NCBI GenBank assembly: GCA_026985525.1
Contig: JALSQI010000027.1
Span: 1 to 46,269 of the forward strand
DNA length: 46,269 bases
DNA from: Archaeoglobaceae archaeon
Lineage (GTDB): Archaea; Halobacteriota; Archaeoglobi; Archaeoglobales; Archaeoglobaceae
Direction of reading: 5' to 3'
In this document: positions 1 through 46,269 of the stretch, one piece after another
Position numbering within the stretch: the first letter of the stretch is position 1
How the letters are laid out: the number at the start of each line of letters is the position of its first letter
Notes under the pieces: model-generated
What the model was told of the DNA's origin: nothing
Seen by the model: only the letters and a program-made list of their open reading frames with translations
Database searches by the model: none
Translations under genes and position numbers: made by a program

Positions 1-23
1 ATGTCTTGTTATATTGAATATTG

Positions 24-178
24 CTCAAAATTTAGAGACTTCTTTCAGCTTCACTCCATCAGCAATCACGAGCACGTCGATATCGCTCTCCTCTTGCGAT
101 AGAATAGAAGTTTGCCTGCTTTCACTTCTAAAGTATCCAACAAGAATTTTTACATTACTATCCAGAAATAATTAAATT
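24..178 (-). pseudogene. Decayed fragment of an MNT-type nucleotidyltransferase
   Basis: The minus strand encodes a short MNT-like piece containing EESDIDVLVIADGV and then LKEVS, ending at a stop near 24-26. The DNA at 52-96 is identical over 45 bases to 708-752 inside the intact MNT gene, and similarity continues over 35-51 versus 691-707 with only transitions. The glycine-serine catalytic motif is missing: the stretch where it should lie reads ILVGYFRSES. The frame is closed by an upstream stop near 175 and has no plausible start. This looks like a remnant of a second HEPN/MNT locus; it may continue beyond the window edge. Confidence 0.6.
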
Positions 179-571
179 TCAAGAGATCTGTTCCAGTACT
201 TCGTACGCCTTTCTCACGAACTCCTCTGCACTTCTTACTATATGTTCTGCCAGCTCATTGTCTATGTCTATTTTTCCCTCGTAATCGGCACTCATTCTGG
301 TGTCGAATGCTAATTTGTACGCTTCAGCGTATGTGTCTTCTATATATCCTTTGTTTACAAATTCAAGGCCAAGCATTCTCAGCACCCCTGAGTGCTTCTT
401 TGGAGCAATGTTCTTGGCTGCTAGCAAAGCCCTGGCGGCGTGGTACATTGCGTAGTAAGCTCTCGATGCTGCACCCCTGTAAAAGCCTTTAGCCAGTAGA
501 AGTCTTGCCTCCTCCAGACACTCCTCAGCAAGAGCAAGCTGTTCCTCAACCTCTTCACGCAAGTTCGACAC
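179..571 (-). CDS. HEPN domain protein (putative toxin of HEPN/MNT pair)
   Basis: This 130-residue, mostly helical protein matches the HEPN family. R37 and H44 form an RX6H motif within SRAYYAMYHAARALL, the signature of HEPN ribonucleases. In the best-studied MNT/HEPN pairs (RX4HXY type) the antitoxin adds AMP to a tyrosine two residues after the histidine. Here that position is alanine (HAA), although tyrosines lie inside the motif, so the modified residue may differ. The gene follows the MNT gene with a 17-base overlap, implying co-translation. The role as RNase toxin is inferred from the family and the pairing. Confidence 0.85.
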   Translation of the reverse strand: MSNLREEVEEQLALAEECLEEARLLLAKGFYRGAASRAYYAMYHAARALLAAKNIAPKKHSGVLRMLGLEFVNKGYIEDTYAEAYKLAFDTRMSADYEGKIDIDNELAEHIVRSAEEFVRKAYEVLEQIS

Positions 572-887
572 CTTCTTCCAGAACCGTTCTGTTAAACGTA
601 AAAGCTCTGCGTTCCTGGAACTCTCTTTCGGTTCGGACTACTGGAGATATAACTTCACCGTACCTGAGCAAAATTCTGGTCGTTATGGAGGAGATTTCCT
701 TCAACCCCACTCCATCAGCAATCACGAGCACGTCGATATCGCTCTCCTCTTGAAAATCACCTCTTGCAACCGAGCCGAACAAAATTATTCTTTTCACTCT
801 ACCTCCGTACTTTTCCTTGAGTTCTCTAACGAACTCCTCAAGGGCTTTTCTCTTGTTCTCCGAAAGACCGAGAGATGATATATCCAT
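555..887 (-). CDS. MNT-domain nucleotidyltransferase (putative antitoxin)
   Basis: This 110-residue protein is a minimal nucleotidyltransferase. It has the GSX10DXD active site: G38-S39 in LFGSVARG and D50/D52 in ESDIDVLV. In HEPN/MNT modules this partner neutralises the HEPN RNase, in several cases by adding AMP. It is the first gene of a two-gene unit with the HEPN gene. A TATA-like stretch lies about 26 bases before the start. A degraded copy of its core is found at 24-178. Confidence 0.87.
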   Translation of the reverse strand: MDISSLGLSENKRKALEEFVRELKEKYGGRVKRIILFGSVARGDFQEESDIDVLVIADGVGLKEISSITTRILLRYGEVISPVVRTEREFQERRAFTFNRTVLEEGVELA

Positions 888-906
888 TGATAGTTGTTCG
901 ATTTTT

Positions 907-919
907 ACATTTTTAACAA
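907..919 (-). promoter_or_regulatory. TATA-like box for the MNT-HEPN unit
   Basis: On the minus strand the sequence TTGTTAAAAATGT is centred about 26 bases before the ATG at 887, the spacing expected for an archaeal promoter driving a leaderless transcript. Confidence 0.4.
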
Positions 920-1029
920 TTTCTCAGATGGTTACAAATCCGAATGTTTTTCTGCTTTATGACTTTTCATTTCTCTTCTGTTGTTATGCTGATTCAGTAC
1001 ATCATATTAGGTTTCGTCTGTATTCTTCT

Positions 1030-1332
1030 TTACTTAAGTGAAACATCTGGAGGTGGCAGAATGCCTTTGAACGGAGCAAAATCGCCATAATCAAAAACGC
1101 CTAAGAAGTCAGATGGAGGTCGTTTTGTCTTCTCCAAGAACTCCACGCGGAATTTTGTGTTTTTATTGTCGAACCCTTTCCCTTTGAAGTCAACCCAAAT
1201 ATTTGTATAACCCCTCCTTTGCGAAATGTGATAAAATCCCTCTTCGCATATCTGATGGATAGTCAAGATCAGGGGGACAAAAATTGTTTTGTCATTTTTT
1301 CTCGTTGAATAAGGCAACAGCATAATTTGCAT
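1030..1332 (-). CDS. Doubtful hypothetical protein, 100 aa
   Basis: This 100-codon open frame is not recognised. There is no ribosome-binding site before either methionine (1332 or 1323), and the protein has no clear hydrophobic segment or motif beyond a proline-rich end (ILPPPDV). It is kept because it is the only sizeable frame in the gap and overlaps nothing. It could be a remnant or chance. Confidence 0.3.
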   Translation of the reverse strand: MQIMLLPYSTRKNDKTIFVPLILTIHQICEEGFYHISQRRGYTNIWVDFKGKGFDNKNTKFRVEFLEKTKRPPSDFLGVFDYGDFAPFKGILPPPDVSLK

Positions 1333-1463
1333 CGAACACTTTGTGTGGAAAAGTTGAGAAAGAGAGAGTTGAAAATTTCAGAGAGAGTTTCAAAATCATC
1401 AATTTCATCAGACGACAAAAAGGCTATGTAAAACGACTTACTTTATTAGTTTTGTTAGGGGAG

Positions 1464-1536
1464 CGCCGCCGGCAGGATTCGAACCTGCGACCATCGGCTT
1501 AACAGGCCGACGCTCTACCAGCTAAGCTACGGCGGC
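1464..1536 (-). tRNA. trnN: tRNA-Asn (GTT)
   Basis: A full cloverleaf reads on the minus strand: acceptor GCCGCCG pairs with CGGCGGC, the D arm is GCTTAGCTGGTAGAGC, the anticodon loop CTGTTAA carries GTT, and the T arm GCAGG/CCTGC encloses TTCGAAT. The discriminator base is G. There is no intron and no encoded CCA. A TATA-like CTTTTAAAC at 1551-1560 precedes it. Confidence 0.96.
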
Positions 1537-1577
1537 TCTGGAATAAGAAAGTTTAAAAGAGCATTTAAACTTTACCC

Positions 1578-2993
1578 TCAGTAAGTCTTTGCCACTGCTA
1601 CAAGCCTGCCCTCCTCACCACAAATTACGCATTTGCCTTTACTTTCCACACTCAGGGGAATTTCCAGCACTTCTCCGAGAACGCTCCCTACTTTGTCCAA
1701 TTCCTCCCCACACCTCTCTGAACGGCATAGGTAAGTTAGAGCTACTCCCTTGCCGACCCATTCAACTAATTTCTCCAAATCTTTACACATTTTTATCCTC
1801 TTTGCCATTTCTTCTACGGCTTTTGTGTACATTCTTTTTCTCATTTCTTTAGCCCACTCTTCTATTTTACTAGAAATTTCATCTCTCTTGACTTTGAACT
1901 TCCTTCTTTCATCCCTAAACGATACAACTACTGTGTTTTCTTCGACCTCTCTTGGCCCCACTTCGATTCTTATTGCCGCACCTTTTAACTCCCACTTGTA
2001 GTATTTAGCTCCCGGCCTTTCTTCACCTTCATCAACGAAAACTCTGTATCTCTTTAACTCTTCACTAATTTCTCTACAAACTCTCAACACTTCTTCTTCT
2101 TTACCTTTGTAGAGAACTGGTATCACTACTATCTGAACTGGTGAAACTTCGAAAGGTAAAACTAAACCTAAGTCATCTCCGTGAATTGATATTAAAGCTG
2201 CGATGCACCTTTCGGAAATGCCGTAACAAGTTTGATAGGCAAAACTGTGTTCCCCGTTAACAGTTTCGTAAGTAATTTCAAAAGTCTTTGCGAAGTTGTC
2301 TCCGAGGTTGTGGACCGTTCCTACTTGAAGAGTTCTTCCATCGGGCATAACTGCGTCAAAAGCTATAGTGTACACAGCTCCGGGGAATTTATCCCATTCA
2401 GGTCTTTTGCAAATTATACACGGAATTGCAAGCCTTTCGTAAAACTCTTTGTAGTACCCAACAGCTTTTTTAACCTGCTCTTCCGCCTCCTCGAAAGTTG
2501 AGTGGACTGTGTGTGCCTCTTTAAACGACGTTATTTCTCTCAGCCTTATTAGGGGACGAGTGTGCTTAGTTTCGTATCTGAACGTATTTACTATCTGGTA
2601 AACCTTTAATGGCAAGTCTGCGTGGCTCCTTATCCACAACTTAAACATCGGGTACATCGCAGTTTCACTCGTAGGCCTTAAAGCTAATTTTACGTCTAAT
2701 TCGTCTTTTCCTCCGTGAGTAACCCAGTAAACTTCATCTTCGAATCCCTTTATGTGTTCTCCTTCCTTTCCAAGCTCTGTTTCTGGAATTAAAGCTGGAA
2801 AGTAAACTTCTTCGTGTTCTCTGTCCATTATTTCCCTTAAAATACTATAGACACTTCTCCTTATTTTAAATCCAAAAGGATACCACACGTAAAGACCTTT
2901 TACCGGATACCTCACGTCCATGATTTCTGCTCTTTGAATTAGCTCGTGATACCACTCTGAAAACTCCTCTTTTGGTGGCAGTTTTTCGCTCAC
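1578..2993 (-). CDS. proS: Proline--tRNA ligase (archaeal/eukaryotic type)
   Basis: ProS charges tRNA-Pro with proline in the cytoplasm. The 471-residue length suits the archaeal-type enzyme, which lacks the bacterial editing insert. Class II motifs are visible: [13 protein letters not shown], then [20 protein letters not shown] (motif 2), and an [15 protein letters not shown] region leading into the anticodon-binding domain. The C-terminal region carries cysteine pairs (CRSERC and CVIC) typical of the zinc-containing tail. Its start overlaps the upstream DUF2103 gene by four bases, so the two are probably co-translated. Confidence 0.97.
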
Positions 2994-3706
2994 GATATCA
3001 CCCCTAAGCTGTTGAGAAGTATTTTCCTTACGAATTCTCCTTCGTCTTTTGTGCAGGCAGTTGTAACTATAAGAACTTTCTGCACACTCGTGCCGTTTAT
3101 GAGTATTGCTCTGATGTTGCCTTTTTCATCACTCCTCGTTAGTTTCAATCTAACTCCTCCACCGCCCGACGCTCCACAGCCCTCTATAACTCCCGGCACG
3201 ATTTTTTTCACGTACTCACACTTCGCAACATCTAATAGAAGTTTTCTACCTTCTCTCCCACCTATGATCGTTGAATGTGCCCCGCCAATTTTTTCGTCCG
3301 GTTTTAATTTAATTTTTCTGAGTTTTCTCTCGATATGTAAGCAAGACTTTACGTTCTCTATTAGCTTCTCTAATTTTCCTTCTAATTTGACGATTTTTAG
3401 ATTTGACAATGCGTATTTCTTTACTAATTCCGCACACAACTCGGCTTTAATGTCTTCTCCAGAAACGAGGACTTCATCTATTCTCCTCCAGTGTATTCTT
3501 TCAGCTACGAGTTCTGCTGAATTCCTTATTGAGTCAGGATGGGCTGAGAAAGAATAGCTTTCCACAACGTTTAAGTCTGCTCTAAAGAAAAACAATCTAA
3601 ACTTATCGTTTAAGTAAACGAGACAGGCATCTACGTTTTTAGTACCACAGTACAAGCAGAATTGAGTAGCATACTCAAGTTCGGCACCACAGTTTCTACA
3701 TTTCAT
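2990..3706 (-). CDS. Zinc-ribbon protein, DUF2103-like
   Basis: This 238-residue protein starts with a zinc ribbon ([19 protein letters not shown]). Its C-terminal half, with [20 protein letters not shown] and the following [18 protein letters not shown], resembles the archaeal DUF2103/COG4031 predicted metal-binding family. The biochemical function is unknown. It lies first in a unit with proS (ATGA-type overlap), which hints at a translation-related role, but that is only context. Confidence 0.7.
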
Positions 3707-3743
3707 GTTTAAGAGGTAGGGCAGCAGGTGTTTTTATTGATTA

Positions 3744-3818
3744 TAGCGGGGCGTGGATTTGAACCACGGATCTGCGGGTTATGAGCCCGCCGGGATAACC
3801 TGGCTACCCCACCCCGCT
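3744..3818 (-). tRNA. trnM: Initiator tRNA-Met (CAT)
   Basis: The minus strand gives a 75-base cloverleaf with acceptor AGCGGGG pairing CCCCGCT, so the first pair is A1-U72, and discriminator A. The anticodon stem has three G:C pairs (GCGGG / CCCGC) flanking CTCATAA. Both are marks of an archaeal initiator rather than elongator tRNA-Met. There is no intron. Confidence 0.93.
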
Positions 3819-3841
3819 TCGATTTTTTCTTAGTTGTATGG

Positions 3842-3850
3842 ATATATAAA
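3842..3850 (-). promoter_or_regulatory. TATA box of initiator tRNA-Met
   Basis: TTTATATAT on the minus strand is centred about 28 bases before the tRNA 5' end, an almost ideal archaeal TATA box. Confidence 0.75.
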
Positions 3851-3896
3851 GTTCTCGGTCATAAGAACTAAATTCTAAAGCCCGAAACCAACTACT

Positions 3897-4406
3897 ATGA
3901 AATTAATTAGGGGGTTATCAATTGCAATAGCTATTTCAGTTTTGCTTATGTGGGTTCTCGCATTCTACTACTACTTTACCATTCCCAATAGAATAGCTAC
4001 TCACTTCGACATAAATGGCATAGCAAATAGTTATGGTAATAAGTCCACTCTATTTGTAATACCTTTCTCGTTTAGTATCGCACCCTTGCTAATACTAATC
4101 ATAGCGAAGTATAGATTTAAGATAATAAAAAAATATCCATATTTGATAAACCTTCCAGCGTTTTTTTATTTATTTAAGGACGATCAACTTAAAGATTATT
4201 TGATTGACAAGTATTTTGAGGCTATGCTCGGTTACACTTTAATTTTAACACTATCTCTGCTTTTTGCTGAAATTGGAATTTTCGAAGGCTCCCTTTCAGG
4301 AAGATTGCCTAAGTGGTTTGATTTAGTAATTTTAATTCCGATAATAGCCGTAATACCCTACTTGTTTTACCTTAAAAAGCTGTATAGTTTGAGAGATAAT
4401 CGTTGA
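3897..4406 (+). CDS. DUF1648-family membrane protein
   Basis: This 169-residue protein has four hydrophobic segments. Between the first two it carries NRIATHFDINGIANSYGNKS, matching the DUF1648 pattern of a proline/histidine/glycine loop. This domain occurs alone or at the N-terminus of SdpI-like immunity proteins. No function can be assigned. It stands alone between the tRNA and the oxidase genes, followed by an inverted repeat. Confidence 0.75.
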   Translation: MKLIRGLSIAIAISVLLMWVLAFYYYFTIPNRIATHFDINGIANSYGNKSTLFVIPFSFSIAPLLILIIAKYRFKIIKKYPYLINLPAFFYLFKDDQLKDYLIDKYFEAMLGYTLILTLSLLFAEIGIFEGSLSGRLPKWFDLVILIPIIAVIPYLFYLKKLYSLRDNR

Positions 4407-4417
4407 CGTCATTTTTT

Positions 4418-4443
4418 GTTAACTAAGTATTTTAGTAATTAAC
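4418..4443. repeat. Imperfect inverted repeat upstream of cydA
   Basis: GTTAACTAA at 4418-4426 is mirrored by TTAG (4432-4435) and TTAAC (4439-4443), with a 3-base interruption in the second arm. It follows a T6 run (4412-4417), so it may end the DUF1648 transcript or be an operator before the cydAA' promoter. Confidence 0.35.
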
Positions 4444-4462
4444 AAGCACATCTAACCGGATA

Positions 4463-4477
4463 GAAAAACTTAAAACC
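4463..4477 (+). promoter_or_regulatory. Probable TATA box of the cydAA' unit
   Basis: AAAACTTAAAACC lies about 65 bases before the start codon, which would give a leader of roughly 40 bases. The leader ends in a strong ribosome-binding site, GAGGTGGTGG, directly before ATG 4538. Unlike many genes here, cydA therefore appears to have a leader. Confidence 0.45.
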
Positions 4478-4537
4478 AGATGCAATCAAAACAGATATAG
4501 CTGAAATGTTTCACCATTATAATTGTGAGGTGGTGGA

Positions 4538-6043
4538 ATGAACTGGGCGAGCTATCCAGCGTTTGGGGACAGAGTACTTTCGATGATAGGTATAGAAGTG
4601 CACTGGATAATTTTGCAGTACATATTGGGATTACCACTGCTTGCAGTTATAGCAGAAATAATCTGGCTTAAAACGAGAGATGAGAGGTGGCTTAAAGTTG
4701 CAAAAACGATCGCAAAGGGCTTTATAATGGTTTTTGCTGTTGGAGCGGCGATGGGTACGGCAGCGGAGTTTGGTCTTGTTTTGCTCTGGCCAAATCTAAC
4801 AGAAATAGCTGGGAAATACATATACTTCCCGCTGTATGCCGAAATATTTGCTTTTATGATGGAAGTAGTCTTTATATATATGTACTACTATGGATGGGAA
4901 AAATTGCCAGAAAAAGCCCACGTAGTAGTCGGTTTACTTGCGTTGACGGGTGCTTGGTTTTCTGCTACAATGATAGTCAGTGTTAACTGCTACATGCAAG
5001 CTCCTACGGGCATACTGCTCGGAAGTTATGCGAAGGGCTATCCAAAGTTAACACTTTACGTTCCAAGCACGATAGTTTCAGCTTTAAACGTTACAACCCT
5101 TCAATTAGCCGGAATGGATGTGTTGGGAAAAGCTGGTAACAGCGTTATAGTTGCTATGCCAAGTAAAATAGTAAAAGTGATAGTAGCTGACGCAGTCGCA
5201 GGAAAAACTGTATCTCACAGCGTTTTGTGGAAAGTTCTAACACCAGCTGCAAAAACGAAGTTGGCAAACGTAACAGTTATGGCGATTTTAGATGCAATAA
5301 TGTTCGATACAGTTAGGCACATAGGGGTATATACTGTAACTTTCAAATCTCCCGTATTCGCTCCTTCCGTATTACACGCAGTAGGCTCTGGAATTGTTGT
5401 TTCAGCTTTTACAGTCATGGCGTTTTTTGCTTACTCGTTTTACAAGAGGGGTTCCGAGCATGCAAAATTGGGTTACAAGTACGGAGCTGTATTTTCTTTA
5501 ATTTCAATAGTCTATCAGGGTTTTGTAAGCGGACATGAGATGGGAGTTGCTGTTGCAGAGTGGAACAGAGAAAAGTTTGCAGCCATACTTCACGGTTCTC
5601 CACCTTTCGTAGAAAAAATGGAATTAGCTCTGGCAGGAGTTAAAAACATCGTTTCATACAATCAGATACCTCTCTGGCTTAGACCTCCGACTATAATCCA
5701 CTACTTCTACTATACAAAAGTAACTCTTGCAGTTTTGTTAGGTCTTTCTGCCTTAGTAATCGTTTACATGTTGTTCGTGAAAAAGAAAGAATTTTGCAGT
5801 CCATATATGCTAATACTTCCAGTAATTGCTCAGCTTGTAAGTTTTCTTGGATGGGCAGTTAGAGAAGTTGGCAGGAAACCGTGGACTATTTACGGAATAA
5901 TGGATGTAAAAACTGCACACACAATAAACCCTCCACCTCTGTGGGTTGACTTCTTAGTAGAGGCTTACTTTATAGGCTTGTTAATACTACTATGCTACGC
6001 AGTCTATAGATTTCTCTGGAAAGCTGGGGAGGTGAAAGCATGA
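4538..6043 (+). CDS. cydA: bd-type oxygen reductase catalytic subunit CydA (CydAA' type)
   Basis: This 501-residue membrane protein is the heme-bearing subunit that reduces oxygen at the expense of quinol. H22 matches the E. coli H19 heme ligand and H280 (SVLHAVGSG) matches H186. E109 in the FAFMMEVVF helix matches E107. The quinol region keeps K346 (REKFAA) and GRKPW at 445-449 (usual GRQPW). The position of E. coli E257 is Leu351, and that of the heme b558 ligand Met393 appears to be Thr396. An extra loop of roughly 80 residues lies between YMQAPTG (152-158) and H280. The next gene is a paralogue, not CydB, which fits the archaeal CydAA' family described by Murali and colleagues. Confidence 0.9.
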   Translation: MNWASYPAFGDRVLSMIGIEVHWIILQYILGLPLLAVIAEIIWLKTRDERWLKVAKTIAKGFIMVFAVGAAMGTAAEFGLVLLWPNLTEIAGKYIYFPLYAEIFAFMMEVVFIYMYYYGWEKLPEKAHVVVGLLALTGAWFSATMIVSVNCYMQAPTGILLGSYAKGYPKLTLYVPSTIVSALNVTTLQLAGMDVLGKAGNSVIVAMPSKIVKVIVADAVAGKTVSHSVLWKVLTPAAKTKLANVTVMAILDAIMFDTVRHIGVYTVTFKSPVFAPSVLHAVGSGIVVSAFTVMAFFAYSFYKRGSEHAKLGYKYGAVFSLISIVYQGFVSGHEMGVAVAEWNREKFAAILHGSPPFVEKMELALAGVKNIVSYNQIPLWLRPPTIIHYFYYTKVTLAVLLGLSALVIVYMLFVKKKEFCSPYMLILPVIAQLVSFLGWAVREVGRKPWTIYGIMDVKTAHTINPPPLWVDFLVEAYFIGLLILLCYAVYRFLWKAGEVKA

Positions 6044-7122
6044 TACTTGAGTTTTTGGCTTTAACTTTTGGTCTTCACATTCTCTTAGTAAACCTCGCAA
6101 TAGGATTATCGACTGTAATACCTTTGATGAAAAGGGCTGGGGAGAGAGGTAACAAGGAATTAATATTAATTGCGAGAAAGCTAATGAAGTTTTACGCCGC
6201 AACCTATGGACTTGGTGGTGTTTTGGGAACTGCTTTTACCGTGTTTCTATTGAGCTTCTATCCCGGTTTTATAGGCTTGGCTGGAAACATAGCTTTCGTC
6301 CCGTTCGCATTATCGATACTGCTCATATGCCTGCACTTTATATCCATAGTGATATACTGGTACGGCTGGGATAAGCTTTCCCCAGAAACGCACTTTTTGG
6401 CAGGAGTAGCAATGATGACTTCTGCAATCCTTATACCCTTAGGCTTTAGAGCTATATTTGGCTTTTTAAACGCACCCGTAGGTTTAGAATTACAGCCGAA
6501 AATACACCTCGACACATTAAAAGCGCTCAGTAATCCAACGTTTTTAACTCTATACCCCAAGAGCATTTTCGCTTCTTATACTCTAACGTTCTTCTTACTG
6601 TCAGCCGTTTTTGCTAAAAAAGAGATTTCGTTAAAGTTTGCTAAGTATGGGCTTGTAACGCTATCCATAACAGCTTTGCTTGGAATAGCCTACGCTGAAA
6701 CGCTGAGAACTATAGCACCATACAAATTTGCTAACGCTCTTGGATTTCTTTTTGGAATTCAAGCCAAGTACAACGTTGGATGGCTCTTCGCTCTCAAGAT
6801 GCTTTTCGTGACAATTCAGTTCGTTGCTATAGCTTACTTTTTAAAGTCTAAGAGGGCTATTTTTGCTGAGATTGCTGGCGTTTCTGCATCAATATCAGTT
6901 GTCGCAGGTGAACTGCTCAACGCATTTAGCCAGTATCCAATGTTGATAGCAAATGTTTCAGGAATTCCTGCTAACGTTGCTACTCAGCTTGAAAACATTC
7001 TAAACATGGCAAAACCAAATCCATTAACGACTATGAACAGTTTGTACGCTATAACTCTCGCATTTCTAGTCCCTCTACTTGCTTGCTTCGCTTTCTTAGT
7101 TTACATGATAGCAAAAGATTGA
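6040..7122 (+). CDS. CydA' paralogous subunit of the oxygen reductase
   Basis: This 360-residue polytopic protein replaces CydB. Its N-terminal half aligns with the upstream CydA: H13 (FGLHILLVNLAIG) against H22, and YGWDKLSPETH...NAPVG against YGWEKLPEKAH...QAPTG. It lacks other heme-site residues: the E77 and E109 positions are Thr and His, and the H280 position is Ala (SIFASYTL). This is the pattern of CydA', a duplicated and degenerate CydA that pairs with CydA. The start overlaps the cydA stop (ATGA), indicating coupled translation. A CydB label would be a mis-annotation. Confidence 0.85.
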   Translation: MILEFLALTFGLHILLVNLAIGLSTVIPLMKRAGERGNKELILIARKLMKFYAATYGLGGVLGTAFTVFLLSFYPGFIGLAGNIAFVPFALSILLICLHFISIVIYWYGWDKLSPETHFLAGVAMMTSAILIPLGFRAIFGFLNAPVGLELQPKIHLDTLKALSNPTFLTLYPKSIFASYTLTFFLLSAVFAKKEISLKFAKYGLVTLSITALLGIAYAETLRTIAPYKFANALGFLFGIQAKYNVGWLFALKMLFVTIQFVAIAYFLKSKRAIFAEIAGVSASISVVAGELLNAFSQYPMLIANVSGIPANVATQLENILNMAKPNPLTTMNSLYAITLAFLVPLLACFAFLVYMIAKD

Positions 7123-7202
7123 TTTTATAGTAAATTAATTTTTTTAATATACTTTGCACAACTATCGTAACGTAAATATACGAGCTTAAATTCATTATAA
7201 TC

Positions 7203-7871
7203 ATGAACATGGTGGAGCAAAAATATCAACTGATTCCCGGTGTGGAGCTAAGGAAAGGCTCGAACGTTATGATATACGGTCCAACGTTTTCTGGAAAAGC
7301 TATGTTCGCAAAATCCACTTTCAGAAAACTAATCAATTCGAACTATGGCGGTATATACGTTTTGACGAGGGAAACAGCTGAACAGCTAATAGAGTGGCTC
7401 GGTAACGATTACAATCCAAACAAAGTAAAGATAATTGACTGCGTAACTAAATCTATGACTGGAGAGGCTAAGGATACTGCGTCTATAAAGAGAGTGACTG
7501 TTATGGATTTAACTGGAATTTCAGCCAAAATCAGTAAGTTCTTCGAGGAATTCTGGAGGAGCGGAGTGAAAGACGTAATCTTAGTTTTCGATTCTCTCTC
7601 AACTTTGCTTATGTACCTAAACATTCAAACTGTCTTCAGGTTTCTACACATCCTTACTGGCAGGGTTAAGATGACAGGAGCTATAGCTTTCTACATAGTA
7701 GAAGAAGGTATGCACGACGAAAAAACGATAGTCACTTTAAAACAGCTGTTCAACGGCATGATAGAATTTAAAGAAGAAAACGGCAAAAAATACGTTCGCT
7801 TTGTCAGCTCACTCGTTAAAACAGAGTGGTTTGAAATTGTAGTTGATGAAAACAGCGTGGTGATCGCATGA
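7203..7871 (+). CDS. RecA/KaiC-like ATPase
   Basis: This 222-residue single-domain protein belongs to the RecA/KaiC superfamily. The Walker A is GPTFSGKA (26-33), with alanine where Ser/Thr is usual, and the Walker B is ILVFDSLSTLL. It resembles archaeal RAD55/FlaH-like ATPases of unknown role. The gene heads a four-gene unit; its end overlaps the next gene by four bases. A TATA-like GTAAATATACG lies about 26 bases before the ATG. It probably acts with the GTPase fusion downstream; the substrate is unknown. Confidence 0.75.
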   Translation: MNMVEQKYQLIPGVELRKGSNVMIYGPTFSGKAMFAKSTFRKLINSNYGGIYVLTRETAEQLIEWLGNDYNPNKVKIIDCVTKSMTGEAKDTASIKRVTVMDLTGISAKISKFFEEFWRSGVKDVILVFDSLSTLLMYLNIQTVFRFLHILTGRVKMTGAIAFYIVEEGMHDEKTIVTLKQLFNGMIEFKEENGKKYVRFVSSLVKTEWFEIVVDENSVVIA

Positions 7872-9037
7872 AAGCTGTTACGGGCATACCCGTATTAGAT
7901 GAAGTAGTTGAAGAATTCCCAGAAAGTAAAACTTTGACTTACTGGATAGATCCAGAAGTAGAGGGAAATGCATTTGCTATGCAGACTATATATACTAACT
8001 TGGAAAGGGGTTTTAAATGTGCATACGTTACAGTAACCATTTCTCCCGAATCCGTAATTTCTGAATTCGAGGAATTTGGCTGGGAAGTTAAGGAATTTGA
8101 GAACTTTGAAATCGTTGATTTGTACTCAAGCTATGTTGGTTTTCCTTCAAAGTGCAAGTATAATGCAAATCCGATAAACTTGGAAGAAGTCGAGGTGCTT
8201 ATGAAAAAGGTATTGGAGAAGTTCGACATCGTATTTCTCCCAGCCTCTTCAATAATAGACGTTTGCGGAGAGGAGGCACTTAGATGCATTAAAGACTGGT
8301 GCAGTCTTGCAAAAAGTATTGGTAAGAGGGTTGTTTTATCCTTTGTAGCATGGCCCTACTCAAAAGAAGTTAAAGATGGGATAATAGAAATTTCGAATGC
8401 TTTGGTTAAAGTAGGTGGAATACATCACAGAGTTATACTTGGCTATTACTATGGTCTGGTTAAAGCCGACTGGAAAAACGTCAAAAGCAGGGCTATTCTA
8501 TTTAAGTTAGTTCGACCGGGTGGTGTTAGAGCATACATACCAAAAATTCTCGTTACAGGCCCATACAACGCTGGAAAATCGAGTTTTGTTCACGCCATTT
8601 CTAATAGAGCTGTATCCGTTGACAGGTTGGGGACTACAGTTGCTTTGGATCATGGCCACCTTGAATACAAGGGTTTTTCGATAGATCTATTTGGAACGCC
8701 CGGACAGGAGAGATTTGACCCAATACTACGAATGCTTGGTAAAGAAGCTCTTGGAGTTATATTAGTTGTCGATTCGACAAAACCCGAAACTTTTCCGAGA
8801 GCAAAGCAGATGCTTGAATCTGTAACTCACTTCGGACTGCCATACGTCGTAGCTGCGAACAAACAGGATTTGCCCAACGCCCTTCCTCCAGAAGAGATAA
8901 AAAGGAGGATGGTTTTGCCGAATGATGTGCCGGTAATACCGATTTCTGCAGTTAAAGGGGAAGGCGTTTACAAAGTTATTGATGCCTTGTTAGATTTGCT
9001 TATATGGCGGGAGGGAGAAGATGAGCTTGAGATCTGA
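7868..9037 (+). CDS. RecA-like domain fused to a Ras-superfamily small GTPase
   Basis: This protein has 389 residues. Residues 1-215 look like a KaiC/RecA-type domain without a Walker A. Residues 224-380 are a complete small GTPase: P-loop GPYNAGKSS (231-239), switch I Thr in GTTVAL, DLFGTPGQERF (273-283), NKQD (331-334) and SA (360-361). The DLFGTPGQ and LVVDSTKP stretches resemble the prokaryotic MglA/COG2229 group. It is encoded between an ATPase and a Roadblock protein, overlapping both genes, so a GTP switch controlled by that Roadblock protein is likely. Confidence 0.85.
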   Translation: MKAVTGIPVLDEVVEEFPESKTLTYWIDPEVEGNAFAMQTIYTNLERGFKCAYVTVTISPESVISEFEEFGWEVKEFENFEIVDLYSSYVGFPSKCKYNANPINLEEVEVLMKKVLEKFDIVFLPASSIIDVCGEEALRCIKDWCSLAKSIGKRVVLSFVAWPYSKEVKDGIIEISNALVKVGGIHHRVILGYYYGLVKADWKNVKSRAILFKLVRPGGVRAYIPKILVTGPYNAGKSSFVHAISNRAVSVDRLGTTVALDHGHLEYKGFSIDLFGTPGQERFDPILRMLGKEALGVILVVDSTKPETFPRAKQMLESVTHFGLPYVVAANKQDLPNALPPEEIKRRMVLPNDVPVIPISAVKGEGVYKVIDALLDLLIWREGEDELEI

Positions 9038-9386
9038 ACTTGAAGAAGTTTTGAAGGAATTGAAAGCAACGGGAGATATAGAAGCATCAGCAATAGTTTC
9101 GAGAGATGGATTGTTGATAGCTGCTGACATATCTTCAAACGTTAATGCTGAGGCTTTTGCGGCTATGAGTGCTACTATGCTTGGCGCGGCAGAAACTGCG
9201 ATGTCTGAACTTGGGAAAGGATTGCCGGATAGAGTTGTAGTTGAGAGTTCAGACGGTAAAATAGTTGCTACGGGTGCGGGAGATAGAGCTTTGTTAGTCG
9301 TAATGACGTCTCCAAAAGCGAATCTGGGTTTAATTCTGCTTCAATTGGGTAAAGCGAGTAAAAAAGTCGAGGAGTTGTTGGGGTGA
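9021..9386 (+). CDS. Roadblock/LC7-domain protein (MglB-like)
   Basis: This 121-residue protein is a single Roadblock/LC7 domain: it begins with a helix (ELEEVLKEL), then IEASAIVSRDGLLIAADI and the long helix rich in Ala/Met (EAFAAMSATMLGAAETAM), ending RALLVVMTSPKANLGLIL. Such proteins dimerise and act as GAPs or regulators of small GTPases such as MglA. It overlaps the GTPase-fusion gene by 17 bases, with GGGAGAAG before its ATG, and a V4R gene follows within 5 bases. Confidence 0.88.
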   Translation: MSLRSELEEVLKELKATGDIEASAIVSRDGLLIAADISSNVNAEAFAAMSATMLGAAETAMSELGKGLPDRVVVESSDGKIVATGAGDRALLVVMTSPKANLGLILLQLGKASKKVEELLG

Positions 9387-9390
9387 GAAC

Positions 9391-9966
9391 GTGTTTGATG
9401 CGTTAGTTAGCGAGGATTTGAGAGATTTTAGCGAAGAAGAGCTTGATAAACTGTTTGTAGTACACGAGGAAGGAATAAAGCAATTCTTGGGAAGGATACC
9501 TCTCGGATGTATATACGCCACTTTTCTGTCGGGCTTGTATGTGGAGATGGAGAAAATAGTAGGGAGAGCTGCGAGAGGTTTGATAATAAACGCTTCTAAG
9601 AACAGAGGTAAGATAGCTGGAAACGCTATAAGGAGAAGGTACGAGAAAAAGTACGGTGAAATGAGCGTTGAAAGGGCTAAAATGGTTGCGAGAAACATGC
9701 TTGTTATATGGGGCAAGTGCTTTGGCTGGGGAAAGATGAGTTTTAAAGTTAACGATACGGAATTCTGGCTCGAAGTGGAAGATTCCTTGGAGGCTACTGG
9801 ATTTTTAAAGCTTAAAGAGAAACCTAAGGGGCCGGTTTGCTGGATGTTACTCGGCTACTCTTGGGGCTTACTCGAAGGGCTATTTAACAGAAAGTTTGAA
9901 GGTGAGGAGGTGGAGTGCAAAGCTGTAGGAGGTGAGAAGTGTAGGTTCGTTTTCAGAACTATCTGA
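9391..9966 (+). CDS. V4R (4-vinyl reductase) domain protein, putative sensor
   Basis: This 191-residue protein ends with the V4R signature, GEEVECKAVGGEKCRFVF, with the paired cysteines typical of this small-molecule binding fold. An N-terminal helical part of about 60 residues precedes it. V4R domains bind hydrocarbons or tetrapyrrole-like ligands in some regulators; the ligand here is unknown. The GTG start is preceded by GGGGTGAGAAC. Its place at the end of the ATPase/GTPase/Roadblock unit suggests it feeds a signal to the GTP switch. Confidence 0.78.
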   Translation: MFDALVSEDLRDFSEEELDKLFVVHEEGIKQFLGRIPLGCIYATFLSGLYVEMEKIVGRAARGLIINASKNRGKIAGNAIRRRYEKKYGEMSVERAKMVARNMLVIWGKCFGWGKMSFKVNDTEFWLEVEDSLEATGFLKLKEKPKGPVCWMLLGYSWGLLEGLFNRKFEGEEVECKAVGGEKCRFVFRTI

Positions 9967-10003
9967 GTAAAGTATTTTTACCCCATTTTGCTATTTTGTG
10001 AAG

Positions 10004-10705
10004 ATGAGAATACCTCTTTACGTTGAGTTTAAAGGAAAAAACGTTTTGATAATTGGCGGTGGAGGAGTCGGAGCTTCGAGAGCAAAAAAGTTCTTAAAAG
10101 CTGGAGCAAATGTTAGAGTTCTCAGCCTTGATTTTTGTAACGAATTGAAAGAAATGGAGAAAAAAGGAGAAGTGAAATTAGTGGAAGGAAACGCTTTTGA
10201 CGAAAAACTTTTGGAGGAGAACATTTCTTGGGCGAACTTGGTTACGGTAGCTATACCTCCATTGGAAATAAACGATAAAGTGATTGAACTGGCAAAGAAG
10301 TACAGGACTCTCGTCAACCTCGCTAACGACGCTGAGAAAACTGAAGTCGTCGTGCCTTTCGAAGGAGAAGTAGATGGAATTAGGTTTGCAGTTACTACCG
10401 AAGGTAAGAGCGGAGTGGTGGCGAGAAAGGTGAGAGATTCGATTAAAAAGATGCTTGAAGAGGACGAAGAAATAATCTACTTCTTAAAGGCTATGTACTA
10501 TCTCAAGAGGTACATGAAAAAGAGGAAAATACCTATTCACATGAGGATGAAGCTTTACTTTGTAATATCTTCAAACCCTGAGTTTGTTGAAATGGTTAAG
10601 AAAGAGGACGTTGAAGGAGCAAAGAAGTTGGTGGAGAAATTAGTAGAAGAATACGTTTCGGGAAAGAGGGATGTAGATGAAAGTTCAGTCAAAATCAACT
10701 TTTGA
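10004..10705 (+). CDS. Precorrin-2 dehydrogenase / sirohydrochlorin-forming enzyme
   Basis: The protein matches the Met8p/SirC/CysG-N family, which oxidises precorrin-2 to sirohydrochlorin with NAD+ and may insert iron. It starts with a Rossmann motif (VLIIGGGGVGASRAKKFL) and keeps TTEGKSGVVARKVRDSI, the usual signature near the substrate site. Start: a TATA-like AGTATTTTTACC (9971-9982) sits about 27 bases before ATG 10004, so I prefer this over GTG 9998. The next gene, overlapping by 29 bases, acts later in the same siroheme-to-heme route. Confidence 0.9.
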   Translation: MRIPLYVEFKGKNVLIIGGGGVGASRAKKFLKAGANVRVLSLDFCNELKEMEKKGEVKLVEGNAFDEKLLEENISWANLVTVAIPPLEINDKVIELAKKYRTLVNLANDAEKTEVVVPFEGEVDGIRFAVTTEGKSGVVARKVRDSIKKMLEEDEEIIYFLKAMYYLKRYMKKRKIPIHMRMKLYFVISSNPEFVEMVKKEDVEGAKKLVEKLVEEYVSGKRDVDESSVKINF

Positions 10706-11630
10706 TGAAGAAACGACTAAGCTTTTAATGGGTATTCAGTATTCCTTACCCTTGACAACGACACCCTTAGTTGACCTTGCAGACGAGCTTGGGTTGAAAT
10801 CTGAATTCGTAATGAAAAAAGTAAAGGAGTTTTACGGAAACGTAATAAAGAGATACGGTGCCAATTTGAACTATAGGGCTTTTTCAAAACAGCAAAGAGC
10901 TGCATTAATAGCTGCAAGAGTTGACGAAAGCAGGATTAAAGAAGTGGCGAAGGTAATAAACTCTTACAATCCGAAGCACAACTACTGGAGAGACGATTAC
11001 TACAACGTCTGGTTTACATTAAAAGCGAAGGATGTCGATTCCGTAAAAGCTCTTGCTGAGGAGGTAATGGAGAAGTGCGGAGTTGAGGAATACATAATTC
11101 TGCCAACTAAGAGAGTTTACAAGATGGACGTAAAGTACGACTTGATAAGGGGTATTTCTTGGAGTGAAAAGAGCGAAGAAAAGTTTGATGTCCCAAAAGT
11201 TGAGGAATTGGGACTGGATGCGAACTTACTTAGAAAGTTGGAAAAGCTAAGAGTTACGGAAAGACCTTTCTCTAACTTAGGATATTCTGAAGAGGAATTA
11301 GTTGACTTAATAAAAGAATTAATAGACATGGGTGTTGTAAGAGACTTCAGCGGAGTTTTGAAGGAGAGATTAGCTGGATTTAAAGAAAACGGTATGAACG
11401 TAGTTAAAACGGAGGAGCCTGAAAAGGTTTCTAAAAAACTCGCAAAAAGACCGGAAATAACTCACTTAGTTGAAAGGGAAGTGCCTGAGAATTGGCAATA
11501 TCCCGTTTACTTCATGGTTCACGCAGTAAAAAGGGAGTACATAGAAAGGGTTAGAAGAGATGTGGAAAAAATGAGCGGAGTTGAGGAGATAAGAGTTCTG
11601 TACAGCATCATGGACTTAAAATACTCTTAG
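10677..11630 (+). CDS. ahbAB: Fused siroheme decarboxylase AhbA-AhbB (Lrp/AsnC-like)
   Basis: This 317-residue protein contains two tandem AhbA/AhbB (NirD/L-like) units of about 160 residues, each with an N-terminal winged-helix part and a C-terminal ferredoxin-like part. The second ends ENWQYPVYFMVHAV, a family hallmark; the first has the weaker NVWFTLKA. AhbA and AhbB normally form a heterodimer that decarboxylates siroheme to 12,18-didecarboxysiroheme in the alternative heme route. Fusion gives fixed stoichiometry. The gene overlaps the dehydrogenase gene by 29 bases. Start ATG 10677 follows GAGGGATG. Confidence 0.87.
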   Translation: MKVQSKSTFDEETTKLLMGIQYSLPLTTTPLVDLADELGLKSEFVMKKVKEFYGNVIKRYGANLNYRAFSKQQRAALIAARVDESRIKEVAKVINSYNPKHNYWRDDYYNVWFTLKAKDVDSVKALAEEVMEKCGVEEYIILPTKRVYKMDVKYDLIRGISWSEKSEEKFDVPKVEELGLDANLLRKLEKLRVTERPFSNLGYSEEELVDLIKELIDMGVVRDFSGVLKERLAGFKENGMNVVKTEEPEKVSKKLAKRPEITHLVEREVPENWQYPVYFMVHAVKREYIERVRRDVEKMSGVEEIRVLYSIMDLKYS

Positions 11631-11666
11631 GACTTAAAATACCTTAAGCGTGCTTAGACGTGCTTA
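11612..11666. repeat. Short tandem duplications across the ahbAB stop
   Basis: GGACTTAAAATACTCTTA (11612-11629) is followed at once by the near-identical GGACTTAAAATACCTTAA (11630-11647). Then ACGTGCTTA-like 10-mers follow twice (11648-11656 and 11657-11666). The duplications span the stop codon and run up to the convergent DUF424 gene. Confidence 0.7.
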
Positions 11667-11963
11667 TAGAACCACCATCTGCGCGTGAGGACAGCCACCA
11701 ATAACGAGAACTCTATCTTTGTCTATTATTCCTTCTTCGATTGCTAATTTTACGGCTTTTTCTCCACTGATGTTCGCAATCGTAGCTCTTTTCAGCAAAT
11801 CTCTAACTCTTTTTTCATCTACTTCTTCGCTTCCGTAGAATTTTTCAGTTATTTCGAGTTTCAGTTTTCTCTCCTCATCCCTGAAAGTTTTGCCCACTAT
11901 GTCTGAATCACAAACTGCAACTAAGAATTCTCCCTGAACTCTGTAAACTTTAACTCGAAACAT
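11664..11963 (-). CDS. DUF424 family protein
   Basis: This 99-residue conserved archaeal protein is recognised by GKTFRDEERKLKLEITEKFY and the end motif RVLVIGGCPHAQMVVL. The family has no settled function. It starts one base after the aIF2-beta gene ends, and this pairing recurs in Archaea, hinting at a translation-linked role. Confidence 0.85.
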   Translation of the reverse strand: MFRVKVYRVQGEFLVAVCDSDIVGKTFRDEERKLKLEITEKFYGSEEVDEKRVRDLLKRATIANISGEKAVKLAIEEGIIDKDRVLVIGGCPHAQMVVL

Positions 11964-11964
11964 C

Positions 11965-12372
11965 TCAGAAAGGTCTCACTGGATGTTTTGCCCCACAAGC
12001 CATGCACTTCATGAAGAGAATTCTTTCCTCTCTTACCAGTATTGTGTCGGGCGAGTTGCACTCTTTACACAGTACGTAATCTTTAACGTAAGAGTCCACT
12101 TCTTTCTGTACTTCTTCTTCAGTAAACTTACCTTGTAGAGTGAGCCTTCCTGCCTCCAGAAATCCTGCAGTTCCAAGAGCTTTAACCAGATACTTGTAAA
12201 GGTGTTCTTCACTTCTGTTTACAGTCTTTGCTATTTGGGAGAAGTTCTTTATTATCGTTCTGCTACCTTCCCTAAGTAAGCTCACTTTTGGTATTTCAAA
12301 TCTCTCCCTTTTTACTACTTCTTCTGGTAGTTCTGATAGGGCTTTTTCGAGTAGTTCTTCGTAACTTCTCAT
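11965..12372 (-). CDS. Translation initiation factor aIF2 subunit beta
   Basis: This 135-residue protein is the beta subunit of the heterotrimer that delivers initiator Met-tRNA to the small ribosomal subunit. It has the core alpha-beta domain (SEEHLYKYLVKALGTAGFLE) and a C-terminal zinc ribbon with CKEC and CMAC pairs. The length is normal for Archaea. A TATA-like CTTATTTATTGA lies about 25 bases before the ATG. DUF424 follows downstream. Confidence 0.95.
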   Translation of the reverse strand: MRSYEELLEKALSELPEEVVKRERFEIPKVSLLREGSRTIIKNFSQIAKTVNRSEEHLYKYLVKALGTAGFLEAGRLTLQGKFTEEEVQKEVDSYVKDYVLCKECNSPDTILVREERILFMKCMACGAKHPVRPF

Positions 12373-12410
12373 GTCTCAGGCTTTAACTTATCAATAAATA
12401 AGTCTTTGGT

Positions 12411-12962
12411 TCAGTCGGAAACAAACAGTTCAGAAAGCTTTAAGAACTTTTTTCTACTCCTCTCCAACTTCATCTTCGCTATTTCGAGAACTGAGCTCAA
12501 ATCTAAGGGCAGTGCTTTTTTGAACCTAACTGGTATTTCTATTCTTTCGTGTCCACATACCTCTACTACAAAGTTTTTCAGAGAGATTATCCCCGCTCTT
12601 CTTATTCCAGCTCTTTGAGATTTAATTAGTAACTTTTCAGCACTCTTTAAATCCCTGCACGCAATGTGAAGTATTGGTGGGTGTAACATCAGCCAAGTCG
12701 TTTTTCTGCCAGCTTGTATTGCCCTTAAAACTTCGCTTTCTTCCGGAATTTCGTGCCATTTGCCGAGAAAAATAGCTTCTCCCTTGTTACCAAAATCTTT
12801 CATGTCCATTACAGCCAATCTACCAGCACAACTCGAAAGAGTTACGTAATCTGGATTTTCGTTTATTCTTTTAAGTATCGGAACTATCCACTCGTCAACT
12901 TCCCCCATCTCAATCGCTCTGTTTAAAGATTCAATCTTTCTCTTTTTGTACTCCTGCCACAT
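12411..12962 (-). CDS. taw3: tRNA wybutosine-type methyltransferase Taw3 (TYW3 family)
   Basis: This 183-residue protein matches the TYW3/Taw3 family, which N4-methylates the wyosine-derivative intermediate at position 37 of tRNA-Phe. Family marks are VTLSSCAGRLAVMD, GKWHEIP and the CRDLKSAEKLL region. A ribosome-binding GGTGAT lies 5 bases before the ATG. It is divergent from purP and ends 38 bases before the aIF2-beta start. Confidence 0.92.
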   Translation of the reverse strand: MWQEYKKRKIESLNRAIEMGEVDEWIVPILKRINENPDYVTLSSCAGRLAVMDMKDFGNKGEAIFLGKWHEIPEESEVLRAIQAGRKTTWLMLHPPILHIACRDLKSAEKLLIKSQRAGIRRAGIISLKNFVVEVCGHERIEIPVRFKKALPLDLSSVLEIAKMKLERSRKKFLKLSELFVSD

Positions 12963-13007
12963 TCAAATCACCGCAAAACAGATTTACCACATGTAGTTCG
13001 TTTAATT

Positions 13008-14129
13008 ATGATTTCAGATTTGGTTAAGGAAATTGCGGATGAGTATAGGGATATTACGATTGGCATATTTGGTTCTCATTCTGCAAAAGAAATAGGAGTT
13101 TCGGCTAAGGCTTGGGGTTTCAGAACTCTGGTAGTCGTTCAGAAGGGCAGAGATAAACTCTACACGAAGTATAATTCTCACTTATACGATGAGTTCATAG
13201 TTGTTGACAAGTTTAAAGACATGCTAAACGAAGAAGTTCAGGAAAAGATGAGAGAACTGAATACGATTTTTATACCGAACAGAAGTTTTGCTGTTTACGT
13301 GGGGTATGATGGTATAGAGAACGATTTTAAAGTGCCGATTTATGGAAACAGGTTTTTACTTAGAGCGGAGGAGAGAAATTACGAGAAAGGGCAGTACTAT
13401 CTACTAAAAAAGGCTGGAATAAGAATACCCAAAGAATTTAGTTCACCTGAGGAAATAGATAGGTTAGTGGTAGTAAAAGTTCAGCAGGCAAACAACCCAC
13501 TTGAAAGAGCTTTCTTTTACGCGAAATCTCCAGATGACTATTACCAGCAAGCAGAAAAGCTGATAAAAGAAGGAGTTATAGACGAAGAGGGTTTAAAAAA
13601 AGCAAGAATTGAGGAATACGTTCTCGGTGCGAGGTTTAACGCTAACTTCCACAGCTACGCTTTAAAAGACGTTTTTGGAGATTTTGACTTCGTAGGGTTT
13701 AGCGACAGAAGACAGGTTAACTTGCAGGGATTTCTGAATCTACCAGCTAAGGATCAGCTAAAAATAGACGTTCCAGTAAAGAACGAGGAAATTGGACACT
13801 TTGGTGTAACTATGAGAGAAAGTAAGCAGGAAATGGTTTACGACACCGCCGAGAAATTCATAAGAATTTGCGAAAAAGAATATCCACCGGGAATGATTGG
13901 CTTATTTGGTTTGCAAGGAGCTATAGCTTACTCAGGTGATAAACTTGAATTCATAGTTTTCGACGTATCAATGAGAGTTCCGGGAGATCCTTGCATAGGT
14001 CCAACTTCTCCGGAAATGAGAAACTTGAGCGTGAAACACGGAATTAAGATAGAAGATCCCTTGGACTTAACTATGATGGAGTTGAAAAAAGCTGTTGAGG
14101 AGAGAAGGCTTGGAGAAGTAGTTACTTAG
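13008..14129 (+). CDS. purP: FAICAR synthetase-family protein PurP
   Basis: This 373-residue ATP-grasp enzyme matches the archaeal PurP family, which formylates AICAR with formate and ATP in purine synthesis. Signs are IGIFGSHSAKEI near the N-terminus, the ATP-grasp stretch and the conserved end FDVSMRVPGDPCIGPTSPEM. PurP occurs in functional and divergent subgroups; the His in GSHSA is kept, but the exact subgroup is not settled here. Its end overlaps the convergent DUF2070 gene by 8 bases. Confidence 0.92.
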   Translation: MISDLVKEIADEYRDITIGIFGSHSAKEIGVSAKAWGFRTLVVVQKGRDKLYTKYNSHLYDEFIVVDKFKDMLNEEVQEKMRELNTIFIPNRSFAVYVGYDGIENDFKVPIYGNRFLLRAEERNYEKGQYYLLKKAGIRIPKEFSSPEEIDRLVVVKVQQANNPLERAFFYAKSPDDYYQQAEKLIKEGVIDEEGLKKARIEEYVLGARFNANFHSYALKDVFGDFDFVGFSDRRQVNLQGFLNLPAKDQLKIDVPVKNEEIGHFGVTMRESKQEMVYDTAEKFIRICEKEYPPGMIGLFGLQGAIAYSGDKLEFIVFDVSMRVPGDPCIGPTSPEMRNLSVKHGIKIEDPLDLTMMELKKAVEERRLGEVVT

Positions 14130-15759
14130 CGAGAAGTATTCCGAGAATGGCAGTTAAGAGCATTTCCGCAAAAATCATAGTCCAGAACAAGTAAAGTGCT
14201 TTTTCGCCCAACTCTCTAAATCCTTTTTCTATACCTTCAAAGAATTTCTTTCCCATAACTACAACTTCTACATCTCTTCTTCCGTATCTTATATCTGTTA
14301 CTCCGTGCGTATTTTTACTTAAAAAGTCTTTGAGAAATTCGATTATTTTTCTATCTCTTCTGTCACTTCCAACTGGTTTGTAGCCTACCTTAGGAGAAAT
14401 TCCTGTTTTTGAGTGGTTGTCCGTTGTTAAAACTATAAGCTCTACTCCTTTTTCTTCAGCAACTCTTTCCAGTTCCTTTCTAAAGCTTAAAAGCATATTG
14501 TTACCATCAACCATGAGTATGCAGTACTTTTTACCGTAATTCAGTAAAACTGCTTTAACGTAACCGCAAACATCATCTGTTTCAAGTTTAATTTCTGAAA
14601 AACAACATTCCATTTCCACTCTTTCGCTTTTAATTCTCGACGCTTTTTCTATCAACTTAGTTACGTCTTCAACGGCTTTATCGACTTTCACAAATTCTCC
14701 ATATGCGTTGTGACATTCGCACAGTATTACTTCTCCCATTAGCTTTTCCGCGTACTCGTTTAGAAATGGTGGCAAATCGTCAGTAACGCTTTTTCCACTC
14801 AGTATTAACAGTTTTACGCAGTCGAAAGGAAAGCAGTAAAGAGTGTAAACTTTACCTTCTATTTTGAAAGGTTTTTCAGCCAAACACTTTTTACAATTGC
14901 AGTATATGGATTTGACTATCTCTTTTACATCTCTCTCACTCGAAGGATTCAACTCGTGTTTTGTTGCCGAGTGAAGGTAAACGTTCCCTTTTTCCTTCAG
15001 CACTTCTCCAACCAACTTGGCTCCTCCAACATTTCTCATTGGGCCGGGGTGGAATGCTGTATTTATGAATCTAAATTCTCTGTTGATTTCGAGGCATTTT
15101 ACGAATCCTCTGTGCTTAACTCCTACCTTTCTCAACTTTTCTTCAAATTCGTCGGGATTTGAAGTTAGCCAAAATAGTATGAAGGATTTCAGCATTTCTT
15201 TTATGTTTATACCTTCAAAATTTCTGTCAAGATATCTAACGTAAGCTACGGCTAAAATCACTCCAAACACAGAGGATATGGCGTAGCTCAGCATTCTGTG
15301 TGGAGCGTTAAATGAAAAAATGTAATCTACTGGATATATCAAAAACAGGAGTAAAAATACTGCTGGAACTATTCTTTTCATGTCTTCTTTCGACGTGAAG
15401 TACAAAACCAAAGTTAACAGAGTTGACAGCGAGGCTGGGGACAAAACTATTAGCTCGAAATGCCCTAAGTGTATTGCAAAGAAATCGAATACTTCGATGA
15501 AGATTAATATGAGAAGAGCGAGAAAAAAAGTTCTTCTGCTGTTAAAAGCTAAATGTATAAAACGGGATATTAACAGTAGAACCATTACAACGACTAAACC
15601 GACGAAGAAGTACCTTTTGGCAAAGAAAGATTTGCTAACCGTACCGTTTAGAATAGAAGCCAAAGCAATAGTTATAAATCCAAGGGTTACAGTTATTCTC
15701 TTTTTTGGAGTTGTGAATATTTTGGAATAGAATCTCTCTAACAGCTCCGTGTCCACCAT
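14122..15759 (-). CDS. DUF2070 family archaeal membrane protein
   Basis: This 545-residue protein has about six N-terminal transmembrane segments (residues ~25-190), a large soluble domain (about 200-500) and two C-terminal hydrophobic stretches. The soluble part, with NTAFHPGPMRNVGGAKL, LHSATKHELNPSS and LTTDNHSKTGI, matches the archaeal DUF2070/COG3356 family of unknown function. Several His and Asp residues in those motifs suggest a metal-dependent or phosphoryl-transfer site; that is inference. Confidence 0.8.
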   Translation of the reverse strand: MVDTELLERFYSKIFTTPKKRITVTLGFITIALASILNGTVSKSFFAKRYFFVGLVVVMVLLLISRFIHLAFNSRRTFFLALLILIFIEVFDFFAIHLGHFELIVLSPASLSTLLTLVLYFTSKEDMKRIVPAVFLLLFLIYPVDYIFSFNAPHRMLSYAISSVFGVILAVAYVRYLDRNFEGINIKEMLKSFILFWLTSNPDEFEEKLRKVGVKHRGFVKCLEINREFRFINTAFHPGPMRNVGGAKLVGEVLKEKGNVYLHSATKHELNPSSERDVKEIVKSIYCNCKKCLAEKPFKIEGKVYTLYCFPFDCVKLLILSGKSVTDDLPPFLNEYAEKLMGEVILCECHNAYGEFVKVDKAVEDVTKLIEKASRIKSERVEMECCFSEIKLETDDVCGYVKAVLLNYGKKYCILMVDGNNMLLSFRKELERVAEEKGVELIVLTTDNHSKTGISPKVGYKPVGSDRRDRKIIEFLKDFLSKNTHGVTDIRYGRRDVEVVVMGKKFFEGIEKGFRELGEKALYLFWTMIFAEMLLTAILGILLAK

Positions 15760-15821
15760 TGCTCTTGAGATTTTCTGAGGTAATTTATTTGTTGTCGTTT
15801 TGCTACTCTTTAAGTTTTAGG

Positions 15822-15835
15822 AAAAATAATATTAA
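15822..15835 (+). promoter_or_regulatory. TATA-like region before the small ORF/radical SAM unit
   Basis: AAAAATAATATTAA is centred about 27 bases before ATG 15856 and over 110 bases before ATG 15942. This places the predicted RNA start at the small reading frame rather than at the radical SAM gene. Confidence 0.45.
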
Positions 15836-15855
15836 CTCGAAGTAATCGTAAAATC

Positions 15856-15939
15856 ATGCTCAGCTTTAGGTTTGAGTGCGAGGCGGAAGATGGTGGACTA
15901 ACACACTACGTTATGCAAGGAGAAAACAGCCCGTTCTGA
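15856..15939 (+). CDS. Possible 27-aa peptide upstream of a radical SAM enzyme
   Basis: This small frame runs from ATG 15856 to TGA 15937-15939, just 2 bases before the likely start of the radical SAM gene. It begins MLSFRFECEAEDGG and ends with GENSPF; it has one cysteine. A TATA-like box at the leaderless distance supports its translation. It could be a precursor for the downstream enzyme, a leader peptide, or a chance frame; its size is small for a RiPP precursor. Confidence 0.4.
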   Translation: MLSFRFECEAEDGGLTHYVMQGENSPF

Positions 15940-15941
15940 AC

Positions 15942-17171
15942 ATGGAGCTCTGCAAACTCGACGTAGGCTTGGAAAAATATATATATTTGGATCCAGAAAC
16001 GAACTTTTGGGCTTACGCTGATGTTAGCGAAGAAAAGGACGTACTCAGACTTTTCAAAGACGTCAGAGACGAATTACTAAAAGAAATGCTTAAGTGTAGA
16101 TTTGAAGTTCGAATCAGGACTGTTTATTTAAACGTAACAGACAGGTGTAACGCTAACTGCCCTTACTGTTACATACCGGAATACAGGAGAAAAAACGGAG
16201 TTACGATGAAAAAAGAGGAATTGTACAGTTATTTAAACGAATTCTTGGAAAAGGGGGTAGAGTGGGTCATATTTCACGGAGCAGAACCGATGATTGCTAA
16301 AAACTTAATTTTTGACGCTATGGATGACTTTTCGGAACTAAAATTTGGTGTTCAGACAAACGGTTTTCTGCTTGAAGAAGAGGACGTTAAGTTTCTCATT
16401 AATAGGGGGGTTAACATTGGAATTTCGTTCGATTCTCCTTACAGAGAAGTCGAAGACTTTTTGAGGGGGAAAGGGCATTACGACAAAGTAATGGAAGTGC
16501 TTGAGTTTTGTGGAGGCTACGATAGGTTCAGCGTGATTACTACTATAAACAAATACAACTTCACACACCTCGATAAAATGGTAGATTTACTGGCAGGAAA
16601 AGTACCAGTTTTACTTATGAACATCGTTAGAGGCACTTCTGAAACGGGTAGGGTGTTAAGAGTTGACGCTTCTGAGCAATTCATTAAAGCTGTAGAAAGA
16701 GCGATAAATCACACTAAGAATGGAAGGAGAATAGTCATAGGAGATTTCGCAAATTATTTGCTTGGAATATTAGCTCCTTCTGCAAGAGTTCTTCAGTGTG
16801 ACGTGTCTCCTTGTGGTGCTGGAAGGAGATTCATTTCACTTGCGACTGATGGATTTTATCCGTGTAGCGAGTTCGTCGGCTTGAAGGAATTTAGAGTTAA
16901 AGATTTTGATTCTGCAGTTAAGACTTTTGAGAACGTTAGAAACAGAACCGTAGAAAAAATTGAAGAGTGTAGAGATTGCCCGTTGAGGAACATATGTGGC
17001 AGTCCATGCCCCGCTGAAGTTTACTCTGAGTACGGAACTTTCTTTAAGAAAAGCCCCTCTTGTGATTACTATAAAAGAGTGATAGAGCACGCTTTTAGAG
17101 TTTTAGTTAGGGGCGATTACAAGTACATTCTAAAAATGGAAAATTTAAAGGAAAAATTCTCTTGGGTCTGA
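15942..17171 (+). CDS. Radical SAM/SPASM enzyme, peptide-modifying type
   Basis: Read from ATG 15942 this is a 409-residue enzyme; a longer frame from 15876 is open but overlaps the small ORF and has no family-like sequence. The radical SAM cluster is C69-NAN-C73-PY-C76. The C-terminal SPASM region carries CDVSPCGAG, FYPCSEF and CRDCPLRNICGSPCPAE, for auxiliary iron-sulfur clusters. It resembles peptide maturases and the archaeal group I recall as the AF0577 family. The substrate is unknown; the 27-codon frame just upstream is a candidate. Its end overlaps the convergent leuC gene by 27 bases. Confidence 0.85.
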   Translation: MELCKLDVGLEKYIYLDPETNFWAYADVSEEKDVLRLFKDVRDELLKEMLKCRFEVRIRTVYLNVTDRCNANCPYCYIPEYRRKNGVTMKKEELYSYLNEFLEKGVEWVIFHGAEPMIAKNLIFDAMDDFSELKFGVQTNGFLLEEEDVKFLINRGVNIGISFDSPYREVEDFLRGKGHYDKVMEVLEFCGGYDRFSVITTINKYNFTHLDKMVDLLAGKVPVLLMNIVRGTSETGRVLRVDASEQFIKAVERAINHTKNGRRIVIGDFANYLLGILAPSARVLQCDVSPCGAGRRFISLATDGFYPCSEFVGLKEFRVKDFDSAVKTFENVRNRTVEKIEECRDCPLRNICGSPCPAEVYSEYGTFFKKSPSCDYYKRVIEHAFRVLVRGDYKYILKMENLKEKFSWV

Positions 17172-18392
17172 AATTTCTCCTTTTAGAGCTGTAACCGCAG
17201 CAGTTGCTGGAGAGGCGAGGTATATTTCTGCGTTTGGATTTCCCATTCTTCCTTTAAAATTCCTATTCTGAGTTGAAAGGCACACTTCTCCGTCGGCTAA
17301 TACGCCCATGTGAATCCCAACGCAACAAGCACAGCCGGGTGGAGCAATTAATCCTCCAGCCTCAACTATGGTTTTTAAATATCCCCTCTCTATTGCTTTC
17401 AGGTAAACTCTCCTGCTCGCTGGAGCCACTATTAATCTTACGTTTTTTGCAATCTTTTTGCCTTTAAGCAACTTAGCAACTATTTCTATGTCTGAAAGCC
17501 TTCCATTCGTACAAGTGCCTACGAAAACTTGATCCACTTTTACTCCTTCGACTTTAGACACTTCACACACGTTATCCACATTGTGAGGTTTGGCAACTAA
17601 GGGTTCTATATTTGAAGCGTCGAAGTAGAATTCTTTCTCGTAATCAGCGTTTTCATCTGCTTTTATTTCTTTAAAGTCTTCTTTTCTCCCCATTTCAGTT
17701 AAAAACTTTTTAGTTTCCTCGTCAGTCTCGAAAAGCCCAGCTTTTGCTCCACACTCAACTGCCATGTTGGACATAGTCAATCTTTCCTCAATGCTCATTT
17801 TTTTAACGCAATCTCCGTGAAACTCAAGAGCCTTGTATGTAGCTCCATCCGCTTTTAATTCACCTATTATTCTGAGAATTACGTCTTTTGAAAAAACTCC
17901 TTTTTCCATTTTACCATCTACCTGAATTCTAAAGCTTTCGGGAACTCTAAACCAGTTTCTACCAAGGGCTACAGCTATGGCTACATCTGTTGATCCCATG
18001 CCAGTAGAAAAACAGCCTAAGGCTCCGTATGTGCAGGTGTGACTGTCAGCCCCAACTGCTAAGTCACCCGGTTTTACCCACTTTTCTACCATTAGTTGGT
18101 GAATTATTCCCTCCCCCGGAGGGTTGAAATCAGCTCCAATTTTTCCGGCAAACTCTCGTATGAACTTCTGGTCGTTGCTCAACTCTCTCCTTGGAGAAGG
18201 AGCGGCGTGGTCAACGAAGAAGTGAGTCCTTTCAGCAGCTCTAACTTCGACTCCAAGCTCCATAATTTTTCTTATCGCTAAAGGAGCTGTACCGTCCTGT
18301 AGAGCTATTTGGTCTATTCTTGCAACTACTATTTCTCCAGCCTGAACATCCTTACCGCACTTCTCGCTGAATATCTTTTCCGATATGTTCAT
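17145..18392 (-). CDS. leuC: 3-isopropylmalate dehydratase/homoaconitase-type large subunit
   Basis: This 415-residue protein is the aconitase-superfamily large subunit, isomerising isopropylmalate in leucine synthesis or a related acid. It has VGADSHTCTYGALG, FVGTCTNGRLSD and PGCACCVGIHMG, which supply the three cluster cysteines. The small subunit gene is not in the window. LeuC and homologous homoaconitase-type subunits are hard to tell apart by eye; proximity to ilvE and the liv genes favours leucine synthesis. Confidence 0.85.
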   Translation of the reverse strand: MNISEKIFSEKCGKDVQAGEIVVARIDQIALQDGTAPLAIRKIMELGVEVRAAERTHFFVDHAAPSPRRELSNDQKFIREFAGKIGADFNPPGEGIIHQLMVEKWVKPGDLAVGADSHTCTYGALGCFSTGMGSTDVAIAVALGRNWFRVPESFRIQVDGKMEKGVFSKDVILRIIGELKADGATYKALEFHGDCVKKMSIEERLTMSNMAVECGAKAGLFETDEETKKFLTEMGRKEDFKEIKADENADYEKEFYFDASNIEPLVAKPHNVDNVCEVSKVEGVKVDQVFVGTCTNGRLSDIEIVAKLLKGKKIAKNVRLIVAPASRRVYLKAIERGYLKTIVEAGGLIAPPGCACCVGIHMGVLADGEVCLSTQNRNFKGRMGNPNAEIYLASPATAAVTALKGEISDPREFFL

Positions 18393-18432
18393 GCTGAATG
18401 CAAGTGTTTTAGATTATTAAACGATTATCCCA

Positions 18433-19821
18433 TTAAACTATGATTCCTGCCTCTTTGAGCTTTATCCTCGCCAACTTTCTTTCCTCTTCTTCAGAATTTT
18501 CTGCAAGTTTTTTTAGCTCTTCAAAACTTATTGGCTTCAGAAAGAATCTTCCGTTTTCTTTGCAAACTTCGAACATCTTTTTCAGTTTTGCATTGTCAAA
18601 CATGTAGTACGCGTCTTTTGGCTTAACTTTTCCTTTACAAGCCAAGCATATGTACCTGCGTTTTCCATCAACTTTCAAAACGATGAAGTGCAAGTAGTAG
18701 CCTTTTACAGGCTTTGTTACGAGGCAAGTGTATTCTAAGTGAGTCGCAAGTTTTTTTCTGACTCTAATTCTTACGGCATCTACTACGTAGTCGTAGCTTA
18801 AACCGCAATCTAACAGCTCATCTGGATTAAAAGCGACTTCAAACTTTTTACTAACCCTCTCCACTTCCGGATTTATGTACTCGCTAATATCCTCCACGAA
18901 CTTGGAAATTGCTGAAAACTCGCTAATTAGAATTCCGTTTAAGTAAGGTTTCAACTTTCTAACTTTGCTCGTAAAGTAGAAGAAGAGATCCAAGTTAAGA
19001 ACGTAGTATCCTTCAAGCATCATTTCTGCAAGCTTTTGGAGTTGTTCATCTCCAGTATCTTTTGCGAGTATAAGTAAAACAGTTATAGTCCCCCACTTAA
19101 CTCCATCCTCTTCAAGAAATACGTCTATTCTCCACCTGTAGCCATCTTTTATTTCTTTTATTTCAGACACTATGTCTGTTTTTGTTATTCTGAGAACTCT
19201 CTCTATTGTCTGTTTGCTCGAAGATATTTTTATCAAAGGTAAAAAGGCATCTATACCTGCAAAATCTCTTCGAGCTAAGTTGATCGATTGCGTGCATTCC
19301 ATGCAGTGGAGAGTATAGGCTCTTCTATTTGCGTTTCTAACTCTTTTCAAAACGTCCTCGTAAGCTTTTTTACTGAACATCTTGGAATTGCAGTAGTGCT
19401 TCAACAAACCCGACAGCTTTTCTGGAGGAAGTTTTAGTATAAGTCTGTCTATCATTTCACTCGTTTCCTTCCACAACTCTTTTCTCTTTTTTCTTAGATA
19501 GTAGTCTAAGTAGAAAACTGAGTAGATAAGCTCACATGCAAGTCTGTCTTCTCCTATTAAGAACTTACGAGAATAGTCTATTTTTTCTACTCTTTCTATT
19601 AAGGCGTTCCAGTTTTTCTTTATTTGATTGAAGAATCCCTTTCCCGTTTTGACGCTTTTAAAGTCGAATTTTATTCCAAAACTCGTATCAATTATTCCAG
19701 CCCAAATTCTTAGGAAGTTGGAATAGATGTCTGCTAATTTTCTGTAAACGTCTTCTGACCTTTCGTAGTAGCTTTTACCCCTGCCGAGCTTTATTACGTA
19801 AACTAAATTTTCCAAGATCAA
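18433..19821 (-). CDS. Unrecognised 462-aa protein
   Basis: I do not recognise this protein. It is soluble, rich in Lys/Glu and aromatic residues, with no signal peptide or membrane segment. Two CXXC-like pairs are visible, LHCMECTQ near residue 170 and YICLACKG near 400, which could bind zinc. The TTG start overlaps the stop of the upstream hydrolase gene (TTGA), preceded by a GAGGA ribosome site, so the two genes are translationally coupled. Confidence 0.7.
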   Translation of the reverse strand: MILENLVYVIKLGRGKSYYERSEDVYRKLADIYSNFLRIWAGIIDTSFGIKFDFKSVKTGKGFFNQIKKNWNALIERVEKIDYSRKFLIGEDRLACELIYSVFYLDYYLRKKRKELWKETSEMIDRLILKLPPEKLSGLLKHYCNSKMFSKKAYEDVLKRVRNANRRAYTLHCMECTQSINLARRDFAGIDAFLPLIKISSSKQTIERVLRITKTDIVSEIKEIKDGYRWRIDVFLEEDGVKWGTITVLLILAKDTGDEQLQKLAEMMLEGYYVLNLDLFFYFTSKVRKLKPYLNGILISEFSAISKFVEDISEYINPEVERVSKKFEVAFNPDELLDCGLSYDYVVDAVRIRVRKKLATHLEYTCLVTKPVKGYYLHFIVLKVDGKRRYICLACKGKVKPKDAYYMFDNAKLKKMFEVCKENGRFFLKPISFEELKKLAENSEEEERKLARIKLKEAGIIV

Positions 19822-20450
19822 AGCAAAATCCTCCTCGCTATTTCGTAAGCCTTTTTGATTTCCACGTCAGCATTTTCTTCCACAACTTCGTCGTGTCCGG
19901 GAAACAATACTTCTACGTCTAATTCCGTTAACTTCTTGAGAGATTTAACCAACTCTAATGCATTACCTCCCGGAAAGTCAACCCTTCCAAAGCCGCCACT
20001 TGAAAAAACAGTATCTCCGCTAAAAAGCCACTTTCTGTCCTCATCGTAATAACAAACGCTTCCCGGACTGTGTCCGGGGGTGTGAATAACTTTTATCTTA
20101 ATTCTGTTTTCTTCTAAAATTTCTCCACCTCTTAGGGTGAAATCTGGATTTACTTGTGTGAAAAGTAACATACCATACGCGTATGGATTTTCCCTCGAAA
20201 TTCTTAACTCCTCCTCGTGAATTCCTACCTTAGCTCTTGAGTTCTGGAGTGCAAAATAAGCTCCAGCGTGGTCGAAGTGTGCGTGAGTTAGTAGTAAATA
20301 TTTTATTTTACCTATTAATCTTTTTTCTGATAAATATCTCAAAATAAATTCGGCATCTCCTCCACAATCAATCATTAAATTTCTAACTACGTAAGCGTTT
20401 GCTGCGAGAGGTGGTGTAACTACTCTTGTAACCATTCTTTCGACTTTCAT
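19818..20450 (-). CDS. Metallo-beta-lactamase-fold hydrolase (glyoxalase II-like)
   Basis: This 210-residue protein has the HXHXDH motif (LLTHAHFDHAG), then HTPGHSPGSVCYY, LFSGDTVF and FPGHDEV, the four metal-binding blocks of glyoxalase II-like hydrolases. The substrate is unknown. It heads a two-gene unit with the unrecognised 462-aa protein. A TATA-like TGTTAAATAA sits about 26 bases before its ATG, and repeats extend upstream of it. Confidence 0.88.
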   Translation of the reverse strand: MKVERMVTRVVTPPLAANAYVVRNLMIDCGGDAEFILRYLSEKRLIGKIKYLLLTHAHFDHAGAYFALQNSRAKVGIHEEELRISRENPYAYGMLLFTQVNPDFTLRGGEILEENRIKIKVIHTPGHSPGSVCYYDEDRKWLFSGDTVFSSGGFGRVDFPGGNALELVKSLKKLTELDVEVLFPGHDEVVEENADVEIKKAYEIARRILL

Positions 20451-20473
20451 GTTAAAATTGCTACACGGAGTTA

Positions 20474-20521
20474 TTTAACATTTAACAACTAACTAACGTT
20501 TAACAACGTTTTAACAACGTT
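20474..20521. repeat. Iterated TTTAACAAC / AACGTT elements upstream of hydrolase gene
   Basis: TTTAACA(AC) occurs at 20474, 20481, 20499 and 20510, and the palindrome AACGTT at 20495, 20505 and 20516, that is 10-11 bases apart. They overlap and extend upstream of the TATA-like box of the minus-strand hydrolase gene. The one-helical-turn spacing suggests protein binding sites on one face of the DNA. Confidence 0.55.
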
Positions 20522-20556
20522 AAGCGTTAAAAAGCATAAAGTAGTAAATTAAAGAG

Positions 20557-21435
20557 TTAGTCGTAAATTGGTGTTCCTTCACTCTCCACGATTTTTCTAA
20601 ATTCACTCATAAGCTTTTTAGTTATTTCTCCCGGTTTTCCGTTTCCAATAACTCTACCGTCTATTACCGTTATCGGACAAATTTCAGCAGCAGTTCCAGT
20701 AACAAACATTTCGTCAGCCGAATAAAGGTCAAACAATCCGAGGTTCGTCTCTTTAAAAGGAATTCCAAGCTTTTCTATTATTTCTATGGTAACTGCCCTC
20801 GTTATCCCTCTCAAGTTGTTCAGCGTTGGTGGCGTGTAAACAACACCGTTTTTCACTACGAATATGTTATCTCCACTACCCTCGCTAACGTATCCCAAGT
20901 GATCCAAGAATATAGCTTCATCACCGCCTTTGGCATTTGCTTCTATTTTTGCCAAGACGTTGTTGAGGTAGTTTAAGGACTTTATGTTTGGAGGGAGGGA
21001 ATCTATTGCATTCCTCCTAACAGTAACGGTAACGGCTTTTAACCCTTTTTCATATAAATCTCCGTACATAGCTCCCCAAGGCTTAGTTATGATTATCACT
21101 TGTGGATCTTTACATATGTCTGGATTTAACCCCAAATCACCAACGCCCCTTGTAACTATGGGTCTTATGTACGCGTCTCTCAAACCGTTTTTACGCAAAG
21201 TCTCCAGTATTGCATTTGCAAACTCTTCTTTGCTTAGAGGTATTTTTAGCTTTATAACCTTGGCACAGTCGTACATCCTGTCTATGTGCTCTTTCAGTTT
21301 GAAAACTCTTCCATTATAGGCTCTAATGCCTTCAAAAACACCATCTCCGTACAGAAATCCGTGATCAAAAACGCTTATCTTTGCTTCACTCTCCGGAACG
21401 AACTCTCCGTTGAAATAAACGAGTAACTCAGACAT
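20557..21435 (-). CDS. ilvE: Branched-chain amino acid aminotransferase
   Basis: IlvE is the PLP enzyme that interconverts branched-chain amino and keto acids. The fold-type IV marks are present: [20 protein letters not shown] at the start, the catalytic lysine in IKSLNYLNN, and [14 protein letters not shown] choose ATG 21435, giving 292 residues, because homologues start near here and a TATA box lies 28 bases before it; a longer frame runs to 21501. It is close to leuC and the liv transporter. Confidence 0.95.
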
Positions 21436-21457
21436 ATCTCTTGGAATAGAAAAAGGG

Positions 21458-21468
21458 AATTTAAAAAG
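21458..21468 (-). promoter_or_regulatory. TATA box of ilvE
   Basis: CTTTTTAAATT on the minus strand is centred 28 bases before ATG 21435, as expected for a leaderless archaeal message. Confidence 0.65.
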
Positions 21469-21493
21469 TTTCGCATTATTTAGTGTGATAATT

Positions 21494-21503
21494 AGTGTCA
21501 CTT
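21494..21503. promoter_or_regulatory. Candidate operator AGTGTCACTT upstream of ilvE
   Basis: The near-palindrome AGTG-T-CACT lies about 60 bases before the ilvE start, just upstream of its TATA region. Its reverse complement, AAGTGACACT, recurs at 26015-26024 between the divergent liv genes. Confidence 0.45.
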
Positions 21504-21509
21504 AGAAAG

Positions 21510-22118
21510 TTATTGATTGAGGTTGACTTTTATGCCATGAAGCAACTCAGCAGGACTTTTTATTGGATACTCCAATTTGTCTAAGATTTCTTCTATCTTT
21601 TTGCCCTTTATTACCATACCTCTTAACCTCTCTTCTAAAACGTCTTTGTTCACTGGGAAGTCAACGCCTTTAATTTTTGCGAGAACGTGTACAGCCCAGT
21701 CTATGTCCAGTACCTCTATCTCTTCTCCACCTATGACCACTTCCTCCCCTTCGTAGAGCTTTCCGCTCTCTTTTAACCTCTTGTATGCTAACTTAGCTAT
21801 ACCTCCAGCAATGTGTTCCTTAGGCCTCTCTTCCAATTCACCTTGTATGTACTCCATCACTTTCTCTTCATCTGCAGTAGCAACGTTTCTCGCAGTCGTT
21901 TCAGATATGCCTAAGAACTCTGCTATCTCCCTATAAGTCTTCGCAGCTTCATTCTTAAGTACTATAACGTAAGCAGCTTCTGCGAGGGAGGGTAACCAAG
22001 TCAAGTTTCTGTACTGCACTAATCTCTTTAAACCTCCTAAAATGTTGATACTTTCCATGAACACTTTTTCTGCCATCTTGTCTATATCCCCGCCTTTGGG
22101 TTTTGCGATTATCTCCAT
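21510..22118 (-). CDS. Archaeal HTH-containing putative regulator
   Basis: The start is ATG 22118, because a full ribosome-binding site GGAGGTGAT lies 4 bases before it and overlaps the earlier in-frame starts at 22127 and 22124. The 202-residue protein has a helix-turn-helix-like stretch, YREIAEFLGISETTARNV, in its N-terminal half. It recalls the archaeal probable regulatory domain found near KaiC genes, but I am not certain. It lies directly upstream of ilvE on the same strand and could regulate it. Confidence 0.6.
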   Translation of the reverse strand: MEIIAKPKGGDIDKMAEKVFMESINILGGLKRLVQYRNLTWLPSLAEAAYVIVLKNEAAKTYREIAEFLGISETTARNVATADEEKVMEYIQGELEERPKEHIAGGIAKLAYKRLKESGKLYEGEEVVIGGEEIEVLDIDWAVHVLAKIKGVDFPVNKDVLEERLRGMVIKGKKIEEILDKLEYPIKSPAELLHGIKVNLNQ

Positions 22119-22185
22119 TACCATCACCTCCGTAATAATTTTTGTAGTAGGATATTATAAATTTTTCTCGATAAAGTGGAGCAAG

Positions 22186-22195
22186 CTTTATTTAC
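22186..22195 (+). promoter_or_regulatory. TATA box of nep1
   Basis: CTTTATTTAC is centred about 27 bases before the GTG start at 22218, giving a leaderless message. Confidence 0.55.
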
Positions 22196-22217
22196 AACGT
22201 TTTAAAGTAAATTAAAC

Positions 22218-22859
22218 GTGAGACTTGTTTTTGTGGATTCTTCGCTTGAGATCGTACCAAAAGAAATAGTTCATCACGTTGACGTTATAAGGTCTTCGAG
22301 GATTAGGAAAAAGAGAGCGGAAGAGATGCTTTTAGAAGATTACTTGCATTATAGGGCGATTAGAAAGCTTGAAAGAAGTGAAAAGAGAGGAAGGCCAGAT
22401 ATACTACATAGGTGTTTGTTGTTAGCTTTGGATTCTAACTTGTTTAGTGAAATATACGTTCATACAGTTCAAAACCTCTTAATAAAAATTGACGTAAATA
22501 CTAAACTGCCGAGAACTTACGAGAGGTTTAGAGGTTTGATGGAAAAACTGTTGTTGGAAGGGAAAATAGAGGCAGGAGGAAAAGTTTTACTCGAAGTTGT
22601 TGACTACAAACTTGAAGATGTACTGGATAGAGCTGTGGTTTTGTGGGAAAAGGGGGACAGAAAAGACGTTTGCAAAAGGATTTCTGAATCCAGAACTATT
22701 TGTATCGGTGCTTTTCCTCACGGCGATTTTGAAGAAGAGACGATGAAAGCTTTTAAGAAAGCTAACGCTACTTTTTTGAGTTTTGGCGAAGCCAAACTTT
22801 CTTCACTCTACGCAACCTGTAGGGTCATTTGCTGTATATCTTTAAATTTAAATAATTAA
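22218..22859 (+). CDS. nep1: Ribosome biogenesis pseudouridine methyltransferase Nep1
   Basis: This 213-residue SPOUT-family protein matches Nep1/Emg1, which N1-methylates a pseudouridine in 16S rRNA during small-subunit assembly. Marks are the N-terminal VDSSLEIVP, the block KRGRPDILHRCLLLALDSNL and the C-terminal SAM-site region ICIGAFPHGDF. Start codon is GTG. It stands alone and is convergent with livM. Confidence 0.93.
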   Translation: MRLVFVDSSLEIVPKEIVHHVDVIRSSRIRKKRAEEMLLEDYLHYRAIRKLERSEKRGRPDILHRCLLLALDSNLFSEIYVHTVQNLLIKIDVNTKLPRTYERFRGLMEKLLLEGKIEAGGKVLLEVVDYKLEDVLDRAVVLWEKGDRKDVCKRISESRTICIGAFPHGDFEEETMKAFKKANATFLSFGEAKLSSLYATCRVICCISLNLNN

Positions 22860-22872
22860 TCTTTATTTTTTA
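22858..22872. terminator. T-rich tract between convergent nep1 and livM ends
   Basis: Only about 10 bases separate the two stop codons. The plus strand reads ATCTTTATTTTTTAC, a T-rich run of the kind at which archaeal polymerase terminates for nep1. Confidence 0.4.
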
Positions 22873-23826
22873 CTTTAATCGCTCTTTAATCACTTTATTG
22901 TTTAATAACTCCTCAAGCTCGTAGAAAAGTCCTCTGGGGAAACGAACTATAAGCACTATTAGAACTGCGTAGAGTATGAGCTCATCTGAAATTCTAAACG
23001 GCGAAATAGAGTTAACTATTGAAGAAATTTGCATGAAAACCCAGTTTTTAGCTACGTATATAGCAAAACCTCCAGCTATTCCTCCATAAAACGTGCCAAG
23101 ACCTCCTGCTATTACTCCCAATATTATCTCCAGCATTAACGGTATTCCGAAAAAGTCAACTCCAGCAGTTAACTTGTAGTGAACTGCAAGAGCTCCAGCC
23201 ATTCCAGCAAAAAAGGCACTAACGCAGAAAGCCAGCAATTTGTACTTAACGACGTCTATTCCCACAGCTTCTGCAAGCTCTTCATCGTCTCTTATAGCTC
23301 TAAGCTTTAAACCAATGTTGCTGTTTATAAAGGCGTAAATAAATGCGAGGCAGAGGATGCAGAAGAGCAAGGAAATGTAGTAATTTCCTATCACCCCTCC
23401 CGGCAGAGCTTTGGAAAATGGAATAGACAGCCCCTCGTATCCTCCAAATACGTTGGAGTATATGTTTGCGAGCTGAATGAATATCAAAGGTAAAATTGCT
23501 GTAACTAGGGCTAAGTAGTACTCTTTTAACCTCAAGCAAACGCAACCTATTGCTAATCCAAAAGCAGTTGAAACGATGCCTCCAAGAATTATAGATGCAA
23601 TTATTGGAACGTTCGTTTTTATGCTGAGGAGGGCTGCAGTATAAGCCCCAATTCCTATAAAAACAGTATGTCCCAAGTTCGTTTGTCCCGTATATCCTGC
23701 TACTATATCCCAGCTGACGCAGTAAACAACGAATATGAACGATAAACCTAACATGTAGAGTACATCGCTTCTTAGAAATAAAGGCAAAATCAGAAATGGT
23801 AAAATAAAAATTAGAGCTTTTTTCAT
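22870..23826 (-). CDS. livM: Branched-chain amino acid ABC transporter permease LivM
   Basis: This 318-residue permease has about nine hydrophobic segments. It carries the family marks SWDIVAGYTGQTNLGHTVFIGIG (N-terminal third; cited in part) and RAIRDDEELAEAVGIDVVKYK, the cytoplasmic loop that contacts the ATPase. The start overlaps the livH stop by one base (TAATG). It works with LivH, LivG, LivF and the lipoprotein encoded upstream. Confidence 0.93.
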   Translation of the reverse strand: MKKALIFILPFLILPLFLRSDVLYMLGLSFIFVVYCVSWDIVAGYTGQTNLGHTVFIGIGAYTAALLSIKTNVPIIASIILGGIVSTAFGLAIGCVCLRLKEYYLALVTAILPLIFIQLANIYSNVFGGYEGLSIPFSKALPGGVIGNYYISLLFCILCLAFIYAFINSNIGLKLRAIRDDEELAEAVGIDVVKYKLLAFCVSAFFAGMAGALAVHYKLTAGVDFFGIPLMLEIILGVIAGGLGTFYGGIAGGFAIYVAKNWVFMQISSIVNSISPFRISDELILYAVLIVLIVRFPRGLFYELEELLNNKVIKERLK

Positions 23827-24701
23827 TATTCCACCCCCATTATTCCCTGAGGTCTAATTACGAGAATAGCTATTATCGTAAGCATCGCCACGATTTCCGC
23901 CCATTCGGACGTGAAAAGAGTGGAAACGGCAACTTGCATGTATCCTATTATAAAAGCGGCTAATATGCTTCCCCTGACACTTCCCAGCCCTCCGAGTATG
24001 ACTATTGCGAAAGCGTATATTAGAACTCTTAGGGAAGTCATCGGATTTACTGCGTATATCTGTGCGTAAAGTATTCCAGCTACTCCGGCTAGAGCTGAAG
24101 ATATGAACATTACTGTTATGAAGACTCTCTCAACGTCAATTCCAACTAACATCGCCGCTTCTACATCCTGAGCTGTTGCTACCGTTTCTCTTCCGAGTTT
24201 GGTTTTGTTTATAAAAACGTCGAGAGTAGCTATGCTTAAAGCCGCAATTACCAACGCTATTATTCTCGAATACGTTACTGGAATTCCAAAAATTACAATA
24301 CAGCCTGTAACGAATGGGGGTATTGAAATGGAAACGTCGCTGAAAAAAGTCAGCAACAACTCTTTTATTAGAAGGGCTACGGCTAAGGTTACAAGTATCA
24401 CCATTACTTCGTAATTTCTAACGGGCTTTACAGTTGCGAGGTAAATGAGGACACCAGTAAATCCAGTTAACAATATCGCTAAAAAAGCGGAAATAAGTAA
24501 AATCAACTCTTTTGGTAAAAAAGCGAGTAATTTTTCAAACAAAAGGTAAAATACGAGAGAAAAATAAGCACCTAAGGCAAAATACGTTCCGTGAGCAAAG
24601 TTTAGAATTCTCGAAACTCCGAAGACGAGACTGAAGCCGGAAGCGACGAGGGCTAAAACTCCGCCCATCACTGTACCGAGAACTAAGATCTCTGCAATCA
24701 T
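23826..24701 (-). CDS. livH: Branched-chain amino acid ABC transporter permease LivH
   Basis: This 291-residue permease contains GFSLVFGVSRILNFAHG near the N-terminus and GRETVATAQDVEAAMLVGI in the coupling loop, both typical of LivH. About eight membrane segments are visible. A ribosome site AGGTGGT precedes the ATG. It is followed by livM and preceded by the binding-protein gene, all on the minus strand. Confidence 0.93.
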   Translation of the reverse strand: MIAEILVLGTVMGGVLALVASGFSLVFGVSRILNFAHGTYFALGAYFSLVFYLLFEKLLAFLPKELILLISAFLAILLTGFTGVLIYLATVKPVRNYEVMVILVTLAVALLIKELLLTFFSDVSISIPPFVTGCIVIFGIPVTYSRIIALVIAALSIATLDVFINKTKLGRETVATAQDVEAAMLVGIDVERVFITVMFISSALAGVAGILYAQIYAVNPMTSLRVLIYAFAIVILGGLGSVRGSILAAFIIGYMQVAVSTLFTSEWAEIVAMLTIIAILVIRPQGIMGVE

Positions 24702-24725
24702 TTAACCACCTAAAAAAATTAAAAG

Positions 24726-25973
24726 TTACTTCCAAGGAGTTATCAGCTTTCCAGTCTTCATCCATGAGACTTTTGGATATATTACCACTTGCTTTCCGTT
24801 CTGCCACTGGCATATCCAGTTTCTAACGAAGTCGTTACCCCAAACCAAGTCGTGGTCTTTTGTAAACGCTATTTTACCTCTAACCCCCTCGAAAGGATGT
24901 GTTTTGTTGAACATTTCGAGGTATTTTACTAAAACTGTGGAGTTAAACGGATCTTTCTCAGTTTTTGAAGCCATTTCTACGGCTTTCTTGTACAGGTATA
25001 TTGCATCGTAAACTCCATAAGCGTCAAAAGCTTCAGGCAATACATGATACTTTTCTTTGTAAGCTTTTAAGAAGTGTGCCATCTTAGCGTTTATTGGATA
25101 CGGCACGCCACCGCCGTCTGCTGTGTATATCTCTCCATTGCACGCACCACCTGTAGCGTTCCAGTAATCTGGATCTATTGCCGAAAGGTCATGGCCAGCT
25201 ATAGGTATTCCCAACTTCAATCTCGCCCACTCTTTGACTAAGGGTGCTCCTCTAACGTGCGCTATTATTGGCATTATTACATCAGCCTTTTCCTGCTTGG
25301 CTTTTAAAAGCAGAGTTGTAAAATCCGTTTGACCTCTGTTTACTTTTTCGTCCATCACTATCGTATAGCCGTTCTTTTCGAGTAGCGGTTTTAGCACTTT
25401 CATCACGTCATCCGTCCAGAGAGCGTTGTCTCTTATAATCGCTACTCTCTTTACGTGAACTCCCTCCTCGTTAAGGTAATTCAGCATTGCCACCATGTCG
25501 AGTGGGAAAGTTGATGCGTTCGTTCCTATTGGCCTGAAGTAATACTTATACATGTTGTAATTCTTTCTAACGTTCTCAGTCAATCTCGGAGTTGCTGAGT
25601 CTCCCAGCCACAGTATTTTCTTTTCCGCCATGACTTTCTGCATAGATAAACAAACTCCACTTGAAAATCCACCTACTATGACGTTACACTCATCTGCTAA
25701 CCTTCTAAAGGCTATAATTCCTGTATTTGGATCCATTTTCGTGTCTGCGGTAACTATCTCAACTTTTCTACCGAGTATTCCTCCTTCTTTGTTTATCTCT
25801 TCTGCGGCGAGTTTTGCTGCGTGAACCATTGCTATTCCGTACTTAGTTTCCATTGGTCCTATGACCCCTATTTTTACAACTTTCGCCCCCTCGTTTTTGT
25901 TTTGGCTCACTTTCTGATTTACGCACCCCATAACTATTAAGCTTAGCAGTATCAGCAAGACGAGTTTTCGCAT
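24726..25973 (-). CDS. Branched-chain amino acid-type ABC substrate-binding lipoprotein
   Basis: The start is ATG 25973, seven codons inside the longest frame, because it gives a clean signal peptide (MRKLVLLILLSLIVMGC) with lipobox VMGC and a TATA-like box about 25 bases upstream. The mature part is a periplasmic-binding type I fold: VKIGVIGPMETKYG, AAKLAAEEINKEGGILGRKV, then a hydrophobic-ligand core. It captures branched-chain or similar amino acids for the LivHMGF system; the actual ligand is uncertain. Confidence 0.9.
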   Translation of the reverse strand: MRKLVLLILLSLIVMGCVNQKVSQNKNEGAKVVKIGVIGPMETKYGIAMVHAAKLAAEEINKEGGILGRKVEIVTADTKMDPNTGIIAFRRLADECNVIVGGFSSGVCLSMQKVMAEKKILWLGDSATPRLTENVRKNYNMYKYYFRPIGTNASTFPLDMVAMLNYLNEEGVHVKRVAIIRDNALWTDDVMKVLKPLLEKNGYTIVMDEKVNRGQTDFTTLLLKAKQEKADVIMPIIAHVRGAPLVKEWARLKLGIPIAGHDLSAIDPDYWNATGGACNGEIYTADGGGVPYPINAKMAHFLKAYKEKYHVLPEAFDAYGVYDAIYLYKKAVEMASKTEKDPFNSTVLVKYLEMFNKTHPFEGVRGKIAFTKDHDLVWGNDFVRNWICQWQNGKQVVIYPKVSWMKTGKLITPWK

Positions 25974-26014
25974 GTGTGGTGGCGTGGAAGGCAATATTTA
26001 AGTATTCTGATATC

Positions 26015-26024
26015 AAGTGACACT
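26015..26024. promoter_or_regulatory. Candidate operator AAGTGACACT between divergent liv genes
   Basis: This decamer is the exact reverse complement of the element at 21494-21503 upstream of ilvE and contains the odd palindrome AGTG-A-CACT. It sits about 42-51 bases before the binding-protein start (minus) and about 27-36 before livG (plus), where it would overlap the livG promoter. Confidence 0.45.
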
Positions 26025-26050
26025 CTGCCAAAGTTTGTCCGGTGATGCTC

Positions 26051-26725
26051 ATGCTTGAAGTGATAGATTTGGAAAAGAAGTTTGGAGAGCTTAGAGTTCT
26101 AAAAGGTGTAAGCTTTAAAGTTAGCAATGAGTGTCTTGGCATAATAGGCCCTAACGGAGCTGGAAAAACTACGCTTTTTAACGTTATATCTGGCTTTTTA
26201 AAACCTGATGGAGGTGAAGTGAGGTTTAGGGGAGAAAAAGTTTCAGGAAAAAAGCCGAGTTATTTAGTTAAAAAGGGGCTTGCAAGAACTTTTCAGCTAA
26301 TAAGAGTGTTCAAACAGATGAGTGTGGAAGAAAACGTTTTAGCTGCTGGTGGCAGTATGGAAGAACTTAAGGTTGTGGGTTTGGAAAGAAAAAGAAGTGA
26401 AAAAGCTTGCAATCTTTCCCAAGGTGAGTTGAGAAGGTTGAGCATAGCACTTGCACTTTCTACTAATCCAAAGATGCTCATGCTCGATGAACCTTTTTCT
26501 GGATTAAGCCAAGCAGAGGGTAAAGAACTCGAAAGAGTTATAGTTTCGCTTAGAGAAAGCGGAATTCCACTCGTAATAATAGAGCACAAACTCAAGGAGC
26601 TGTTCAGTGTTGTGGATAGGGTTATAGTGCTTAACTACGGCGAGATAATATTTGAAGGTTTGCCTGAAGAAGCGGTAAGGGATAAAGTTGTTATCGAAGC
26701 TTACCTTGGAGGTAACGGAATTTGA
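26051..26725 (+). CDS. livG: Branched-chain amino acid ABC transporter ATPase LivG
   Basis: This ATPase has Walker A GPNGAGKTT, signature LSQGELRRLS, Walker B MLMLDEP and a switch histidine in VIIEHKL. I choose ATG 26051 (224 residues) because GGTGAT at 26041-26046 makes a well-placed ribosome site and overlaps the earlier starts at 26042 and 26045. The RTFQLIRVF stretch is typical of LivG; the protein is slightly short for the family. It is coupled to livF by a 4-base overlap. Confidence 0.92.
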   Translation: MLEVIDLEKKFGELRVLKGVSFKVSNECLGIIGPNGAGKTTLFNVISGFLKPDGGEVRFRGEKVSGKKPSYLVKKGLARTFQLIRVFKQMSVEENVLAAGGSMEELKVVGLERKRSEKACNLSQGELRRLSIALALSTNPKMLMLDEPFSGLSQAEGKELERVIVSLRESGIPLVIIEHKLKELFSVVDRVIVLNYGEIIFEGLPEEAVRDKVVIEAYLGGNGI

Positions 26726-27387
26726 AAGTACTTGAAGTTAGAAACCTGAAAGCTTACTACGACTCAGAAGTTTTGAGAGGTATAAACATCGAGATTGGTA
26801 AGGAAGGAGTAGCTATTCTCGGCCCCAACGGGGCGGGAAAGACGACGCTTATAAAAGCCATATTTGGCTTGGTTAAAACTGAAGGAGAAATTCTGTTTTT
26901 TGGCAAGCCGATCCAGAACTTGAAAACTCACGAGAGAGTTAGGCTTGGTATTTCGGTTTGTCCTGAAGGTAGAAGGCTTTTCCCCTCGATGAGTGTTGAG
27001 GACAATTTGCTCATAGCTGGAGATGAAATGCTGGAAACAGTTTACGAACTCTTTCCGAGATTGAAAGAGAGAAGAAAGCAGCCAGTAAAAACGATGAGCG
27101 GTGGAGAACAGCAGATGGTCGCAATAGCGAGAGCTTTAATGCAGAAACCAAAACTACTGATTCTCGACGAGCCTTCAACTGGTTTGGCTCCAGCGATTGT
27201 TAAAGTCATAGGAGATGCAATTGTAAAAATAAAGGAAATGGGGATACCGGTCATGATAGTTGAGCAGAATGTACACCTTGCATTTAGAGTTGCGGACAGA
27301 GCTTACGTCCTCGTTAAAGGTAGAGTTGTTAAAGAAGGTAGGGTAGAGGATTTGCACAGTATAGAAGAACACTACTTCGAAATGTAG
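26722..27387 (+). CDS. livF: Branched-chain amino acid ABC transporter ATPase LivF
   Basis: This 221-residue ATPase has Walker A GPNGAGKTT, CPEGRRLFPSMSVEDNL (a LivF mark), signature MSGGEQQMVAIARAL, Walker B LLILDEPSTGLAP and MIVEQNV. With LivG it powers import of branched-chain amino acids through LivHM. The next gene, a radical SAM protein, starts one base after the stop. Confidence 0.95.
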   Translation: MKVLEVRNLKAYYDSEVLRGINIEIGKEGVAILGPNGAGKTTLIKAIFGLVKTEGEILFFGKPIQNLKTHERVRLGISVCPEGRRLFPSMSVEDNLLIAGDEMLETVYELFPRLKERRKQPVKTMSGGEQQMVAIARALMQKPKLLILDEPSTGLAPAIVKVIGDAIVKIKEMGIPVMIVEQNVHLAFRVADRAYVLVKGRVVKEGRVEDLHSIEEHYFEM

Positions 27388-27388
27388 T

Positions 27389-28372
27389 ATGTTTAGAAAA
27401 GTTCTAAAACTTTCTGTGCTGAGTAAATTTGACGTCAGCAACGTCTCTTTTTTTGACGTTAATAGGGCTATCTATCGTTCTAAAAACTTAAAAATGTTCA
27501 AATGCCTGATGTCCAGCGTTTGCAAGTTTGATTGCTCTTACTGCTGTAATCCGTGGAGGAGAGGTGAAACTTTAAAACCTGAGGAATTCTCGAAAGTGTT
27601 CATCAACATGTATAAAAAAGGTATCGCAGATTCAGTCTTTATTAGCTCTGCAATTTACAGCGATCCAGAAAGAGTTATGGAAGACATTATAAAGGCTGGA
27701 GAACTCATTAGAAAGGAATTTTCAGGATACATGCATTTAAAAATAATTCCCGGTGCTAGTAGAGATCAAATAAAAAGAGCGGCGGAGATAGCTGATAGAA
27801 TTAGCATTAACGCAGAAGTTCCAAGAGCGGATATGCTATCAGAAGTTTGTAGCGTTAAAAGCAGGTACGACGTGGAGAGAAGAGAGAGGTGGATTTCCAA
27901 GTTCAGTAAAAAGTATGGCATAACTCACACAACTCAGCTTGTTGTTGGAATTGGTGAAACTGATTTGGACGTTTTGAACTTTGCAGAAAAGTGGTACGGT
28001 TTTGGAGTTAGAAGGATATACTTTTCACCTTTCAGAGCTTTAAAGGGGACACCCTTTGAGGGTAGAAAAAACGAGAGCAAAAAAAGGGTTGTGAACCTCT
28101 ACAAAGCTGACTGGTTGGTTAGAGAGTACGGATACAATTTAGAAAAACTTAAGGCTGTTTTAAACGAGAGTGGAATGTTCGAATGCGATCCAAAAATCTT
28201 AGTTGCAAGGAAGTTTGGTTGTAAGAATTACATGGAAATACCGGGAGTTGGTTTTAAAACGGCAAAACTGCTTGATAATCACTCCTTACTTGAACTTAAA
28301 AAAATGGGTGTAAATATTAAGAAAATTTCGGCTTTTTGTCCGGAACAGAAAAAACTTAGCCTATGGCTCTAA
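27389..28372 (+). CDS. Radical SAM protein with C-terminal helix-hairpin-helix (DNA-repair-linked family)
   Basis: This 327-residue protein has a radical SAM cluster C45-KFD-C49-SY-C52 and family-specific stretches SVFISSAIYSDPERVMEDI and YMHLKIIPGAS. These resemble the putative DNA modification/repair radical SAM family usually encoded with a UdgX-like uracil-DNA glycosylase. The C-terminus carries a helix-hairpin-helix (MEIPGVGFKTAKLL) suited to DNA binding. It is shorter than bacterial members. It follows livF by one base, so it may be co-transcribed; a family-4 UDG gene lies about 9.6 kb away at 37996. Confidence 0.8.
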   Translation: MFRKVLKLSVLSKFDVSNVSFFDVNRAIYRSKNLKMFKCLMSSVCKFDCSYCCNPWRRGETLKPEEFSKVFINMYKKGIADSVFISSAIYSDPERVMEDIIKAGELIRKEFSGYMHLKIIPGASRDQIKRAAEIADRISINAEVPRADMLSEVCSVKSRYDVERRERWISKFSKKYGITHTTQLVVGIGETDLDVLNFAEKWYGFGVRRIYFSPFRALKGTPFEGRKNESKKRVVNLYKADWLVREYGYNLEKLKAVLNESGMFECDPKILVARKFGCKNYMEIPGVGFKTAKLLDNHSLLELKKMGVNIKKISAFCPEQKKLSLWL

Positions 28373-28883
28373 TCAATTCCTCCGTAAATTTCGCGACTTG
28401 GGTTTTGTTCATGTTTATGGGTATTAGGTATATCATGTACTTTCCTACGCAGAAAAAGTAATGGTTTTTTCCGGGAACGTAGTATGCGTTTATGCCGTCA
28501 AGTTCAGTTTTGTTAACGTATTCCCAGACACTACCAAACTTCTTCATTCCTTTAACCATTAACTCCGTCTGATTTTTTGCAATTTTTTCAGATGGATACT
28601 CAGTTATCCAAACGACCATCATGCTTTCGTTGCTCAAGTAGTGAACGAGAGCTATATCTTTTACAAACTTTATTGGGCCAATGTGAGATTTTTTGACGAA
28701 TTCTAAAGCGGTTTTACCTTTAAGTGCTACGAATTTCTGCATCCCCATTATCTTCTGAGGTAAAACGTTTGCTACTGTAGAGTTGTTTAGACCACTCTTA
28801 CTAATGTTTTTACTTTTATTCGAACATCCAAGAGTTAAAATCGCTAAAATTAAAATTAAAACTATTATTTTTTTAGTTTTCAT
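28356..28883 (-). CDS. Small predicted lipoprotein of unknown function
   Basis: This 175-residue protein begins with a signal peptide ending in lipobox LTLGC (Cys20). The mature part of about 155 residues, with MVVWITEYPSEKIAKNQ and YYVPGKNHYFFCVGKYMIYL, looks like a compact alpha-beta domain exposed outside the cell. It is not recognised. A strong ribosome site AGGAGGT lies just before the start at the end of the AAA+ gene, so the two are co-expressed. Its end overlaps the convergent radical SAM gene by 17 bases. Confidence 0.75.
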   Translation of the reverse strand: MKTKKIIVLILILAILTLGCSNKSKNISKSGLNNSTVANVLPQKIMGMQKFVALKGKTALEFVKKSHIGPIKFVKDIALVHYLSNESMMVVWITEYPSEKIAKNQTELMVKGMKKFGSVWEYVNKTELDGINAYYVPGKNHYFFCVGKYMIYLIPINMNKTQVAKFTEELIRAIG

Positions 28884-28884
28884 G

Positions 28885-30180
28885 TCAATAACCTCCTATG
28901 GATTTGAATAGAGGATGAGGTACTTTTTCGCAAATTTCTTCCAATAGCTCTTTGTTTCCCTCCACGATTGCTCTGTATGCTAAGATTTGAAAATCTCTGT
29001 GCTCTTCCCACCTTCTTTCTACGTCGTTTATTACGTCTTTTAAAGCAAAAATTTCGTCGCATTCGTCCTTTTCAATATCTCTAACTTCTAACACTCTGCT
29101 TTCATTTAAGTTGCACCTGTGCCAAATGCAATAGGGTAAAACTGCTTTTATGTGCCTGAGCTGACAATCCTCGTCTTCCATCCATGCTATCGCTTTTGCA
29201 AAGCAAATAGAACTATTTTCGGCTCTTCCAGAAAAAATGCCTATATCTGAACAGGCAAATCCTGAGTAATGGCAAGTATCGCACCTTGAAAAATCTTTCT
29301 TAGTCGTCATCTGACAGTAAACTTCTTGGGATAAGTAGTCGAGGAACAACTCTACATCCTGATTCAGTTCCACGTCCTCTATTTCTTTTTCTACCTCTTC
29401 TAACTCTTCTGGGGTTAAAACGTCAAAACCTATTCTTTCGCTTAGCTTAGAAGAGAAAAGTTCCGACACTTCTCTAACGTAATCCTCAGCTTCTCTGCTG
29501 TTTATTTCTTGAATTTTCTCTATCATCTCTTCTGATAGCTTTAAGTCCCTTAAGAAGTCGTCTCTAATTCCTCTCCTCAATTTTCTTCTCATTACGGCAT
29601 TCATTTTACCAGTTTCGACAGCTACGTCAAACCTGTCCATTAGTGGAGGAATTAATTTAGCAGTCCCTTCATCTCCGTAGTTTACTGTTGCGAAAAGCGG
29701 CTTCTTTTTCAGGAATAAAGTGGAGCCTCTATAGCTCCAAATTCCCCTATCTACTTCATTCAGCAATACGTTTTGCTTTCCAGCGGGAAGTCTGTTTATC
29801 TCATCAACTATTGTTACTGGAGAGAACGGAGTTATTTTCCACCTTACGACTTCTATACCCTTTTTCTCAAGCATTCCTAAGTCAATCGTAGCCTTCATCT
29901 TTTCTTCAGTTTGTTCTGGATGTGAGTGTATTGTTGAAGCTTGAATGAACTCAAGAGGTACGCAGGAGATGAGAGAAGCTATTCTCTCACACGAAGTCGT
30001 TTTTCCACTTCCGTAATCTCCAAAAACGAGCACGTTCCTCCTCGTAATTGCCGAAAGAATGCAGAATAGAGGTAGTGGAGTATAAGACTTTTTCCCCGAA
30101 AAGAAAGTTTCTACTCCAAAGTAGAGTCTGGAGCAAACGAAGTCGTAAACTTTCAAAACTTTTTTTCTAAGTTCACTCAT
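28885..30180 (-). CDS. MoxR-like AAA+ ATPase with cysteine cluster
   Basis: This 431-residue protein has Walker A GDYGSGKT (54-61), Walker B VTIVDEINR, sensor 1 LFATVNYGDEG and LMDRFDVAV, the MoxR/RavA-type layout. After the ATPase core lies a region with several cysteines, including CDTCHYSGFACSD and further Cys near ENSSICFAKAIAW and CQLRHIKAVLPYC, that could hold an iron-sulfur cluster or zinc. MoxR ATPases usually act as chaperones with VWA proteins; none is next to it. It is paired instead with a lipoprotein gene. Confidence 0.8.
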   Translation of the reverse strand: MSELRKKVLKVYDFVCSRLYFGVETFFSGKKSYTPLPLFCILSAITRRNVLVFGDYGSGKTTSCERIASLISCVPLEFIQASTIHSHPEQTEEKMKATIDLGMLEKKGIEVVRWKITPFSPVTIVDEINRLPAGKQNVLLNEVDRGIWSYRGSTLFLKKKPLFATVNYGDEGTAKLIPPLMDRFDVAVETGKMNAVMRRKLRRGIRDDFLRDLKLSEEMIEKIQEINSREAEDYVREVSELFSSKLSERIGFDVLTPEELEEVEKEIEDVELNQDVELFLDYLSQEVYCQMTTKKDFSRCDTCHYSGFACSDIGIFSGRAENSSICFAKAIAWMEDEDCQLRHIKAVLPYCIWHRCNLNESRVLEVRDIEKDECDEIFALKDVINDVERRWEEHRDFQILAYRAIVEGNKELLEEICEKVPHPLFKSIGGY

Positions 30181-30218
30181 TACACTGAAAACTACAAGTA
30201 GAAGTTAAGCGTTGCGAT

Positions 30219-31100
30219 TCATTTTTTGTAGAAGTAGTATTTAATCCCTCCAAACTCTTTGCAAAAAACGCCCTCTATTTCTTCAACGTCTTTTACGCTC
30301 GCATTAAAGTGTTTTGCCATCTCTTTTACCTGATCTTCTCTCATAGGATGTCTGCTCATAATCCTAACAGCTTCGTTTAAACTCGAAAACGTGCTGAAGT
30401 CGAAATCCCTACCTTCAGGAAAATCGATTGCACATCCTTTGAAAAATCTCATAGCTTCAAGAAGCTTTTCTGCATCGACTTTCTCAACGTCAGATGCAGG
30501 AGGTCTAATTGGAGTTAAAACGTGCACGACATCGACTTTCATCTCTTTAACGATTTCCGCCATTTTTTCCAATTCTTCTCTGCTGTCGTTGTAACCTTTT
30601 ACAAGCATGATCTCCAGCATTATTTTTCCACCGTACTCATCACTGAACTCTAAAAGACCCTCGACAACTTTGCTTAGTGTTAGGGATCTGTGAGGCCTAT
30701 TTAGCCTTCTAAAAGTTTTTTCAGTTGCACAGTCTAAGGAAGGTAGGCAAACGTCTGCATTCATAAGATCTTCTCTAACGTCTTTTCTCCAGAGTAGAGA
30801 CGAATTGGTTATTACAGCTGTTTTTTCTTCAATTCTATCCAGTAGCCATTTAAGTTTGGAGTATAGCGTTGGTTCACCTTCTCCCGCAAAAGTTACATAG
30901 TCCGGGTTCGTTTTTAAAGCTGACTCTATTTCTCTGAGAATTTCTTCTTTTTTAAAAAATTCTTTTCTCTCAACAGTTTTGCAGGTAGTTCTGCCAAGCT
31001 GACAGTAAACACACGAGTAAGTGCATGTTTTGAAAGGAGTTAAGTTAACTCCAAGAGATTTTCCAAGCCTTCTCGACGGTACTACGTAAACGTATTTCAC
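30219..31100 (-). CDS. Radical SAM protein, COG0731-like
   Basis: This 293-residue protein starts VVPSRRLGKSLGVNLTPFK and carries the cluster C26-TYS-C30-VY-C33 followed by QLGRT, the pattern of COG0731-type Fe-S oxidoreductases. FAGEGEPTLYSKL matches the SAM-binding GGEP region. The reaction is unknown; it is not Taw1, whose N-terminal sequence differs. It is divergent from manA with a 50-base shared promoter region. Confidence 0.82.
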   Translation of the reverse strand: MKYVYVVPSRRLGKSLGVNLTPFKTCTYSCVYCQLGRTTCKTVERKEFFKKEEILREIESALKTNPDYVTFAGEGEPTLYSKLKWLLDRIEEKTAVITNSSLLWRKDVREDLMNADVCLPSLDCATEKTFRRLNRPHRSLTLSKVVEGLLEFSDEYGGKIMLEIMLVKGYNDSREELEKMAEIVKEMKVDVVHVLTPIRPPASDVEKVDAEKLLEAMRFFKGCAIDFPEGRDFDFSTFSSLNEAVRIMSRHPMREDQVKEMAKHFNASVKDVEEIEGVFCKEFGGIKYYFYKK

Positions 31101-31150
31101 TTTTGGTGATATTAGGCACAGTTAAATAACATTTTTGTAGAATTGATTTT

Positions 31151-32023
31151 ATGGAACACTTTATACTACAAGTGGAAGAAAACTTGGTCGAAAAGCCGTG
31201 GGCTGGGAACTTTCTATCCAAAGTCAAAGGCGGTGTCAGTATAGGAGAATCTTGGGAAATATCACCTCACCCAAAAAGACCATCTCTCGTGGAGTACAAG
31301 GGAAGAATCGTAAAGATGAGCGAAATTTTTGACGAAGTTTCCGGAGGTTACGAACCTTTGTTAGTAAAATTCATAGACGCTGGAGAGAAGCTAAGCGTTC
31401 AAGTTCATCCCTCTGATGAGGACGCAAAAAGGCTTGGTGAAAAAGATAGAGGTAAGGAAGAGGCATGGGTAGCTCTCGATAAAGCTGAGATGATGATCGG
31501 TTTTTCAAAAGATGTGAGTAGGGAAGAATTTTTAAAAGCTGTTGAAGACTTGGAAGTAGAAAATCTCTTGAACAGAATTGAATGTAACAAGTACGATTCT
31601 TACATTATTCCTCCAAAAACTGTTCACGCTATATGTAGAGGTCTAATATACGAAATTTCTACTTGCTCGGATATAACTTACAGGGTTTACGATTACGGAA
31701 GGGGAAGAGAACTTCACTTAGAAAAAGCCATAGAAGTGATAGACTTCAGAAAATGCGATCCAAATAGTCTGAAAAGAGACGTAACAAAACTTGAGGGTGA
31801 AAACTTTTACGTCAGGCTGTTGAGGTTGTCTAAGAATGTGGTTAGAGAAGTTAAAAACGACTCTTACGCTTACGTAAGTTGCGTAGAAGGTTTTGTAGAG
31901 CTATCAACTTACGGCGAGGTAATAAAAATTGGTGAGTTTAAAACAGCCTTCGTTCCAAACAATACAGAAGTCTTCACTGTATCTGGCAGTGGTGCAATTC
32001 TCATAGCTAAACCCAAAGCTTAG
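31151..32023 (+). CDS. manA: Mannose-6-phosphate isomerase (type I)
   Basis: This 290-residue cupin enzyme interconverts mannose-6-phosphate and fructose-6-phosphate. Zinc-site blocks are visible: LSVQVHPSDE (Gln and His), GKEEAWVAL (Glu) and PPKTVHAI (His). GESWEISPHP near the start is also typical. A TATA-like CAGTTAAATAAC is about 26 bases before the ATG. The length fits short type I enzymes. Confidence 0.92.
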   Translation: MEHFILQVEENLVEKPWAGNFLSKVKGGVSIGESWEISPHPKRPSLVEYKGRIVKMSEIFDEVSGGYEPLLVKFIDAGEKLSVQVHPSDEDAKRLGEKDRGKEEAWVALDKAEMMIGFSKDVSREEFLKAVEDLEVENLLNRIECNKYDSYIIPPKTVHAICRGLIYEISTCSDITYRVYDYGRGRELHLEKAIEVIDFRKCDPNSLKRDVTKLEGENFYVRLLRLSKNVVREVKNDSYAYVSCVEGFVELSTYGEVIKIGEFKTAFVPNNTEVFTVSGSGAILIAKPKA

Positions 32024-32223
32024 TCGAGATAACCCAAAGCTCTAAGTCTTTCTTTTACTTTTTCCTCCTCTTCTTCGCTGAAAACTTCTTCCTCCTCTTC
32101 CTCCAAGCTTGCGAGAACTTCTCGTAGTATATATGTTACGTACTCGTCAACAGAGCTAAAAGAAGTCTCTTTAACTCTCTCCTCTAACTTTCTGTATATC
32201 TCATCTGGCACTTCCACTTTCAT
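32020..32223 (-). CDS. Small ribbon-helix-helix-like acidic protein
   Basis: This 67-residue protein opens like an RHH/CopG protein (MKVEVPDEIYRKLEERVKE) followed by VDEYVTYILREVL and a very acidic run ending KVKERLRALGYLD. It could be a DNA-binding antitoxin or regulator, but no toxin gene is adjacent. It overlaps the end of manA by four bases on the opposite strand. Confidence 0.7.
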   Translation of the reverse strand: MKVEVPDEIYRKLEERVKETSFSSVDEYVTYILREVLASLEEEEEEVFSEEEEEKVKERLRALGYLD

Positions 32224-32256
32224 ATCTTTAAAGCTGTATTTTGGAGAATAAATAGT

Positions 32257-33273
32257 TTAGCGTTCAAAGTTTTTAAGAAATTTTCTTACAACTAACATTT
32301 TTAATTTATAAATTGGTTTTCCTGTTAAAACTTTGTCTCCTCTAACTAAAATTGCCTTATCGTCAAAAGTCATTATTGCAAACGGATTTCTAAGAGTGGA
32401 GAAAGGTTTGTACTTTCCAATTTTTCCGCTTTTTATGGCTTTAGCTACAAATTTTGCCTGTCTTTCTGCCTCTAAAGCTGTCTTCGTTGCTACATCGCCT
32501 ATATTGACTTCAGCCACATCTCCTATCGCAAACACGTTTTGAGTAGCTTTTAAAGAGGAGTCAACTACAATTCCACTTTTTCCGTACTTTAATCCGGGAA
32601 CTCTTTTACCTTTTATTCCAGCACACCATATTACTTCATCGAAGCTGAACTCCCCGCAACTCGTTTTTAAAGTGTCAGATATCCTTTCCACTTTACAAGA
32701 AGTGAGAATTTTTACTCCTTCCCTACTCAAAAGCTTTCTAACCACATCTGAAACTTTTTCGCACATTCCGGGAAGTATTCTTCTTTCATACTCGATCAGA
32801 GTTACATTGCAAAAGCCAGATATTTCGTACGCTACTTCCACACCACTCATGCCTGAGCCGACTATTGCCACTTCTCTCGCTCTTTCAATCCTTTTCTTCG
32901 CAATCTTTGCGGATTCGAAGTCGTTTAAAGTTAGAGCTTTTTCAACTCCTTCAACGTGTATTGGTTCCCCTCCAACGGCGAGGACGAGTTTATCGTAGCT
33001 AACTCCTTTTAGAGTTTTCAAGTTTAAAAAAACAGTTTTACACTTGTCTTTTACGAATTCAACTTTTCCTCTTCTAAATTTAATGCCTTTTTCTTCGAAA
33101 AAAGGAAGTAAATCTACTTTTACTTCGTCTTCACTTACTTTTCCAGCCAAGTATGCTGGAAACAAAGCCTGACAATAAAGATAACTCGAAGGAGAAATTA
33201 CAGTAACATCACCGCTGTAATGCCTCAAAAACTCAGCTCCTCCAGTTCCGCATCCGGCAACTACGACCTTCAC
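32257..33273 (-). CDS. NDH-2/SQR-like FAD-dependent oxidoreductase
   Basis: This 338-residue flavoprotein has an FAD-binding GCGTGGAEF at the N-terminus, a second dinucleotide motif GSGMSGVEVAYE near 147, and NVFAIGDVAEVN, the FAD-contact motif. It belongs to the two-dinucleotide-binding family with NADH dehydrogenase type 2 and sulfide:quinone reductases. The redox-active CXXC of disulfide reductases is absent. Electron acceptor and donor are unknown. A strong inverted repeat lies just upstream of its TATA region. Confidence 0.82.
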   Translation of the reverse strand: MKVVVAGCGTGGAEFLRHYSGDVTVISPSSYLYCQALFPAYLAGKVSEDEVKVDLLPFFEEKGIKFRRGKVEFVKDKCKTVFLNLKTLKGVSYDKLVLAVGGEPIHVEGVEKALTLNDFESAKIAKKRIERAREVAIVGSGMSGVEVAYEISGFCNVTLIEYERRILPGMCEKVSDVVRKLLSREGVKILTSCKVERISDTLKTSCGEFSFDEVIWCAGIKGKRVPGLKYGKSGIVVDSSLKATQNVFAIGDVAEVNIGDVATKTALEAERQAKFVAKAIKSGKIGKYKPFSTLRNPFAIMTFDDKAILVRGDKVLTGKPIYKLKMLVVRKFLKNFER

Positions 33274-33308
33274 GGACTTCTGAAAGATACGTTAAACTTA
33301 AAACTTTC

Positions 33309-33333
33309 GGGATATCTAAGTTGAAGATATCCC
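33309..33333. repeat. Perfect 9-bp inverted repeat upstream of the flavoprotein gene
   Basis: GGGATATCT and AGATATCCC are separated by 7 bases. The repeat lies about 36-60 bases before the flavoprotein ATG, upstream of a TATA-like GTTTTAAGTTTAAC at 33290-33303, and downstream of the Lon-like gene on the same strand. It could be an operator or, with the following T5 run on the plus strand, a hairpin. Confidence 0.6.
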
Positions 33334-33383
33334 TTTTTGAAAAACAAAAATAAAGAAAATAAAGAAAGAGTTAAAAGCTGATG

Positions 33384-35237
33384 TTACAAAAGCTGCCGTC
33401 TCCTCAAAACGACTAAGAGAGCTATTAATGCTAAAACTGCACCGAATCCGGGAATTCTCGTATTTACATTCTCAACTTTCGCTGATTCTTCGAAAGATGG
33501 GGCTGACGGATAGTTAACTTTTACTAACTTGCTGTGTTCGTGGATTTTTGCCAGCACTCCTATGAGTTTAGCTATTCTCTCCGATAACTTGAAATAAGCG
33601 AGCTTTGTTATGGGATTGTTACTCGTTTCAGCAAACTCGTAATAAGCTACGGGCAGTATGGGCGTTACTTGTTTTTCGAGTTGGGCTATTGCTATCTGTG
33701 CATCTTTTTTCGACGCGTTTATCTTTTCTTGAAGTAGCTGTTCACCTGTTGGAGAACTCGTTATTCCTATTAGCTCTATGCTTAAGCTCGCTTTTGTTAT
33801 AGCGTTTATAGCAGATAGAGCGGCACCACAGTACAAACCCTCATCGAACTGGATTCTTCCGTTGTCTATATCTTGTTGAGCCATTTCTAACAGATCTTTT
33901 TGTCCGTAAATAGTGCTTGCGTAAACTATCATAGATTCAGCCTGACTTAAGTAGAGTTGAGCCCTCCTCTTTATTTCCTGTTTACCGAGAGGAATGTCTT
34001 CTTTTATTCCCGGAAGTAAAGACAGCCATAACCTTGCACTTTCAACTCTTTCCCTTGCGTAGGCTAAATCCCACAAAGCAGTGTCTAAGTCTGGAGCACT
34101 TTTAGCTTTGCTTAGGTAATTCTGGGCTATTGTAACTCTTTCCTCAGCAGCACCGTAAAGCTGGAAACTTTCCAATCCAACAGTTTTATTCGATTCTAAA
34201 TACTTCATCATGTCGTCTATATCTTTCTGCACTCTGCTAAACTCGTTTTCGAGGGCTTTTTCAGTAGTAAGAGTGTGTTTGTACTGTATATACCTCATGT
34301 TTATCATTGCCGCAAACCAATAGCTTGTAGCAGTGTAGTATTTACCTTCGTCGTAACTCTTTTCAGCTAATTTCATATCTTGCTTCACTACATCCATGAC
34401 ATCACTCGTTGCAAATTGACTAACTATTCCGTATAAATCTTCAGCTTCGCTCTTCATTCTATCTGCAAGCTTTTTGAGAATGTTTGAGTATTTGGAAATA
34501 TTAACTGTAACGTTTTCCTGTTTTATTTTGTATCCCGTATAGTACTCTAAAGCCTGATTTACAGTTTCTACTTCAACTACTTTCACTCCAAGCTTTTCTC
34601 CTAACTTTATGACGTTTACAGGTTTTATAACGGTGGATTCTATTATGAAGGGTCCATTTTTAACGACTTTTACTTCTCTGACGTAAACTACGCTTTGCCC
34701 AGCGGGTATCAGGAAGTACTTAGCCCCATGCTTTGCCGCAGCTTCAAGCTTGTATGGAATTCCACCTACTGGTCCTATAAATCCATCCGGATATATCATC
34801 CCCGTCATGAAAACGTCTTTTCTTATAGTGAGGTTTTTTAGAGCCGCAATAGTTGCTACGCACATAACTCCTCCAGCTGATGGCCCTCCTACTATAGGAG
34901 CGTTGGCTTTTATTATGTAGAAAAAGTCGTGCTTCATGTAATCTACGCCGAGCAAATCGCAGGCTGTTAAAGCAGCGAGTTGAGCTGAACCCTGCATGTC
35001 TATTTCAGTATAAGGCGTAGTAGAGACGAAAACTTTTCCATTTCCGGGAGTTACTATTACCGTTATGTTTATCACAGCACCTTCCGGCTTTTCTCCAGTT
35101 TTTACTGCAACTGCCTGTATCTTTACGACTCTTTCATGCAAAAACTGGGCTGATACTGGGTGTGTTGCCGCGATTAGCATCATCAACAGTAAAATTAAAA
35201 TTACTTTTTTTCGAAGCATGAACGAATTTCTGCTCAA
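33384..35237 (-). CDS. Secreted Lon-like (S16) protease with PGF-CTERM anchor
   Basis: This 617-residue protein has a signal peptide (hydrophobic run to about residue 30), an S16 Lon-type protease domain with Ser120 in GGPSAGGVM and Lys163 in GPVGGIPYKLEAAAKHG, then a long helical region (about 255-570), and a C-terminal PGF-CTERM tail (IPGFGAVLALIALLVVLRRR) for archaeosortase processing. It should act on the cell surface without an ATPase domain. Start: TTG 35237 fits the TATA box; ATG 35219 is an alternative. Confidence 0.85.
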   Translation of the reverse strand: MSRNSFMLRKKVILILLLMMLIAATHPVSAQFLHERVVKIQAVAVKTGEKPEGAVINITVIVTPGNGKVFVSTTPYTEIDMQGSAQLAALTACDLLGVDYMKHDFFYIIKANAPIVGGPSAGGVMCVATIAALKNLTIRKDVFMTGMIYPDGFIGPVGGIPYKLEAAAKHGAKYFLIPAGQSVVYVREVKVVKNGPFIIESTVIKPVNVIKLGEKLGVKVVEVETVNQALEYYTGYKIKQENVTVNISKYSNILKKLADRMKSEAEDLYGIVSQFATSDVMDVVKQDMKLAEKSYDEGKYYTATSYWFAAMINMRYIQYKHTLTTEKALENEFSRVQKDIDDMMKYLESNKTVGLESFQLYGAAEERVTIAQNYLSKAKSAPDLDTALWDLAYARERVESARLWLSLLPGIKEDIPLGKQEIKRRAQLYLSQAESMIVYASTIYGQKDLLEMAQQDIDNGRIQFDEGLYCGAALSAINAITKASLSIELIGITSSPTGEQLLQEKINASKKDAQIAIAQLEKQVTPILPVAYYEFAETSNNPITKLAYFKLSERIAKLIGVLAKIHEHSKLVKVNYPSAPSFEESAKVENVNTRIPGFGAVLALIALLVVLRRRQLL

Positions 35238-35262
35238 TTCAAAAAAAGTTTTTGGACGTGAA

Positions 35263-35283
35263 TTTTAAGAGCGCGTCTTAAAA
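35263..35283. promoter_or_regulatory. Palindromic divergent promoter: TTTTAAGA-N5-TCTTAAAA
   Basis: A perfect 8-bp inverted repeat with spacer GCGCG lies between the divergent Lon-like and lhr genes. Each arm is a TATA-like TCTTAAAA facing its own gene: about 22-26 bases before ATG 35301 on one side and before TTG 35237 on the other. Confidence 0.55.
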
Positions 35284-35300
35284 AACTAAAAAAGAGAAAC

Positions 35301-37994
35301 ATGCTAATCGAAGAACTTGAAAAAGCCCTAAAAGCTTACGGAATAAAAAAGCTGAACGAAATACAGCTTAAAAGTTTAAAATTAATCGAGAAAGGGCGTA
35401 GTTGTTTGATAGTCGCTCCTACAGGTAGTGGTAAAACTGAAGCAGCTATCGTTCCAGCTTTAAACGAAGTTTTAAAGAGGAAGTTAAAGCCAGTATCTAT
35501 AATATACATAACTCCTTTGAGAGCTCTTAACAGAGACGTTGTTAGAAGAATTGAGAATTTAGCAAACCTGCTCAAGCTTAAAGTAGCGGTTAGACATGGG
35601 GATACGTCTAAGAGCGAAAGGTTAAAACAATCGAGAAAACCCCCAGACGTTCTCGTTACAACTCCAGAAACTTTTCAACTACTGTTTCTTGGTAAAAGGT
35701 TGAGGGAGTGGTTAAAAAACGTAAAGTTTCTTGTAATAGATGAAGTCCACGAACTCTTTCAGAGTAAGAGGGGGACTCAACTCTCTATTGCTGTAGAGAG
35801 GTTGAGAGAAATTGCAAATTTTCAGACCATTTGTTTATCCGCTACAGTTAAAAGAGTTAAAGAAGTCTCTCGCTTTTTTGCTGGTAATTGCGAGATGGAC
35901 GTAGTTTTATCCGAAGAGAACAAGGTTTACGAAATTGAAGTAATAAAGCCAGAAGTTAAGGAGAGTGATGTGGAATTAGCGAAAAAGCTGTTCGTCGATG
36001 TAGATGTAGCTTCTCAGCTCAGGTATATAGCTGAGGTAGTTGGCAAAGAAAAATCTCTAATTTTCGTAAACACCCGCCAAACGGCTGAAGCTTTGGCTTT
36101 GAAGCTTAAAAAAATTGTGGAGGTGGAAGTTCACCACGGCTCACTTTCGAAAGAGGCAAGACTTGAGGCTGAAAGAAAATTTCTTTCTGGAGAAATAAAA
36201 GCGTTAATATGTACCTCTTCTATGGAACTTGGGATAGACATTGGTGATGTGGATAGAGTAGTGCAGTACAGCAGTCCAAGACAGGTTTCGAGATTACTGC
36301 AAAGAGCTGGAAGGAGCGGGCATAGAAAAGGAAAAGTTTCCAGAGGATACATAATTGTAAAGGATTTCGACGACATAATGGAATCTTGGGTTATAGCAGA
36401 GAAAGCAATTAAAGGAGAAATTGAAGAAGAGATATGCCACGAAAAAAGTTTGGATACTTTGGCAAATCAAATAGTAGCTATGGTCATGGAGTACAAGGAA
36501 ATAGAAGTCGAAAAAGCTTACAGTATTGTTAAAAGAGCTTATCCGTATAGAAATCTTAGCTTTGACGAATTTTTGGAAGTCTGCAAGTTTTTATCAGATA
36601 ACGGGTTGTTGAGTTTAGATTTGAACGAAAATAAAACTATGAGATTTAAGAGAAAAGCAAGAATTTACTTCTACGACAACATTTCAATGATTCCAGATGA
36701 AAAGAGGTATGAGGTGGTTGACATAGCTTCTAATAAAGTAGTAGGCACACTCGACGAAGTCTTCGTTACTACTTTTAGAGGAGAAGTTTTTGCGATGAAA
36801 GGTGAGCTGTGGAGGATAGTTGACGTTGGAGAAAGAGTTAGAGTAGAACCGGTTAGCAGTGAGGGCGAAATACCAAGCTGGGTTGGTGAAGAAATACCAG
36901 TTCCTTTTGAAGTAGCTATAGAAGTTGGAGAGTTGAGGGAAAGCATAAAGAAAATGCTAAAAGCTTTTGGAAAAGAGAAAACTCTCAAGATTTTAGTTGA
37001 AAAGTTTGGATGTAAAGAAGCTTGTAGAGAAGTTGTCGATGTTATAGAAAAAACGGAAGTAATTCCTTCAAGCAAGACTATTACCGTTGATAAAGGCGTA
37101 ACGATTAATGCCTGTTTTGGACATACGGTTAACGAGGTTTTTGGTAGAACACTCGCAACTCTCTTAGCCGCTAAGAGAGGAACGAGCATTTCAGTTGAAA
37201 TAGATCCCTACAGAATTAAACTCTATCCTGCGAGTGTCGATGAAGTAATGGAATCTATGAAAAATCTCAAAACAATAGCTGAAAAAGGTGGGCTTGAGTG
37301 GTTAGCTGAAAGAGCTATGCTCGATACTAAGCTATTTCAGTGGAAAATAGTGTCTGCCGCGAGAAAATTTGGAATACTCAGTAAAAACGCCGATTTAACG
37401 AGAATGAATTTAAAGAAATTTGCTTTGAAGTTGAAAGGAACTCCCGTTTACAGAGAAGCAGTTAGGGAGATTTTAACCGAAAGGTTTGACGTGAAAAAGC
37501 TTTATTCTATTCTATCAAAGCTTTTCGAGGAGATAGAAGTACTTAGAGTAAATAACAGCGAGATATCTAAGATTTCGAGAGGTAGCTTTGACTTATTTTT
37601 ACCTTCTAAACCCACTTCCGCAATAATTCAAGTTTTCAAAAAGAGGTTAGAAAACGAAGAGTGCATTTTTTACTGCATTAACTGCGGTTGTACGCTTAAG
37701 CTTCGAGTTAGAGATGCAATTACTGAATGTATAAAGTGTAAGTCCAAATTAATAGCCTGCGTAAACGCTAAGAGAGGACTCGAAGAGTTTAGTAAAGACG
37801 AGCTCGTGAGGATAGCAAACCTCGTAATGAGTTACGGAAAAAAAGCCATTTACGCCATGAACACGTACGGAATTGGAGCAGAAACGGCGGCGAGAATTCT
37901 TTCGAGATACTACAGAAGTGAGGAGGAATTTTTTAAAGCCCTATTGGATGCCGAAAAAAACTACGTGAGGACGAGAAAGTTCTGGAGGGTTTAA
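35301..37994 (+). CDS. lhr: Lhr-family superfamily 2 helicase
   Basis: This 897-residue protein has the SF2 motifs [48 protein letters not shown] and [11 protein letters not shown], followed by a long winged-helix and Lhr-core region. A C-terminal zinc finger (CINCGC and CIKCKS) is present. Lhr helicases act on nucleic-acid hybrids in repair or RNA processing. The stop is one base from the start of the uracil-DNA glycosylase gene, supporting a repair role. Confidence 0.93.
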
Positions 37995-37995
37995 C

Positions 37996-38610
37996 TTGAG
38001 TGAGTGTTTGAAGGACATAGAAAGAGAAATAATGAATTGCAGGAAGTGCGAGCTTTGGAAGTACAGGACTAAGTGTGTTCCGGGAGAAGGTAGAGAAGAT
38101 GCTGAAGTTTTTTTAATTGGAGAGGCTCCGGGAAAGGAAGAAGACAGGCAGGGAAGACCTTTCGTAGGAAACGCGGGAAAACTGCTAAACGAATTGCTCG
38201 AAATAGCTAACTTGAAGAGAGGAGATGTGTTCATAGGTAACGTGCTTAAGTGCAGACCGCCAAACAACAGAGATCCCAAGCCTGAAGAAGTAGAGAGTTG
38301 TAGCCCTTACCTCATAAGGCAGTTGAATGTGGTAAAACCCAAGCTGATAGTTTGCCTTGGTAGATACGCTTCGTCCTTCGTTTTTGACTTATTCGGACTA
38401 AAATTCGACGGAATTGGGAAAGAAAGGGGTAAAATTAGAAAAGTGAAGGCTTGGAATACAGTTTACGTATTACCGACTTACCATCCTGCAGCTGCTTTGT
38501 ACAAGCCTCAGCTGAAAGAAGTGCTGGTAGAAGACTTTAGAAAAATAAGAGAAGTTTTGAAGAAAGACACTTTAAAAAAGAAGACTTTGCTCGACTTTGG
38601 AATCGAATGA
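37996..38610 (+). CDS. udg: Uracil-DNA glycosylase, family 4 (Fe-S)
   Basis: This 204-residue enzyme removes uracil from DNA. The catalytic motif is GEAPGKEED (42-50), the second motif THYPHPAAA-like is TYHPAAAL, and C15, C18, C86 and C102 match the four 4Fe-4S ligands of thermostable family 4 UDGs. The start is TTG, one base after the lhr stop, so the two are probably co-transcribed. Confidence 0.95.
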
Positions 38611-38639
38611 TTAAAATTCTGGAATTTAAAATTTTAATT

Positions 38640-39494
38640 ATGAAACTCAACCTCGATTGCATACCTTGCTTTGTTAGACAGGCTTTAAAAGCTTCGAGAT
38701 TTTGTGGTATGAGTGAAAAAGAGCAGGAAAAAGTTCTCAGAGAAGTTATGTCTTTGCTTTTGAATGAAAAGTGGAATAAAACGCCTCCTGAGTTAGCTCA
38801 CGTCGTTCACGCTATCGTAAGGAGATATTGTGGCGATCCGTATGCTGAAGTTAAAAAGAAGAGTAACGAGCTGGCAATGGAAATATACGGCGAAGTCAAG
38901 GAACTGGTTGAGAAAAGCGAAGACCCTTTAAAAACGGCTGTTAAGGTGGCAATAGCTGGAAATATCGTGGATTTTGGAGCTGTAGATAAGGAGAAAGTTG
39001 AAGATTTTGACTTGCTCAACTTCGTTAAAAAAATTGTGAGCGAAGAATTAGATGTTGACCACTATGACAAGCTGAAAAAAGAGCTGAAAATGTGTGAAAA
39101 ACTACTTTACTTTGCAGACAACGCGGGGGAAATAGTATTTGACAAAATTTTAATTGAAACAATAAAAGAATATTTTCCTGTTAGAATAACTCTTGTATTA
39201 AAGGCGGGACCTATAATAAACGACGCGACAATAGAAGATGCAAAACAAGTTGAAATGGATTCAGTAGTGTCTGAATACAGGTTTATTTCAAACGGAGAAG
39301 TTGGTGTTGAAAGAAACTCTCCAGAAGTTGAAATGTGGTTGAAAGAACATGACGTAACGATAGCTAAGGGTCAGGGAAATTACGAGGGTTTAAGTGAATT
39401 CAGCGGTATATTTTACATGTTGTTGGTCAAGTGTCCCGTTATAGCGAGACACGTTGGAGTAAAAGTTGGGAGCAAAGTATTGCTTTACAGGTGA
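38640..39494 (+). CDS. DUF89-family damage-control phosphatase-like protein
   Basis: From ATG 38640 this is a 284-residue protein starting MKLNLDCIPCFVRQAL, the typical DUF89 opening with CXXC. LYFADNAGEIVFDKILIE carries the metal-binding Asp-Asn pair and LVLKAGPIINDATIEDA follows. The family removes phosphate from damaged metabolites, and its archaeal branch includes AF1104. An earlier ATG at 38607 overlaps the udg stop (ATGA) but adds residues unlike the family. The physiological substrate is unknown. Confidence 0.85.
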   Translation: MKLNLDCIPCFVRQALKASRFCGMSEKEQEKVLREVMSLLLNEKWNKTPPELAHVVHAIVRRYCGDPYAEVKKKSNELAMEIYGEVKELVEKSEDPLKTAVKVAIAGNIVDFGAVDKEKVEDFDLLNFVKKIVSEELDVDHYDKLKKELKMCEKLLYFADNAGEIVFDKILIETIKEYFPVRITLVLKAGPIINDATIEDAKQVEMDSVVSEYRFISNGEVGVERNSPEVEMWLKEHDVTIAKGQGNYEGLSEFSGIFYMLLVKCPVIARHVGVKVGSKVLLYR

Positions 39495-39500
39495 TGGTAT

Positions 39501-40514
39501 ATGAAAGTGGAGTCTTACCTATACAGAAAACTAAACGGAAGAGTTGAGTGTTTAACTTGTAGGCACAGATGTAAGTTAGATGATGGGAAGTGGGGCATAT
39601 GCAGAGTTAGAAAAAACGAAAAAGGAAAGCTTTACGCTTATAACTACGGCTTAGTTTCGTCTATAGCTTTAGATCCGATTGAAAAAAAGCCGTTTCACAA
39701 CTTCATGCCCGCAACAAAAGCACTATCTTTCGGTAGCATTAGCTGTAATTTTAGGTGTAAGCACTGTCAGAATTACACCATAGCTTTTGCCGACTTAAGC
39801 TATCCGTGCAGAGAAATGAGCGTAGATGAAGTCGTCGAGGCTTTTGTTCATAGTAGTGCTGAAGGTGTTGCGTGGACTTACAACGAGCCGGCTATATGGC
39901 ACGAATTCACTTTGGATTCAAGTATTGAGATAAAAAAGAGAGGAGGTTACGTAGTTTACGTTACCAACGGTTATATGAGCGAGGAGGCTTTAGAACAGTT
40001 CGTTGAGGAAAAAGCTTTAGATGCCGCAAACGTTGACGTAAAAGCTTTTAGCGAAGAATTTTACAGGAAAATCTGTAAAGCGAAACTTGAAGAGGTTCTT
40101 AACTCAGTAGAATGTATGCACGAGAAGGGTGTGTTTCTCGAGCTAACTTACCTCGTAATACCAACTCTAAACGATAGTAGAGAAGAGATTGCGGCTTTTG
40201 CTGAATGGGTTTGCGAATTGGACAATAGAATTCCCGTTCACTTTTCAAGATTTCACCCAGACTTCGAGATGATCGATCTGCCACCAACTCCAGTCGAAAA
40301 GATTGAAGAGGCAGTAGAAATAGCCTACGACACTGGATTAGAATACGTTTACGCCGGAAACGTTTGGGGGCATAAGTTCGAAAACACTTACTGCCCAAGG
40401 TGTGGTGAACTTTTGATAGAAAGAGAAGGTTTCTACGTTAGAGAGATGAGGCTTGATGGAGATAGATGCCCTGAATGCGGTTATAGACAGAATGTAGTTC
40501 TTTCATTGAAATGA
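39501..40514 (+). CDS. AmmeMemoRadiSam-type radical SAM protein
   Basis: This 337-residue protein is a PflA-related radical SAM enzyme with cluster C82-NFR-C86-KH-C89 in SISCNFRCKHCQNY. An N-terminal cysteine set (CLTCRHRC and CRVRKNEKG) and IALDPIEKKPFHNFMP are marks of the AmmeMemoRadiSam system. The C-terminus has a zinc ribbon (CPRC, CPEC). The usual AMMECR1 and Memo partners are not in this window. A ribosome site AGGTGATG precedes the ATG; the DUF89 gene ends 6 bases earlier. Confidence 0.9.
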   Translation: MKVESYLYRKLNGRVECLTCRHRCKLDDGKWGICRVRKNEKGKLYAYNYGLVSSIALDPIEKKPFHNFMPATKALSFGSISCNFRCKHCQNYTIAFADLSYPCREMSVDEVVEAFVHSSAEGVAWTYNEPAIWHEFTLDSSIEIKKRGGYVVYVTNGYMSEEALEQFVEEKALDAANVDVKAFSEEFYRKICKAKLEEVLNSVECMHEKGVFLELTYLVIPTLNDSREEIAAFAEWVCELDNRIPVHFSRFHPDFEMIDLPPTPVEKIEEAVEIAYDTGLEYVYAGNVWGHKFENTYCPRCGELLIEREGFYVREMRLDGDRCPECGYRQNVVLSLK

Positions 40515-40581
40515 TATTGAAATGACTTGGACGATAAAGTAAAAATGCTAAAAATAAAAATTATTCACCTAATAAAATTAT

Positions 40582-40824
40582 TCACCTAATTATTTCTCTA
40601 TATTTATTTTCCACAGTGTTTACCATGTACTTTACATCTGGAAAGTACGTGAATACTTTCTCTTCATCAATTCCAAGCTTTTTTGCCCATTCGTAGAACT
40701 CAGTTAGCTTTTCAAAGAATTTTATGTACGAATCGAGAAAGTCCGTTTTCTTTTTCGAAGATATAGCTTTTTCGAATAATACTCTTAAATCCTGGTACTT
40801 TGGATCTAATTCCATGTATATCAT
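40582..40824 (-). CDS. Unknown 80-aa protein, last gene of the nif operon
   Basis: This small helical, Lys/Glu-rich protein (MIYMELDPKYQDLR at the start, VKYMVNTVENKYREII at the end) is not recognised. It lacks the LWQF-type motif of VnfG/AnfG delta subunits. The start ATG 40824 overlaps the stop of the 99-aa gene (ATGA), with GGAG about 10 bases before it; an in-frame TTG at 40830 is less likely. Tight coupling to nifK and the 99-aa gene suggests a role in nitrogenase function or assembly. Confidence 0.75.
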   Translation of the reverse strand: MIYMELDPKYQDLRVLFEKAISSKKKTDFLDSYIKFFEKLTEFYEWAKKLGIDEEKVFTYFPDVKYMVNTVENKYREIIR

Positions 40825-41120
40825 ACCCAATCAACTCCTTTTTCCAAACAAACTCTTCTTATCTCTTCAATAGTTTCGTCGGGAACATTGAACTTCTTTA
40901 GGTCATCTAAATTTTTTATATTAACTGGTTTTCTGAATGCAGAAAGAAATTCCCCTTCCACGAACTTCGCTACTATCACCGGTATTCCCTTAATTCTCGT
41001 AACCTGAACGAGCAAGTTTGGTTTCGTTTCTTCACCCACGTGAAAAGTAATGTATGCGAAATTTCCATTTTCAGAAATTCTACCAAGCCTGTCGTAGAAC
41101 TTTACCTTTATCACCTTCAC
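40821..41120 (-). CDS. Unknown 99-aa protein following nifK
   Basis: This protein is not recognised. It begins with a beta-rich part (MKVIKVKFYDRLGRIS, then YITFHVGEE and LLVQVTRIKGIPVIVAKF) and ends in a helical part (VPDETIEEIRRVCLEKG). The single cysteine is near the C-terminus. A near-perfect ribosome site, GAGGTGAT, lies just before the ATG, 22 bases after nifK, so strong translation in the nif operon is expected. It resembles neither NifX, NifT nor AnfO as I know them. Confidence 0.8.
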   Translation of the reverse strand: MKVIKVKFYDRLGRISENGNFAYITFHVGEETKPNLLVQVTRIKGIPVIVAKFVEGEFLSAFRKPVNIKNLDDLKKFNVPDETIEEIRRVCLEKGVDWV

Positions 41121-41142
41121 GCTATCACCTCAACTGCCGATT

Positions 41143-42540
41143 TTACTGCTGCTTCTGATCCCAAGGTATGCGCGTGTCGAGTATCGTGTTCACTATCTCG
41201 TCGAAAAGCCTCAAACTGCCCATGTAACCGACTATCGGCCATCTGAAGTGTCCAACTCTATCGTATATCGGAAATCCAATTCTTACGAGACCAATTCCAA
41301 GCTCTTCAGCGAGCTTGGCTCCACCCCTCGGATGTCCGATTAATAAATCAACGCCCTTCTCCTTAACCGACTTCTCGAAGTCCCAGAGGTCGGAGAACTG
41401 AACTTCGAAGCTCACGTCGAACTCCTTGGCTATCTTCTCCATCTCCTGTCTGTAAACCTTCGAAGGCGTTTGGGTGTTGACGACTATTGGCTTAAGCCCC
41501 ATTTCGCAGCAGAACCTCGTTATGGCTATGACGAAGTCAGGATCTCCAAATATACCAACTCTCACATCTTTGGTGTAGTGGACTGTATCGACTATCGCGT
41601 CTATCAGCCTACCTCTCTCATCCAAAAGCCTGTCGGGAATTTCCAAGCCCGTAACCTTCGCCAAATTGATTATGAAGTCGTCCGTGTTCTTTATGCCTAT
41701 GGGCAGTCCGAAGTAAGCTTCCACTCCGAACCTGTTCTTCAAATACAAAGCTCCACTCCCCCCGGCGTGCTGGCATAGTGCGAAGGTCGCCTTTGCGTTA
41801 GCGGCATCGACGAACTCCTCTACGAGAGTCCCACCCTTCGGGTAGTAGGGAAGTTCCCTAATGGGCTCTCTCAGAGGTTGGTAGAGTGTTTCGCTTATGT
41901 CGAAAAGAATTGAGTAATCTTTCTTCTCCTTCAGTCCGAATATGTTTAGAATTCTCTTTATCTCCTCTATGTCCCCCGGATTCACGCCGAAACCGGGAAT
42001 GACGTTTATTATCTTTTCACTCCCCTCATCCTTCTTAGCTAAATGTCCCAAGAATGCCTTCGAAGCGTTGTCGTATCCGGTTACGTGACTTCCCTGATAT
42101 GAAGGGCAGTGAACTGGAATAACTGGCAGTTGAGCCTTCTCCTCTCCCAACTCCTTGGCTATTTTCTTCTTTGCGGCCCTTATGAAAGCCTCTATGTCAT
42201 CCCCTATGGTTTCCGAGGAGCATGTAGTTATCACCGCTATCAAATCGGGATCGTATCTCGCTACCAAATTGAATACGCCTTCGACTAAGTTCTTCATTCC
42301 TCCATAGACTGCGGCGTGTTCGTGGAATGAAGCGACCGCTATGGTTACCGGCTCCCTGAAGTGTCTGTTGAAGGTGTATCTCACGTATGTGCAACAACCC
42401 TGAGAGCCTTGAACGAAAGGAATGCCTCTGTGAACTCCCAGCGTAGCCCACATTGCTCCAATTGGCTGGCAGATCTTGTTGGGATTTATGGTTACCGCCC
42501 TCTGCTTTTGAACGTAGCAGATTTCTCCCATCTCAACCAC
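41143..42540 (-). CDS. nifK: Nitrogenase beta subunit NifK-like
   Basis: This 465-residue subunit is half of the dinitrogenase heterotetramer and shares the P-cluster. Ligands are kept: C24 (KICQPIGA), C49 (GSQGCCTYVR), C107 (VITTCSSETIGDD) and the Ser188 equivalent S147 (CPSYQGSHVTGYD). FNRHFREPV is also conserved. It lacks the long N-terminal extension of Azotobacter NifK and is close in length to AnfK/VnfK. It overlaps nifD by 8 bases; nifE and nifN do not follow. Confidence 0.93.
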   Translation of the reverse strand: MVEMGEICYVQKQRAVTINPNKICQPIGAMWATLGVHRGIPFVQGSQGCCTYVRYTFNRHFREPVTIAVASFHEHAAVYGGMKNLVEGVFNLVARYDPDLIAVITTCSSETIGDDIEAFIRAAKKKIAKELGEEKAQLPVIPVHCPSYQGSHVTGYDNASKAFLGHLAKKDEGSEKIINVIPGFGVNPGDIEEIKRILNIFGLKEKKDYSILFDISETLYQPLREPIRELPYYPKGGTLVEEFVDAANAKATFALCQHAGGSGALYLKNRFGVEAYFGLPIGIKNTDDFIINLAKVTGLEIPDRLLDERGRLIDAIVDTVHYTKDVRVGIFGDPDFVIAITRFCCEMGLKPIVVNTQTPSKVYRQEMEKIAKEFDVSFEVQFSDLWDFEKSVKEKGVDLLIGHPRGGAKLAEELGIGLVRIGFPIYDRVGHFRWPIVGYMGSLRLFDEIVNTILDTRIPWDQKQQ

Positions 42541-43957
42541 TCCTGAGCTCGAACTTCTTCTCTCCTTCCCTCAGAACGTTCCAGATTGGGTGGAAAACTG
42601 CCTTGTATATGTCTCTGGCGAAGTTAACGAACCCTCTGTATGCCACGTAAGGTCCCCTCTCGTATGAGTGGGAGTTTATCGTCGGAACTCCATACTTCCT
42701 GAACAGATACCTCTCTTTAAGCCCCGTAAGCATGAAATCGGGTTTGAACGTCTTTACAGCTTCTTCAAGCTCCAATTCGTTCGGAGCATCGATTATAATG
42801 ACTCCCTTTATTCCAGCCTTCTTCAAATTCCTGTTTATCTTTTCGTAATCCTCTTCATGTCCAAAAGTCGTACACGCAACTACGTAATCTATACCCAAGT
42901 CCTTCATCGCCATAATCCAGTGCCACGTCCTCGGAGCTCCGACGTAGCATAAGCAAGTTAAACCCTCGAACTTCTCCCTGTAAAAATCAAGCTGTGGTTT
43001 TATTGCCTCCATCTCCTCCTTTACTATCTCGTCCACCCTCTCCTTCGGAATGTTCAAAGCCTCTGCAATTCTGTATAGGGATTCGGTCGTTTCCGAAATT
43101 CCGAACATGCTGACTCTTATGAAAGGAACGTTGAACCCATCCTGAATCATCTCCGCTATGTATTCCGCCGATCTCTGGCAGAGAACGATGTTCAGCTTTA
43201 CATCCGGTAGTTTGAAGAGGTCGTCTATCGAGGCGTTTCCAGTGAAAATCGTAACAACCCTACAACCCATCTTTTCGAGCAACGGAATCCAAACCGCAAC
43301 GTCCCAGTCCATGTTGTATTCTCCGATTATCGCGACATCGTAGGGTGTCTTTTCTTCCTCCTTCAGGCACTTCTCCGGAAACTTCTCCCTCGCCTTCCTT
43401 ATGTATCTGTAGAACGTTACGTTGAATACATGATGGCCTTTAGACTGGCTTACCCCAGCGTATCCCGGACTGTTTATCGCTACAACCGGCTTCTTTATCT
43501 CATCCTCCACCTTCTTTGCAACAGCTTCGACGTTATCTCCTATCAGAGCGGTGGGACAGGTGGTGTAGATTATTATGCCCTTAGCATGCGGAAACTCCTC
43601 GTTAGCCTCAATGCAGGCTTTATAGAGCTTCTTCTCTCCCCCGTAAACTATGTCTGATTCTTGCATGTCCGTGGAGAAGCAGTAACGCCTGTGCAGGTCG
43701 TTGTCGCTTAAATTTCTCCTCGTTCCCCAAGTGTAATATCCACAGCCTATCGGCCCGTGAATCATGTGGATGACGTCCTTTATGGGCCCTCCTACAACTC
43801 CTCTCGCTCCAGCAAAAGCGCAACCCCTTTCTGTCAGATCTCCCGGAACGGTATTGGAATTGCAGAGAGGAACTATCTCTTCTTCAGGATCGTAAGCGTA
43901 AATGTGCTTCATCCTCTCCGGAATACACTCATCGCATTTCAGCAAAATAAACGGCAT
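42533..43957 (-). CDS. nifD: Nitrogenase alpha subunit NifD-like (intermediate type)
   Basis: This 474-residue catalytic subunit binds the active-site cofactor. P-cluster cysteines are C46, C72 and C134. Cofactor ligands are C260 (LCQRSAEYI) and H430 (INSHSYERGPY). Q171/H175 (SQSKGHH), R81 and K414 (LKERY) are also in place. The N-terminal half (TWGTRRN, CFSTDMQESDIVYGGEKKL) looks like Mo-type NifD, while LCQRSAEYI and GPYVAYRGFVNFARDIYKAV look like VnfD/AnfD. No delta-subunit gene is adjacent. Metal type is therefore open. Confidence 0.93.
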   Translation of the reverse strand: MPFILLKCDECIPERMKHIYAYDPEEEIVPLCNSNTVPGDLTERGCAFAGARGVVGGPIKDVIHMIHGPIGCGYYTWGTRRNLSDNDLHRRYCFSTDMQESDIVYGGEKKLYKACIEANEEFPHAKGIIIYTTCPTALIGDNVEAVAKKVEDEIKKPVVAINSPGYAGVSQSKGHHVFNVTFYRYIRKAREKFPEKCLKEEEKTPYDVAIIGEYNMDWDVAVWIPLLEKMGCRVVTIFTGNASIDDLFKLPDVKLNIVLCQRSAEYIAEMIQDGFNVPFIRVSMFGISETTESLYRIAEALNIPKERVDEIVKEEMEAIKPQLDFYREKFEGLTCLCYVGAPRTWHWIMAMKDLGIDYVVACTTFGHEEDYEKINRNLKKAGIKGVIIIDAPNELELEEAVKTFKPDFMLTGLKERYLFRKYGVPTINSHSYERGPYVAYRGFVNFARDIYKAVFHPIWNVLREGEKKFELRSG

Positions 43958-43966
43958 AAAACCACC

Positions 43967-44347
43967 TCATATTGCACTTTCTCCACTTTCTCCAGTTCTA
44001 ATTCTAATAGCATCTTCTACAGGTAAAACAAAAATTTTACCATCACCTATATTTCCAGTTCTGTTTACTTTCATGATTATACCCACAACTAAAGGAACAT
44101 CCTCGTCATTCACGACTATTGACAGAAGTCTCTTAGGTATGTATTTCATGTACAATCCCTGCTTTTCTCCCTCTTCCACTATTTTTTTCATGTCTATGAC
44201 GTCGGGCAGGTTGACATCGAGGTAACCTCTTTGTTTACCCCTCCCAAAACACTTCATTACAGTTAAAGCTGGAAATCCGACAGCTTCCAGAGCCTTTGCA
44301 GTCTTGGAGACTTTGTTTGGTCTTATTATCGCTATAATTTCTTTCAA
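43967..44347 (-). CDS. nifI2: Nitrogenase PII-like regulator NifI2
   Basis: This 126-residue PII-family protein has MKEIIAIIRPNKVSKTAKAL, then a T-loop region longer than in NifI1, and NRTGNIGDGKIFVLPVEDAIRIRTGE (cited in part), the PII end motif. NifI1 and NifI2 form a complex that reversibly inhibits dinitrogenase when fixed nitrogen is plentiful and is relieved by 2-oxoglutarate. Its position between nifH and nifD is the usual archaeal one. It abuts nifI1 directly. Confidence 0.93.
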   Translation of the reverse strand: MKEIIAIIRPNKVSKTAKALEAVGFPALTVMKCFGRGKQRGYLDVNLPDVIDMKKIVEEGEKQGLYMKYIPKRLLSIVVNDEDVPLVVGIIMKVNRTGNIGDGKIFVLPVEDAIRIRTGESGESAI

Positions 44348-44665
44348 CTAAATCCCCCTTTCCCCTGTTCTTACCGTATATGCCTCTTCTATGGATTGAA
44401 TGAAGATCTTACCATCTCCGTAATTTCCAGTATAAGCTGAACTCTTTATTAGCTCTACAATTTTCTTTACGTCCTCATCGTTTATTGCAATTAGCAACAT
44501 GACTTTTGGTAGTTCGTCGTAGTAGTATTCTCCAACTTTCAGTCCGCCTTGCTTACCCCTACCGACGACGTCTATTTTTGTAAAAGCTGGAAATCCAGCC
44601 TCACTGAGAGTATCGATTACGTCATCTACTTTTTCTGGTCTTATTATTGCCTTAATAAGCTTCAT
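44348..44665 (-). CDS. nifI1: Nitrogenase PII-like regulator NifI1
   Basis: I choose ATG 44665 (105 residues, starting MKLIKAIIRPEKVDDVID) because all PII proteins start here and AGGATG lies 6 bases upstream; the open frame extends 10 codons further. YTGNYGDGKIFIQSIEEA is the PII C-terminal motif. It partners NifI2 in ammonia switch-off of nitrogenase. It starts 4 bases after nifH. Confidence 0.93.
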   Translation of the reverse strand: MKLIKAIIRPEKVDDVIDTLSEAGFPAFTKIDVVGRGKQGGLKVGEYYYDELPKVMLLIAINDEDVKKIVELIKSSAYTGNYGDGKIFIQSIEEAYTVRTGERGI

Positions 44666-44669
44666 GTTA

Positions 44670-45584
<915 letters not shown>

Positions 45585-45603
45585 TTAAAAATTATATATT
45601 TTT

Positions 45604-45654
45604 CTAAATTTTTCATAAATTTGAGTAAGATTTGTTAAAATTTGTGAAAATCAG
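45604..45654. repeat. 10-bp-phased imperfect repeats between nifH and the divergent hydrolase
   Basis: ATAAATTTGA (45615-45624), GTAAGATTTG (45625-45634), TTAAAATTTG (45635-45644) and TGAAAATCAG (45645-45654) follow one another at exactly 10 bases; CTAAATTTTTC at 45604-45614 is a weaker fifth unit. This is about 80-130 bases before nifH and 45-95 before the hydrolase start. Confidence 0.5.
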
Positions 45655-45665
45655 TTATAGTCGCT

Positions 45666-45677
45666 AAATTTATAATT
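45666..45677 (+). promoter_or_regulatory. TATA box of the divergent hydrolase gene
   Basis: AAATTTATAATT is centred about 27 bases before ATG 45699, consistent with a leaderless message. Confidence 0.55.
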
Positions 45678-45698
45678 CTACGAGCTTAAAATGCTGTT

Positions 45699-46265
45699 AT
45701 GAAACTCAGATGGCTTGGTAATTCTTGCGTCGAAATCTTAGCGGAGAAAAGAGTCTTAATCGATCCAAACTACTTGTTAAAACCAGAAGGCAAGTTTGAT
45801 TTGGTACTTGTAACGCACGAACATTCAGACCATATAGCTCCCGAAAAACTAAAAGAAATTAATTACGACAAGTTATTAGCTCCTAAGGCAACCTTAGAGG
45901 AGTACGGCATTAGTGGAATTGAAGTTAAACCCGGAATGGAAGTGGATGGAGTTGAAGTTCTGGAGAGTTGGTGCTGGAAAGCTAAGGAATCTGTTAGCTA
46001 TCTGTACAAAGGAGTTTTGCACTCTGGAGATTCTTCGAGATTTCCAGAAGTTAACGCTAAGGTCGTGTTTACAGCCTGTTTTCCCGATTTTTACGAGGAT
46101 TACGTTAGAGAAATGAAAAAAATTAAACCTGAAGTAGTAATTCCAATTCACTACAATCCAGAAAAACCTGAAAAGAAAAAGAATGCTGAGGGTTTAAAAG
46201 AAAGACTTGAAAAAGAAGGAATAAACTGCAGAATCTTAGAAATTGGGGAAATTTTAGAAATTTAG
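45699..46265 (+). CDS. Metallo-beta-lactamase-fold hydrolase, UlaG-like
   Basis: This 188-residue protein has the UlaG/UPF0173-like layout: LRWLGNSCVEILAEKRVLID at the start, the metal motif VTHEHSDHIAPEKL, LHSGDSS and a distal IPIHYNP. It is a small cytoplasmic metal-dependent hydrolase; the substrate is unknown. It is divergent from nifH across a 174-base AT-rich gap. The gene is complete, ending 4 bases before the window edge. Confidence 0.87.
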   Translation: MKLRWLGNSCVEILAEKRVLIDPNYLLKPEGKFDLVLVTHEHSDHIAPEKLKEINYDKLLAPKATLEEYGISGIEVKPGMEVDGVEVLESWCWKAKESVSYLYKGVLHSGDSSRFPEVNAKVVFTACFPDFYEDYVREMKKIKPEVVIPIHYNPEKPEKKKNAEGLKERLEKEGINCRILEIGEILEI

Positions 46266-46269
46266 TATT

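Follow-up and report, generated by a model that had tools for sequence, protein, structure and literature searches.

How a small GTPase fused to a RecA-fold domain might be controlled, and what it might control, is the question raised by four genes of a heat-loving archaeon of the Archaeoglobaceae. The DNA analysed, referred to as the window, comprises positions 1 to 46,269 of contig JALSQI010000027.1 of this Archaeoglobaceae archaeon, which belongs to a genome of 1.34 Mb in 81 contigs (G000). The four genes (Table 1) are tightly packed: genes 1 and 2 share 4 bp, genes 2 and 3 share 17 bp, and genes 3 and 4 are separated by 4 bp. A first, sequence-only reading had described them as overlapping or nearly abutting genes for a RecA-like ATPase, a RecA-like domain fused to a GTPase, a Roadblock protein and a V4R-domain protein. 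The ORF positions and the Pfam matches agree with this description and directly support both gene order and domain identity. With somewhat better than even confidence, the locus can be understood as a GTP switch of the MglA–MglB kind, built on a non-hydrolysing KaiC-derived scaffold, into which the V4R protein feeds as a ligand sensor.

Table 1. Features of the four-gene locus, from the ORF reading of the window (gene 2 as a whole occupies 7868-9037).
Feature	Position	Strand	Basis
Gene 1, KaiC/FlaH-like RecA-fold protein	7203..7871	+	Degenerate Walker A GPTFSGKA; Walker-B-like VFDSLS
Gene 2 N-terminal half, apparently inactivated KaiC-like domain	7868..8530	+	Without Walker A (DPEVEGNAF); KaiC PF06745
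Gene 2 C-terminal half, MglA-type small GTPase	8531..9037	+	Arf/Ras matches; G motifs; tree
Gene 3, Roadblock/LC7 protein	9021..9386	+	Pfam Robl_LC7 7e-17; PDB profile matches
Gene 4, V4R protein, predicted ligand sensor	9391..9966	+	Pfam V4R 5.7e-12; AF2 model; zinc-site alignment

Positions 4538-7122 of the window hold two adjoining, overlapping genes, each matching cytochrome bd subunit I (PF01654; 1.3e-60 and 8.6e-22). Sirohaem-type genes (NAD_binding_7; NirDL-like HTH and AsnC ligand-binding domains) occupy 9998-11630 and start 31 bp after the V4R gene. Genes of this type also lie 3' of V4R at the related loci L033-L035 and L067, and not at L036-L039.

Searching 148 genomes of the phylum with gene 2 returned matches in 35 at E <= 1e-20, the weakest of them over the GTPase alone. 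The neighbourhoods of these matches and 80 loci from public genomes were then scanned with profiles of each gene, and removal of identical copies left 82 distinct fusions, hosted by Archaeoglobaceae, Methanosarcinales/ANME-2, Methanomicrobiales, DPANN and others. In 69 of the 82 distinct fusions a same-strand gene 1 is located no more than 100 bp away, and the Roadblock gene is equally close in 60 of the 82, these neighbour counts being depressed by contig ends. Co-conservation of these three parts is thus directly supported. In Archaeoglobaceae relatives the order of all four genes is retained down to 64% identity, while the flanking genes vary between genera; L036-L039, for example, carry the four genes together with flanks unlike those of the window. 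The four-gene grouping therefore exceeds chance, its order being kept despite differing flanks. V4R has a narrower distribution: 10 of 10 Archaeoglobaceae copies have the gene within 1 kb, against 4 of the 72 other fusions within 5 kb, and it is a lineage-specific addition to the module. Among the 16 Methanomicrobiales fusions, none has an adjacent Roadblock gene. Since Roadblock is non-adjacent in these fusions and V4R is missing from most modules, neither is strictly needed. The expectation that the gene set would prove a conserved unit, and not be scattered in relatives, consequently holds for gene 1, the fusion and Roadblock, and needs revision for V4R, which is the local part, tied to the Archaeoglobaceae. 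A 620-aa gene upstream in Methanomicrobiales, which gave a weak match to the fusion, was rejected as FeoB-like. In a deep Archaeoglobaceae relative (L070, 1846-2409), a protoglobin gene is located between Roadblock and V4R.

The GTPase half of the fusion (gene 2 residues 226-376; Pfam Arf 3e-14, Ras 3e-10) contains the motifs G1 GPYNAGKSS, switch I DRLGTTVA, G3 LFGTPGQERF, G4 NKQD and G5 SAVK. It is a P-loop GTPase with an FGTPGQ-type G3 motif that does not have the usual Asp, the feature by which the MglA family is defined (PMC4316618). G1, G3 and G4 are conserved in nearly all of the 88 relatives, with deviants such as L050 (GTPGH) and L126 (NFQN). In a tree that sampled the fusions and bacterial MglA and left out Rup, Arf and Ras, all fused GTPases fall into a single clade that lies beside the sampled bacterial MglA and is separate from them, some deep joins being weak. 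The FGTPGQ motif and this single clade, from which the sampled bacterial MglA proteins are excluded, support the earlier reading of the GTPase as MglA-type. One stand-alone GTPase falls inside the fusion clade and is best read as one later loss of the fusion.

Both RecA-fold parts belong to the KaiC superfamily, as they match KaiC PF06745 above its cut-off of 26.6 bits: gene 1 with 29.6 bits (5.5e-7) and gene 2 residues 5-119 with 36.5 bits (4.5e-9). Gene 1 also matches DUF7504 (1.1e-24), and its profile matches among solved structures are KaiC (8zn5) and FlaH (4yds/4wia). Superfamily membership of gene 1 would suit a machine with a KaiC hub, in which gene 1 is an active ATPase, its cycle is gated by the GTPase and V4R serves as the input. 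A motif survey lends this some substance, in that GK[ST] is kept in 16 of 76 gene 1 relatives, including two close ones (L034 and L067, GPAFTGKS), so gene 1 may hydrolyse ATP in these lineages. The window's own gene 1, however, departs from the Walker A consensus GxxxxGK[ST]: its motif is GPTFSGKA, exactly as first read, and its GKA ending is shared only with one congener (L033, GPTFAGKA). Many other relatives have GKE or GKD, the motif is lost in Methanomicrobiales, and the Walker-B-like D is changed to N in many Methanosarcinales. Judged by its sequence, the KaiC half of the fusion is inactive in every case, with GK[ST] in 0 of 88 fusion proteins and DPEVEGNAF in the window. Because Walker A is lost in the fusion and degenerate in most gene 1 relatives, both KaiC parts look retired as ATPases, and the GTPase, from its retained motifs, looks active; the loss of the one set of motifs and the retention of the other are observed directly. 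The coupling of the switch to a KaiC-like machine, which the sequence-only reading had suggested, is not borne out by these motifs, and an ATP-driven hub built around gene 1 appears quite unlikely.

The Roadblock protein is the candidate regulator of the GTPase. Gene 3 gives PDB profile matches to archaeal Roadblock, CvnB and MglB, and a genome search found it to be the only Roadblock gene in G000, where the fusion's sole strong GTPase match is the fusion itself. Its designation as the partner of the GTPase thus stands, with gene 3 as the only candidate in the genome. As in MglA–MglB, the Roadblock regulator is encoded with the GTPase, by gene overlap in the window and by proximity in the majority of distinct fusions counted above. 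L050 (5752-7392) represents a natural KaiC–GTPase–Roadblock fusion, and three other genomes of its family show this arrangement interrupted by a single stop codon at the junction. Gene overlap, the presence of a single Roadblock gene in the genome and the natural tri-fusion support a putative GTPase–Roadblock link. Distance correlations of the fusion with gene 1 and with Roadblock reached r about 0.88, a value that shared descent also yields and that hence is no evidence of contact.

Gene 4 matches V4R PF02830 with 46 bits against a cut-off of 31 (5.7e-12). Its AF2 model (pLDDT 91) aligns with PoxR/MopR at Z 17, with Bet3/TRAPPC3 at Z 12.3 and with the yeast Ypt1-activating TRAPP subassembly 3cue at Z 12.2, which directly supports a V4R fold. 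In the alignment, C150, C176 and C184 form C-x25-C-x7-C and are accompanied by the acidic E173; this corresponds to the MopR/DmpR-type spacing, as described for the zinc-site cysteines of DmpR (PMC7264223). On its model and alignment, gene 4 is best read as a MopR-like ligand sensor with a predicted zinc site. An assignment of gene 4 to the TRAPP/Bet3 type was rejected on the lower Z score for Bet3. The resemblance to Bet3 and to 3cue, the published homology of V4R and Bet3 (PMC2253512) and the vesicle formation that is driven by ArvA in Haloferax (PMC10927574) would nevertheless accord with a membrane-remodelling or trafficking switch, in which GTPase, Roadblock and V4R/Bet3-fold protein act at the cell membrane like a TRAPP–Rab core or like ArvA. 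Such a role is very unlikely, considering that the nearest V4R structures are bacterial phenol sensors and not Bet3, that Roadblock and longin belong to separate domain families, and that the downstream genes are outside the ArvB and ArvC families.

The near-complete absence of V4R from modules outside the Archaeoglobaceae, and the position of the sirohaem-type genes directly 3' of V4R in the window, L033-L035 and L067, can also be explained if gene 1, the fusion and Roadblock constitute the core, and V4R is cotranscribed with it in Archaeoglobaceae and acts elsewhere, for example with the downstream sirohaem genes. This explanation is rather unlikely, since L036-L039 keep V4R with the module and without the sirohaem-type genes, and since other lineages also have V4R in the vicinity of MglA or Roadblock. 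In L165 (1-938), a V4R gene overlaps a Roadblock gene that is cut by the contig end. In bacteria, V4R genes occur near stand-alone MglA at six loci (L130, L133, L137, L139, L143 and L146), and a weak V4R match is present about 5.6 kb from MglA on the L142 contig. Of 11 Chloroflexota genomes with 1-3 V4R domains each, approximately 7 (Anaerolineae) have V4R within about 6 kb of MglA, the loci having been picked by GTPase similarity and not by V4R, from related genomes and with counts that carry no background rate. The proximity of V4R to stand-alone MglA in Anaerolineae is independent of the Archaeoglobaceae module. Beyond PMC10933270, no literature tying V4R to MglA was found.

Besides MglA and V4R, the six Anaerolineae clusters encode a DUF4388 protein and alpha/beta-hydrolase-like, hexapeptide-repeat, shikimate-dehydrogenase-like, response-regulator-like and large sensor-like proteins. 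Seven Methanomicrobiales genomes with V4R in the neighbourhood of Roadblock were not counted as support; in the three that were read (L162-L164) the two are separated by several kb and several genes, and no GTPase was found. At these three loci, a protein with V4R domains in tandem is encoded a few kb away from paired Roadblock genes, and a ParA/MinD-like gene lies in the interval.

For the preferred reading, a GTP switch on a KaiC-derived scaffold, we infer complex formation, direction of regulation, ligand and output as follows. Locked into one polypeptide with an inactivated KaiC-like domain, the GTPase would pair with gene 1, a nucleotide-binding and probably poorly or non-hydrolysing KaiC-like protein. 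Fusion and gene 1 together may constitute a RecA-fold scaffold or effector platform that is comparable to ArlH, and not a machine powered by ATP. As GAP and/or GEF, the Roadblock protein, probably a dimer, would set the nucleotide state of the GTPase. In Archaeoglobaceae, V4R could, on binding a lipid or a small hydrophobic ligand, send a signal into the Roadblock/GTPase step. The archaellum is unlikely to be the only output, because the fusion occurs in the genomes G010, G019 and G026, which gave no PF01917 match.

With this module, archaeal MglA-type GTPases gain a conserved partner set; an earlier survey found no conserved neighbours for archaeal Group 4 MglA (PMC4316618). It also presents KaiC-derived domains that are kept without their ATPase motifs next to a retained GTPase. 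Should V4R act on the Roadblock step, the locus would provide a small model of a ligand-controlled small GTPase, using domain kinds shared with eukaryotic TRAPP. A more far-reaching interpretation, which is doubtful, would see here a class of archaeal signalling systems of ancient origin. Its MglA-type GTPase would have been transferred to a KaiC scaffold whose ATPase was subsequently lost, and V4R-fold sensors would repeatedly have been recruited as Roadblock/MglA inputs. If true, it would make the module a prokaryotic counterpart of TRAPP, where a small GTPase is acted on by a Bet3-fold protein together with domains of the Roadblock/longin family.

Signalling hubs of the archaeal KaiC family were reportedly proposed by Makarova et al. 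in 2017. The module shares with them KaiC-superfamily domains, inactivated members, named iKaiC in archaea (PMC5847659), and a proposed signalling role, but differs in the fusion to a GTPase and in sharing its operon with Roadblock (and V4R). The KaiC-like RecA fold is also common to ArlH/FlaH, and ArlH, a KaiC relative, binds ATP without hydrolysing it (PMC8978795). Unlike ArlH/FlaH, the module has no adjoining archaellum genes and is present in genomes without a PF01917 match. MglA–MglB of Myxococcus and Thermus and CvnD–CvnB of the Streptomyces conservon likewise place an MglA-type GTPase with an FGTPGQ G3 motif beside a Roadblock protein, whereas the GTPase of the module is fused to an inactivated KaiC domain, has a second KaiC-like partner and is not accompanied by a histidine kinase, DUF742 or RomR. 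The euryarchaeal ArvA–ArvB–ArvC system (PMC10927574) also combines an archaeal small GTPase with conserved neighbours, but ArvA is a stand-alone protein next to DUF2073 and DUF2072, and the module has Roadblock and KaiC instead; DUF2073 (ArvB) is absent downstream of the fusion, where Pfam identifies Roadblock, V4R, NAD_binding_7 and NirDL-like/AsnC in the window. With the V4R sensors MopR, PoxR and DmpR, gene 4 shares the fold over nearly the whole chain and the zinc-site spacing, yet it stands alone and is not fused to an AAA+ sigma-54 activator. Finally, the TRAPP core and the TRAPPC3, Roadblock and GTPase proteins of Asgard archaea unite a small GTPase, the Roadblock/longin family and the V4R/Bet3 fold (PMC10933270). 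In the Asgard strain MK-D1 such genes are generally found outside operons (PMC10933270), whereas those of the module are encoded together and its GTPase is of the MglA type.

Follow-up and report, generated by a model that had tools for sequence, protein, structure and literature searches.

The nif operon and the genes downstream of nifK

The window, meaning the whole stretch of 46,269 nucleotides analysed here, is contig C27 of an Archaeoglobaceae genome (G000; 1.34 Mb, 95% complete). Its nif genes were assigned using Pfam and NCBIfam and run on the minus strand in the order nifH, nifI1, nifI2, nifD and nifK, followed by two small genes, designated X and Y (Table 1). The positions and sizes of X and Y, the ribosome site of X and the ATGA overlap between both genes had been given in a first-pass annotation and were confirmed by reading the sequence directly. 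The TAA stop codon of nifK (41143-41145, minus strand) is separated from the GTG start codon of X at 41120 by a 22-base gap, while the TGA stop codon of X (40823-40821) and the ATG of Y (40824-40822) overlap as ATGA. Counted from this ATG, Y encodes 80 aa; an upstream TTG would give 82.

Table 1. Features of the nif operon in the window
Feature	Position	Strand	Remarks
Y	40582..40824	-	80 aa; ATGA overlap with X
X	40821..41120	-	99 aa; first gene past nifK; sequence read directly
Shine-Dalgarno of X, GAGGTGAT	41124..41131	-	3 bases 5' of GTG; sequence read directly
nifK	41143..42540	-	465 aa; Oxidored_nitro 3.1e-121; closest solved relative 9spz_B (915 bits)
nifD	42533..43957	-	474 aa; TIGR01862 above cut-off; closest solved relative 9spz_A (885 bits)
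nifI2 (PII family)	43967..44347	-	
nifI1 (PII family)	44348..44695	-	start common to relatives near 44665
nifH	44670..45548	-	TIGR01287 above cut-off; ATG common to relatives near 45524
Putative archaeal BRE/TATA element, AAAAAGATTTTTATT	45558..45572	-	upstream of nifH; similar in relatives

A conserved AAAAAGATTTWTATT-like element lies upstream of nifH (45558-45572) and is preceded by TAGTAGTA in most relatives. Judged by its conservation, this BRE/TATA element is probably the promoter of the whole nif operon. Operator patterns of the NrpR type (GGAA-N6-TTCC and GGTA-N3-TACC) were found upstream of none of nifH, Y and nifB.

X and Y had been described as welded to the end of the operon. The spacing between nifK and X is 9-22 bases in five of the seven genomes that carry both genes, and in G042, G036, G038 and G035 the ribosome site of X includes the nifK stop codon (TGAGGTG). 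X is placed for joint translation with NifK, and the coupling of both genes is tight. Besides the window, the ATGA overlap between X and Y was found only in G042; in the other carriers the two genes are separated by approximately 14-130 bases, and the AT-rich gaps of G036 and G043 hold a TATA-like element of their own. Since X and Y are spaced apart in most relatives, the description fits nifK and X better than X and Y.

The first-pass annotation had also noted that archaeal nif operons usually continue with nifE and nifN; here these genes lie in a second locus. Contig C50 of the same genome carries nifB-nifE-nifN together with a gene of the homocitrate/isopropylmalate synthase family (nifV) and an ABC transporter of the molybdate type; the window genome thus has its nifEN. 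The same arrangement was found in G042. In G036, nifB-E-N lies on a separate contig, and in G043 nifB-nifE-nifN lies 3' of X-Y on the same contig.

Conservation and distribution of X and Y, and apparent exchange of nifDK

Orthologues of both X and Y were found in six further Archaeoglobaceae genomes, three of the same genus (G042, G043 and G044) and three of a second (G035, G036 and G038), so that the seven carriers span two genera; the public records behind them are metagenome-assembled genomes of this family. Compared with the window copies, the X proteins are 58-76% identical and the Y proteins 42-70%. The pN/pS values range from 0.11 to 0.43 and point to purifying selection; in most pairs the synonymous sites are nearly saturated. 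On these grounds X and Y are real, conserved genes. At the protein level they evolve several times faster than NifK and NifD. Invariant residues are H27 and C91 in X and, among others, Y3, E5, P8, K9, Q11, F17-E18-K19-A20 and Y60-F61-P62 in Y. X has a single Cys and Y no conserved one; neither has a 2Fe-2S Cys motif.

Two carriers show interrupted reading frames in the operon. The nifD gene of G038 is split by a frameshift (L067 8728-10166), and in G035 nifD, nifK, X and Y contain frameshifts or stops at positions differing from that in G038 (L068 8220-11961), reflecting either sequencing error or decay.

Among 57 Archaeoglobales genomes, 11 gave a NifD-type match; of these, G010 and G021 matched weakly, the contig of G037 ends within nifD, and G040 has a V-type operon only. 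X and Y occur together in seven of the 57, each time immediately 3' of nifK within the nif operon, and in none of the 46 genomes lacking a NifD match. Following profile searches of 394 sampled genomes of the phylum, X and Y were recovered only from the known seven, with one weak part-match each in G041, inside long unrelated reading frames. The widespread homologues without nif genes that would have spoken against a nitrogenase-related function were thus not encountered in these genomes. A scan for X over the contigs of 84,980 species gave matches only in Archaeoglobaceae, and neither gene turned up in the nifDK operons of other families when 4,225 reading frames were searched by HMM without filtering. 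Searches for X in plasmids by tblastn, and pattern scans of viral contigs for X and NifK, returned nothing relevant.

G044 combines a nif operon of the Mo type, which includes X-Y, with a V-type operon (L064 and L069; contigs C77 and C139), whereas G040 (L070), a member of the same genus, has the V-type set only, with nifH and nifI. In both genomes the V-type operon reads D-G-K followed by E and N, and the G product resembles the VnfG delta subunit (TIGR02930 128 and 110 bits, just below cut-off). No X or Y was found in the V-type D-G-K operons of G044 and G040; in G044, which has both systems, X and Y stand only beside the Mo-type set. X and Y are strictly linked to Mo-type nifDK, within the nif operon.

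Sliding DNA identity across nifD-nifK among G000, G042 and G036, which represent two genera, amounts to approximately 86-99% and is mostly 90% or more, whereas the flanking nifH-I1-I2 and X-Y regions are mostly 65-85% identical and host-like in composition. Between G000 and G042 and between G000 and G036, synonymous differences are 0.20-0.25 for nifK and 0.29-0.43 for nifD, against 0.67-0.94 for nifH, nifI, X and Y; the row for a DUF89 gene, being out of frame, was disregarded. In the window, GC content is 47-48% in nifDK and approximately 39% around it; the GC-richer block (41150-43950), compared with L062, L065 and L066, is nearly shared between the two genera. With moderate bootstrap, G036 groups with G000 and G042 in the nifD and nifK trees and falls outside G000, G042 and G044 in the nifH tree. 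Apparently, nifDK alone was swapped between the genera by homologous exchange, ending up flanked by the native nifHI on one side and the native X-Y on the other. Such an exchange would be a natural experiment, in which foreign NifDK apparently works beside native NifH, NifI and X/Y.

Family and fold of X and Y

No Pfam or NCBIfam family reached its cut-off with X or Y. The earlier statement that neither protein looks like NifX, NifT, AnfO or VnfG/AnfG held up in the profile searches. For NifX/NafY/NifY (PF02579, Nitro_FeMo-Co), neither the window proteins nor their relatives gave a match; a PF02579 protein is present elsewhere in the window genome. NifT/FixU, NifZ, NifW and AnfO were likewise not matched in Pfam/NCBIfam, with the window proteins searched to E = 10 and the relatives to E = 1 in Pfam. 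VnfG/AnfG (TIGR02930/TIGR02929) gave no match, and direct profile comparison of Y with the delta subunits of G044 and G040 yielded a probability of 0.7%. The CowN profile (NF033689, 89 positions) was part of the searched library and was not matched.

A TRAM domain (PF01938; OB-like, nucleic-acid-binding) appeared plausible by eye for X, but its hhalign score of 11.3 was below those of several column-shuffled controls (up to 17.3). Weak matches, namely Cohesin for X and both ANTH and the designed repeat proteins 5byo and 4yxz for Y, were judged compositional or below cut-offs. None of the PDB chains was convincingly related by sequence to X or Y.

The AlphaFold2 model of X (pLDDT 79, pTM 0.74) predicts an antiparallel beta meander (strands 2-9, 23-30, 33-43 and 46-53) followed by C-terminal helices (71-77 and 81-93). 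Y is predicted to be all-helical (helices 2-22, 26-49, 54-60 and 62-79; pLDDT 89, pTM 0.77). When the PDB was searched by fold with both proteins, and viral structures with X, no significant neighbour emerged, and no link of X or Y to any chaperone was found by sequence or fold.

Post-nifK genes of thermophilic methanogens and possible roles

The solved proteins closest to NifD and NifK of the window are 9spz/9sq3, at the scores listed in Table 1, with the next solved relatives at 413 and 360 bits, respectively; for NifK the resemblance extends to the C-terminal tail PWDQKQQ. From work cited in PMC13381448, we infer that 9spz/9sq3 is a nitrogenase of hyperthermophilic Methanococcales. In Methanocaldococcus FS406-22, the genes hp1, hp2 and hp3 directly follow nifK and precede a ferredoxin gene (fd); hp1/hp2 homologues were seen only in nif clusters of thermophilic methanogens (PMC8809328). 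Judging from the numbers given there for nifD (0034) and hp4 (0040), hp1/hp2 are probably MFS40622_0036/0037. Deletion of hp1-hp2-hp3-fd left diazotrophic growth unimpaired and shortened the lag, which the authors explain by the cost of expression, and chaperone-like functions under untested conditions were proposed (PMC8809328). In Methanothermococcus thermolithotrophicus, a gene termed 'nifX' lies after nifK; it is not related to NifX of bacteria or of M. maripaludis and is transcribed at the level of nifDK, and its product is a possible member of the complex (PMC9765008).

Set side by side from these descriptions, hp1/hp2 and X/Y are each the first and second gene past nifK. Both pairs lack motifs and are restricted to nif clusters of thermophiles, as far as one phylum and one contig scan with X extend for X/Y. 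They differ in host, FS406-22 being a methanogen (Methanococcales) and the host of X/Y belonging to the Archaeoglobaceae, and in that hp3 and ferredoxin follow hp1/hp2; moreover, FS406-22 lacks nifN, whereas the window genome has a complete nifB-E-N set. The M. thermolithotrophicus 'nifX', compared by description only, resembles X as a single gene directly past nifK and differs in that nifE-nifN come next in the same operon, with no Y-like gene mentioned.

The best explanation, held tentatively and at slightly less than even likelihood, is that X and Y are accessory genes specific to thermophilic-archaeal nitrogenase, most likely orthologues of hp1/hp2, whose products act on NifDK in a conditional, non-essential way. 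The leading hypothesis equates X with hp1 and Y with hp2 on the strength of position, restriction to nif and the relatedness of the NifDK proteins, hp1/hp2 being known here by description; the 'nifX' of M. thermolithotrophicus may likewise correspond to hp1. The two small proteins, X of beta and Y of helical structure, would be made along with NifK and would associate with NifDK, in its apo or mature form, as a pair of chaperones that holds or stabilises it. Such a pair would matter under stresses like high temperature or metal limitation, whereas catalysis as such would not depend on it, and so it would be dispensable in ordinary laboratory diazotrophic growth.

The first-pass annotation had suggested new nitrogenase subunits, assembly or protection factors, and X and Y may act in one of these capacities. 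An essential subunit or maturase, or any essential catalytic or cofactor-synthesis role, becomes less likely in view of the harmless deletion in FS406-22, if X/Y are hp1/hp2 orthologues. As to newness, no known nif accessory family was matched, but the claim is weakened by the unknown post-nifK genes already described in thermophilic methanogens (PMC8809328, PMC9765008). Several observations count against the accessory explanation itself: the faster evolution of X and Y than of NifK and NifD, the exchange of nifDK without X/Y, the deletion without a diazotrophic defect and the lack of a homologue among PDB chains. The lack of a sequence or fold link to chaperones counts against a chaperone pair.

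X and Y could instead be orphan genes of the Archaeoglobaceae that have no kinship with hp1/hp2 and originated, or became established, at this place in the operon on their own. The confinement of hp1/hp2 homologues to thermophilic methanogens in PMC8809328, whose database may not have included these metagenome-assembled genomes, is consistent with such an origin, which is nevertheless somewhat unlikely given that position, order and restriction to thermophile nif clusters are as in hp1/hp2 and that NifDK is closely related. This alternative concerns ancestry and the remaining ones function, and the likelihoods given to the various explanations overlap.

Bacterial NifT and NifY/NafY are also small proteins that are expressed with NifDK and encoded past nifK, the order being nifHDK-T-Y in Azotobacter and Klebsiella; the cofactor ligand of NafY is His121. 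X, with Y, might similarly be a cofactor-insertion or apo-NifDK chaperone that holds apo-NifDK open or passes on FeMo-co, with the invariant His27 of X as a possible cofactor ligand. The gene position recalls the bacterial order, but X and Y differ in lacking a profile match (PF02579 included, though the genome carries this family elsewhere) or a fold match, and hp1/hp2, if orthologous, were deleted without harm, which leaves this role unlikely.

Lower in probability is that X and Y represent two novel nitrogenase-specific families, without homology to anything described including hp1/hp2, in a stoichiometric or transient complex with thermophilic Mo-type NifDK as a functional counterpart of the V/Fe nitrogenase delta subunit. 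Y resembles VnfG/AnfG as a small, largely helical protein, whereas the known G gene sits between D and K.

Protection of nitrogenase from vent inhibitors (CO, O2, sulfide), comparable to that given by CowN or the Shethna protein, would fit small proteins that are made together with NifDK and not needed in ordinary growth. According to PMC8047169, CowN is a small nitrogenase-protecting protein required only when CO is present. X and Y share its small size but not its profile and have no 2Fe-2S Cys motif, and we consider such a function very unlikely.

There is little to recommend a part for X/Y in tuning nitrogenase activity alongside NifI1/NifI2 (ammonia switch-off): nifI1I2 is present in the X/Y operons wherever the upstream part was assembled and the shorter lag of the hp1-fd deletion might reflect loss of a negative factor, but nifI1I2 also occurs in operons without X/Y (the V-type operon of G040; other families), and the lag was ascribed to the cost of expression (PMC8809328). 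Equally doubtful is that X and Y are passengers without a role in nitrogen fixation, as might be supposed from the lack of a positive role for hp1-hp2-hp3-fd in FS406-22, in view of the purifying selection on them and of their occurring, in both genera, strictly together with Mo-type nifDK.

If X and Y are indeed hp1 and hp2, as preferred here, these enigmatic genes would not be a peculiarity of methanogens but would also go with the Mo-nitrogenase of thermophiles in another class of archaea; their occurrence in a second class would make neutrality unlikely. Their role for a hot nitrogenase would then be testable in cultivable diazotrophs, for example M. infernus and FS406-22.

The post-nifK position of the operon is occupied by a different gene set in a genome from another family of the phylum (G363; L120 5249-7370, minus strand), where the genes past nifK encode a Cys-rich, ferredoxin-like protein of 91 aa and then a CBS-domain-like protein.

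Follow-up and report, generated by a model that had tools for sequence, protein, structure and literature searches.

Nitrogenases of thermophilic Methanococcales form a clade known in the literature as F-Mc (PMC7216921). Garcia et al. placed F-Mc close to the base of the Vnf/Anf side and found nifN to be missing in most members, and an active-site classifier, together with arguments from nifEN, labels F-Mc Nif-like (PMC7216921). Growth of Methanothermococcus thermolithotrophicus, which we assigned to F-Mc by its operon layout, on N2 is strictly Mo dependent, and its nifHI1I2DKXEN genes adjoin modABC (PMC9765008). The nitrogenase of Methanocaldococcus infernus is stated to be Mo dependent in a further report (PMC13381448), and Roseiflexus NifDK, which belongs to a more distant "uncharacterized" clade, works in vitro as a Mo nitrogenase (PMC11573651). 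An earlier note on the DNA analyzed here, made from its letters alone, had counted its nitrogenase among uncharacterized thermophile enzymes of unsettled metal dependence; the thermophilic Methanococcales relatives described below bear out the first part of that view, whereas the second has been overtaken by these reports.

Here, we analyzed a stretch of 46,269 nucleotides ("the window"), which is contig C27 of a 1.34-Mb Archaeoglobaceae genome (95% complete). Open reading frames and profile searches placed nifH-nifI1-nifI2-nifD-nifK in one operon on the minus strand (positions 41143 to 45548), with two small genes downstream:

44670..45548, minus strand: nifH, Fe protein (TIGR01287 nifH, 454 bits, above cut-off)
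44348..44695, minus strand: nifI1, PII-type regulator (P-II models; gene order kept in all relatives)
43967..44347, minus strand: nifI2, PII-type regulator (P-II models; gene order conserved)
42533..43957, minus strand: nifD, catalytic alpha subunit, 474 amino acids, intact (TIGR01862 above cut-off; residue table; trees)
41143..42540, minus strand: nifK, beta subunit, 465 amino acids, intact (TIGR01286 best model, below cut-off; tree; ligands)
40821..41120, minus strand: small gene at the hp1 position, 99 amino acids (homologues directly 3' of nifK in 12 Methanococcales and in siblings)
40582..40830, minus strand: conserved gene of 82 amino acids at the operon 3' end, no assigned function (homologues in five other Archaeoglobaceae)

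The nifH start likely lies at 45524 (MSYFDEVAP...), judged from sibling sequences, and NifH is 94 to 97% identical to most siblings and 83% identical to G003. Sequence comparison suggests that NifDK is very probably a two-subunit (NifD2K2) Mo nitrogenase of the F-Mc lineage, shared with Methanococcales by horizontal transfer.

NifD was 83 to 93% identical to same-genus copies and 70 to 77% identical to twelve Methanococcales copies; VnfD of sibling genomes (about 45%) and Methanococcus-type Nif (43 to 45%) were less similar. NifK was 72 to 84% identical to Methanococcales proteins. Maximum-likelihood trees were computed for NifD, NifK, and joint D+K, as well as for each NifD half separately. 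Both subunits fell inside the thermophilic Methanococcales clade (100/100 in the D, K, and D+K trees). Firm branching of D and K inside one characterized clade is an outcome that the earlier note had named as refuting its reading, and the trees essentially show it. Methanococcus, whose Nif is reported to be Mo dependent, branched between F-Mc and Vnf+Anf, a position that is moderately supported (94/90 in D+K). In the D+K tree, Archaeoglobaceae were nested within Methanococcales (99/97), indicating transfer from Methanococcales to Archaeoglobaceae. This direction is likely rather than certain, since rooting of the clade differs in the tree of K by itself; exchange between vent neighbors, both being heat-loving archaea of the same vents, is the likely route by which nif entered Archaeoglobaceae.

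The closest solved structure was 9spz for both subunits (NifD, 77% identity and 885 bits; NifK, 915 bits to 9spz_B). Chain 9spz_A is 100% identical to NifD of a Methanococcales genome, and we take the structure and its matching genome to be M. infernus. NifD and NifK scored below the dedicated cut-offs (TIGR01282, 443 versus 654 bits; TIGR01286, 384 versus 427 bits). Both shortfalls arise from the models, which represent Nif of the classical bacterial type; NifD passed only the generic alpha-subunit model. NifD scored nearly equally against TIGR01860 (VNFD, 442 bits) and TIGR01282 (443 bits), and fold comparison of the NifD model against a library that lacks 9spz gave VnfD a Z of 37.6 and NifD a Z of 37.3, with NifEN also tied. 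Since these values are nearly equal, neither the profile scores nor the fold match tells the Mo type from the V type.

By alignment, the cofactor and P-cluster ligands C46, C72, C134, C260, and H430 of NifD correspond to Azotobacter vinelandii (Av) C62, C88, C154, C275, and H442, and Q171, H175, and K414 correspond to Q191, H195, and K426. All are present, as the earlier note had stated in calling the protein a true nitrogenase. Its choice of R81 as a key residue needs correction: the equivalent of Av R96 is R80, and R81 corresponds to Av R97. The NifK P-cluster ligands C24, C49, C107, and S147 are also present.

We considered whether the enzyme could be truly mixed, i.e., a recombinant or intermediate form that lacks a delta subunit and uses V, Fe, or more than one metal, as the earlier note had proposed in describing a Mo-type first half and a VnfD/AnfD-like second half. 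NifD does share motifs with Vnf (GVSQSKGHH, PRxWHW, and TW at 92-93), and VnfD was its second-best solved structure (413 bits versus 885 for 9spz). However, the Vnf-like words SQSKGHH and PRxWH also occur in NifD of ANME-2, Chloroflexi, or Mo-dependent Methanococcus and are therefore not Vnf specific. Mean identity of the first half was 46% to NifD-A, 44% to NifD-B, 48% to Vnf, and 43% to Anf; that of the second half was 31, 34, 36, and 37%, respectively, and 40% to Mo-dependent Methanococcus. In the half trees, the window clade stood by itself (100/99 and 100/100), and neither half joined Vnf/Anf, contrary to the proposed division. Vnf+Anf formed a separate group at 100/100 in the D, K, and D+K trees and in both NifD-half trees, so there is no Nif/Vnf mosaic; a mosaic NifD was also rejected by identity over quarters and halves, which, like the half trees, gave no sign of recombination. 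At the positions that separate metals (Av numbering), NifD carries A65, G69, R96, T380 (no Lys), K426, E427, and R428. Every position dividing Mo from V/Fe enzymes is thus in the Mo state, unlike Vnf/Anf, and the Vnf/Anf signature (Lys at 96 and 380, L/H at 69, C at 65) is absent from NifD. These diagnostic residues fit the "Unc./Nif" (uncharacterized, Nif-like) pattern of McGlynn et al. (PMC3578447). The earlier note was correct that there is no G gene: vnfG/anfG (PF03139) was absent from the window and from the whole 95%-complete genome, and the same search was positive in Methanosarcina acetivorans and three sibling genomes. A truly mixed enzyme is accordingly very improbable. The mixed appearance of NifD is a matter of inherited position, its intermediate similarity being a trace of branching order and not of mixed metal use, and the supposed Nif/Vnf hybrid is thereby removed.

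Two other readings dispute the enzyme's substrate or its owner. NifDK might be a nitrogenase-like enzyme acting on another substrate, such as methylthio-alkane reductase, CfbCD, or BchNB, which belong to the same superfamily. NifD matched 9d9u/9fmg, which we take to be methylthio-alkane reductase structures, and distant matches to BchNB and CfbD models were also found. However, the 9d9u/9fmg match reached 115 bits, compared with 885 bits for a characterized nitrogenase to which NifD is 77% identical, the P-cluster and cofactor ligands are complete, and nifBEN and nifI are present, leaving this reading next to no probability; the closest sequence relatives are not methylthio-alkane reductase-type enzymes, a grouping that the earlier note had named as a possible refutation of its reading. 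The high identity of NifD and NifK to Methanococcales proteins could instead reflect a methanogen contig misbinned into an Archaeoglobaceae genome. Against this, synteny with sibling G002 (MAG JALSLC010000024) extends to either side of the operon, the flanking genes being 67 to 85% identical, the operon is present in Archaeoglobaceae MAGs of several assemblies, and McrA is absent from the whole genome; misbinning is highly unlikely.

NifH and NifK are 97 to 98% identical to those of G002, where the flanking genes are 67 to 85% identical. The locus is therefore truly chromosomal, and its nif genes are either unusually conserved or recently exchanged. GC content was 0.45 across the nif genes (41143 to 45548) versus approximately 0.39 in the surroundings. 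NifD of G012, which belongs to another genus, shares 97% identity over 243 amino acids; together with the G002 values, this hints at recent nif exchange within Archaeoglobaceae. The nifD frame is broken in two Archaeoglobaceae MAGs (L044 of G022, 8762-11961; L055, 10001-11439), as is nifK in L044; these frames represent either assembly errors or decayed genes.

Sibling genomes G001 and G004 carry a separate VnfD-VnfG-VnfK, with G001 VnfD (890 bits) above the VNFD cut-off of 823, so a genuine alternative nitrogenase occurs in this genus, and it is distinct from the NifDK of the window. In both (L037 of G001, 2372-9401; L043 of G004, 5570-13757), the vnfD-vnfG-vnfK cluster is accompanied by divergent E/N-like genes; that of G004 additionally includes nifHI1I2 and nifB, and vnfG also occurs in G005.

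Cofactor assembly genes were found on a second contig (C50) of the genome that includes the window, where one run of genes comprises nifB, nifE, and nifN together with a homocitrate-synthase-like gene and an importer of the modABC type. NifB, NifE, and NifN each scored below curated equivalog cut-offs. ModA scored above its cut-off, and modC matched WtpC best, below cut-off; going by modC, the importer might carry tungstate instead. NifE and NifN (L035, 1383-3879 of C50) formed their own branches with the Methanothermococcus-type proteins (100/100 each), away from classical NifE/NifN. NifE of the M. infernus group instead clusters with the classical proteins, and its gene neighborhood showed no NifN. 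A separate, older or independent NifDK duplication could have produced the NifEN of this clade, making it nonorthologous to classical NifEN and implying that the scaffold evolved more than once. A single clade for all NifE was not rejected (AU test, P = 0.174). We consider such an origin unlikely; the pattern may instead reflect loss of NifN in Methanocaldococcus. The presence of NifE and NifN in F-Mc members outside Methanocaldococcus is relevant to the suggestion that the lineage is older than NifEN (PMC7216921).

We infer Mo content, N2 reduction, and regulation for the Archaeoglobaceae nitrogenase as follows. Hydrolyzing ATP, NifH would deliver electrons to the P-cluster, located where D and K meet, and these would move on to the FeMo-cofactor, which would be held by NifD C260 and H430 and at which N2 would be reduced. 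NifB would make the cofactor core and NifEN would be the site of its completion; ModABC would bring in the Mo, the linked synthase-like gene would provide homocitrate, and NifI1/NifI2 would switch nitrogenase off. For the NrpR operator GGAA-N6-TTCC, allowing up to 1 mismatch, 30 matches were found versus 22.8 expected; there was no exact match and none upstream of nifH. HTH_12, our proxy for NrpR, was absent from the whole genome. Together with the absence of McrA, this suggests that the carrier is probably no methanogen and probably regulates nif in another way than Methanococcales do. Archaeoglobaceae were earlier reported to be without nif (PMC4600277); the present data add them to the carriers of the thermophile Mo nitrogenase.

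In 12 Methanococcales, the gene directly behind nifK encodes a homologue that is 31 to 50% identical to the hp1-position protein; identity in siblings is 56 to 74%. Several clade genomes have the order nifHI1I2DK-hp1-EN-modABC, with the hp1-position gene where M. thermolithotrophicus has nifX, and the two are probably the same gene. The predicted structure of the hp1-position protein was confident (pLDDT of 92), and a fold search with this model returned no match at E ≤ 0.001 (best, VIA, Z of 5.7). Deletion of hp1 in Methanocaldococcus FS406-22 left diazotrophic growth in the laboratory unaffected (PMC8809328). Although hp1 is dispensable in FS406-22, the gene is kept after nifK throughout the clade. 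The 82-amino-acid product (40582 to 40830) is 44 to 70% identical in five other Archaeoglobaceae and by sequence was found only in Archaeoglobaceae nif operons; it had no Pfam match above cut-off, and its match to a designed toroid was rejected as a repeat artifact.

Among known systems, the sibling VnfDGK (G001 and G004) resembles the window in having related D and K subunits and, in G004, nifI1I2, but it differs in identity (43 to 45%), in the presence of VnfG, and in its K96/L69/K380/G428 state. The Roseiflexus and ANME-2 nitrogenases share the Mo-state active site and the RxWH motif, whereas identity to them is 45 to 51% and they form separate branches; these "uncharacterized" enzymes are reported to be without NifEN (PMC9012536, PMC11573651). 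M. infernus NifDK (9spz, 9sq3) is closer, with 77% NifD identity, nearly all tabulated active-site residues, the nifHI1I2DK order, the hp1-position gene, and no G, and it differs at a few second-shell residues (Av positions 189, 357, and 382). The NifE in its cluster belongs to a different lineage, with no NifN seen there, whereas the Archaeoglobaceae genome has NifE and NifN with nifB and modABC. The Methanothermococcus-type operon (nifHI1I2DKXEN-modABC) has the same parts, NifD identity of 70 to 75%, and NifEN of the same lineage; there, the genes form one operon, whereas here they are divided into two clusters, nifHI1I2DK-hp1 and nifBEN-HCS-modABC.
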